DNA of 35,148 bases, taken from positions 122,334 to 157,481 of the forward strand of contig JACSRX010000052.1 of assembly GCA_014879535.1 (NCBI GenBank), given 5' to 3'. The DNA comes from Chthoniobacterales bacterium. Lineage in GTDB: Bacteria > Verrucomicrobiota > Verrucomicrobiia > Chthoniobacterales > JACTMZ01. Below, one piece after another: positions 1 through 35,148 of this stretch (position 1 is the first letter of the stretch; every line of letters starts with the position of its first letter). Both the position numbers and the translations under genes were made by a program. The notes under the pieces are model-generated. The model was given only the letters and a program-made list of their open reading frames with translations, did no database searches and had not been told where the DNA came from.

Positions 1-1
1 G

Positions 2-1012
2 GGAAAAGCCGACCCCTTGGTCGATGCGATCATCCGCGAAGCGGAACTTTTCGGACACCGCGCCGCGCCGAGGACGGTCTTCATCGGCGGCGGCACACCG
101 ACCGCCCTCTCCGTCATCCAGCTTGAAAGATTGTTCGCGGGGTTGCGGCGCCACATTGACCTGTCCGCCGTCGGGGAATTCACCATCGAGATGAACCCGG
201 CCACCGTCACCGCCCGCAAAGCCTCCCTCCTGCGCAAGGCCGGCGTGAACCGCGTGAGCATGGGGGTGCAATCGTGGGACCCCGACCTGCTCCGGTTGCT
301 CGGCCGGGTGCATGATGCCGCCCAGGTGCGTTCGTCATTCGCCATCCTGCGGAGCACCGGATTCGACAACCTCAACCTCGACCTCATCTACGGAATTCCC
401 GGACAGACCCCCGCGCAGTGGGAAGACAGCATCCGCCGCACGATGGAGCTCGAACCGGACCACATCTCCGCCTACTGCCTGACCTACGAGGAGGACACCG
501 ATTTTTTCCGGCGGAAATCCACGGGCGAGTTCCGCGAGGATGTGGATCGCGACGCGGTGTTTTTCGAAACCGCCGCCGGGTTGCTCCATGACGGGGGATA
601 CTCCCAATACGAGATTTCAAACTACGCCCGCCCCGGCAGGACCTGCCGCCACAACATCGCCTATTGGGAGGGAGCGGATTACCTCGGGCTCGGTCCGAGC
701 GCATGGTCCACCGTGGGCGACCGCCGATGGCAGAACGTGCCGGACACCGCGGCCTATGTCCGCGCCGTGCAGTCCGGCGTCCGCCCCCTCACCAGCGAGG
801 AAATCCTGCCCGCAGCCGTGCGCGAGGCCGAGAAGATCGCCTTCGGGCTGCGCATGAACGCCGGGGTCGATCCGGCGCGCCTTGCCGCCAACCACGATCT
901 GGTCGCCAGCCTCCGGGCGGAAGGTCTCCTCGAGGACCACGGGCCGCGTGTCCGCCTGACGGAGCGCGGACGCCTGCTGGCCGATGAGATCGCCGCCGCG
1001 TTGATGCCCTGA
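2..1012 (+). CDS. hemW: HemW-like radical SAM heme chaperone, 5' truncated by window edge
   Basis: The reading frame is open from the first bases of the window, so the true start and the N-terminal radical SAM CxxxCxxC cluster site lie upstream and are not seen. The visible part matches the HemW/HemN-like family: GGGTPTAL near the visible N-terminus, then EMNPATVT, NRVSMGVQSW, LDLIYGIPGQT, HISAYCLTYEEDT and the C-terminal HemW signatures YEISNYARPGR and YLGLGPSAWS. HemW proteins bind heme and an Fe-S cluster and are thought to hand heme to target proteins. True coproporphyrinogen oxidase HemN is longer and differs in these motifs, so HemW is the better call. A TTG at 17 could be read as a start but sits inside conserved sequence. 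The stop lies only 4 bp from the convergent stop of the neighbouring amylase gene. Confidence 0.9.
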   Translation, partial: GKADPLVDAIIREAELFGHRAAPRTVFIGGGTPTALSVIQLERLFAGLRRHIDLSAVGEFTIEMNPATVTARKASLLRKAGVNRVSMGVQSWDPDLLRLLGRVHDAAQVRSSFAILRSTGFDNLNLDLIYGIPGQTPAQWEDSIRRTMELEPDHISAYCLTYEEDTDFFRRKSTGEFREDVDRDAVFFETAAGLLHDGGYSQYEISNYARPGRTCRHNIAYWEGADYLGLGPSAWSTVGDRRWQNVPDTAAYVRAVQSGVRPLTSEEILPAAVREAEKIAFGLRMNAGVDPARLAANHDLVASLRAEGLLEDHGPRVRLTERGRLLADEIAAALMP

Positions 1013-1016
1013 GGAC

Positions 1017-4000
1017 CTACTCCACCACCACGCGGTAGAATTTGATCCCCGGATTGAACGGCTCGGTGTGCTGCCCCCCGGTGATCCCGGTTGCCGCGTC
1101 GGACCATGAGCCGGAGGCAAGACTTCCGCGCGACTGGATCTTGTAGGTGCGTCCGGGCACCGCATCCCAGGTGATCACCACGTTCGCACCCGAGCGGTTC
1201 ACCACGGCACGCAGCACGGAGGCGGGGGACAGCGGATCGGTTCCGGCCAGCAGCTCCGCGGCATTCTTCATGCCGTCGCCATCATGGTCCCCGGCGGCGG
1301 AGAGCGAGAACACCGGCGCACTGACGGGCGACGTCGCCGCCGTCTTGGACTGGTCGTTCGGATTGGCGGACGTGACGGTGAACGTGTAGGACGCGCCTTC
1401 GGGAAGGTCCTCGATCTCCAAGGATGTCGAGGTGGTGGTGATGGTGTGGATCACATTGCCCTGCGCATTCCGGATGGCGACCTGGTAAACCGGAACCAGC
1501 CCCGCGGGATCGGCCACCGGACTCCAGGACACCGAAACCGCGCCATTCACGGTGACGGGAACCGAAACACCCGGCGCGCCCGCGACCGCCGGCGGCGTGG
1601 TCACGTCGTAAACGCGGAGATACTGCGCCTCGAAGGGTGCAAACCCCCACGCCTCGTCCGTGCCGGGCACGGGGAACATGGAGACCGGGACGCCGCTGGC
1701 GACAATCTGTTCGCGCGTGCGGCCCTCACTGCCCCACTGGAAGGTGTCACGCCGCGTCGGATATTCGTTGTCCGGGCCGAGATACGCGGAGATGTTGCGG
1801 ACATTGTAATGGCGCCCGCTCGCCAACCCCAGCAGGTCGGCCAAGGTCCCGCTGATGCCGAAAGTGTTCGTCCGCTGCAGGGTCTGGTCGAGATTGACGA
1901 ATGCCAGCACCACGTCGGACGTCGCCGGAGGCGCCCCGGCGGCCTCGTATTTCGCCACCGCGAAGATGTTCGGATCGGGCTCGCCGCTGCCGACGGGATT
2001 GAGGAACCAGCGGTTCGACGAGCGCAGGGCCTTGCTGGACTCGCGCGCCTTGCCGACCCCGGAATAGGCTGGGAACAGGTTGCGTGCCCCGAAGCTGTTG
2101 GTTCCCCATGCGGTCCATTGGGGCTGCATCGAGTTCCAGCGTTTGAAGTGCGGGATCCATTTCCCGAAATTCAACTCGTAGTTGTCGAAACTCAGCAGGT
2201 CGGATGTCCCGATTTCCTGCCCATACATGATCATCGGCGCCCCGTCGATCGTTCCGCCGACGGCATGGCGGATGAACGCCTGCCACGGATCGGCGTAACC
2301 CGCCTCGTCATGCGAGGTGTTGTTGAGCAGCACCAGCCCCTGGCCGTAGGCCGCGCGCCGGTCCTCGAATATCTGGCGGTGCATCGCCGTGTTCGTGGCG
2401 GACTGCCAGGGGAAGACGATGTTCTCGTTGAGCACGTCGAAATGGCGGTTGGAACGGTAGGTCACCGCCCCGCCGTCGAGGGATTCGGTCATGAACACGA
2501 AGCTCCATTTGTGCGAGCGCGCAACATTGATGCAATACTCCCAGAACTGCGGGGGCATGCCCTGGCCGAAGTCGGCACGCAGCCCGTCGATGCCCTTGGT
2601 GGTCTGTTCCACAAGCGTGCTCCCTGCAGGAAGGCCGGTTTGCTCCAGCCAATAAGGCACGTAGGACGCAAAATACCGCCAGACGGCGCGGGTGACGGCG
2701 CCGGCGGAGTTCGGGCCGCCGGTGAGGTCGTCCGTGTTCAGCCAGTCGCCCTCATTCTGCACGGTGGCGCGGCTGGTATCCGCATCGGGATTGCCGATGA
2801 CCAATGTGGCGTAGCGGCCGAAGAACACATCATAGACGTCATACCACTTGCCGAAGTCGTTGCGGTCTGGCGCGATGGCGATGTTCCCCGACGAGCTGGC
2901 CGGACCCGAGTAGGCCAGGCTGCCGTCGTTGCGCGAGAAGAAGCGCGCCTCGCGGTTGCGCATCTCGTCGGTCGCGGACCACCCGGCGGTGTTCACGCCC
3001 GCCGCCCCGAGCAGTGCGAGGCCGACGGACGACACCTCGACATCATGCGAGGTGTGGTTGAACGGCGCGTCGAGCATGACGTTCACACCCTCGGCATCGG
3101 CGACCTGCACGAACTGCTGGAAGGCGGCCATCGAGGCGGCGCGGTTCGCCGCGATGGCGTTGGTGCCGCTGTAGTTCGTGGTCATGAGTTCATTGACCTC
3201 GAAGAAGTTCTTCACGGCGTAGGGCGAACCCGGATCGTAGGGCGGGGTGTTGGTGCTGCCCCATCCCCCGGAGGGCTCGCGACCCGAAATGCCGTTCGGG
3301 TGGATCGGCTGGAACCAGAGGGTGTTCGCCCCGAGGTTCTTCAGCCAAGTGAGGCTCCACCGGGTGTTGTCCGTGAGGCTCTCAAGCGTGCTGCGCTGCG
3401 CAAACGTCGGCCCGGAGGCGTCCACGTTGAATACGTTGATCTCATACACGCGCATGTCGCGGGACGTCTTCGGGGCGACGGTGATGCAATGGTCGCGGTT
3501 GCCCGAGGATCCATACCAACGCCAGGCGCTGTCGCCGCTCACGCGATAACGGGCGGAGAGACGGTAAGCCCCGGTCTTGGTCGCGGGAAGGGTCAGCGTG
3601 TAGTTGCCTCCGCCGGCGGACGTCATCGGAACCGCCTGGAAGTAACCGTCTGCCGGATACGGTCCGGACACATACCCGGGTGGCTTTTCATTCGGCGCCG
3701 GGGGGCCGAGGATGCCGTCGTGGATGCCATCCCCGTTGGCATCGAGCCCGGCACGGTCGCGGTTGTTGAGATTCGTCCAGATTTCGGCCTCCACGGCATT
3801 CGTGGCGCCCGTTTGAAGCGTGATGGTGACGGGGATGGAATCCGCCGCCACCTCATCCACATAAAGTTTGCTCGTCGTGTAGTTGGCGTTGAGGGTGCCG
3901 GTCGAAGGTGTGCCCACCGTGAGCGTCATGCCCGACACGAACGAAAACGGCGTGGCTTGGGCCGTGGACTCGGTGAGCGTCGTCCCGTTGTTGTGAAGGA

Positions 4001-4415
4001 ACGTGGTGGATTGGTTGCTGAACGTGACCCGGAAGTAATACTGCATCGTGCGCCCGCCGTCGGGCGCGGCCACGGTCGCCTTCCAGAACTGGTTGTCGCC
4101 GCTGTTTGCATGGAAGGTCAATGGCACTGACAGCCATGTGCCGCTTGTGCCGTATCGGTAATGAAACGTTCCATCGGCAGTCTGGTTGTTCGCCCCGCTG
4201 TTGCGCCAGACGCCCTGATAGAACGTCGTGCTCTGCCCGAATGTCGGCGACACCGGATCGCGCATGGGGATGTTGCCCGGCACCTCGGAATAGCTCCCGG
4301 GGATGTGCCACAACGCGCTCACCTGGGCCCAAGCGGCGGAGGGAAGAACTGCAACCAGAATCAAGGCCGCCAAAGCGGATCGCAAAGCGCGGGAAATCGG
4401 GGGGCAACACATCAT
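1017..4415 (-). CDS. Secreted GH13 alpha-amylase family protein with FN3 and DxDGDG C-terminus
   Basis: This is a secreted alpha-glucan-active enzyme of family GH13. The chosen start (double ATG, 4415/4412) gives a classical signal peptide with arginines, a LAALILVAVL core and an AWA cleavage site. Further in-frame starts at 4445 and 4499 would only add residues, and 4499 would place an inverted repeat inside the gene. Counted from the chosen start, all four GH13 regions are present: region I DAPFNH (D near 449), region II GLRADF (nucleophile D near 615), region III TESLDG (acid/base E near 644) and region IV SHDE (D near 703). An N-terminal beta domain precedes the barrel. After it come a fibronectin III-like domain, a DHDGDGMKN calcium-binding loop and a small beta domain. 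It is clearly paralogous to the C-terminal half of the enzyme encoded just upstream and is probably co-transcribed with it. Exact linkage specificity cannot be read from the sequence. Confidence 0.88.
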   Translation of the reverse strand: MMCCPPISRALRSALAALILVAVLPSAAWAQVSALWHIPGSYSEVPGNIPMRDPVSPTFGQSTTFYQGVWRNSGANNQTADGTFHYRYGTSGTWLSVPLTFHANSGDNQFWKATVAAPDGGRTMQYYFRVTFSNQSTTFLHNNGTTLTESTAQATPFSFVSGMTLTVGTPSTGTLNANYTTSKLYVDEVAADSIPVTITLQTGATNAVEAEIWTNLNNRDRAGLDANGDGIHDGILGPPAPNEKPPGYVSGPYPADGYFQAVPMTSAGGGNYTLTLPATKTGAYRLSARYRVSGDSAWRWYGSSGNRDHCITVAPKTSRDMRVYEINVFNVDASGPTFAQRSTLESLTDNTRWSLTWLKNLGANTLWFQPIHPNGISGREPSGGWGSTNTPPYDPGSPYAVKNFFEVNELMTTNYSGTNAIAANRAASMAAFQQFVQVADAEGVNVMLDAPFNHTSHDVEVSSVGLALLGAAGVNTAGWSATDEMRNREARFFSRNDGSLAYSGPASSSGNIAIAPDRNDFGKWYDVYDVFFGRYATLVIGNPDADTSRATVQNEGDWLNTDDLTGGPNSAGAVTRAVWRYFASYVPYWLEQTGLPAGSTLVEQTTKGIDGLRADFGQGMPPQFWEYCINVARSHKWSFVFMTESLDGGAVTYRSNRHFDVLNENIVFPWQSATNTAMHRQIFEDRRAAYGQGLVLLNNTSHDEAGYADPWQAFIRHAVGGTIDGAPMIMYGQEIGTSDLLSFDNYELNFGKWIPHFKRWNSMQPQWTAWGTNSFGARNLFPAYSGVGKARESSKALRSSNRWFLNPVGSGEPDPNIFAVAKYEAAGAPPATSDVVLAFVNLDQTLQRTNTFGISGTLADLLGLASGRHYNVRNISAYLGPDNEYPTRRDTFQWGSEGRTREQIVASGVPVSMFPVPGTDEAWGFAPFEAQYLRVYDVTTPPAVAGAPGVSVPVTVNGAVSVSWSPVADPAGLVPVYQVAIRNAQGNVIHTITTTSTSLEIEDLPEGASYTFTVTSANPNDQSKTAATSPVSAPVFSLSAAGDHDGDGMKNAAELLAGTDPLSPASVLRAVVNRSGANVVITWDAVPGRTYKIQSRGSLASGSWSDAATGITGGQHTEPFNPGIKFYRVVVE

Positions 4416-4469
4416 AAGGAAAGTCGCCGTCCAAGCGGCGTGCATCAATGTATCGACACTTTCGGGGCC

Positions 4470-4497
4470 GCGCCCGTTCAAAACGACGAACGGGCGC
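4470..4497. repeat. Perfect 10-bp inverted repeat between the two GH13 genes
   Basis: The arms GCGCCCGTTC and GAACGGGCGC are perfectly complementary and separated by 8 bases. The element lies 23 bp past the stop of the giant amylase and about 55 bp before the preferred start of the next gene, all on the minus strand. No run of T follows on that strand, so it is not a standard intrinsic terminator. A hairpin that stabilises the mRNA or a processing site between the two cistrons fits better. Confidence 0.6.
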
Positions 4498-4520
4498 AAA
4501 CCCCGGTTTTCGGCCCCAAA

Positions 4521-7500
4521 CTACGGGACCAAAGTGACTGTGTAGAAGGCCTTTGTGACTTCCGGCGGGGTGGCGATGGAGATCTCCGTCTCGGCCGAGT
4601 CCGCCGAAATCATCCCACCATTCACGTCAGACCAACCCGAACCCAGGTCGTAGGAGTAGCGCACCTTGTAGATGGCCCCCGGAACGCTCTTCCAACGCAG
4701 GGTCATGCTGCCCGCATCGGGTGCGAACTCAAGGACGCGCAGGGCGGAGCTCCGGTCGTCGGCCTTGGACCCGGCCATGAACTCGACGTAGTTCGAATAG
4801 CCGTCCCCGTCGTTGTCGGCCCCGGCGCCATCCGCACCGGCCGTGGACCGGGGATTCATGCCGTTGGCCTCCTCATACCAGTTCGGGATGCCGTCCCCGT
4901 CGATGTCGTCATCGACCATGTCGTAGATGCCGTCGCCGTCGAGGTCGGGGTAGGCCGCGGGATCCTGGTCCACAAGGCGCAGGTAGTGCGCGTGGTAGGA
5001 CGCCGAATTGGTCGTCGGCTTGTAGGGGAGTCCGACATAGAACCCGTTGTCGAGGATGTCCGCGCCCGTGCGGTTGGTGCTCCACACATTGTTGGTCGGC
5101 GTGTCGGAGAGGAGATCCTTGATGTTGTAGGTCTTGCCGCGCTCGATGCCGAAATAGTTCGCACTGCTGTTCGGCGCAAGGGCGTTGAGATCGAACACGT
5201 CGGCGATGTTGGTCTGCGACCGGTAGTTGTTGTTCACGAAGACCAGCATCACATCCTGCTGCCCGGCGGAAAGCCCGGGTTGCTGGACCTTGCCCACGGC
5301 GAACATCCCGGCGTTGAACCCGCCCCCGGCGGCCTTCTTGTTGAGGAAGTAGACGTTCTGGCTCTGGAGCGCGGGTGACTTCTTCCGTGCGTCGTTGACG
5401 CGACCGTAGAAGCTCTGCAGTGTCCAGTCGCGGGTGGCGCCGTTCCAGATGTTCGTCATGTGGTTGTAAACCTTGAAGTTCGGGATGTTCTTCCCGAAGT
5501 TCACCTCGTATTTGGCGAAGTTGCGGTTGGTGCTGATCGCGCCGAAGTTCGTCTCGCTCGCCCCGTAGCCCGTCTTGCTGTTCTGCGCGCCGGCCTCCTG
5601 CCCGTAGAAGAGCATGGGAATCCCGTCGAGCGAGCCGACCTGCGCGTAGGCATAGGCGAGGCTGAAGACGTCGTTGTGGGGGAACACCTCGTCGTGGCTG
5701 ACCAGGTTGTTGAGCAGCGTGATGTTGTCGAACGCCTGGCGCCGGGTGTCGTAGGCGTTGAAGGTTCCGCCCGTGCTCGGGGTCGCCGGGGTGCCCGCCC
5801 CGCCATTGGCCGGGTAGCCGAAGAAGCTGTCGCGCCAGTAGAAGACGATGTTCTCGTTGAGCACGTCGAAGTGGCGCGCCGAGCGGTAACCGACACCGTG
5901 GCGCCTGCTGCCCGCGACCTCGCGGAAGCCGTCGAGCGACTCCGCCATGAAGAGGAAGTCCCACTTCACGCTGCGGGTCTTGTTGATGCAATACTCCCAG
6001 AACTGCGAGGGAAGCCCTTGGGCGAAGTCGCAGCGCAGGCCGTCGATGCCTTTGTAGGACTGCTCCTTCGGCGTGCCGCGCGGATGCCCGGTCTTCTCGA
6101 GCCAGTAGATCGGGTAATGGGCGAAGTATTCCCAGACCTGCCGCGTCTGGGCGGTGTGGCCGGAAAACTCGTCACGCTCGAGCAGGAATGCCTGCTTGTA
6201 GGCATTGTCGGGGTAGGATTTGTCCAGGTTCTGCGGCCCCTTGGCCTTGACCAGGGTGTCGTAGTCGCCGAAGAAGAACTCGCGGACATCCGTCCAGTTG
6301 CCGAAGTCGTTGCGGTCGGGCGCGATGGCGATTTCACCGAGGGTCGCGGCGGCCTGCCCGGGGAAGCCTTCCTTGGCATACCAACGGGTGTCGAAGTTGC
6401 GGATCTGCGTCGAGGGGGTCCCCGTGAGACCGAGATCCACGGCGCCCTGACCCATGATGGCATCCGGTGCGCTGTGGTTGAAGGTGCCATCCATCATGAC
6501 GCCGACACCCCAATCGTCGAGGCGGCTGACAAACGTCTGGAACTCCGCCATGGCGGTGGCGGCGCTGGTTCCGGCGCCGCGGCCGAGCATGGGCGCCACC
6601 GACCAGTAATCCTGGACCGCGTAGGGGCTGCCGGGATCGAAGGGCGCGCTGGTCTCGGGATTGACATCGCGACCCTCGACGCCGATCGGGTGGATCGGCT
6701 GGAGCCAGAGCATGTTGATGCCGACACCGCTGTAGTGATGCTTGTTCAGGGCGTCCGGACGCCCGTCGTAGCCGCCGCTCTCGCCCGGGAGATCGGGATC
6801 GTTCACAAGGTCGAGGAACGTGCTGCGGCCGGCGAAGGTCGTGTTCTTGGCTTCGACGACGAGCGGATTGACCTCATACATGTTGGATTGGAGGGCCTTC
6901 TTCGGCGAAACGACGATGGCGCAATCGCGGCGCTGGGCGTTGTCCGTGTAGTAGATGTAGTTGCCGCCATTGACCTTGTAGCGGGCCTGCAGGCGGTAGG
7001 CACCGCACCGGTTGACCGGAAGGGTCACGGTGTAGAAGCCGTTGGCATCGGGGCCGGTCATCGGGTAGGCACGGTAATACGTGTCGGCGCTGGCGGTCGT
7101 GACCGTGGAGGGGTCCTCCTCGAGCACCGCGAAGTCGCGGCGGTTGAGGTTGGTGAACGCCTCGACGTTCGAGACGATCGCGCCGGGCGACGTGTTCGGT
7201 TTGAACTTGACTGTGATCTCCGCGGTGTCCTTGAGCAGCTCGTCGATGTAGAACCGGCGGAGGCCGTAATTGGCATCAGCCTCATTCTCGCCGACCACAG
7301 TCCCGAGGTAGGGCGCCCCGACGTCGAAGATACCGTCGAGATTCTCGTCGCGGATGGAGGCCGTGCTCACGGGTTGGAACTCGGTGATGTTGACATCATC
7401 CCCCCCGTCCCAAACCGCGGGCGCCTGGGACAGGATGCTTCCGCCATCGGCGCGCGGGTAGGCGATGGTTGAGAAGTAGAGGACGCGCGGGACGGAACCG

Positions 7501-10500
7501 AACACCTGGACGAGGTCGAGCTCGGTTTCGAGCGCCTTGCCGGCGGCACCCATCGTGCTCTTGCCCGCAGCGCCGAAATTGTTGCGGTATTCGTTGGTGG
7601 GGTTGGCCCCGACCCACGGCTTGCTCTGGGCCGTGAAGTCGAACTTGCCGTAAACCTTGCCGGCCTTGGCCCAGGGATGGTTGAGCGGATCACCGAACGC
7701 GTCGGTGATGAAGAGGAAGTGGTCGTTGTTGCCGCCTTTCGTGGACCACGTCGCGGTGTAGAGCTTGGTTCCGCGGATGGCCGCATAGACACGCATGCCG
7801 TTGTCGGCGACGAGGAAGTTCTGGCTGTCAAACTCGCCGTCCATGTTGAACCCGGGCGACGTCGAGGCCACCCAGTTGGCACCTCCCGTGGTGTCGTTGG
7901 TGGCCCCCGAGGTGAAGTTGAACGACACCGAGGTGGCCCCCGGGGGAATCGTGTAGGTGTAGCTGAACGAACCGTTGCCAAGCGGGGTCATCGCGAAACT
8001 CGCGGGTGATCCGCCGCCGGCCGGCGTGAGGTTGACCGTCACCCCCGACTGCCCGGCCAGCGGACCTTCGTTGGCGTTGTAAACAACGGTCAGGGTCAGC
8101 GCCTCGCCGTCCACCCCGAGGGTGGCGGTGGCCGAGGACGCCACAAGCGGCGTGGCGATGTTCCAGCTTCCGCCGCCGGTGGTGTCATTGACCGAGCCGT
8201 CGGCATTCGAGAACGAGTAGGCCACCGAGGTGACTCCGGACGGCACCGTGTAGGCGCAGGTGAACTGATTGCTGTTCACCGGGGTCATGGTGAAGAACTG
8301 CAGCGACCCGCCGCCGGTCGGCTGCACGCGCACGCGCACCGGCGTGATGCCCTTGAGCGGCCCGTCGTTCGGGTTGTAGGTGACCGTGACGGTCTTGACG
8401 CCGCCGACCGTCCCGAGCACGGCGGAAGCCACGGAAGCACTGCTGGCCGGCGGTGTGCTGTTGGCGTCGTAGATGTTGTAGCGGTAGGGATCGCCGGTGA
8501 GGCGGTAGCCGCGGATGACCTCCTGGAGGTTCGTCACCCCGTCGCCGTCCCAATCCTCGTCGCCGTCCCAGCTTCCGCTCGCGCCTGCGCGCTGGACGTA
8601 ATCCGTGTCGGCCGCCATCGGGTTGAGGCGCGTCCATGTCTCTCCGTAGTTCGGGATGAGGTCGTAGCTGTTGTCGCCGGGCCACTTCTGGTCGGGGCCA
8701 GGATTGGTGCCGTTGAGGAAGCCGGAAAGCTCGATCTCGTCGGGAATGCCGTCGCCATCGGAGTCGTGCAGGTTCTGCCCGAAGAGGTTGAACACGACCT
8801 TGCGGGCGACACGGTTTTCCTGGCCGCTCTTGGTCACAACGGCCTCGAAGAAATGCGGTCCGTTGACGAAGGCCCCGGTGAACTGGCGCGTCACGCCGTC
8901 CATGACGTAGCGCCCGTCGAAGGTGGACTCGAAGTTGCCGTTGCCCGCATCGACGAGCGGGGGTTGCTCGTAGCCGTTCCAATAGAGCTTGATGTCGGAC
9001 GCGGTGATCCCCTGCCCGGTCGGCACGGTCACGATCGTCTTGAAGAACGGCTCGGAGATGGTGACACCGTTGGCGTGGTTCATGGCGATCGCCTGCCCGG
9101 CGGTGTCCACGGTGAAGTTGCGCGTGAGCGTGGAGGTGTTGATGACCGCACGCGTGCTCCCGTAGTCGGCCTCGGTGGCGTTGAGCGTGATGCTGTGGGC
9201 GCCTGCGGAGAGTCCGTCGAGATTGATGCGCCACTTGCCCTTGATGACCATGTCGGCCTGCTGCGAGGCGCCGCCGTCAACCGTGTAGGTCAGGTTGTAA
9301 AGCGTGCGGTCGGGGTTGTTGACCGTGAGCACGCGCGCGCCCTCGATGGTGGCGCCCTCGTTGAGGTTCTCGAACTGGAGGTCGGGACCGCTGCGGTCCA
9401 CGTAGACCGTCTCGGAAAATGTCTGGAACAACGCAGGCTTGCCCGAGCGGCCGTTGAAGACGCGGGCCTTGATGTTGTGCAGGCCCTCGGGGACGTTGGT
9501 CAGGTCGGCCACGAGACGCCAATGGCCCGGGGCGATCTGCACGGCCTGCTCGAAGCCGCCCGTCACGACGTCCTTGCCGTTGAAGTCGATGCCGGCGTTG
9601 CCGTTGACGTTGCGACCCTGTCCCCACTTGACGAGGACGTTGTCCACATTCTCGCCGTTCTGGTTCGGTCCGGCATTTGAAAAATGGACGTCGATCTGCA
9701 CGGAATTGCCCGTGAGGCGCACGAGGTTTCTCACCGGTTTCGCCGCGCCGTCGCGGCCGGCGGGGATGACCCAAGGCATCGTGGTGGCGCCCGCACCGTT
9801 GAATTGGAGGGGATCGACGCCGGACGGAGCCTCGGCATTGAAGGGCGCGTAGCACACCCATCCCTGGCCGCCACCGCCGGGCACCCTGATGTTGACCTTG
9901 CTGTCGGAGCCCACCGTCACGATGTCGGGATTGCGCCCGGAGTAGTCCTTGAGCTTCGTCCCGGGCGAGAAGGCGGTCTGGATGCCGTTGCGGGTCTGGT
10001 CGCTGCCGGAGTCGTTGAGCGCGACGAGGATGAGCCCCTCGCCGGCGTTCGGGCTGTTGTTGCTGTTGAGGTCGTCGTAGCGCTCGTAGGCGAAGAAATC
10101 ATTCTCGGTCCAGCGCGTCCACTCCTTGCCTCGGCAGAACTGGTTGTGGATGTAGATGAGGTTCGGGATGGCGCCGGTCTGGAAGCCGTTGACCGTGTCA
10201 CCGAGGGCGTAGTCGTAGCCCTTCTCCATCCACGTGTTCTTGCCCTGCTGGCGCCCGATCTCGGACTGCTTGAGGTTGTTGCCGGAGAAATACACGACCG
10301 GCACACCCATCCGCGTGAGGATGTAGGCGTAGGCGAGTTCGAGCTTGTTCGGCGGACCCTCGTCGTGGCTGTGCGCGAACATCACCCCCTCGGTCGGATC
10401 GAATCCCGAAAACCCGGCGAGTGCGCCGAGGTTCCCGTTGTTGAAGGCGTCCTGCATCATCCCCTTCTTGCGCGGGAAATCGAGGTAGCGGGTCTGGATG

Positions 10501-11507
10501 CCCCAGTTGCGGTCGGACGGACTGCGCCAGTAGTCCACTTCGCCGATGCCGCCGATGAAGAACTCGGAATACACCATCGCGTCATCCCGGCGGATGTCAT
10601 TCGCATACATGTCGTCAAACGGGTTCGAATCGCTGAACCCGCGGCGTTCATTGAAGTTCTTCTGGATGTTGTAGATGAAGGTCTGGTCGCGCAGGGACTG
10701 TGTCTGGTTCGGCAGGCCGAAAAAGTCCTTGTAAACGTGCTTCGGCGCATCGAGACGCACACCATCGTAGTCCATGGCGTAACCCAGCCAGTTGATCCAG
10801 CGGACGATGAACTGGCGCGAATTCTCCGCCGGGAGCGTGCCGGTCGGGTTGTAGGGATACTTGTCGCGATCCCCGGGGTGACGGATGAACGGTGTCGGAT
10901 CCGCCGCAAACCCCTGCGAGGAGGATCCGCCAACTTGGAATCTGTTGTCAAATTCCAGAACGATGTCCATCAAACTCACCAACTCCTGATAAAGCGTCCC
11001 TCCCGTGCCGTTGTTCGCATCCCACTGGAACATGCGGGGCGGACGGCGGTAGCCACCGGGTTGGCTTCCGTCGATCGTGATGTGGAAATCCTGGGGGTGC
11101 ATCCCCGGATAGGTTCGGAAGTCCGGTCCGTTGCCCGTGTGGTTGAAGACGATGTCGGGATAGATCTTGATGTCGTTCTGGTGGGCATTGTCCACGAGGT
11201 TGCGCAAAGAGGTGCGCGACCCGTAGCGTGTCTCCCAATTCCCGCGTTGCGGCATGTCACCCAAGTCAAAGCGGTCGAAGGAGTTATAACCGACGTTTCC
11301 TCCATAGGCGAAGGGGTAAGGGCCGCCGATCGGGGACTTTCCGGGGGGGGGAGTCCAGATGGATTCGTAGCCGGTTTCCGCGATCTCCGGCAGACGTTGA
11401 TACATCTCGTCCCACCGGGTTTCAAAATATTGGATGACGACTTCGGCGCGAGCGCTGGGGCAGAGGAGAAGACCGGCAACGAGGAGGAGGGGGCGCAATC
11501 TGGACAT
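4521..11507 (-). CDS. Giant secreted amylase with two complete GH13 catalytic domains
   Basis: A 2328-residue secreted enzyme with signal peptide (cleavage near residue 21). The first GH13 barrel spans about 25-550: region I DIVFNH (118-123), nucleophile D253 in RLDAPKH, acid/base E315 in YSEFF, and D382 in HSHDE. Ig-like modules follow (about 590-910), then calcium-binding loops DSDGDGIPDE (about 915) and DWDGDG (about 986). Next are two tandem beta modules resembling CBM25/26 starch-binding domains (about 1020-1120 and 1120-1215), and a beta region (about 1215-1390) that may also bind carbohydrate. A second GH13 domain has D1673 (DGTFNH), nucleophile D1827 (GLRCDF), E1856 (AESLDG) and D1939 (SHDE). 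The C-terminus carries DLDGDGI, DIDGDGI and DNDGDGY loops. Both active sites look intact, as in dual amylase-pullulanases. No Shine-Dalgarno is visible: the ATG directly follows a C-run. The domain names of the middle modules are inferred from pattern only. Confidence 0.9.
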   Translation of the reverse strand: MSRLRPLLLVAGLLLCPSARAEVVIQYFETRWDEMYQRLPEIAETGYESIWTPPPGKSPIGGPYPFAYGGNVGYNSFDRFDLGDMPQRGNWETRYGSRTSLRNLVDNAHQNDIKIYPDIVFNHTGNGPDFRTYPGMHPQDFHITIDGSQPGGYRRPPRMFQWDANNGTGGTLYQELVSLMDIVLEFDNRFQVGGSSSQGFAADPTPFIRHPGDRDKYPYNPTGTLPAENSRQFIVRWINWLGYAMDYDGVRLDAPKHVYKDFFGLPNQTQSLRDQTFIYNIQKNFNERRGFSDSNPFDDMYANDIRRDDAMVYSEFFIGGIGEVDYWRSPSDRNWGIQTRYLDFPRKKGMMQDAFNNGNLGALAGFSGFDPTEGVMFAHSHDEGPPNKLELAYAYILTRMGVPVVYFSGNNLKQSEIGRQQGKNTWMEKGYDYALGDTVNGFQTGAIPNLIYIHNQFCRGKEWTRWTENDFFAYERYDDLNSNNSPNAGEGLILVALNDSGSDQTRNGIQTAFSPGTKLKDYSGRNPDIVTVGSDSKVNIRVPGGGGQGWVCYAPFNAEAPSGVDPLQFNGAGATTMPWVIPAGRDGAAKPVRNLVRLTGNSVQIDVHFSNAGPNQNGENVDNVLVKWGQGRNVNGNAGIDFNGKDVVTGGFEQAVQIAPGHWRLVADLTNVPEGLHNIKARVFNGRSGKPALFQTFSETVYVDRSGPDLQFENLNEGATIEGARVLTVNNPDRTLYNLTYTVDGGASQQADMVIKGKWRINLDGLSAGAHSITLNATEADYGSTRAVINTSTLTRNFTVDTAGQAIAMNHANGVTISEPFFKTIVTVPTGQGITASDIKLYWNGYEQPPLVDAGNGNFESTFDGRYVMDGVTRQFTGAFVNGPHFFEAVVTKSGQENRVARKVVFNLFGQNLHDSDGDGIPDEIELSGFLNGTNPGPDQKWPGDNSYDLIPNYGETWTRLNPMAADTDYVQRAGASGSWDGDEDWDGDGVTNLQEVIRGYRLTGDPYRYNIYDANSTPPASSASVASAVLGTVGGVKTVTVTYNPNDGPLKGITPVRVRVQPTGGGSLQFFTMTPVNSNQFTCAYTVPSGVTSVAYSFSNADGSVNDTTGGGSWNIATPLVASSATATLGVDGEALTLTVVYNANEGPLAGQSGVTVNLTPAGGGSPASFAMTPLGNGSFSYTYTIPPGATSVSFNFTSGATNDTTGGANWVASTSPGFNMDGEFDSQNFLVADNGMRVYAAIRGTKLYTATWSTKGGNNDHFLFITDAFGDPLNHPWAKAGKVYGKFDFTAQSKPWVGANPTNEYRNNFGAAGKSTMGAAGKALETELDLVQVFGSVPRVLYFSTIAYPRADGGSILSQAPAVWDGGDDVNITEFQPVSTASIRDENLDGIFDVGAPYLGTVVGENEADANYGLRRFYIDELLKDTAEITVKFKPNTSPGAIVSNVEAFTNLNRRDFAVLEEDPSTVTTASADTYYRAYPMTGPDANGFYTVTLPVNRCGAYRLQARYKVNGGNYIYYTDNAQRRDCAIVVSPKKALQSNMYEVNPLVVEAKNTTFAGRSTFLDLVNDPDLPGESGGYDGRPDALNKHHYSGVGINMLWLQPIHPIGVEGRDVNPETSAPFDPGSPYAVQDYWSVAPMLGRGAGTSAATAMAEFQTFVSRLDDWGVGVMMDGTFNHSAPDAIMGQGAVDLGLTGTPSTQIRNFDTRWYAKEGFPGQAAATLGEIAIAPDRNDFGNWTDVREFFFGDYDTLVKAKGPQNLDKSYPDNAYKQAFLLERDEFSGHTAQTRQVWEYFAHYPIYWLEKTGHPRGTPKEQSYKGIDGLRCDFAQGLPSQFWEYCINKTRSVKWDFLFMAESLDGFREVAGSRRHGVGYRSARHFDVLNENIVFYWRDSFFGYPANGGAGTPATPSTGGTFNAYDTRRQAFDNITLLNNLVSHDEVFPHNDVFSLAYAYAQVGSLDGIPMLFYGQEAGAQNSKTGYGASETNFGAISTNRNFAKYEVNFGKNIPNFKVYNHMTNIWNGATRDWTLQSFYGRVNDARKKSPALQSQNVYFLNKKAAGGGFNAGMFAVGKVQQPGLSAGQQDVMLVFVNNNYRSQTNIADVFDLNALAPNSSANYFGIERGKTYNIKDLLSDTPTNNVWSTNRTGADILDNGFYVGLPYKPTTNSASYHAHYLRLVDQDPAAYPDLDGDGIYDMVDDDIDGDGIPNWYEEANGMNPRSTAGADGAGADNDGDGYSNYVEFMAGSKADDRSSALRVLEFAPDAGSMTLRWKSVPGAIYKVRYSYDLGSGWSDVNGGMISADSAETEISIATPPEVTKAFYTVTLVP

Positions 11508-11645
11508 AGGGGGGTAAAAAGAGGGCGGCCGAGATAGCCCGACCGCGAGGGCGTCAAATTAAACACAAAAGCACCGCCGCGCAAGTTGATCTTTATCCCA
11601 ACCGTCATGTTGACCGGACGCCCCGCGCTGCGCATTCTGCGCACC

Positions 11646-12797
11646 ATGGCGGTGGCGGCATCACGACTGGTTCTCAAGAAATTCGACGAGGGACAGGTGC
11701 GCGCGGTGGCGGAAGAATTGCGGGAGGAAGTCGGCTCACCCTCGCTGGCCCTCGCCTTCGTGTCCCCCGGCTACGTGGCCCGCTTGGAGGAATTCCAGGA
11801 AATCGTCACTGTGCACGGTCATGTTCCCCAGCTGGCCGGTTGCACGGGTTCCGGAATCATCGGCACGGGCTGCGAGGCCGAGATGGCGGAAGGGTTCTCA
11901 CTGATCTTCCTTTCTCTCGGGGCGCACCGGCCACGGATCGTCCCGCTCGACCAGTCCCAGGTGGAGACGTCCCAAGGCGACGCATTCTGGCGCGAGGTGG
12001 CCGGCGAGGAGGCCGAAACATGGCTGACCCTGGCCAATCCCTACAGTTTCGACACCGACACATGGTTGCAGGAATGGAACCGCACCTTTCCGGGAAGCAT
12101 CTGCCTGGGCGGCCTTGCCAGCGGCCACCGCGGCAATGAAGACGTTGCCGTGTTCGGCCCCGACATCGGGAAACAGCCGGGCGCGGTGACCATCGGCCTG
12201 CGCGGTGTCCCGTTTGAAACCGTCGTCAGCCAAGGCTGTCGTCCGATCGGCGAGGCGCTTTCCGTGACAAGCGCGGACGAGCAACTGCTGTTGGAACTCG
12301 GCTCGCGCCCCGCCTACGAGGTGCTCGAGCAGGCTTTCGAGACGCTGGCCGATGCCGACAAGCAGCGTGCACGCGGCAACCTGTTCGCGGGGTTGGCCGT
12401 GGACGAATACAAGGAGAGCCTGAAACGCGGCGACTTCCTTGTCCGCAACATTCTCGGCGCCGATCCCGCCACGGGTGCGGTGGTCGTCGCCGCGCGCCCG
12501 CGTCCGGGCCAGACCGTGCAATACCAGCTTCGCGACGCGGCCAGCGCCCACGAGGAAATGGCCTCCCTGCTGCGCGCTTTCTCGGAGAAGGCGGAGAAGC
12601 CAGCCGCCAGCCTTCTTTTCTGCTGCAACGGACGCGGAAAAAACCTCTTCGGCGCACCCCACCACGACGCCGCAACGCTCGCGGATTTCGTCGGCCCGAT
12701 CCCCTCCGCCGGATTTTTCTGCAATGGCGAAATCGGTCCCGTCGGCGGGACGAATTTCCTGCACGGCTACACCGCGTCGATCGGGTTGATCTACTGA
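11646..12797 (+). CDS. FIST domain sensory protein
   Basis: The protein (about 383 residues) matches the FIST_N plus FIST_C architecture: an N-terminal half beginning AVAASRLVL, with LAGCTGSGIIG and a conserved ICLGGLASG segment, and a C-terminal half with GNLFAGLAVDEY, FLVRNILGADP, LLFCCNGRGKNLFG and FFCNGEIGPVGG. FIST domains are intracellular small-ligand sensors, proposed to bind amino acids, usually linked to signalling proteins. Here the protein stands alone with no kinase or cyclase attached. The start is uncertain: ATGs at 11586, 11607 and 11646 are in frame and none has a clear ribosome binding site. The last was chosen because conserved FIST sequence begins there. The gene is divergent from the giant amylase, about 140 bp apart, and its stop overlaps the convergent MauE gene stop by 7 bp. 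Confidence 0.85.
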   Translation: MAVAASRLVLKKFDEGQVRAVAEELREEVGSPSLALAFVSPGYVARLEEFQEIVTVHGHVPQLAGCTGSGIIGTGCEAEMAEGFSLIFLSLGAHRPRIVPLDQSQVETSQGDAFWREVAGEEAETWLTLANPYSFDTDTWLQEWNRTFPGSICLGGLASGHRGNEDVAVFGPDIGKQPGAVTIGLRGVPFETVVSQGCRPIGEALSVTSADEQLLLELGSRPAYEVLEQAFETLADADKQRARGNLFAGLAVDEYKESLKRGDFLVRNILGADPATGAVVVAARPRPGQTVQYQLRDAASAHEEMASLLRAFSEKAEKPAASLLFCCNGRGKNLFGAPHHDAATLADFVGPIPSAGFFCNGEIGPVGGTNFLHGYTASIGLIY

Positions 12798-13255
12798 GCG
12801 CCCTGGCCTCGCGCCCGACGCGCTTGATCGGTGCCATTTCCGCGCGTCCGGAAAAACATGATGACGCCGCACCCGGCAAGGATCAGGAGGTTGCGCCCGA
12901 TGAGGAGCGGGTAATTCGCCTGCACGTCGGACCTGCCGAAGCATCCGCAGGAAATGTCGAGCCCCCGGATCCACGCGCTGGACAACGCCACGAGGAACAC
13001 AGCGGTCAGAGCCGTGATGATCAGGCAGGACTCCAGGCGGAAGCGGCCCGAACACAAGCCCGTGGCGGCCGCGATCTCGAGGGCCGGAATGAAGTAAGCC
13101 GCCGCCAACGCCAAGGGATAAGGCAGGAGGTGAAAGCTCTGGATGTCGGCCAAAAAGGCGCCCGGTTGCAGCAACTTGAGCGCTCCCGCACAGAAAAACA
13201 GCGCCGCCAAAATCCAGGACGCACCCACTTCGATCAATGTTGCCCTGCCAACCAT
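12791..13255 (-). CDS. MauE/DoxX-like redox-associated membrane protein
   Basis: A 154-residue integral membrane protein with four hydrophobic segments (about 8-28, 46-67, 75-95, 118-135) and the ISCGCFG motif at 101-107, which is typical of the MauE/DoxX-like group. MauE proteins assist disulfide formation or maturation of periplasmic proteins, best known from methylamine dehydrogenase. There are no mau genes here, so a general envelope thiol-redox role is the inference. The ATG at 13255 is preceded by GGGAGG at good spacing. An in-frame ATG at 13264 sits directly on that site and is less likely. The start overlaps the end of the upstream rhodanese gene by 22 bp, so translation is probably coupled. 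It is the last gene of the DUF1573 - rhodanese - MauE operon. Confidence 0.85.
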   Translation of the reverse strand: MVGRATLIEVGASWILAALFFCAGALKLLQPGAFLADIQSFHLLPYPLALAAAYFIPALEIAAATGLCSGRFRLESCLIITALTAVFLVALSSAWIRGLDISCGCFGRSDVQANYPLLIGRNLLILAGCGVIMFFRTRGNGTDQARRARGQGAQ

Positions 13256-13689
13256 GCTTCCCATCCTCCCTTCAACACATGGACATCGGGAAGTCCGGCT
13301 TCCACGCGGAGGCGCTCCGCCACCTGATGGCTGGCACGGCATCCCTCGCTGCCGCAGTAAACCACAAGCGGTCGGCCCGGCATCCACGCCTCCAGCACCG
13401 CCGGCAGAAGATCATCCCAATGATCCTCATTCAACAGCATGGCGCCGGGGACGTGACCTCGGTCGAACTCCGATTGCGGGCGAGCATCGATCCAAAGGAC
13501 CGGACTCCGCGATGCCGCCGCGTCCTTGAGCCGGATTTCACCCTCCTGCAATGCGTCCTCTGCGGCGGCCGGCCGGTTGGGATTGAAGACAAAATTGGCG
13601 GCCGCCAGGAGCGCGGCCGCCGACACGATCGCCAAGAGGCGCCATGCCTGCACGCCCCCGCGATTCAGAAGCTCACTTGACGAGGACAT
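13234..13689 (-). CDS. Membrane-anchored rhodanese-domain protein
   Basis: A 151-residue protein with an N-terminal hydrophobic helix (about 16-34) that should anchor or export it, followed by one rhodanese domain: WIDAR (67-70), the RGHVPGAML segment (78-85) and the active loop VYCGSEGCRAS with cysteines at 112 and 117. In rhodaneses the first loop cysteine carries a persulfide for sulfur transfer; the second cysteine, five residues on, could form a disulfide with it, suggesting redox chemistry. The start codon lies inside the end of the DUF1573 gene (17-bp overlap) and the 3' end overlaps the MauE start, so the three genes form a coupled operon. The domain should face the periplasm if the helix is a signal anchor. 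The sulfur donor and acceptor are unknown. Confidence 0.88.
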   Translation of the reverse strand: MSSSSELLNRGGVQAWRLLAIVSAAALLAAANFVFNPNRPAAAEDALQEGEIRLKDAAASRSPVLWIDARPQSEFDRGHVPGAMLLNEDHWDDLLPAVLEAWMPGRPLVVYCGSEGCRASHQVAERLRVEAGLPDVHVLKGGWEAWLAGQH

Positions 13690-14392
13690 GGGCTTCGTAG
13701 GTGCGGGGCTTGTCCTTGGGGGTGTCTGTCCTGATCTTCAGGCGGACTGTTGCAGGTCCGGCGGTGCTCGCGGGGGTGAGGTTCACGCGATAATGCCTGC
13801 CGGCCACGACCTCCTCAAGCCGGACATCGAAAGCATCACCGCTCGACTCCACCCCCACCACCCGCACCGGGTCATCCTGCTGGACAAGGACGTTGATCGC
13901 CTTGGAATCCGGGGCGGCGCCCCTCGGCCACCAAACAACCGTCGGCCGGATCCTGAGCACTTCGGGGATCAGGGTCTTCATGATCAGGGTGACCGGCTTT
14001 TCGCCGTCATTCGTGGTCACGGTGATGGCAGTGACCTGAAGTCCTTGGCGGTTGCCGATGTTCAGGGTCGCCGTCACCTCCCCCGACTCTCCCGGCGCGT
14101 AGATCCTTTTGCCCGATTGGGCGGCTGTGCATCCGCAGCTCGATTTCACGTCCGAGATTTCCACGCTTTTGTCGCCGGTGTTCTTGAATCTGAACGAGGC
14201 GCTGGCCGATTCCTCCAGCGGGCCCGGATACAAGCTGGCTTCCCTGGCTTCCCAAGCCAGCATGCCCCACCCCGGTTGGGTGAACCCGAGGATCAACACC
14301 GCGACGACCGCCCCCCTGCACAACCCGCCGCGGGGATGCGCCCACCCCGGGGCAAAACGCATCCCATCGGTGGAACTGATGTCATCGGGCAT
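13673..14392 (-). CDS. DUF1573 envelope protein
   Basis: A 239-residue protein with an N-terminal hydrophobic stretch (about 27-40, likely signal or anchor) and a DUF1573 domain starting near 48. The hallmark segment is FRFKNTGDKSVEISDVK followed by SCGCT (85-89), the conserved two-cysteine motif of the family. DUF1573 has an immunoglobulin-like ASH fold and is of unknown function; the CGC motif invites metal or thiol roles. The start is well supported: ATG at 14392 with GGAGGG (14402-14407) nine bases upstream. It is the first gene of an operon with a rhodanese and MauE, with all junctions overlapping. The SCGC motif here and the CGCFG motif of MauE suggest, but do not prove, that the products handle the same thiol or sulfur chemistry. 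Confidence 0.85.
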   Translation of the reverse strand: MPDDISSTDGMRFAPGWAHPRGGLCRGAVVAVLILGFTQPGWGMLAWEAREASLYPGPLEESASASFRFKNTGDKSVEISDVKSSCGCTAAQSGKRIYAPGESGEVTATLNIGNRQGLQVTAITVTTNDGEKPVTLIMKTLIPEVLRIRPTVVWWPRGAAPDSKAINVLVQQDDPVRVVGVESSGDAFDVRLEEVVAGRHYRVNLTPASTAGPATVRLKIRTDTPKDKPRTYEAHVLVK

Positions 14393-14466
14393 AGGCTTGT
14401 TCCCTCCGTTTAGCACGGGAAAAGACCCGAGTCCACGGGAGCCCTCACGGCGCCGACCCACGCGAC

Positions 14467-15087
14467 TCAAGGTTCCGGGCGAGCAGGCCAGGACAGCATG
14501 GCTTGCCGGGCCGCGCGCCGCAGGTCGATCCCTTTCGCACCGCTCGCCGCCAGCACGGACAGACCCTGTGTGACCGTGGAAACATACAGGGCCAACGCCC
14601 GGGGATCGGCATCGTCCGGCAAGTCGCCTTCCTTTCTCGCGCGGAGGAAACGCCGCCGGAGCGCTTCGATCACGGCAAACCGCCGGGCAGCCATGTCGCG
14701 GCACACGCCCCGCGTCCCGTCACCGCCCACCACGATGCCGTTGACGCCGAGGCAACCCGGCGGATGGTCGGGATTGCCCAGCAACTCGGCCGTGCCATGG
14801 ATGCAGCGCTCGGCCACCTCGCGCGCCGTCGGGGCCGCCAGCGCCTCCGCGATGTGGCCGGCGGGCCCCCGGCCGTAGCGGTCCATCACCTTGCGGAAAA
14901 GCGTCTCCTTGTTGCCGTAGGCCGCGTAAAGGCTGGGACGGCTGATCCCCATGGCACGTGTGAGGTCGGTCAGCGATGTGCCTTCGTAGCCCTTGCGCCA
15001 GAAGACCTCCATGGCCCTCTCCAGCGCCGCGGCGGCGTCGAACGCCCGCGGACGCCCCGGACGGGGCCTGGAAGCACCGGATTTCAT
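14467..15087 (-). CDS. TetR/AcrR family transcriptional regulator
   Basis: A 206-residue repressor with a typical TetR N-terminal DNA-binding domain: LERAMEVFWRKGYEGTSL followed by the helix-turn-helix DLTRAMGISRPSLYAAYGNKE (about 41-61). The C-terminal ligand domain contains the PPGCLGVNG segment seen in a subset of the family. The ATG at 15087 was preferred to an upstream in-frame start at 15129 because it immediately precedes the conserved region and lies inside a probable operator (15086-15099), which would give tight autoregulation. The gene is divergent from an SDR oxidoreductase 74 bp away, and a second copy of the same operator-like sequence lies just before that gene. The natural inference is that this protein represses both itself and the SDR. 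Its ligand cannot be deduced. Confidence 0.92.
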   Translation of the reverse strand: MKSGASRPRPGRPRAFDAAAALERAMEVFWRKGYEGTSLTDLTRAMGISRPSLYAAYGNKETLFRKVMDRYGRGPAGHIAEALAAPTAREVAERCIHGTAELLGNPDHPPGCLGVNGIVVGGDGTRGVCRDMAARRFAVIEALRRRFLRARKEGDLPDDADPRALALYVSTVTQGLSVLAASGAKGIDLRRAARQAMLSWPARPEP

Positions 15088-15099
15088 ACCGACTGATAC
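15086..15099. promoter_or_regulatory. Putative TetR operator, copy 1
   Basis: The sequence ATACCGACTGATAC overlaps the start codon of the tetR gene. It matches the second copy at 15140-15153 in 12 of 14 positions. The TA-CG...GATAC arrangement is a partial palindrome of the size bound by TetR dimers. On the minus strand, TGGACA and TATTGT spaced by 16 bp lie just upstream and could be a weak promoter for tetR. Confidence 0.6.
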
Positions 15100-15139
15100 A
15101 ATAAGCACTTGACGGGCGCTGTCCACCATGGTGAATTCA

Positions 15140-15153
15140 ATACCGAACGATAC
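15140..15153. promoter_or_regulatory. Putative TetR operator, copy 2
   Basis: ATACCGAACGATAC ends 8 bp before the SDR start codon. It is a clear imperfect palindrome (core TA-CG--CG-TA) and a near copy of the site at 15086-15099, 54 bp away. Occupancy by the neighbouring TetR protein would block SDR transcription. A TTGACG hexamer at 15109-15114 lies between the sites and could be a -35 element. Confidence 0.62.
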
Positions 15154-15161
15154 ATAATATC

Positions 15162-15920
15162 ATGAACACCTCATCCAAACTCGGCGGCAAGGCCGCCATC
15201 GTCACCGGAGCCTCCAAGGGCATCGGCGCCGCCATCGCCACGCAACTCGCCGCGGACGGCGCGTCCGTCGTGGTCAACTACGCCTCCGACCGCGCGGGCG
15301 CGGACAGGGTGGTGTCCGCGATCACCGCCGCGGGCGGCAAGGCCGTGACCGTGCAGGCCGATTTGTCAAAGAAGGCTGACATCGGCCGCCTTTTCGACGA
15401 GGCAGTGAAGGCTTTCGGGCGTCTGGACATCCTGGTCAACAATGCGGGGGTCTACGAGTTTGCCCCGATCGAAGACGTGACCGAGGAGCACTTCCACCGG
15501 CAGTTCAACATCAACGTTCTCGGCCTCCTTCTCGCCACCCGGCAGGCGGCGGCGCGTTTCGGTCCGGAGGGCGGGAGCGTGATCAACATCGGCTCCATCG
15601 CGGGCACCTCCGCGCCCCCCGCCGCCTCGGTTTACAGCGGCACCAAGGCCGCGGTGAATGCCATCACCCGTTCGCTCGCCCAGGAACTCGGACCGCGCAA
15701 GATCCGCGTGAACGCGGTCAACCCCGGCATGGTCATCACGGAAGGGGTCGTATCGTCCGGCATCGGGGAGAGCGACTTCCGGAAGCAGATCGAGTCACAG
15801 ACCCCGCTCGGCCGCATCGGCCAACCGGAGGATGTCGCGGCCCTCGTGGCCTTCCTCGCCTCCGGGGAGGCGTCCTGGATCACCGGGGAAACCCACCACA
15901 TCTCCGGCGGCTACCGCTGA
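15162..15920 (+). CDS. Short-chain dehydrogenase/reductase (SDR), FabG-like
   Basis: A 252-residue classical SDR oxidoreductase. The NAD(P)-binding motif TGASKGIG is at 15-22, the NNAG motif at 93-96, and the catalytic residues are S145 (in INIGSIAG), Y158 and K162 (YSGTK). The C-terminus PLGRIGQPEDVAALVAFLAS and the closing ISGGYR are typical of cytoplasmic tetrameric FabG-like SDRs. Length and motifs are complete, but the substrate cannot be assigned. TetR-linked SDRs of this type often reduce aldehydes, ketones or quinones. The gene is divergent from a TetR regulator and carries an operator-like site just upstream of its start. It is probably monocistronic: the following gene is convergent, with a 10-bp overlap of the 3' ends. 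Confidence 0.92.
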   Translation: MNTSSKLGGKAAIVTGASKGIGAAIATQLAADGASVVVNYASDRAGADRVVSAITAAGGKAVTVQADLSKKADIGRLFDEAVKAFGRLDILVNNAGVYEFAPIEDVTEEHFHRQFNINVLGLLLATRQAAARFGPEGGSVINIGSIAGTSAPPAASVYSGTKAAVNAITRSLAQELGPRKIRVNAVNPGMVITEGVVSSGIGESDFRKQIESQTPLGRIGQPEDVAALVAFLASGEASWITGETHHISGGYR

Positions 15921-17857
15921 GCGTTGCCCGCCCCTTCGACGGTCCAATCCCCCGCCCCGGGCAAGGTCGTCGCCGCGATCTCGTGCGCGGCCTCCCCGGC
16001 GGGGACGTCGAAGGTGACAGCGCGACCGCGGTGGTGGATCTCGAGCGTGAAGGGTTCCCTGCTGCGGGTCTCGAGCACAATCCGTCCGCCGGGCCCCGGG
16101 GTGGCGAGGAGATCGACGGAACGTCCGCGGAACGGGAGGTTCCTGATGCCATGGCGGTCGGAGCGCGTGATGGTCCAGACGATGCGGTTGTCTGCGCCGC
16201 GCAGGTCAAGGCCGAGGATGTTCTCGTAAAGCATGGCGATGGGGCCGAGTCCGGTCCATCCGACGAAATCCTGCCGCGAGAGGAGGATTCCATCCCATCG
16301 CGTGGCGGGCCCGCCTCCCTCCGGGGCGTAGCATTCCCAGAGCGTGTGGTAGCCGTCCTCGAACCGCTGCTCGTAGGCGAGTTCATCCGTTTCCGGCTCG
16401 TAGTCGCGGAAGATCCGGGCGATGTGAGCGACGTGGTTTTCGGCGATGGCCCGGGCGAGTTCCCCCCGGCCTGTCTCCGCGAGTCCTCGCGTGATCATGT
16501 AGTTGACGGGTGCCCAGACTCCGCCCAGCCAATAATGGCCTCGCGGCGAATAGCGAGAATCGTCAGCGGAGAGGGTGGGAACAAGGTGCGGACGCCAGAA
16601 CCACGCGGGATTGCGCAGGGCCTCGAGGAGGCCATCGCTCCCGGGCTCATCCGCCGCGCCGGCAAGCAACGTCCAGAAGGCGCCGGCATGCTTGACCGGG
16701 CTCAGTTTCCCGCCGGTGGTGCGGTCATGGAAGAACCGCGTGTCGGGGTTCCAGCAGGCTTCGCGGAGGCGACCGGCAATCTCCCCGTGTCTGGCGTTGA
16801 AGCGCTCCTCAAGTTCCTTGTCACCCGTGACCCCGGCGAGCCGCGCGATGCAGCGCGCGGCGAGGGCCTGCTGCGCCGAGGCATCCACCCATGCGCCTTG
16901 GCGGACATCCGGACGCGGAGTGTTGTCCATCCCGCTCCCGAGGTCGGTCTGGTAGTAGAGCCCGGGAACGGACGGCGAGCGCGTGTTGTTTTCGAGCCAT
17001 TCGAAGTAGCGGACGAGATGGGGCAACACGCGGTTGATGCGCGAGGCGTCGCCGGTGGTTTCGTAATAGCGCCACTCGACCCATGCGAAGAGGGGCGGAT
17101 TGATCATCGGTTCCTCCGCGGTGGGCTCCTTGGCGGGTTTGCCGTCGCGCTCCCAGTAAACACGCTGGATGTAGCCGTCGTCGCGCTGCTTGCCGTAGAA
17201 GTTGTCCAGTGAGGCCATGCCGGGAAACGCACCCTGCGGGGCATACACGGCGAAGAGCGCCATGAAGCAGGTGTCCCACTGGTAGATCAACTCGTTGAAG
17301 GCCTCGTCCATGTAACGCGGGGCGAACCCGTTCCCCGGTGTCCCGTGCTGGATCTTGCTCCAGGCGATGCGCCACGCGGCATCATGCGCGGCCACCCAAT
17401 CGGGATCCGCGTCGAGGATCACACGGGGCACGCAATCCGCGGGGAACGGTTCGGGATTCCTCCGGCGTTGCGGCGTCCCCGGATCGCCGGCGCGCAGCAC
17501 GGAATTGAAGCTGTCGCCGCCGTCGGGAATGCGCTCAGGGTTCCCCGGATCGGGAATCCATGTGTCGTGTCCGTCCTTGCGGACCACGAACTTGTAGTAA
17601 TACCACCCCGGTTCGAGGGGAACGGTGGCGGACCAGATGCCGTCATGACGCTCGAGCGGATGCGCCCCGGCATCCCAGTTGTTGAAGCTGCCGGCAACCG
17701 AGACCCTCTCCGCGTCCCTCTGCTCCATGCGGAATTCCACACCGACCGTGGCCCCCGCTCCCTGCGTCCCCCGCCCGGGAGAACACACGAACACCGAGGT
17801 CAGGAGGATCACCGCCCCGGAAAGGATCGCTGGGAACGGGAAATTGCATCGGGTCAT
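15911..17857 (-). CDS. Secreted (alpha/alpha)6 glycoside hydrolase (GH63/trehalase-like) with CBM48-like module
   Basis: A 648-residue exported protein. The signal sequence has a hydrophobic core at about 8-24. Residues about 34-125 form a CBM48/AMPK glycogen-binding-like module (RVSVAGSFNNWD, then WYYYKFVV). The catalytic part resembles the MGH/GH63/GH37 (alpha/alpha)6 clan: QWDTCFMALF with candidate acid D195, a WVEWRYYETTGD helix, HYWLGGVWAPVNYMITRGL, and GYHTLWECYAPEGG with candidate base E508. This suggests hydrolysis of alpha-glucosidic or alpha-mannosidic bonds in short or branched saccharides; the exact substrate is not readable. The start at 17857 has GAGG five bases upstream; longer in-frame starts would overlap the neighbouring gene. 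It shares polymer-degradation themes with the GH13 enzymes but sits in its own unit, convergent with the SDR gene. Confidence 0.82.
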   Translation of the reverse strand: MTRCNFPFPAILSGAVILLTSVFVCSPGRGTQGAGATVGVEFRMEQRDAERVSVAGSFNNWDAGAHPLERHDGIWSATVPLEPGWYYYKFVVRKDGHDTWIPDPGNPERIPDGGDSFNSVLRAGDPGTPQRRRNPEPFPADCVPRVILDADPDWVAAHDAAWRIAWSKIQHGTPGNGFAPRYMDEAFNELIYQWDTCFMALFAVYAPQGAFPGMASLDNFYGKQRDDGYIQRVYWERDGKPAKEPTAEEPMINPPLFAWVEWRYYETTGDASRINRVLPHLVRYFEWLENNTRSPSVPGLYYQTDLGSGMDNTPRPDVRQGAWVDASAQQALAARCIARLAGVTGDKELEERFNARHGEIAGRLREACWNPDTRFFHDRTTGGKLSPVKHAGAFWTLLAGAADEPGSDGLLEALRNPAWFWRPHLVPTLSADDSRYSPRGHYWLGGVWAPVNYMITRGLAETGRGELARAIAENHVAHIARIFRDYEPETDELAYEQRFEDGYHTLWECYAPEGGGPATRWDGILLSRQDFVGWTGLGPIAMLYENILGLDLRGADNRIVWTITRSDRHGIRNLPFRGRSVDLLATPGPGGRIVLETRSREPFTLEIHHRGRAVTFDVPAGEAAHEIAATTLPGAGDWTVEGAGNAQR

Positions 17858-18083
17858 GCTCGCCTCGAATCCTATCCTGCGCGCACTGCGCTGGTCACGT
17901 CCGGCTTCCACCATCCCCGTGAAGCACTCCTGCCGAACCGGCTCCATGCTCAGAGGCAACCGAATGTCACCGGCGCAACAGCAGCTCCGCGAGGTTGGAC
18001 TTCGATTTGCGCCCACGGCGCAAAGTTCCTGCGCGATGAGAAAACCATGGTTTGCTTCCCCACCGGCTTGGTAAAAGACGCCG

Positions 18084-18617
18084 ATGTCCGGTCGGAATGA
18101 ATCCGCGAGGAAGCGACGCCAAGCGGTGAGCTCGTTCCTCATCCTCCTGCCATTCACCCTCGTCTTTCTGGGGATGGCATTCGCGCTTGGGACCGAGCCG
18201 CGCATCCTCATGGAGCGGACAGGGGAACAGACGTTCCGCGTGACCGGCTCGAACCAGATTTTCGGTTTCCGATTCTATACCAAGACCATCGGGGGCGTGG
18301 ACCGTGTCCAACTCGCCACCGCCGCGCGCAACGATCGGACCGAAAGCATCCAAGAGCGTCAGAGACGACTGGACCAGGTGCGCCTCGACTTCATGGCGAC
18401 CGACGGGTCGCGGCTGAGTTGGGGCCGCGAGGGGGACTCGCGCATGATCGATGACTTCATGCGCAGCAACGCCCCGATCCTGCAGCTTGTGGAGCCCCCG
18501 CCGTGGTGGCGAACCGGGTTGACGTGGCTCTGCCTCGTCCTTGCGGTGCTCATCTTCACCGGCACGATCCGGAACTGCTTTTTTGCGAAGCCCACCGGCT
18601 TCTCTGCGGTTCGCTGA
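18084..18617 (+). CDS. Small membrane protein of unknown function
   Basis: This gene is not recognised. The 177-residue product has an N-terminal charged stretch rich in Arg/Lys, a first transmembrane segment (about 16-36), a hydrophilic middle of roughly 110 residues, and a second transmembrane segment (about 148-166). The topology is therefore two helices with an extracytoplasmic loop. The loop contains a moderately charged region (RNDRTESIQERQRRLDQ) likely to be helical. Codon use is like the neighbours and the frame is clean. It lies 226 bp from the divergent glycosidase and 113 bp upstream of the L,D-transpeptidase gene on the same strand, so co-transcription with the latter is possible. 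No clear Shine-Dalgarno is seen. Confidence 0.65.
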   Translation: MSGRNESARKRRQAVSSFLILLPFTLVFLGMAFALGTEPRILMERTGEQTFRVTGSNQIFGFRFYTKTIGGVDRVQLATAARNDRTESIQERQRRLDQVRLDFMATDGSRLSWGREGDSRMIDDFMRSNAPILQLVEPPPWWRTGLTWLCLVLAVLIFTGTIRNCFFAKPTGFSAVR

Positions 18618-18730
18618 GCAGCACGCCACCTTTGATGGCGCGGAGCTGCAGACAGGATTTGGCGGGAGTCAGGAATGCACCAAAGGATGCCATTGCCCGA
18701 GCCTCGACGTTCTGCCAAAAACTCGGGCCC

Positions 18731-19729
18731 ATGAGAATCCTCCCACTCCTCGTCGTCTTGGCACTCGGTGCAGCCGCCGCGTCCGCCATGGACATGCCGA
18801 ACTACCACACGAAAGGTGTGCCCACCGGCAAACCGTCCGGACCCCTCAAGCCGGGCGAATACTGGTGGAATCCCGCCCTCTCCCCGACCGGACCCGTCGT
18901 CGCCCTTGTCAGCATCCCGCTCCAGACCATCAGCGTTTACCGCAACGGCGTCCTGATCGGACGCTCGAGCGTGAGCACCGGTGCCAAGGGCCACTCCACA
19001 CCGACCGGCGTCTTCAGCATCCTCGAGAAGAAGCGGGAGCATTACTCGCGGACCTACGACGACGCCCCCATGCCCAACATGCAGCGCCTCACATGGAACG
19101 GCGTGGCCATGCACTCCGGCAACCTGCCCGGCTTCCCGGCCAGCCACGGCTGCATCCGCATGCCCTATGACTTCTCCAAGCTCCTCTTCAGCATCACCGC
19201 CCAAGGCGGCACCGTCATCATCGGCGACGACCGGTCCCCCCAACTCCGCCTCGCCGGCAACCCGGGCCTGCTCCTCGCACCCCGAGACTTCAGCCGGGAA
19301 ATGGTCCGTCCCTTGGCCAAAGGCGAATACCAATGGCGCCCCGAGCGCAGTCCGTCCGGACCCGTCACCCTCGTCGTCTCGCGTGCTGACCGCACCGTCT
19401 ATGTCTACCGCAACGGCGAGCCCATCGGCCGCGCCCCCTTGGAAATCCGCGGGACCGGGCGGTTCGGACAACAGGTCTTCACCCTCCTCGAAGGGACCAC
19501 CGGCAAACCCAGTTGGTGGGCCCCCGGACAACCCAGCCGCAAATGGATGCGCGTCAGCAATGCCCGCGGCCCCCGCCCCTCCCCCGACAAGCTCGGACGC
19601 ATGATCCGCGTCAACCCCGAGTTCCCCTCCAAGGTCTATGCCGTCCTCCACCCCGGCACCACCGTCCTCGTCACCGACGACCCCATGGTCCGCACCAAAA
19701 TCCGCGACCTCACCATCATGACCAACTGA
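18731..19729 (+). CDS. L,D-transpeptidase (YkuD) with a degenerate second domain
   Basis: A 332-residue secreted protein. The signal peptide MRILPLLVVLALGAAAASA sets the start at 18731; an open frame upstream lacks this feature. The YkuD domain (about 55-166) has ISVYRNG, the STPTGVFSIL segment, H128 and the catalytic SHGCIRM with C141. Such enzymes cross-link peptidoglycan through 3-3 bonds or attach proteins to it, in the periplasm. The second half (about 197-317) repeats the beginning of the first: GEYxWxPxxSPxGPV, then VYVYRNGxPIGR, a VFTLLEG segment and a TVLVTDD end. It lacks any equivalent of the HxxxSHGC active site. So it is a tandem duplication in which one copy has lost catalysis, perhaps kept for substrate binding or regulation. 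Confidence 0.88.
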   Translation: MRILPLLVVLALGAAAASAMDMPNYHTKGVPTGKPSGPLKPGEYWWNPALSPTGPVVALVSIPLQTISVYRNGVLIGRSSVSTGAKGHSTPTGVFSILEKKREHYSRTYDDAPMPNMQRLTWNGVAMHSGNLPGFPASHGCIRMPYDFSKLLFSITAQGGTVIIGDDRSPQLRLAGNPGLLLAPRDFSREMVRPLAKGEYQWRPERSPSGPVTLVVSRADRTVYVYRNGEPIGRAPLEIRGTGRFGQQVFTLLEGTTGKPSWWAPGQPSRKWMRVSNARGPRPSPDKLGRMIRVNPEFPSKVYAVLHPGTTVLVTDDPMVRTKIRDLTIMTN

Positions 19730-19835
19730 CCCGCCCCCGGGGCTGCAACAGGGACGAACCGACGCCCACCTCTCCAGATAACCGTGGACGAAGCCCGGCA
19801 ATGTGCGAAGCTCCCCCTCCGACTTCCACGGAACC

Positions 19836-20726
19836 ATGACGCGACTCCGCCCGCCGCTTGCAGCCGCCCTACTTTTCGCCGTCGCCATGGGCTGGTTGGC
19901 ACCCGCGCGGGCCGGATTGAACATCATTGCGCATGTGGGCGACATAGAACACCCGTCGGAGAACATCGTCGGCGGCGGAAATCTCACCGCGATTTTCAAC
20001 CAGGCCGTCCTCAACTGGGAACTCGCCTACCCGGATCCCGACCAGGAATGGACGCTTGATCTGACCTACCACTGGGATGAGTTGGACGTGAGCCTCGTCG
20101 CCCAGTTCTCCTTGCTGACCGTTGACGAAAACACCGGACGCATTCGCTCCGGATCAATCGCTTTCAACAACCTCAACTCTCCGCAGATTTCCTGGTTCGC
20201 CGATCCCAACCCGGAAATCGTCATGGGCAATCCGGCGTTCACCGGCGGGCTGGTGATCAGCAACCAAGTCGTCGTGGTGGGCGGCGTCGATACGGAGCTC
20301 AACGTCGGCATCACGTTTGCAGCGGCGCCCGACAGTCCCGCCTACGGAAGGTCGGACATGCTGACCATAGCCATGCACGAAATCGGCCATGGGCTCGGGT
20401 TGCTATACGATCCTCCGCACTATGAACCCACCAACCCGCTGGTCGTGACAGAAGCCGTGTCCCCTGCCTATGCGGGATATGAAATTTATGTCGATCGGGG
20501 CGAACACCTTGCCCGTCCCTCGTTGATGGAGGACAAAACAGACTTGGGAACCCGCGTTTACCCCTCCGTGAACGACATCCTCGCGATGGCCGTCATCGCG
20601 TCCTACGACAACCCGGTTTTGAATCCCCAGAACATTCCGGGAGTCGCCGTGCCCGAACCCTCGACCCTCCTCCTCAGTCTCACCGGCCTCGCGCTCCTGC
20701 TGTGGCGTCGGTTGGGCGGCCGTTAA
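19836..20726 (+). CDS. PEP-CTERM zinc metalloprotease-like protein
   Basis: A 296-residue exported protein with an N-terminal signal peptide (MTRLRPPLAAALLFAVAMGW, cleavage after APARA). A metallopeptidase zinc motif HEIGHGLGLLYD starts at H181 (H181, E182, H185 visible), as in matrixin-like metzincins. The usual third ligand His at the eleventh position is Tyr here and is followed by Asp192; H195 is another candidate. The C-terminus is a PEP-CTERM sorting signal: VPEPSTLLL, a hydrophobic helix, then WRRLGGR. Family knowledge says such proteins are processed by an exosortase and associate with the outer surface or matrix. No exosortase gene is in the window. A GTG at 19803 is in frame, but the ATG at 19836 gives the better signal peptide. 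Confidence 0.82.
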   Translation: MTRLRPPLAAALLFAVAMGWLAPARAGLNIIAHVGDIEHPSENIVGGGNLTAIFNQAVLNWELAYPDPDQEWTLDLTYHWDELDVSLVAQFSLLTVDENTGRIRSGSIAFNNLNSPQISWFADPNPEIVMGNPAFTGGLVISNQVVVVGGVDTELNVGITFAAAPDSPAYGRSDMLTIAMHEIGHGLGLLYDPPHYEPTNPLVVTEAVSPAYAGYEIYVDRGEHLARPSLMEDKTDLGTRVYPSVNDILAMAVIASYDNPVLNPQNIPGVAVPEPSTLLLSLTGLALLLWRRLGGR

Positions 20727-20783
20727 ACAGTCGCTTTCCCCCGGACACCGGCTTCCGCTCGAATCAAAGCCGCCAATCCCCGC

Positions 20784-22607
20784 TCACTTTTCTTCGAGCG
20801 CACAGCGCTTGGCTTCCAACTCTTCCCACCGCGCGAAGGCGGTGCGGATCTTCGCTTCGAGGGCGGAGGACTCGACCTCGATCTTCGGCAAGGCTTCAGG
20901 ATTGGTGCGATAGAGCTCCGGATCCTGCAGCTGCGCAACCAACTGCGCCTGCTCCGCTTCCCATTGTTCGATCTGCGCGGGCAGCTCCTCCAACTCCCGG
21001 CGTTCGCGGTTGAGGAATTTCTCCACCCGTCCCCGGCGTTCCGCTTTCGGGCTCTCCGCCCTCTTGTCCGGAGAGGGCGCGACGGCGGGAGGCACCGCGG
21101 CACCACGGGCCGACCACCTCTGCCAATCGCTGTAGCCGCCAGTGACCTCGGTGATCGTTCCGCCGCCCTCAAAGACCAGCAGGCTCGTCACCACCGCATC
21201 CAGGAACGCACGGTCGTGGGACACAAGCAGCAGGGTCTGATCCCAATTGACGAGCAACTCCTCCAGCAACTCCAGCGTCTCGGCATCGAGGTCGTTGGTC
21301 GGCTCGTCGAGCACCAGCACATTGGCCGGTTGGAGAAACAGGCGGGCGAGCAGCAGGCGGTTGCGCTCGCCTCCGGACAGCAACTTCGCCGGCATGCGCA
21401 CGCGGTCGGAGCGGAACAGGAAGTCCGCGAGGTAGCTGTGGATGTTGCGGTCGCGCCCTTGGAAGCGCACGGACTGGGAGACGCCGGCCACATTCTCCGC
21501 GACCGTCTTGTCCAGATCGATCTGGTCCCGCAGCTGGTCCAGATACACCACCTGAAGGTTGGTGCCCGTGGTCACGGTGCCTGCCTGCGGTTCGAGCCGT
21601 CCGAGCAGCAGCTTGAGCAGCGTCGTCTTGCCGCACCCGTTCGGTCCGAGAATCCCGATCTTGTCCCCGCGGTAGATCTCCGTGGAAAAATCCCGCACCA
21701 CCGGCTCCGGCATTTCCGGATGCGCGAAGGTGACCCCTTCCGCGCGCAGCACGCGCTGACCCGACAACGCGCCCTCTTGGATTTCGATCTTCGCCTTCCC
21801 CGAGCGCTCGCGCCGGCGGGCGCGCTCGCGGCGCAACTCAAGCAGGGCCCGCACGCGTCCTTCGTTGCGCGTGCGGCGGGCTTTGACCCCCTGACGCAGC
21901 CACGCCTCCTCCTGCGCCAACTTTTTGTCGAACGCCTTCCATTGCACAGCCTCGGCTTCGAGCCGGTCGGCTTTGCGTTGCAGGAATGTGTCGTAGTCGC
22001 AGGCCCAGCCGAAAAGCTGCCCACGATCCAACTCGACGATCCGGTTGGCCAGCCGCCGGAGAAACGTCCGGTCGTGCGTGACAAAGAGCAGGCTCATCGG
22101 ATGCCTGAGCAGGAAGTCCTCCAGCCAGAGGATGGAGTTCAGGTCGAGGTGGTTGGTCGGCTCATCCAGCAGGAGCAAATCCGGCTGCCCGGCCAGCGCC
22201 CGGGCCAGCAGCACGCGGCGCTTGAGGCCGCCGGACAGCGACCCGAAGTCCGCCTCGGCGGGCAGTTCCATCTCGGCCAACAATTCCTCCAACCGCACAT
22301 CGATCTCCCAATCCTCCTCGTGCCGCGTCGGCGAAATCCCGCCCCGCACCACGGAAATGACCGTCCCCTCCACATCCTGCGGAACCTCCTGGTCAAGCCG
22401 CGTCATCACCGCGCCCGGCGTGCGCAGAATCTCGCCCGCGCTCGCCCCCTCCTCCCCCGCGATGAGCCGCATGAGACTCGTCTTGCCGCACCCGTTGCGT
22501 CCCAAGAGCGCCACCCGCTCCCCCGCCTCGATGGAAAGGTCCGCCCCTTCCAGCAGGTAGTCCCGCCCGTAGTGGAGCGAGACGGATTTCAACTGCAGCA
22601 ACGCCAT
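20784..22607 (-). CDS. uup: ABC-F ATPase, Uup type
   Basis: A 607-residue soluble protein with two ABC ATPase domains and no membrane segments. The first domain has Walker A GRNGCGKTS (36-44), signature LSGG (124-127) and Walker B LLLLDEPTNHLDL (about 144-156). The second has GPNGCGKTT (321-329), LSGG (410-413) and VLVLDEPTNDLDA (about 430-442). Between them lies the charged linker with RRTRNEGRVR typical of Uup. A C-terminal coiled coil (about 530-600, rich in E/Q/L) is also typical of Uup rather than EttA or YheS. ABC-F proteins act on the ribosome; Uup also influences transposon excision and ribosome assembly. The start with MALLQLKSV was preferred to one seven codons upstream. It appears monocistronic, convergent with the metalloprotease gene. 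Confidence 0.92.
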   Translation of the reverse strand: MALLQLKSVSLHYGRDYLLEGADLSIEAGERVALLGRNGCGKTSLMRLIAGEEGASAGEILRTPGAVMTRLDQEVPQDVEGTVISVVRGGISPTRHEEDWEIDVRLEELLAEMELPAEADFGSLSGGLKRRVLLARALAGQPDLLLLDEPTNHLDLNSILWLEDFLLRHPMSLLFVTHDRTFLRRLANRIVELDRGQLFGWACDYDTFLQRKADRLEAEAVQWKAFDKKLAQEEAWLRQGVKARRTRNEGRVRALLELRRERARRRERSGKAKIEIQEGALSGQRVLRAEGVTFAHPEMPEPVVRDFSTEIYRGDKIGILGPNGCGKTTLLKLLLGRLEPQAGTVTTGTNLQVVYLDQLRDQIDLDKTVAENVAGVSQSVRFQGRDRNIHSYLADFLFRSDRVRMPAKLLSGGERNRLLLARLFLQPANVLVLDEPTNDLDAETLELLEELLVNWDQTLLLVSHDRAFLDAVVTSLLVFEGGGTITEVTGGYSDWQRWSARGAAVPPAVAPSPDKRAESPKAERRGRVEKFLNRERRELEELPAQIEQWEAEQAQLVAQLQDPELYRTNPEALPKIEVESSALEAKIRTAFARWEELEAKRCALEEK

Positions 22608-22646
22608 GGGCGCGCAAACCTGCCGCAATCCCGCCCGGGCGCAATC

Positions 22647-22757
22647 TCAAAGTCGGTCCAAGAGCAGATCGTCCCACCCCGGAACGAGATAGCGAGCGCA
22701 AAGCTGCCGAATAGCTGCAAGGTCGATATCGGGGTCCACCAACACCGGTCCCTTCAC
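22647..22757 (-). pseudogene. Short stub of a toxin-antitoxin partner gene (MNT- or PIN-like N-terminus)
   Basis: A GTG codon overlapping the stop of the upstream antitoxin (GTGA) begins a 36-codon frame. The product contains VLVDPDIDLAAIRQLCARY and then ends abruptly. The DPDIDLAAIRQLCARY part resembles the N-terminus of minimal nucleotidyltransferases (MNT), before their GSxxR catalytic motif; the preceding GPVLVD resembles the start of PIN toxins. In either case the catalytic part is missing. The GTGA overlap is typical of toxin-antitoxin gene pairs. It is interpreted as a truncated partner gene, though a real small protein cannot be excluded. Confidence 0.45.
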
Positions 22758-22996
22758 CGCCCGAAAGCATCCATGTGCTTGGAATTCGTCGCAAGGTCGC
22801 GCGGCAGTCCCTTGAGCGTGCCCGCGAGATCTGTCGCCAGGCCATAACAGGTTTCCTTTCCCCCATGAACAGGGGCCGCAAGCGACTCTTCGAGGCACGC
22901 ACGAACGACCGCCGACTTGGTCGTGCCACGGTCCTGCGACACTTTTTCCCGCTCGAGAACGTGATCCGGCAACCTGAGCGAAACCGTGGTCATCAT
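22754..22996 (-). CDS. Ribbon-helix-helix antitoxin-like protein
   Basis: An 80-residue protein from the first of two adjacent ATG codons (22996 and 22993). Its N-terminus TTVSLRLPDHVLEREK followed by RGTTKSAVVRACLEESLA is a typical ribbon-helix-helix (CopG/MetJ-like) DNA-binding domain. The C-terminal half (YGLATDLAGTLKGLPRDLATN) is like the toxin-binding tails of antitoxins paired with PIN toxins in this family. It would bind DNA as a dimer of dimers and autoregulate. An inverted repeat GTATCG-N5-CGATAC lies 19-35 bp upstream of the start and is the likely operator. The gene after it is only a stub, so this looks like an orphan antitoxin. It may be kept as a regulator or as protection against a related toxin. 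Confidence 0.72.
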   Translation of the reverse strand: MMTTVSLRLPDHVLEREKVSQDRGTTKSAVVRACLEESLAAPVHGGKETCYGLATDLAGTLKGLPRDLATNSKHMDAFGR

Positions 22997-23014
22997 GGAG
23001 AAGCAATACACACC

Positions 23015-23031
23015 GTATCGGTGCGCGATAC
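23015..23031. promoter_or_regulatory. Inverted repeat, likely operator of the RHH antitoxin
   Basis: GTATCG and CGATAC form perfect 6-bp arms around a 5-bp spacer. The centre lies about 27 bp upstream of the antitoxin start on the minus strand, where an autoregulatory operator would be expected. Ribbon-helix-helix proteins bind such short palindromes. Confidence 0.45.
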
Positions 23032-23103
23032 CGGCGCCATTCCGGTTTTGCAAGACGATGTTGGAGCAACTTTGGGCAAAGCCTTGTTTTTGCGACAACG
23101 CTT

Positions 23104-23346
23104 CTACCTTAGATATGGCTGGATGCTTGGTAAATGAGGATCTTCTTCTGCAATTTTTTGTGCAAGTTTCCCCGCAGTAATCCGATCACCGGCCTCGACA
23201 GCCGCATAAAACTTCTCGCGAATAGCAACTGGAAGAAAGTCTTCAGAAAACAGAGACCAGTTATCATTGAGCAACTGAATCGCATCCGCGAACTGCCCTT
23301 TTGCACGAAGCACCACAGCCGTTAGTATTATGTCGCGCTCACTCAT
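23104..23346 (-). CDS. Small helical protein, unknown function
   Basis: This gene is not recognised. It encodes 80 residues without signal peptide or membrane segment. The sequence (ILTAVVLRAKGQFADAIQLL, then FYAAVEAGDRITAGKLAQKIAEEDP) reads as paired amphipathic helices and resembles a single tetratricopeptide-type unit, so a small scaffold or protein-binding role is possible. The start ATG lies 4 bp after the stop of the glycine-rich PEP-CTERM gene, so the two are very likely translated from one mRNA with coupling. A longer in-frame start at 23376 would overlap that gene. Base composition is AT-richer than the surrounding core genes. Confidence 0.6.
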   Translation of the reverse strand: MSERDIILTAVVLRAKGQFADAIQLLNDNWSLFSEDFLPVAIREKFYAAVEAGDRITAGKLAQKIAEEDPHLPSIQPYLR

Positions 23347-23350
23347 GTTG

Positions 23351-24142
23351 CTAATTCCGAGGACTCCTTGAAACATTTCTTATCCGGGTGAGTCGCGCCG
23401 AAGCAGTCAACGCGCCTGCAATTGCGATTAAGGTTACCACAGACGGCTCTGGAACTACTGTGATGGTGGCAGTTCCGTGAAGTTTGTCCGGCACAAGGCG
23501 CCCGACGGTATCCGTCACACTGATCCCGTCAATTACCTCGGGAGGCAGATAGTTGCTTCCCCCTCGGCCGTTGAACAGGCCCTCAGCCCCACCGTAATAG
23601 CCGCCACCTCCACCACCCTTCCAAGAATCGGACCCCACACCCAAGGTCGTGTTGAAGGGGCCGAAATTGCCTCCGCCACCGCCGTAACCAAGCGCTGAAC
23701 TGGCACCACCGCCTCCACCGGCTACGGCGATTCGATCCAACAAATCACCAACTCCGCCACGCAAATCGGTCGCCCCACCTCCGCCGCTGCTACTGCCAAC
23801 TGAGCCAGCGCCCCCTCCATTATAGCCACCTAATGCGGTCGTATTGGAATCATCCCCAAAGCCACCCACCACGATGTAGAGCGTCGATCCCGGAAGAACG
23901 GGAAGAATCCCACTTACCGACCCACCATATCCGCCATAAACGGTGTAGCTTCCGAACGCGTTCCCACCTGTGGCACCAGTGAGGGTGAAGGAAATATGAG
24001 TAACGTCAAGCGGCACGACCCAGGTTTGCACTGCTCCAGTGAAATTGAATGTCGTTGTCTGCGCCAAGGCCGCGCCGGTTCCGCAAGTAAGAAGCGCTGA
24101 TGCACTGATTATCGCTGCGATGTATCGGGTGTGTCGTTTCAT
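23351..24142 (-). CDS. Glycine-rich PEP-CTERM secreted protein
   Basis: A 263-residue exported protein. The signal peptide (hydrophobic core IIAAIISASALLTC region, cleavage after ALA near 27) is followed by a TTTFNFTGAVQTWVVPLDVT segment typical of the beta-sandwich start of glycine-rich surface domains. A long glycine-rich domain (about 50-200) contains GGYNGGGAGS, GGGGATDLR, VAGGGGGAS and GGGGGGYYGG stretches. A PEP-CTERM tail follows: VPEPSVVTLIAIAGAL, then an arginine-containing end. Gly-rich domains with GGGGATD and VAGGGGG motifs occur in surface-exposed structural proteins. The C-terminal tail directs exosortase-dependent sorting. No Shine-Dalgarno is seen. A small gene follows 4 bp later. 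The gene is somewhat AT-richer than its neighbours, consistent with an accessory origin. Confidence 0.82.
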   Translation of the reverse strand: MKRHTRYIAAIISASALLTCGTGAALAQTTTFNFTGAVQTWVVPLDVTHISFTLTGATGGNAFGSYTVYGGYGGSVSGILPVLPGSTLYIVVGGFGDDSNTTALGGYNGGGAGSVGSSSGGGGATDLRGGVGDLLDRIAVAGGGGGASSALGYGGGGGNFGPFNTTLGVGSDSWKGGGGGGYYGGAEGLFNGRGGSNYLPPEVIDGISVTDTVGRLVPDKLHGTATITVVPEPSVVTLIAIAGALTASARLTRIRNVSRSPRN

Positions 24143-24357
24143 GAGGTTTTTTGCGCGCCTGCTGTTCTCTAAACGTTGCTGTCAAAAGTGGCGTGCGGCC
24201 TTTTGCCGAGCGTTGTGCGTGTCCCGAAAGATGGAATGAGCAGGTGAACCTGATGAGGGAGCAGCGTGCGCTCGTGGTTTCTGTGCGCGATTTGTGAAAG
24301 AGGGGCGGCAGATTCGCGAATGTGTGCCCTGACTCACGTTGCTGCGAGTGGCCTTGG

Positions 24358-24381
24358 CAGCGCGGCGAATCCGCCGCGCTG
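24358..24381. repeat. Perfect 10-bp hairpin in the 346-bp divergent intergenic region
   Basis: CAGCGCGGCG and CGCCGCGCTG pair perfectly around the loop AATC. It lies between the glycine-rich protein gene (minus, starts 24142) and the XRE regulator (plus, starts 24489). No T-run follows on either strand, so it is not a classical terminator for either direction. The rest of 24143-24488 shows no gene that I can support, only this hairpin and the regulatory repeats near 24437-24480. Confidence 0.55.
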
Positions 24382-24436
24382 TTGAGGCTGATGAGTGACC
24401 TTCCCATGCCCATGGACAAGTGCTCATGGATTCACG

Positions 24437-24480
24437 AGGTAATACACACATAACCCCTCAGTCAAGGTAATACCGGTATT
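24437..24480. promoter_or_regulatory. Palindromic operator and repeated half-site before the XRE gene
   Basis: AATACCGGTATT (24469-24480) is a perfect 12-bp palindrome ending 8 bp before the GTG start of the XRE regulator. The nonamer AGGTAATAC occurs at 24437-24445 and again at 24465-24473, leading into the palindrome. The spacing of 28 bp places the repeats on nearly the same face after about 2.7 turns. This is the arrangement expected for autoregulation by a helix-turn-helix protein. Confidence 0.55.
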
Positions 24481-24488
24481 AAATCGGG

Positions 24489-24773
24489 GTGCCCCCACGC
24501 ATCACCCCTACAAAGCTTGCGCCCGGGCAACGGAACCTCTTGGGCCCGCTATTGCGTTCGCTGCGCGAGGAGCAGGGACTCACTCAAGCGACGATCGTGG
24601 GCAGGCTTCAGCGGAACGGTTGGGACATTTCTCGGCATGTTTACGGATTCATCGAAGACGGGTCCCGGGCCCTGACAGACCTCGAACTCTTCGCTATGCT
24701 CCAAGCGCTGGGGCGGTCTCCGAGGGATCTGGAGACTGGTTTCCGTGCTTTCTGCGCAAAACCGCAGCCTTGA
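24489..24773 (+). CDS. XRE-type helix-turn-helix regulator
   Basis: A 94-residue protein with a GTG start. The core LGPLLRSLREEQGLTQATIVGRLQRNGWDISRHVYGFIEDGSRALTDLEL region is the typical five-helix Cro/C1 (XRE) domain: the GLTQATIVGRL helix pair followed by the recognition helix and the ExGSRxLxDLEL segment that replaces the classic ExGxxxP. No second domain is present, so it should act simply as a DNA-binding repressor or activator. A perfect 12-bp palindrome and repeated half-sites just upstream suggest autoregulation. It may belong with the neighbouring accessory genes; it ends 20 bp from the convergent RelE toxin stop but has its own promoter region. Confidence 0.75.
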   Translation: MPPRITPTKLAPGQRNLLGPLLRSLREEQGLTQATIVGRLQRNGWDISRHVYGFIEDGSRALTDLELFAMLQALGRSPRDLETGFRAFCAKPQP

Positions 24774-24793
24774 GGCTGCGACGACGACCGCAA

Positions 24794-25081
24794 TCATCCT
24801 CCCTCCCCCTCGCTCCGTGCGAGGAAGCGGTGGAACATTTCGTAAACGACATCGCGGGTGTTGGCGTATTCGAGGCGGATTTCGCGGGCGGACATCTGGC
24901 GATACAGGATGCGGATGCCTCCGATGCGGAGGCGGCTGAAGCCTTCAAGATCGCCTTGCAGTCCCTTGATGTCGCCCCGCCCCCGCGTCAGCGCGCGCAG
25001 AGCGGCGCGCACTCGCTTCTTCGTCTGCGGAGGGAGGGCAGAGAGCCAGGCGGCAACCTGGTCAGAGGCCGAAATCTTCAT
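24794..25081 (-). CDS. RelE/ParE-family toxin
   Basis: A 95-residue toxin of the RelE/ParE superfamily. Signature features are the two N-terminal helices (AAWLSALPPQTKKRVRAALRAL), the GLQGDLEGFSRLRIGGIRILYRQ beta segment with conserved Arg residues, and the C-terminal RLEYANTRDVVYEMF strand. RelE enzymes cleave mRNA on the ribosome; ParE relatives block gyrase. The basic residues and the final Tyr (VVYE) fit the RelE branch better. The ATG at 25081 lies inside the end of the antitoxin gene (20-bp overlap), the usual order of antitoxin first. Length and motifs look complete, so this is the one apparently intact toxin in the 22.6-25.8 kb patch. Confidence 0.82.
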   Translation of the reverse strand: MKISASDQVAAWLSALPPQTKKRVRAALRALTRGRGDIKGLQGDLEGFSRLRIGGIRILYRQMSAREIRLEYANTRDVVYEMFHRFLARSEGEGG

Positions 25082-25313
25082 CCGCCAGATCCAAGGTGCG
25101 ATACTTGGCCCGACCCGAGCGGGCCGCCTCGACGGCCTTGAGGGCGGCTGGGTCGGCCAAAACATCCAACGTTTCCATCAGCGCTTCAAAATCCTCCACC
25201 GGCATGGCCACCACGACCGGGCGGTTGCGGTTGGAAATGACGAACCGCCGTCCCGAGCGGCAGAGTTTGGTCAACTGCGCCTGCGCTTCCCGCATATTGT
25301 AGGTAGCAATCAT
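25062..25313 (-). CDS. Phd/YefM-family antitoxin
   Basis: An 83-residue antitoxin. The N-terminal domain MREAQAQLTKLCRSGRRFVISNRNRPVVVAMPVEDFEALMETLD matches the Phd/YefM fold, in which a conserved NxxxVLxNRxxPxA-like strand region gives a dimeric DNA-binding unit. The C-terminal stretch (AALKAVEAARSGRAKY, then DEDFGL) is the flexible toxin-neutralising tail. It precedes and overlaps the RelE toxin gene, so the pair is co-transcribed. By family knowledge the antitoxin binds its own promoter, with stronger repression in complex with the toxin. No convincing palindrome was picked out in the short upstream region. The 146 bp between this gene and the next antitoxin at 25460 hold a frame without a start codon and nothing I can name. 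Confidence 0.82.
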   Translation of the reverse strand: MIATYNMREAQAQLTKLCRSGRRFVISNRNRPVVVAMPVEDFEALMETLDVLADPAALKAVEAARSGRAKYRTLDLADEDFGL

Positions 25314-25459
25314 GAATGTTGTCTATACGACGGGGATACCTGCAACGCAAGCGCTCCAAGGCGGCGGCACTCGGAGCGGTCGCGGTGGACGGCTCGCTGC
25401 CAAAGCCCGAGGCTGTGACGCATTTTGACAGCCGCAATTGAGCGACTCCTCATGCCAGC

Positions 25460-25735
25460 GTGCGAACAACGGTGACCCTCGAAAAGGACGTCGAGCGCCT
25501 GCTGCACGATGCGATGCACCGCTCGCGGAAGTCGTTCAAGCAGACGCTCAACGCGGCACTGCGGACCGGACTGAGCGTCCAGACCCAACCGCCCCGGCGG
25601 AAGCGATTCGTGGTGAAAGAGCGCCCCATGGGATTGCGTCAGCGGACCGATCCCGCGGGACTCAACCGCTTGGCCGGCGTCTTCGAGATTGACGCCCTCT
25701 GCTCCAAGCAGGTTTCCGGCGCGACCGCGGGATGA
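25460..25735 (+). CDS. Ribbon-helix-helix (VapB-like) antitoxin, orphaned
   Basis: A 91-residue protein with a GTG start. The N-terminus RTTVTLEKDVERLLHDAMHRSRKSFKQTLNAALRTGL is a ribbon-helix-helix DNA-binding domain of the kind found in VapB antitoxins. The remainder (RKRFVVKERPMGLRQRTDPAGLNRLAGVFEID) matches the toxin-binding tail seen before PIN toxins. Its stop overlaps the ATG of the next frame (ATGA), the standard VapBC junction, but that toxin frame ends after 12 codons. The antitoxin therefore survives without its toxin. It could still regulate its promoter or neutralise a related toxin elsewhere. Confidence 0.75.
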   Translation: MRTTVTLEKDVERLLHDAMHRSRKSFKQTLNAALRTGLSVQTQPPRRKRFVVKERPMGLRQRTDPAGLNRLAGVFEIDALCSKQVSGATAG

Positions 25736-25770
25736 TCATTCCCGACGTCAACCTGCTGCTTTGCGCTTGA
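25732..25770 (+). pseudogene. Truncated PIN-domain (VapC-like) toxin
   Basis: The ATG overlapping the antitoxin stop begins the peptide MIIPDVNLLLCA and then hits TGA. MIIPDVNLLxxA is the standard opening of a VapC-type PIN ribonuclease, containing the first metal-binding Asp. The three frames downstream contain no continuation of a PIN domain, so the rest has been deleted rather than merely frameshifted. The start match plus the ATGA junction makes the identification firm despite the short length. Confidence 0.7.
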
Positions 25771-25828
25771 AGCGCGGATTCCCAGTTCTGCGCTGCGTCA
25801 ATCCCCCGACCGAGGCGAGAATGCGCAG

Positions 25829-25858
25829 GCGGTAGGGCCGGGCCTCCGGGCCAACCGC
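25829..25858. repeat. GC-rich imperfect inverted repeat
   Basis: GCGGT...GGCC and GGCC...ACCGC form an imperfect 30-base inverted repeat with a very GC-rich centre. It lies just after the truncated VapC toxin and 31 bp from the stop of the minus-strand cyclase gene. It could mark the deletion point, be a REP-like repeat, or act as a terminator hairpin for the cyclase. Whether it recurs elsewhere in the genome cannot be seen here. Confidence 0.35.
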
Positions 25859-25889
25859 GGCTAAGCGAGCCATGCACCCGGCGCGAAAA

Positions 25890-27140
25890 CTACTCGGAGA
25901 AGCCGTCGAAAAAGAACATCTCCAACTCGCCGCAATTCTTCAGCGGGACAACCCCCCTCGAAGTGGCGCGGATCTGGCCGGCCAGCAGGTCGCGGAAATC
26001 CTTGGAGAGATTGATGCGACCGGGTTCCGAGGCCTGCTCCATGCGGGCGGCTGCGTTCACAGTGTCGCCCCAGATGTCATAGGCCATGCGTTTGATGCCG
26101 ACGACGCCGGACACCACGGGCCCGCAGTGGATCCCGATGCGCATTCCCCAGTATCGACGCCCGGAGGCCTCAACCTCCGCCTTGCGCTTGATGACAAAGT
26201 CCATGGCCTCCTTCGCAAAGCGGAGCAACCGCAGTGCACCCTCCAAGGGGTCGCCGTGGAGGCCGCTCACACAGAAGTAGCCGTCGCCGATGGTCTTGAG
26301 CTTCTCCACGCCATGGCGGCCGCACAGCCCGTCGAAGAGGCAGAAACAGCGGTTGAGTTCCTCGACCAGCTCCGCGGCCGAGTAGGTGGATGCCACGGAG
26401 GTGAAGGAGCTGAAGTCGGCGAAAAGAACCGAGACCATTTCATGGGCGACGGCTTTGACCCGGCCGTTGCGCTTGAGTTCGTCGGCCACCTCCCCGGGAA
26501 AGAGGTTGCGCAGCAGGATTTCGGAATGCTCCTTTTCCTCCGAAAGCGCTTCGACAGCGGCCTCGAGCTCCCGGCTCTGCCGTTCGATTTCCTCCTTCGC
26601 CTTGAGGTTTTCGATCTGCATCTGGATCTGGTCCAGAAGCGTGAATTCCCGCTCCACCAACCCGGCAAGTTGCTGGAGCAATTTCAGGTCATGCCCGCTC
26701 AGCTCCCGCGGCTCGCGATCGGCCAGGCAGAGGGTTCCCACTTTGTGCCCGGAGGGACCGCGCAAGGGCTGCCCCACGTAAAATCGGATGAAGGGCTCCC
26801 CCTGCACCATGGGATTTCCGGCAAAGCGGTAATCCTGCAGGGCATCCGGCACCACCATCGCCTCATCCTGCAGGATGGCATGTCCGCAGAATGAGATGTC
26901 CCGCGCCGTCTCGGAGGGCTTGAGGCCGACTTTGGATTTGAACCACTGCCGATCCTTGTCGATGAGGGCGATGTAGGCGATGGGGACGGAGAACAGGAGC
27001 TGGGCGAGATTCACGATGCGGTCGAACCTTTCCTCCTGCGGCGTGGCCACCAACCGGAGGTCATCGACCGCCTGTTGCCGCTCGGCCTCATCCAGAGGAA
27101 TCTCCGGCATCACACAGTTTGCCCCGATGCGCGAAGTCAT
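25890..27140 (-). CDS. GAF-domain class III adenylate cyclase
   Basis: A 416-residue soluble signalling enzyme. An N-terminal GAF domain (about 33-172) includes IAYIALIDKDRQWFKSKVGL, SFCGHAIL and GTLCLADREPREL. A coiled-coil linker (about 173-212, rich in E/R/L) leads into a class III nucleotide cyclase domain. Catalytic residues are visible: metal ligands D242 (VSVLFADFSSFT) and D286 (TIGDGYF), purine-binding K282 and D359 (KTIGDG, IWGDTVN), and N362/R366 of NAAAR for transition-state binding. The Lys/Asp pair marks it as adenylate rather than guanylate cyclase. The product is expected to be cAMP made in response to an unknown GAF ligand. It has no membrane segments. Start choices lie at 27206, 27140 and 27110; 27140 was chosen, without a clear ribosome binding site. 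No cAMP receptor is in the window. Confidence 0.9.
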   Translation of the reverse strand: MTSRIGANCVMPEIPLDEAERQQAVDDLRLVATPQEERFDRIVNLAQLLFSVPIAYIALIDKDRQWFKSKVGLKPSETARDISFCGHAILQDEAMVVPDALQDYRFAGNPMVQGEPFIRFYVGQPLRGPSGHKVGTLCLADREPRELSGHDLKLLQQLAGLVEREFTLLDQIQMQIENLKAKEEIERQSRELEAAVEALSEEKEHSEILLRNLFPGEVADELKRNGRVKAVAHEMVSVLFADFSSFTSVASTYSAAELVEELNRCFCLFDGLCGRHGVEKLKTIGDGYFCVSGLHGDPLEGALRLLRFAKEAMDFVIKRKAEVEASGRRYWGMRIGIHCGPVVSGVVGIKRMAYDIWGDTVNAAARMEQASEPGRINLSKDFRDLLAGQIRATSRGVVPLKNCGELEMFFFDGFSE

Positions 27141-27299
27141 GGCCGGGAATCTCAAACCCACCCGGACCCCTGTCAAGCCCCTTGCCCGGCTGAAGTTCGG
27201 TGCCAACCAACGATAACCACACCCTACAGGCTCGTCCGGGATGTGCGCCTGCCCATCATCCGACAGATTGGGACCAGCTTTGATGCCAAATCAAAAAGT

Positions 27300-28598
27300 T
27301 CACGGGACCGGAACCGCAGGTCCCTGCATGGATGAGAAATAGGCGGAATCGAATGGCTGTCCTTCATCAAGCCAGAAAGCAAGCTGACCCGAATGATCAC
27401 GGCCGGAGCGCAGGCGTGGGCGATTTCTCTGATACCATTCGAGGAAGCTGGGTAAATTTTCCGGAAAGCGGAAAAATGATTTGAGGGTTCTGCTGAGAGA
27501 GGATCGTTCGCTATCGGAGGTGGATGGATTGGCCATGCGCTGCACAACAGCATCGAATCCTTGGAGATCACCATGACAGGCAAGGGTCATGGCAGCATCG
27601 GGCCATGTCGGGCCGAAACTGCGCGTCTGGAAGGAAATCGGCAACAACTGGCGACGCGCCTCATCAACATCAATCCAAGCAAGAATGTTGCCGAAGTCTT
27701 CCGAACGAGCTTGGGCAACCGCATCGTAATCTCGCCCGTTGATTTCCATACGCCTCAAAATCTCACGCCGCAGGGTGGCATAGCTTTCTGTATCCTGCGC
27801 GGCAACGAGAAGATAGGCGCCGGCAACAAAGTCGCGGCTGTCGGACTTGGCGAGCGATCTCCCCAGCGCAACAGTGGTACGATCAAGCTGAGGTATCTTC
27901 GCAGTCACGCAATACCACGGGGAATCCTGCGAGTCAGAAAGGGCCTGCAAGAGGGTCTTGCGATAGTCTTTGTCCTCACCGGCTACATCGGAGGGAATGG
28001 CGAGTCCGGCAGCGACCAACTTGAGGCCGAGGTCAACCGTGTCATGGCTTGGCAATCGTCGCGGAAGGAGCGTGGGAAAGAAAGTGTTGCCGCACCAATA
28101 ATTCATCCGGCGCTGCGCGAGTGCATGTCCTTGGGGATCAACCTGAACGCTGATGGTATTGGTGCCTTGATTGAAGCCAAGCGCCCTCAGCAACTTGAAA
28201 ACCCGCATGTCGTTCGCAACCGCCTCACTTCTTCCCGAAAGTTCACTCAGGTCAACCGATGTAGGAATGTAAATGTCCGCAAGGCTAAGCGTGTCGCCAT
28301 TGGAGAAGCGGAGTTGGTTGGGCGGCTGAAGAGAAACAAGCTTGCGGGCATTCGGGAGGGGAGGCGTCGTGACGACTTGCGCGGAACCATAAAGTTTGAA
28401 CCCGCTGAAGTGGAGGACGAGACCCATCACGGCCACAAGACCCGATATCACGATCCAATATCGGTTGCCAAAACGCATTGCCAGCAGAGGCAAAGCCACG
28501 AAGCCAATTATCACGAACACCTCCGTGATCATCAAAAACAGTGCCACCCCCAAAACCACGGCGAGGGAAATGGCCAAAATCCGGAAGAACAGCCGCAC
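27300..28598 (-). CDS. Unrecognised membrane-anchored protein
   Basis: This gene is not recognised. It encodes 432 residues with three N-terminal hydrophobic segments (about 5-24, 26-42, 47-66) followed by a large soluble region. The segment RFSNGDTLSLADIYIPT (about 97-113), with later HDTVDLGLKLVAAGLAIPSD, faintly resembles the order of strands in thermonuclease-like (SNase) domains, where NGDT and GLA-type motifs occur. Catalytic arginines and aspartates are not convincingly placed, so this is only a hint. The C-terminal 200 residues look helical (SYATLRREILRRMEI, ILAWIDVDEARRQLL) and may form repeats. Base composition is less GC-rich than neighbouring genes. The 160-bp gap to the cyclase gene holds nothing I can name. 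It is divergent from the Rieske fusion gene. Confidence 0.65.
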   Translation of the reverse strand: MRLFFRILAISLAVVLGVALFLMITEVFVIIGFVALPLLAMRFGNRYWIVISGLVAVMGLVLHFSGFKLYGSAQVVTTPPLPNARKLVSLQPPNQLRFSNGDTLSLADIYIPTSVDLSELSGRSEAVANDMRVFKLLRALGFNQGTNTISVQVDPQGHALAQRRMNYWCGNTFFPTLLPRRLPSHDTVDLGLKLVAAGLAIPSDVAGEDKDYRKTLLQALSDSQDSPWYCVTAKIPQLDRTTVALGRSLAKSDSRDFVAGAYLLVAAQDTESYATLRREILRRMEINGRDYDAVAQARSEDFGNILAWIDVDEARRQLLPISFQTRSFGPTWPDAAMTLACHGDLQGFDAVVQRMANPSTSDSERSSLSRTLKSFFRFPENLPSFLEWYQRNRPRLRSGRDHSGQLAFWLDEGQPFDSAYFSSMQGPAVPVP

Positions 28599-28634
28599 AA
28601 CAAACCTTAGCCAGCTGTGAGGATCATTCGCAAT

Positions 28635-28693
28635 GGCAGGAAAGCCTCCAAATCCACCTTCCTGCCCGCAGGAGTTTCCGCCATCTTCCTGCC
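28635..28693 (+). promoter_or_regulatory. Leader repeats that can pair upstream of the Rieske fusion gene
   Basis: GGCAGGAA (28635-28642) is complementary to TTCCTGCC, which occurs twice: at 28659-28666 and at 28686-28693, directly before the ATG at 28694. The first sequence can pair with either copy, giving two mutually exclusive hairpins, one of which would cover the start region. GCAGGAG at 28668-28674 could pair similarly. No known riboswitch class is recognised. This may be a simple leader switch or chance repetition. Confidence 0.35.
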
Positions 28694-29872
28694 ATGAATC
28701 CCTCCGCAGGCTCCCCTTGGCACCGCGTCGGCACGATTGACGGACTCAAGCAGCGCGAACTGCAATCGCTGATCATCGACGGACAGCCCGTCGCGCTCTC
28801 CTACAAAGACGGCCGGTTCGGGGCGATTTCCGGAAATTGTCCACATGCGGGCGGTCCACTCGGCGACGGCCAGCTCGCGGGCGAGAACATCCGCTGCCCG
28901 TGGCACGGCTGGAGCTTCAACCGCTGCAACGGCACCTCGGGGCTCGGCTACCCCATCGCCGTGCCCTCATTCGAGCTGAAGGAGGAAGACGGCGCACTGT
29001 GGGTGCGGTTCGACACCGCCACACCCGCACAAGTCCTGCAGCGCGAGCCGCACCCGTTGACCCGTCCGGTGCGGCGCGAACCGGGCCCCGTCCGCGTCTT
29101 CGGCATCTCCACCACCGGCATGGACGCGGAAGCGCCGCGGTATTCCACCTCGGACGACCTCCTCGCCGTGGCGCTCGACCACGCGCGCGAGTCTCTCGGG
29201 TGCGAGACCAAGCTCATCAAGCTGGCCGAGTTGAAGTTCCGGCATTGCGAGGGCTACTACTCGAAGGCCGCCCCGGCCTGCACCTGGCCCTGCAGCATCA
29301 CGCAGATGGATGCGGAAGACGGACTTGAACCCGTCTATGAGGCCCTCGTGCACTGGGCCGACGTCGTGCTCGTCGCCACGCCCATCCGCTGGGGCGCCGC
29401 CAGCTCGCTCTATTTCAAATTGGCCGAGCGCATGAATTGCATCCAGAACCAGCTCACGCTCAACGACACCGCACTCATCCAGAACAAGGTGGCCTCGTTC
29501 ATCATCACCGGCGGACAGGACAACGTCCAAGGCGTCGCCGGCCAGATGCTCGCGTTCTTCAGCGAACTCGGCTTCACCTTCCCGCAATTCCCCTTTGTCG
29601 CCCACAGCCGCGGCTGGACGGCCGAGGATATGGAAAACAACGTCCGCTTCGTGCAGACGAACGAGGAACTCCGCCAAGGCACCCGCGAACTTGCCACCCG
29701 CGCGGTCGCCACCGCCCGGGCCCTCCTCGATGCTGCAGACCAGCCCAAGCACGTTGCCCGCGGAGGACGCAAAGCCTGCGGCACCGCCGCTACAGCGGGA
29801 GAGGCGGAGTCTCCCCTCTCTCTCAACCCTCAACTTTCAACCCTCAACCATCCAGAAACTTCCCCGGATTGA
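28694..29872 (+). CDS. Rieske [2Fe-2S] / NADPH-dependent FMN reductase fusion
   Basis: A 392-residue fusion. The N-terminal Rieske domain (about 8-112) has both cluster motifs, CPH (C49, H51) and CPWHGW (C68, H71), 16 residues apart. A linker leads to a flavodoxin-like FMN reductase domain (about 128-360) with VRVFGISTTGM, TWPCSIT, WADVVLVATPIRWGAASS and FIITGGQDNVQG. The pairing suggests electron flow between a reduced flavin and the iron-sulfur centre, in the cytoplasm; partner and substrate are unknown. The start with MNPSAGSPW was chosen over longer frames because it fits the Rieske domain. The last residues (SLNPQLSTLN) are encoded by a (YYTCAAC)4 repeat array and are unlikely to be functional. 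The gene is convergent with, and its end overlaps, the FAD oxidase gene. Confidence 0.87.
   Translation: MNPSAGSPWHRVGTIDGLKQRELQSLIIDGQPVALSYKDGRFGAISGNCPHAGGPLGDGQLAGENIRCPWHGWSFNRCNGTSGLGYPIAVPSFELKEEDGALWVRFDTATPAQVLQREPHPLTRPVRREPGPVRVFGISTTGMDAEAPRYSTSDDLLAVALDHARESLGCETKLIKLAELKFRHCEGYYSKAAPACTWPCSITQMDAEDGLEPVYEALVHWADVVLVATPIRWGAASSLYFKLAERMNCIQNQLTLNDTALIQNKVASFIITGGQDNVQGVAGQMLAFFSELGFTFPQFPFVAHSRGWTAEDMENNVRFVQTNEELRQGTRELATRAVATARALLDAADQPKHVARGGRKACGTAATAGEAESPLSLNPQLSTLNHPETSPD
29821..29848. repeat. Heptad array A, (YYTCAAC)4 inside two gene ends
   Basis: Four exact 7-bp units follow each other: TCTCAAC, CCTCAAC, TTTCAAC, CCTCAAC. The array codes for the C-terminal tail of the Rieske fusion on the plus strand. 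On the minus strand the TCA at 29844-29846 supplies the TGA stop of the FAD oxidase. Unlike the other arrays it has no clear inverted partner upstream. Confidence 0.8.
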
Positions 29873-31226
29873 GCAGGTTGTGCGGATCGAGGGCGGTCTT
29901 GATGCGGCGGTGGAGTTCGTGGCTTCCGGCATTGACGGCTTGGGGCCACCAGCGCTTTTTGGCCAAGCCTATCCCATGTTCGCCGGTGATAACGCCGCCC
30001 ATGGCGAGGACGCCGTGGAAGAGCTTGTCGAGGGCTTGCTCCATCTTCGCGGCGGTGGCGGGATCGTCGGGGTTCTCGACCATGATGTTGACGTGGATGT
30101 TTCCGTCGCCGGCGTGGCCGAAGCAGGCGACGGGCACGCCGTAGTCGCGTCCCAGTTCCTCGCCGAAGCGGACGAGCTCGACGAGTTTGCCGCGCGGGAC
30201 GGCGATGTCTTCGTTGAGCTTTTTGAGTCCGGTCGCCTTGAGCGATGAGGAGAATGTGCGGCGCAAGGCCCAGAGGGCTTCGCAACCTTCCTCGGTGTTG
30301 GCACTTTCGACGGAGACCGCCCCGGCGTCCGTGAGGAGCCCGTGGAGATCGCGGACCTCGTCCTTCACGGCGGAGATTTGTCCGTCGATCTCGACGAGGA
30401 CGTGGGCTTCGCCGGGCGGGATGACGGTTTCGCCGCCGGCATGGCGGCGTGCGGCTTCGAGGGTGAAGCGGTCGGCGATTTCGAGGGCGGAAGGCAGGTG
30501 TCCCTGCGCGAAGACGGCCTGCACGGCGGCGGCGGCGCAGGCCATGTCGGGGAAGCTGGCGGAGAGGACGGCGCGGGCGGGCGGGGCCGGCAGGAGGCGG
30601 AGTGTCGCCTCGGTGACGATGCCGAGCATTCCTTCCGAGCCCGTGAAGAGCCCGACGAGGTCGAAGCCGGTCTTGTTCTTGTGGGTGCGTCCGCCGACGC
30701 GGGCCATGGTGCCGTCGGCCAGGACGACTTCCAGGCCGAGGACGTAGGGGCGGGTGACGCCGTATTTGAGGCAGCGGGGGCCGCCGGCATTGGTGGCGAT
30801 GTTGCCGCCGATGCTGCAGTCCTTGAGGCTCGCCGGATCGGGCGGATAGAAGAGGCCCTGCGCGCGGGCGGCGGCCTGGAGGCGCCCGGTGGTCACGCCC
30901 GGCTCGACCACGGCGACGAAATCGGCGGGGCTGATTTCCTTGATGCGGTCCATGCGCATCGTCGAGAGGACGATGCCGCCGCGCACGGGGACGCAGCCGC
31001 CGACGTAGCCGTGGCCGGCGCCGCGCGTGGTGACGGGGATGCCCTCGCGGGCCGCGATCTTCATCACGGCGGCGATGGCGGCGGTCGAGCGCCCGAAAAC
31101 CACGGCGTCGGGCCGGGCGCGGGCGAACCACTTGTCTCCGGAGGCGTCCTCAAGGGACGCGTCGTCCACCCGCACGGCGTCGATCCCCGCCGCGCGGCGC
31201 AACTCATCGAGGATCGGAGCGTCCAT
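29844..31226 (-). CDS. FAD-linked oxidase, GlcD/D-2-hydroxyacid dehydrogenase type
   Basis: A 460-residue flavoprotein of the VAO/PCMH fold. The N-terminal FAD-binding domain has VTTRGAGHGYVGG (about 68-80), the GGNIATNAGG motif and VVLADGTMARVGG. The C-terminal FAD-oxidase domain carries GHAGDGNIHVNI and GEHGIGLAKKRW, with the HxxGDGN metal/substrate-site histidines, and ends in LDPHNLLNPGKF. The family oxidises D-2-hydroxy acids such as glycolate, D-lactate or 2-hydroxyglutarate. GlcE and GlcF partners are absent, so the substrate is open. ATG at 31226 was chosen over an adjacent upstream GTG. Its stop codon lies within a heptad repeat array and its start faces another such array, so both ends are flanked by repeats. 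Confidence 0.87.
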   Translation of the reverse strand: MDAPILDELRRAAGIDAVRVDDASLEDASGDKWFARARPDAVVFGRSTAAIAAVMKIAAREGIPVTTRGAGHGYVGGCVPVRGGIVLSTMRMDRIKEISPADFVAVVEPGVTTGRLQAAARAQGLFYPPDPASLKDCSIGGNIATNAGGPRCLKYGVTRPYVLGLEVVLADGTMARVGGRTHKNKTGFDLVGLFTGSEGMLGIVTEATLRLLPAPPARAVLSASFPDMACAAAAVQAVFAQGHLPSALEIADRFTLEAARRHAGGETVIPPGEAHVLVEIDGQISAVKDEVRDLHGLLTDAGAVSVESANTEEGCEALWALRRTFSSSLKATGLKKLNEDIAVPRGKLVELVRFGEELGRDYGVPVACFGHAGDGNIHVNIMVENPDDPATAAKMEQALDKLFHGVLAMGGVITGEHGIGLAKKRWWPQAVNAGSHELHRRIKTALDPHNLLNPGKFLDG

Positions 31227-31233
31227 CACAAAA

Positions 31234-31342
31234 GTTGAGGGTTGAGAGTTGACAGAATGAAAGCGAGTGGGCCTGCGCGCGGGCAGCGATCCCGCGCAAG
31301 CAGCATATTTTCCCCCTCAACCCTCAACCTTCAACTCTCAAC
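31234..31342. repeat. Heptad arrays B and C, inverted pair upstream of the FAD oxidase
   Basis: Left arm (31234-31254): three units GTTGAGG, GTTGAGA, GTTGACA. Right arm (31315-31342): four units CCTCAAC, CCTCAAC, CTTCAAC, TCTCAAC. The arms are reverse complements of the same heptad, separated by 60 bp, and could fold into a long imperfect hairpin. The element fills the whole space between the FAD oxidase start and the fabI stop. Confidence 0.85.
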
Positions 31343-31356
31343 TTCGCGAAGCGCCC

Positions 31357-32133
31357 TTACATCCCCATGATCTCGTAGCCGCCGTCCACGTAGAGCACCT
31401 GCCCGGTGATCGAGGCCGCGCCGTCGCTGGCGAGGAAGGTGCCGGTGGCGCCGAGTTCGGAAGTCTCGCAACTGCGCTTGAGCGGGGCATGCTCCTCGTA
31501 GTGCTTCATCATCGAGGAAAACCCGGAGATGCCGCGGGCGGCCAGCGTCTGCACGGGACCGGCGCTGATGCAGTTGACGCGGATCTTCTTCGGACCGAGA
31601 TCGTAGGCGAGATAGCGGGTCGAGGATTCGAGGGCGGCCTTGGCAACACCCATGACATTGTAATGCGGGACGACCTTCACGCTGCCGAGATAGCTCATGG
31701 CTACGATGCTGCCGCCATTCGTCATGAACGGTTCGGCCGCGCGGGAGAGCGCGACGAGCGAGTAGGCGTTGATGTCCATCGCCGTGGAGAACGCCGAACG
31801 CGAGGTCGAGACGAAGTCGCCCTCCAGGGCCTCCTTGGGCGCGAAAGCCACCGAATGCAAAAGAAGGTCGAGGCGGTCTGTGTGGCCGCGGACCTTGTCG
31901 AAAAATGCAGCGATTTCCCCGTCCTTCGAGACATCGCAGGGATAAACATGCACGTCAGCGCCGAATTCGGAGACCAGTTCCTCGACATTCTCCTTCACCC
32001 GCTCACCCTGGTAATTGAAAATGAGGCTTGCCCCGGCTTCCTTCCACGCCTTGGCGATGGCCCATGCGATGCTGCGCTTGTTGGCGACCCCGAAAACGAC
32101 TCCGACTTTGCCCGACAGAATTCCTTCGCTCAT
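31357..32133 (-). CDS. fabI: Enoyl-[acyl-carrier-protein] reductase FabI
   Basis: A 258-residue enzyme for the last reduction in each fatty-acid elongation cycle, using NADH in the cytoplasm. The FabI-type nucleotide-binding motif GVANKRSIAWAIA starts at residue 15, and the catalytic Y-x6-K motif is Y158 and K165 (YNVMGVAK), with Y148 upstream, the same spacing as in Escherichia coli FabI (Y146, Y156, K163). Also present are HSVAFAPKEALEGDF and the C-terminal VLYVDGGYEIMGM. Length is normal. The start MSEGILSGK was preferred to an upstream frame that continues into the intergenic region. The 3' end lies 14 bp from heptad array C, and the start faces heptad array D before the divergent ATPase gene. 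FabI is the target of triclosan and some pyridine-type inhibitors. Confidence 0.95.
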   Translation of the reverse strand: MSEGILSGKVGVVFGVANKRSIAWAIAKAWKEAGASLIFNYQGERVKENVEELVSEFGADVHVYPCDVSKDGEIAAFFDKVRGHTDRLDLLLHSVAFAPKEALEGDFVSTSRSAFSTAMDINAYSLVALSRAAEPFMTNGGSIVAMSYLGSVKVVPHYNVMGVAKAALESSTRYLAYDLGPKKIRVNCISAGPVQTLAARGISGFSSMMKHYEEHAPLKRSCETSELGATGTFLASDGAASITGQVLYVDGGYEIMGM

Positions 32134-32236
32134 AAGGGGGCATCTTCGCCGAGGGGCCGCCCCTAGGTCAAATCCGGACCTGCTTTGCATCCCGGCCCCA
32201 AGAAGCTAAGAGTAGATGAAAGTCGATGGATGGAGG

Positions 32237-32295
32237 GTTGAGGGTGTGAAGGCAGCATTGCCGGGGCTCTCAACTCTCATCTCTCAACCCTCAAC
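32237..32295. repeat. Heptad array D between fabI and the P-type ATPase
   Basis: Right arm (32268-32295): four units TCTCAAC, TCTCATC, TCTCAAC, CCTCAAC, ending 6 bp before the ATPase ATG. Left arm: one clear inverted unit GTTGAGG (32237-32243) followed by a degenerate one. It occupies the divergent intergenic region where both promoters must lie. Confidence 0.8.
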
Positions 32296-32301
32296 CACTC
32301 C

Positions 32302-34959
32302 ATGTCCGCCTGCTGCCACAACACCGATTGCGACAAGGCGCCCGACCGGGACGAACTCGCCCGCGAAGCCCGCACTTGGCTGCGTCTCGGCATGGCCGGC
32401 CTCCTTGCGGCGCAGGCGATGATTTTCAGTCTGGCCGTCAACCTCTCGCCGGTCAGCGGCAACGCCCACACCGTCATCCACGGCGCCCTCGCCCTCTCCG
32501 CACTCGGCGTCTTCCTGCTCGCGGGGCTGCCCATCCTCCGCGAATCGTGGACGGCGGCGCGGCACGGACGGATCGTGTTCGAGCAGTTTTTCCTCGCGGG
32601 CATTGCCGGCGCCTTTGCGGCGTCGGTGCACAGTTCCCTCACCGGCGAGGGGCACGTTTACTACGAGATCGTCGCCGTCCTCGTCGCCATCTACACCTTC
32701 GGCACCCTGCTTGCGCGCCGGCGACGCGACGCCCTGCGCGATTCGATCTCGAAACTCGGCGCCGCCTTCGATTTCTGCGAGCGGCTGGACTCCCGGGGCA
32801 ATGCCGAACGCATCGCCGTGGAGCAGGTGGCTGCCGGCGACCAGATCCTCGCCGGGGCCGGACAGGGCGTGCCGGTGGATGGCGTCGTCATGGAGGGCAC
32901 CGCCCTCGTTTCCGAAGCCGCGCTCACGGGCGAGCCGTATCCCGTGGTCAAGCGCACGGGGGACACGATCCTTGCCGGCAGCCGCCTTGAGGACAGCAGC
33001 CTGCGCATCCGCGCAACCTCGGCGGGACGCTCCCGTCGCCTCGACCAGCTTCTCCAGTCCATCGACGAGGCCCGGCGCCATCCGGGCCGCATCCAGCGCG
33101 AAGCCGACCGCCTCGTCGCGTGGTTCCTTCCGCTGGTCATGCTGGTGGCGGCCGTCACCACCGCGGCATGGACGCTGCACAGCGGATGGGTCACGGGGAT
33201 TTTCAACGGCCTCGCCGTCCTTCTCGTCGCCTGCCCCTGCGCCATGGGGCTTGCGACACCGGTGGCCATCTGGGGTGCCTTGGCCGCACTGGCCAAGCGC
33301 GGACTCATCGCCCGCGGCGGCGACGCCATCGAGGCGCTTTCCGCCGTGGACACCACCGTCTTCGACAAGACCGGCACCCTCAGCGAGAGCGACGCGCGCC
33401 TCGTGGATTTTGTCTGCCTCCCCGGCACCGACCGAACCACCCTCCTCCGCGAAATCGCCGCGATCCAGACGGGCAGCACACATCCGATCGCCCGCGCCTT
33501 CCGCACGGCGGCCCCGGAAGAGTCCCCACTCCTTGCGCACGGCATCGGCATCCTTCCCGGCACGGGTATCGAGGGCGGCCTGCCGGACAACACCGTCCTC
33601 CAGATCGGCAACAAGACCCTCCTTGCGCCAGAGGACCGGCCCGCGGAACTGCGCGACCTGCTCGCCGTGGATGTTTCCGGAGGCCACGAGATCTTCATCC
33701 GCCGCAATGGGCGACTCTGCGGGCTTGCCGTCCTGCGCGAGTCCCTGCGCGACTCCGCCCGTGCCGCGCTCGCGGAGATGAAAAACCTCGGGCTGCGCAC
33801 GATCGTGATGACCGGCGACCGCGAGGAGAACGCCGCGCGCTTCGGATTCTCCGAGTGCCTCGCGGGAATGACTCCCGACGGGAAACTTCAGGAGGTTGAA
33901 AACCTCAAGCGCCGCGGGGATCGCGTCCTTTTCATCGGCGACGGCATCAACGACGCGCCCGCCATGGCGGCCGCCGACACGAGCATCGCGCTTGCCGCCG
34001 GCAGCGAGCTCCCGCGCGAAACCGCCGCGATGGAGCTCAACGGCCACGACCTGCGCGCCATCCCGCAATCCATCGCCCTCTGCCGCGCCACCGTCCGTGC
34101 CATCCGGCGCAACATCGCCTTTGCCGCCTGCTACAACATCGTCGGCATCGCCCTCGCCGCCGCCGGATTGCTCCATCCCATCGCCGCCGCGCTCATCATG
34201 CTCGTCTCCAGCATGACCGTCACCTGGCGGGTGCTGCGCGAAACCTCCGATGCCGCGCTGGAAAAATCCGCCGCAAACACGCACGCCGCCCCTCGCACCG
34301 CGCGACCGGCGCGGAGTTTCCCCCGCATCGAGAGCATCGTTTACGCCTCCGCCCTCGCGCTCCAGGGGCCGGCCATCGCATGGCTCGGCGGTTTCCACGG
34401 GACCCAGGGCGCAGGCTTCATCGCCCTGTTCCTCGCGGCCGGGGCCGCCCTCCTGCTCTGGTCGCGCGACCGTGTCTGGACCGCGCCGGCTCGGATGACC
34501 ATCGCCATGTTTTCCGTCGGCGGACTCACCATGCTCGCCGGCTGGTGGGCCGACGCCGGGTTCGCCGCCGTCGTGCGCGACGGGGTCTGCCTCTGCGGCT
34601 GCGCGAAGTCCAACATGGGCCTCGGGCTGCTGGTGAAATTCACATGGATGGACGCCGGCATGCTCGCCGCCGCCCTCCCCGCGCTCTTCATCGACCGCAG
34701 TGTGGCGCGGAGGTTTTCCATCCGCTTCTGGTGCTGGGGCGCCGGACTTGCCGGGATGTTCGCCGGCATGGAACTCGGGGCGCTCGCGCTCGCCGGGTTG
34801 CCCGTGACAGCTCCTTCCGCCCAGTTCTTCCTCACCTACGCCGCGATGGTCTGCGGCATGTGCCTCGGCATGCTCGCCGGCTGCGAAATATCTTCCAAGT
34901 TGCTTTCGCTTCCCGCACGGCGCAGGTTCCGCCACAATCCCACCGTCACGTCTCCGTAG
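32302..34959 (+). CDS. Cu-type P1B ATPase with C-terminal membrane extension
   Basis: An 885-residue heavy-metal transporting ATPase. Core motifs: TGE (209-211) in the actuator domain, CPC (311-313) in the transport helix, phosphorylation site D355 (DKTGT), HP (394-395), TGD (504-506) and GDGINDAP (546-553). The helix-7 YN (611-612) and helix-8 MxxSS (633-637) match Cu(I)-specific P1B-1 pumps. There is no N-terminal HMA domain; a short CCHNTDCD cluster at the start may take its role. The core normally ends near 650, but another 235 residues follow, with about five further hydrophobic segments and cysteine/methionine-rich patches CLCGCAKSNMG and MVCGMCLGMLAGC. This extension is unusual and could be a fused accessory metal or cytochrome-oxidase assembly domain. 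It starts 6 bp after a heptad array, and its stop lies inside the tRNA gene. Confidence 0.88.
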   Translation: MSACCHNTDCDKAPDRDELAREARTWLRLGMAGLLAAQAMIFSLAVNLSPVSGNAHTVIHGALALSALGVFLLAGLPILRESWTAARHGRIVFEQFFLAGIAGAFAASVHSSLTGEGHVYYEIVAVLVAIYTFGTLLARRRRDALRDSISKLGAAFDFCERLDSRGNAERIAVEQVAAGDQILAGAGQGVPVDGVVMEGTALVSEAALTGEPYPVVKRTGDTILAGSRLEDSSLRIRATSAGRSRRLDQLLQSIDEARRHPGRIQREADRLVAWFLPLVMLVAAVTTAAWTLHSGWVTGIFNGLAVLLVACPCAMGLATPVAIWGALAALAKRGLIARGGDAIEALSAVDTTVFDKTGTLSESDARLVDFVCLPGTDRTTLLREIAAIQTGSTHPIARAFRTAAPEESPLLAHGIGILPGTGIEGGLPDNTVLQIGNKTLLAPEDRPAELRDLLAVDVSGGHEIFIRRNGRLCGLAVLRESLRDSARAALAEMKNLGLRTIVMTGDREENAARFGFSECLAGMTPDGKLQEVENLKRRGDRVLFIGDGINDAPAMAAADTSIALAAGSELPRETAAMELNGHDLRAIPQSIALCRATVRAIRRNIAFAACYNIVGIALAAAGLLHPIAAALIMLVSSMTVTWRVLRETSDAALEKSAANTHAAPRTARPARSFPRIESIVYASALALQGPAIAWLGGFHGTQGAGFIALFLAAGAALLLWSRDRVWTAPARMTIAMFSVGGLTMLAGWWADAGFAAVVRDGVCLCGCAKSNMGLGLLVKFTWMDAGMLAAALPALFIDRSVARRFSIRFWCWGAGLAGMFAGMELGALALAGLPVTAPSAQFFLTYAAMVCGMCLGMLAGCEISSKLLSLPARRRFRHNPTVTSP

Positions 34960-35021
34960 TTCAACGGATAGAATAGAGGTTTCCTAAACCTTAGATCCGG
35001 GTTCGATTCCCGGCGGAGACA
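34950..35021 (+). tRNA. tRNA-Arg (anticodon CCT)
   Basis: A complete cloverleaf can be drawn: acceptor arm GTCTCCG with CGGAGAC (34950-34956 and 35014-35020), a D arm, an anticodon arm with loop TTCCTAA giving anticodon CCT for the AGG arginine codon, and a T arm CCGGG-TTCGATT-CCCGG. The discriminator base is A, and CCA is not encoded. The first ten bases overlap the end of the ATPase gene, including its TAG stop. Confidence 0.93.
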
Positions 35022-35034
35022 AGCTGCAAGCATT

Positions 35035-35121
35035 GTTGAGAGTTGAAAGAAAGTGTCGCCCCGGCGGCGACTCCCGCAGGGCGCCTGATTCTCTCTCAAC
35101 TCTCATCCCTCAACTTTCAAC
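35035..35121. repeat. Heptad array E downstream of tRNA-Arg
   Basis: Left arm (35035-35048): GTTGAGA, GTTGAAA. Right arm (35094-35121): four units TCTCAAC, TCTCATC, CCTCAAC, TTTCAAC. The arms are inverted, 45 bp apart. The layout is the same as in the pairs at 31234-31342 and 32237-32295. The window ends 27 bp later. Confidence 0.82.
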
Positions 35122-35148
35122 TTCCCCCGGCCTCCCCCCGCCGATGTC

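Follow-up and report, generated by a model that had tools for sequence, protein, structure and literature searches.

A probably secreted protein with two GH13 domains on one chain in a Chthoniobacterales bacterium

The fused gene and its surroundings

The stretch of DNA analysed here, referred to as the window, comprises 35,148 nucleotides from a Chthoniobacterales bacterium. On its minus strand lies a gene (4521..11507) that runs from an ATG at 11507 to a TAG ending at 4521 and encodes 2328 amino acids with no internal stop. The product is a two-barrel GH13 protein that is probably secreted, judging from a signal-peptide-like start: residues 1-21 (MSRLRPLLLVAGLLLCPSARA; 11445..11507, minus strand), read from the sequence by eye, form a likely signal peptide. 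On the whole protein, the Pfam model PF00128 scores 44.9 bits against a cut-off of 22, with its best stretch in the N-terminal barrel (half 1). An initial annotation had proposed one polypeptide with two GH13 domains, each keeping all three catalytic carboxylates. Both points hold, as a single frame spans the two domains and the six residues lie at the positions given earlier and are conserved among homologues: D253, E315 and D382 in half 1 (motifs VRLDAPKH, VYSEFF and FAHSHDE), and D1827, E1856 and D1939 in the C-terminal barrel, half 2 (GLRCDF, FMAESLDG and LVSHDE).

Two trivial origins of this arrangement were considered and rejected. Chance or an annotation artefact is ruled out by sequence conservation and by the existence of homologues of both halves, and an assembly artefact joining two genes is ruled out because independent genomes share the identical fusion at ~70% identity.

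All segments of the protein are encoded on the minus strand. Half 1 (residues 22-560; 9828..11444) consists of a GH13 barrel with domains B and C, and matches PDB 1mwo. It is followed by a beta-rich linker region to which no family could be assigned (residues 561-910; 8778..9827), but which is conserved in fused relatives, and then by an Asp-rich, TSP3-like segment (residues 911-1020; 8448..8777). Next come two tandem beta modules related to CBM53/25 (residues 1021-1119 and 1120-1215; 7863..8447) and a beta-sandwich-like module (residues 1216-1400; 7308..7862), which is present in fused relatives and gave no match to Pfam or to PDB sequences. Half 2 (residues 1401-2185; 4953..7307) combines an N-terminal beta domain, a GH13 barrel and a C domain; it matches 4gkl and falls in a clade beside GH13_48/49. 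The C-terminal tail (residues 2186-2328; 4524..4952) has Asp-rich repeats and a beta domain. Many other proteins of the genome carry this tail, which suggests a general-purpose sorting or surface module, and it is not conserved in the orthologues L038, L039 and L060.

The starch-binding-like modules and calcium loops that had been proposed to lie between the barrels are partly borne out. The first were right in kind: in relative L071 the corresponding module clearly scores as CBM53 (41.6 bits against a cut-off of 27.6), and in L064 it matches CBM56, but the window's own copy is a sub-threshold match to CBM53 (15.7 bits). Similarly, calcium-loop-like D.D.DG loops of the TSP3 type are present at residues 915 and 983, but PF18884 matches them weakly (17.8 bits against 25).

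The next gene (1017..4445, minus strand) encodes a single-barrel paralogue of half 2 with fn3 and TSP3 domains, 43% identical to half 2. Its likely start is an ATG near 4445, although the longest frame opens with a TTG at 4499. The gap between the two genes contains a perfect 10-base inverted repeat, GCGCCCGTTC...GAACGGGCGC (window 4460-4500), without a T run. Elsewhere in the window, a 766-aa protein (15911-18211, minus strand) with a CBM48 and an MGH1/GH63/trehalase-like domain is possibly another alpha-glucan enzyme, and a 263-aa frame (23351-24142, minus strand) includes a glycine-rich domain matching PF12810 (ALK_LTK_GRD).

The host genome (3.17 Mb) as a whole is heavily invested in alpha-glucan enzymes, and 24 PF00128 matches were found in ~20 reading frames. 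Among the products are two giants of 2868 and 2847 aa, encoded on C75 (L051:1043-9646) and C64 (L052:7963-16503), each with an N-terminal GH13 domain of the half-1 type. The C75 giant has a GH57-like domain near its C-terminus (PF03065, 27 bits), as do similar proteins of relatives, and thus unites two amylase families on one chain.

Two barrels predicted to be complete

AlphaFold models were built from alignments of the window and related-locus sequences for residues 21-1215, covering half 1 (pLDDT 84.5, pTM 0.82), and for residues 1216-2328, covering half 2 (pLDDT 90.3, pTM 0.90). In both models, strands beta1 to beta8 are all present and the triad sits at or just past the ends of beta4, beta5 and beta7. 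The initial annotation had named an incomplete barrel among the outcomes that would speak against two active sites; since eight strands are predicted in each half, structure prediction gives no such outcome. Both halves can also be aligned with complete GH13 crystal structures over most of their length, in line with two complete sites, and the completeness of both barrels is therefore supported at the level of predicted models.

For half 1, the closest folds are the alpha-amylases 1mwo and 1vjs (Z ~22). The Pyrococcus woesei enzyme 1mwo aligns over 382 of 434 residues (Z 22.0, rmsd 2.6), and the first matches of the sequence profile are 3bc9, 1mwo and Bacillus alpha-amylases. Half 1 has the (beta/alpha)8 barrel and the Asp/Glu/Asp of CSR-II, III and IV that define GH13; D382 is invariant among its homologues (44 rows), and conservation reaches at least 90% at D253 and E315. 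Judged by these profile and fold matches, half 1 resembles the liquefying alpha-amylases of GH13_5/6/7. It differs from them in forming a separate clade in the set of sequences compared, in being joined to a second barrel, and in scoring up to 144.9 bits with the NCBIfam PRK09441 models, far under the equivalog cut-off of 516.

Half 2 is more divergent. On its own it reaches 21.0 bits with the Pfam GH13 model, just under the 22-bit cut-off, but it has the (beta/alpha)8 barrel and the triad that define the family. Its alignment with 4gkl, the maltogenic amylase of Thermotoga neapolitana, covers 414 of 419 residues (Z 24.4, rmsd 3.0), and in a 77-row alignment of half-2 homologues D1827, E1856 and D1939 (A4 D612, E641 and D724) are invariant.

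This divergence, together with the SHD that replaces the usual NHD before the third Asp in both halves, could be taken to mean that one barrel has degenerated into a pseudoenzyme that binds carbohydrate and only looks like an active site. Such a loss of function is very improbable. For both halves, the homologues compared retain the three carboxylates, and SHD is found in GH13_48-like proteins too. Moreover, dN is equally low in the two halves: against the orthologues L038, L039 and L060 it amounts to 0.18-0.19 for half 1 and 0.19-0.20 for the half-2 barrel, at dS values of 0.8 to 2.2, which are near saturation. Purifying selection is equally strong on the two halves.

A different question is what half 2 does with its active site. 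The best Foldseek matches are structures of GlgE (GH13_3; 5cgm, 3zss), with which the N-terminal beta domain and the barrel together align over ~540-550 residues (Z ~24.5), and GH13 includes many transferases. Half 2 could accordingly be imagined as mainly a transglycosylase, either a GlgE-like maltosyltransferase or a glucanotransferase, in a protein that remodels glucans rather than degrading them. However, the rmsd over the whole GlgE alignment is ~7, and VIA-align does not separate GlgE, neopullulanase-type enzymes and 4gkl by Z value (all ~24). Half 2 also lacks R.DNPH, the GlgE-type CSR-II motif, and the signal-peptide-like start fits poorly with the GlgE donor, maltose-1-phosphate, being cytosolic. 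Taken with these points, a mainly transferring half 2 appears improbable, and hydrolysis is the preferred reading for both barrels. Identity between half 2 and its structural matches is only ~16-22%, too low for them to indicate its bond or product specificity.

The subfamily of half 2

The sequence profile of half 2 finds 4gkl and 3dhu first; isoamylases match it weakly (E 5e-7 to 7e-6). Both 4gkl and 3dhu are representatives of GH13_48, and members of GH13_48/49 include the T. neapolitana maltogenic amylase (4gkl) and the Haloarcula japonica alpha-amylase (PMC11239784). Half 2 shares with these subfamilies the overall fold of 4gkl and two sequence marks. The first, a Cys just before the nucleophile (GLRCDF), is present in the window and in all fused relatives; most half-2 proteins of a second clade (clade II) have Ala instead. 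The second is the GQ that closes CSR-VII (GIPMLFYGQ).

The marks that separate the subfamilies are missing. The L-[DN] that closes CSR-V in GH13_48 is absent, with WTDVREFFF in half 2 against WTDVIQLDF in a GH13_48-like row, although this mark is not absolute, as 3 to 4 of 10 GH13_48-like rows carry F-D in its place. GH13_49 is characterised by [WY][GA] closing CSR-II, Asp before the acid/base and Glu in CSR-IV (PMC11239784); the corresponding residues in half 2 are QG, Ala and Val. The CSR-IV Glu position of GH13_38, as given in the same source, is likewise Val.

A tree was calculated from half 2, GH13_48-like proteins of the same phylum (chosen by motif, one of them checked against PDB 3dhu/4gkl) and other GH13 proteins of the genome and its relatives, without GH13_38 or GH13_49 rows. 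The half-2 clade (support 100/100) stands beside, and is not nested within, the GH13_48-like rows (100/99). Because its stem is long (1.53 changes per column), its exact placement is uncertain. The two halves of the protein fall in well-separated clades, which agrees with the earlier proposal that they belong to different subfamilies.

Two assignments were rejected: GH13_48, for want of the L-[DN] of CSR-V and of nesting among GH13_48-like rows, and GH13_49, for want of all three subfamily-specific residues. On these sequence comparisons, the half-2 clade looks like an unassigned GH13 subfamily, with members so far identified in Verrucomicrobiota, Kiritimatiellota and Lentisphaerota.

The same evidence bears on an amylopullulanase-like division of labour, in which half 1 would cut alpha-1,4 bonds and half 2 would debranch at alpha-1,6. 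The protein does not contain YNWGYDP, the signature of type I pullulanases, and in the tree half 2 lies beside GH13_48-like rows, away from the GlgX row L151. Pullulanases are not among the top VIA-align rows for half 2, which excludes nothing. The isoamylase matches of the profile, though weak, would fit debranching, as would the report that PersiAmy1, a GH13_48 enzyme, hydrolyses pullulan (PMC11239784). There is also a precedent for the layout: in Bifidobacterium breve, the extracellular type II amylopullulanase ApuB carries two catalytic domains on one chain, the second of them a pullulanase (PMC11286577). The principle of two sites per chain is thus already known. In the protein described here, however, the second domain has no pullulanase motif and belongs to a PVC-group clade beside GH13_48/49, and a debranching half 2 is on balance unlikely.

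Recurrence of the pairing

A scan of the genomes of 84,980 species found 195 places that encode half-2 relatives (about 200). Of these, 79 loci were kept, all but three assigned to Verrucomicrobiota, Kiritimatiellota or Lentisphaerota. Within the phylum, 34 of 288 sampled genomes had a half-2 match below 1e-50 (counted from the listing). Among the proteins sampled from the kept loci and from relatives found earlier, 27 carry half 1 on the same chain as half 2, with an identical order of linker modules, and they come from three phyla. The fusion is therefore no local oddity. All fused members belong to one clan of the half-2 tree (SH-aLRT 100), and at three places within that clan (L042, L062 and L066) half 1 has been swapped for a different GH13 barrel.

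Where the halves are not fused, they are often neighbours. In clade II, 19 of 33 half-2 genes, one of them the window's own downstream gene, directly adjoin a gene that bears half 1, and five of these 19 neighbours also carry a GH57-like domain; the other 14 have no detected half-1 neighbour. In several relatives, genes adjoining the fused gene encode GH57, CBM53/CBM25, CBM48 and GH13 domains, including CBM48-GH13 proteins.

Further arrangements were observed. At L126, L128, L131, L133 and L046, a giant GH13+GH57 gene is followed directly by a stand-alone half-2 gene, and at L100:4241-22207 and G253:C78:12542-14749 the half-2 domain lies within open frames of at least 5989 and at least 8028 aa, respectively.

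The initial annotation had suggested that the two halves have complementary activities. In view of the recurrent fusion or adjacency this is plausible, and the repeated pairing supports cooperative breakdown of alpha-glucans.

Proposed role and significance

The protein is best read as a secreted multidomain alpha-glucan hydrolase whose single chain bears two GH13 domains, each catalytically complete and from a different subfamily (probability roughly 0.7). Judging from the CBM modules of relatives and the genes that adjoin their fused genes, its substrate would most likely be starch or glycogen. Half 1, as an endo-acting alpha-amylase of the GH13_5/6/7 type, would make internal cuts in the polymer. 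Half 2 would then most likely trim or further cut the products to small malto-oligosaccharides fit for uptake; this role is suggested by the position of its clade beside GH13_48 (maltogenic, exo-acting) and the related GH13_38/49, and would probably take the form of maltogenic or alpha-glucosidase-like trimming. The CBM-like and Asp-rich modules between the barrels would probably anchor the enzyme to the polymer and set the distance between the barrels. Substrate, endo and exo roles, cooperation and the secretion of the fused protein are all inferred.

A more specific scenario can be offered tentatively. Half 2 might represent a new GH13 subfamily of the PVC group, distinct in its product or bond specificity, and the fusion might be a conserved enzyme working in two steps, the second barrel acting immediately on chains that the endo-acting barrel sets free. 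The N-terminal barrel would then have been exchanged at three places because only a general endo activity matters.

What sets the protein apart from ApuB is the subfamily of its second domain and its wide conservation in the PVC group. Open-access titles and abstracts yielded nothing relevant on a two-barrel amylase of Verrucomicrobia or on GH13+GH57 fusions, and an earlier description elsewhere is possible. A fusion kept across three phyla is thus absent from the open-access literature searched. The half-2 clade, a candidate for a new GH13 subfamily, has many members, among which no characterised one was found. The naturally occurring fused, neighbouring and swapped versions provide a ready test of whether joining amylase sites improves the breakdown of starch or glycogen.

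Follow-up and report, generated by a model that had tools for sequence, protein, structure and literature searches.

A heptad array at the junction of convergent Rieske fusion and FAD-linked oxidase genes in a Chthoniobacterales genome

In the 35,148-nucleotide stretch of a Chthoniobacterales genome analyzed here (hereafter, the window), a gene for a Rieske fusion and a gene for a FAD-linked oxidase converge on a short heptad array. We consider it probable that this array is one arm, standing alone, of a bounded ~30-nt heptad motif that is dispersed in the genome and acts as a one-way sign for translation, by which the oxidase is stopped and the Rieske gene is read through.

The array and the two gene ends

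The array consists of four TCAAC heptads (TCAACCC TCAACTT TCAACCC TCAAC) at 29823-29848 on the plus strand, found as a solo arm by exact pattern match and also called at the junction by TRF as a 7-nt tandem array of ~4 copies. With at most one mismatch, the four-heptad pattern matched four times in the window (29.8-35.1 kb; Table 1) versus zero times in 100 dinucleotide-preserving shuffles. Codons 29822-29848, taken in the Rieske ORF frame, translate as LNPQLSTLN, with the S ahead of them contributed by the CTC edge of the motif; this confirmed the original prediction that the array writes SLNPQLSTLN at the end of the Rieske fusion. Its second proposal, that the minus strand of the array gives the convergent oxidase its TGA, also held, as this stop codon (29844-29846, minus strand) is the complement of the TCA within the fourth heptad. 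The span first given for the array (29821-29872) was wider than the repeat: the array proper ends at 29848, and the remainder is the shared antisense stretch plus the Rieske stop, with the Rieske ORF continuing past the array for seven codons antisense to the oxidase gene end until a TGA at 29870-29872. No GTTGAG partner arm accompanies the 29797-29822 hairpin at this junction.

Table 1. Coordinates of the junction features and of the other motif copies in the window
Feature	Position	Strand	Remarks
Rieske [2Fe-2S] + NADPH-dependent FMN reductase fusion ORF	28694..29872	+	Pfam PF00355, PF03358
Non-conserved 31-residue Rieske tail	29777..29869	+	14 residues from upstream segment, SLNPQLSTLN from arm, HPETSPD antisense to oxidase
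Hairpin GGGAGAGG..CCTCTCTC	29797..29822	+	immediately inside arm; fold of 29780-29860 weak, z -1.76
Bounded ~30-nt motif, full extent	29820..29849	+	CYC-TCAACYCTCAWCYCTCAACYCTCAAC-T; consensus of 38 arms, information falls at both edges
Tail-to-tail overlap of Rieske and oxidase genes	29844..29872	.	29 nt
FAD-linked oxidase, GlcD-like	29844..31226/31229	-	PF01565, PF02913; TIGR00387 under cut-off, 395 of 568 bits
Left arm (GTTGAG side) of paired element in fabI-oxidase gap	31234..31252	-	motif search
Right arm of paired element in fabI-oxidase gap	31317..31342	+	four-heptad pattern match
Arm 6 nt ahead of heavy-metal P-type ATPase gene start	32270..32295	+	four-heptad pattern match
Short left arm, 2 heptads, 13 nt past tRNA-Arg	35035..35046	-	pair with 35096..35121
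Right arm paired with 35035..35046	35096..35121	+	contig end 27 nt further on

Orthologues of both proteins were aligned. For the Rieske fusion, 84,980 species genomes were scanned and the best 80 of 241 relatives were kept, each read to its stop codon or contig end. The conserved part of the fusion finishes at 29776 with GGRKA, and GRK[A/G] was found near the end in 76 of the 80 loci (the exceptions being L062, L071, L073, and L112). After this motif come 31 residues in the window protein. For the 76 orthologues the median is 9 (range 2-42), and only L127 among them has a longer tail (42 residues), without any array. The closest of the best 80 relatives (L056, 77%) ends in GGRKASSSEK. The same tail without the repeat was not seen in any orthologue, since none of the 76 tails shares a 4-mer with that of the window and none of the 80 loci holds a heptad array. 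Of the proposal that insertion of the element moved both gene ends, the shift itself is thus supported for the Rieske protein, whose C-terminus has moved. Only ~10 of the 31 residues are coded by the array.

It is very unlikely that this tail is a functional, selected extension. In favour of such a role, 5 of the 8 genomes compared have retained a similar LipB tail in frame (see below); against it, no Rieske orthologue among the best 80 of 241 carries the same tail, and the oxidase gene, on the opposite strand, fixes part of the tail sequence. The tail also scores -0.195 per codon in codon usage, which is under every 31-codon window of the core (core mean 0.377), and residues 361-392 are predicted to be disordered (pLDDT <50; AlphaFold2 model, 26 sequences).

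The other half of the same proposal did not stand, in that the oxidase end was not materially moved. Oxidase matches occur in 200 of 286 genomes of the class, of which 30 loci were fetched, our own included. The window protein ends in NPGKFLDG, with 8 residues from NPG to the stop versus 6-11 in the 29 other loci, and these orthologues terminate -2 to +3 residues from the end seen in the window. None of the 29 has an array in the 120 nt past its oxidase stop. Judged by these alignments, the oxidase end is barely shifted, and its array-derived part is the stop codon alone. From the orthologue comparisons at both ends, we therefore regard the Rieske end as extended and the oxidase as merely re-terminated.

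The dispersed motif and its reading frames

The motif recurs in the same genome and in its genus. A search of the genome (3.17 Mb, 97 contigs) found 11 matches to the exact three-heptad pattern versus 0 for a reversed control; with up to two mismatches, there were 98 matches versus 64 for the control, so weak copies are unreliable. We fetched 26 stretches around matches and kept arms with at least three perfect heptads (39 of 46). Aligned at their outer ends, 38 arms gave a sharply bounded consensus, CYC-TCAAC-YC-TCAWC-YC-TCAAC-YC-TCAAC-T, with position-specific traits such as an A/T choice concentrated at the middle heptads. As the array is a tandem heptamer, it might be a slipped-strand tandem repeat (VNTR) grown in place; this is scarcely credible and was ruled out by the nearly fixed unit number, with exactly four heptads in 31 of 39 arms, and the sharp edges, the position-specific features, and the dispersal of the motif at unrelated junctions also argue against it. 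Of the 19 locus-centre arms taken from a class-wide scan, exactly four units were counted in only 11, five units in 5, and three in 3. In that scan, in which G103 and G091 had high counts, the exact three-heptad pattern was present in 54 of 286 genomes (own included), a tally that does not count true elements because the reversed control is often equally high in some groups, e.g., g25.

Arms are found at gene edges. Where a neighbouring gene lies on the outer side (34 arms), the start or stop of a gene is -19 to +21 nt from the outer end in 26 cases (median of the 34, 7.5 nt), and the median distance to a gene boundary on the inner side is 94 nt; stops (14) and starts (12) are both found within 30 nt of arms. 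Solo arms taken by themselves show this difference between outer and inner sides in 14 of 19 cases (sign p 0.064), which is only suggestive. Gene ends in this survey came from a purpose-written codon-usage caller rather than a standard gene caller. The original prediction had also held that the element can spread into coding sequence, which these positions bear out at gene edges only and not otherwise. An inward-facing partner lies within 320 nt of 16 of the 39 arms, and the 16 distinct pairs from our genome and its relatives have spacers of 16-163 nt with interiors that are unrelated by eye. In the window, a decayed left arm can be seen around 32232-32246, near the arm at 32270..32295. Contigs end at or just after arms in two places (window 35096-35148; G000 C42 60498-60525), and copies at assembly breaks may therefore be absent from the count.

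The two strands of an arm differ in what they do to a reading frame. On the GTTGAG strand, 37 of 39 arms have a stop in every frame (13% of mononucleotide shuffles); each 7-nt unit on this strand contains TGA, so three units suffice to close all frames. On the CTCAAC strand, 38 of 39 arms have no stop in any frame (56% of mononucleotide shuffles), and ATG, GTG, and TTG are absent from it in every frame. With stops on one strand and none on the opposite one, a solo arm stops one gene and lets the other read through. In seven cases, the stop codon of the abutting gene lies within the arm, among them that of the phosphoglucose isomerase gene on contig C8, which ends in KLRVGG and an arm-derived TGA; its congeners end in RRMNS and similar. 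Two arms are read through, namely the window array and an arm on contig C62 at the end of a LipB gene (PF21948; L184:7830-8495, G000 C62 13029-13694), whose protein ends in SSLNSQPSTQQP and which overlaps the next start as ATGA. Arm-like LipB tails of near-equal length are present in G003, G007, G009, and G010 and absent in G001, G004, and G005. The LipB tail is arm-derived and has apparently been passed on in frame within the genus, to five genomes. The end of C62 also matches ~300-nt tandem units on contig C63 (L184:9324-9656; G000 C63 3-1338).

We propose that gene edges are where the heptad motif inserts or survives, often with two arms that face inward (GTTGAG..spacer..CTCAAC), and that an intact pair shows its stop side to genes arriving from either flank. 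At the Rieske/oxidase junction, only the oxidase-side arm is present. The oxidase gene meets the stop side and terminates on the TGA of the arm, while the Rieske gene, having probably lost its own stop right after GGRKA, arrives from the spacer side, passes the open strand of the arm, and meets a chance stop in the stretch antisense to the oxidase. The missing left arm may account for the read-through, as such a partner would have stopped the Rieske frame, and the resulting tail would be translated and neutral.

Filled and empty junctions in congeners

The motif copies are best read as insertions because orthologous junctions in congeners often lack the element. From the fabI stop to the oxidase start there are 4-6 nt in all three congeners compared (G004, G007, and G009) versus 130 nt with an arm pair in the window. 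The C12 28751/28866 junction is empty in 7 of 9 congeners (G001, G003, G004, G006, G007, G008, and G009), with -4 to 16 nt between the genes, and its element of 112-115 nt is common to G002, G010, and our genome, the left arm being decayed in G010. At C47 7803/7900, 5 of 9 congeners lack the element: an 11-nt gene overlap is found in G005, G008, and G009, a 13-nt gap in G001, and 99 nt of unrelated sequence in G003. Arm pairs with differing spacers occupy this junction in G002, G007, and G010, and also in G004, at a contig end (counted as occupied). The arm was likewise absent from congeners at C47 8646/8718 (9), C62 8627/8772 (2), C8 21118/21144 (2), C8 26277/26614 (7 compared), and C12 23187/23522 (10 compared). 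No obvious target-site duplication was seen by eye at two compared sites.

Repeats of other kinds occur in these genomes as well. The copA-fabI gap of G007 (178 nt) holds another inverted repeat, and an inverted repeat other than the heptad arms, GGTGGATCGCG..CGCGATCCACC, occupies gene gaps of this genome (L137:1-720 and its glcD 3′ flank). A further dispersed repeat of ~60-137 nt has more than 10 genome copies of ~80-93% identity (L169:5391-5527; G000 C12 24890-25026).

At the Rieske/oxidase site itself, the searched congeners offer no empty junction because they lack the Rieske gene (one weak match of 29% in 10 congeners aside), and insertion, which is shown at the sister junctions above, is something that we infer there, since no relative was found with both genes adjacent and without the arm. 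In G007, the oxidase is followed by a FIST gene, which in the window lies at 11607-12797, so that 17 kb lies between the two genes in the window. Most of this block (12798-29843) lacks DNA matches in congeners, the exceptions being an ABC-F gene and some shorter stretches, and the array sits at its right edge. A rearrangement that joined the Rieske and oxidase genes may thus precede the insertion or be the same event, and we suggest that the arm arrived at the junction by insertion or rearrangement.

This setting bears on the explanation first offered, in which a single insertion of the array into the last codons shifted both gene ends together. The position of the array right at the junction agrees with this, as do the origin of the oxidase stop in the array and a Rieske tail that resembles none of those in the 76 orthologues compared; nevertheless, we find such a single event unlikely, as the oxidase end falls within the orthologue range, the 31-residue tail takes 14 residues from another, upstream segment and 7 from sequence antisense to the oxidase gene, and the absence of the Rieske gene from the congeners and the position at the edge of a block missing in G007 also speak against it.

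Folding, known repeat families, and significance

The arms and hairpins might instead be selected as RNA elements at transcript ends or leaders (stability, termination, RNase III, or translational control), with reading into coding sequence as a side effect. Paired elements do fold far better than shuffles (z -4.2, -4.1, and -6.7, with one at -2.7), arms lie near both stops and starts, and they remain recognisable at orthologous junctions whose spacers no longer align by eye. However, complementarity of arms was not in excess within as compared with between elements (16 pairs; permutation p 0.50 for mismatches and 0.98 for duplex energy), which ruled out arm-to-arm covariation as evidence for a selected hairpin, and the left arm is decayed in G010. 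The window array, moreover, has no partner, no terminator-like site was found at 29777-29872, and the lack of a U-tract after the array led us to drop an intrinsic terminator there. One minus-strand terminator-like match lies within the 35035-35121 element. Among Rfam covariance models run over 28600-35148, tRNA alone reached its gathering score, so the array has no Rfam family. We thus rate selection as an RNA element as a doubtful main cause, which leaves room for a regulatory role of the element.

Our preferred reading, a lone arm of a repeat family, raises the question of kinship with known elements. The heptad elements have terminal inverted repeats and filled and empty sites, as MITEs do, and no conserved shared interior. 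Integron attC sites were dropped as a candidate, as the units are tandem and the genes face both directions. In our view, the element is a repeat that is, or once was, mobile and that is tolerated at gene edges. Rickettsia palindromic elements are palindromic repeats found in frame within proteins, inside ORFs, whereas the present family sits at gene edges.

Small repeats that write C-termini or stop codons are already known (MacGregor 2015; Delihas 2007; PMC3733652). In the part of MacGregor 2015 (PMC4679880) considered here, direct repeats of the heptamer TAACTGA in Beggiatoaceae, Cyanobacteria, and Bacteroidetes are described as mostly intergenic and often a few nt ahead of starts, stopping all three frames in one orientation and being open in the other, which is read into protein ends. 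On that description, the window motif is alike in being a heptamer with stops in all frames one way and an open reading the other, and it differs in its unit (TCAACYC/GRGTTGA versus TAACTGA/TCAGTTA), in arms that abut stops as often as starts, and in paired inverted arms and a fixed four-unit length, neither of which is reported for the TAACTGA repeats in that part of the paper. For ERIC/RU-1 and related enterobacterial MITEs fused to ORFs, Delihas 2007 (PMC2759123, PMC2229807) gives an amidase, ECA3499, whose normal stop was removed by a mobile repeat and which gained a C-terminal tail beyond its conserved domain; such MITEs are copies of one 100-170 bp sequence, whereas the window family shares only its arms and has interiors that look unrelated. 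GTAG REPs, according to a 2013 BMC Genomics paper (PMC3733652), frequently supply stop codons, and GTAG/CGTC REP elements abound in O. terrae, which belongs to the same phylum. A GTAG or CGTC tag beside a short palindrome and a RAYT gene belong to such REPs; the arm consensus has no GTAG/CGTC tag and Y1_Tnp (RAYT, PF01797) had 0 matches in our genome (96% complete) while found in 5 of 14 control genomes, and a RAYT-associated REP was dropped on these grounds. A description of the TCAACYC heptad family was not found in the open-licence literature on Verrucomicrobia with heptamer, MITE, or REP repeats; the kind of effect is known, and the heptad family itself was not found described.

For annotation, LNPQPST-like tails in this group call for caution as repeat-derived sequence. 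The genus also offers natural pairs of filled and empty sites, including operon junctions where the genes overlap when the element is absent. The motif offers a testable rule on how small repeats can settle beside genes, that the reading-frame content of each strand sets whether a neighbouring gene is cut, capped, or extended. More broadly, and tentatively, Verrucomicrobia could carry a family of elements with paired arms, sharing their 30-nt heptad ends but not their interiors, that enters the start/stop junctions of operons and breaks neither gene. Its ends may work as directional gates for translation, stopping on entry and open on exit, so that insertion would be survivable by design and solo arms would give rise to inherited C-terminal tails, as in LipB.
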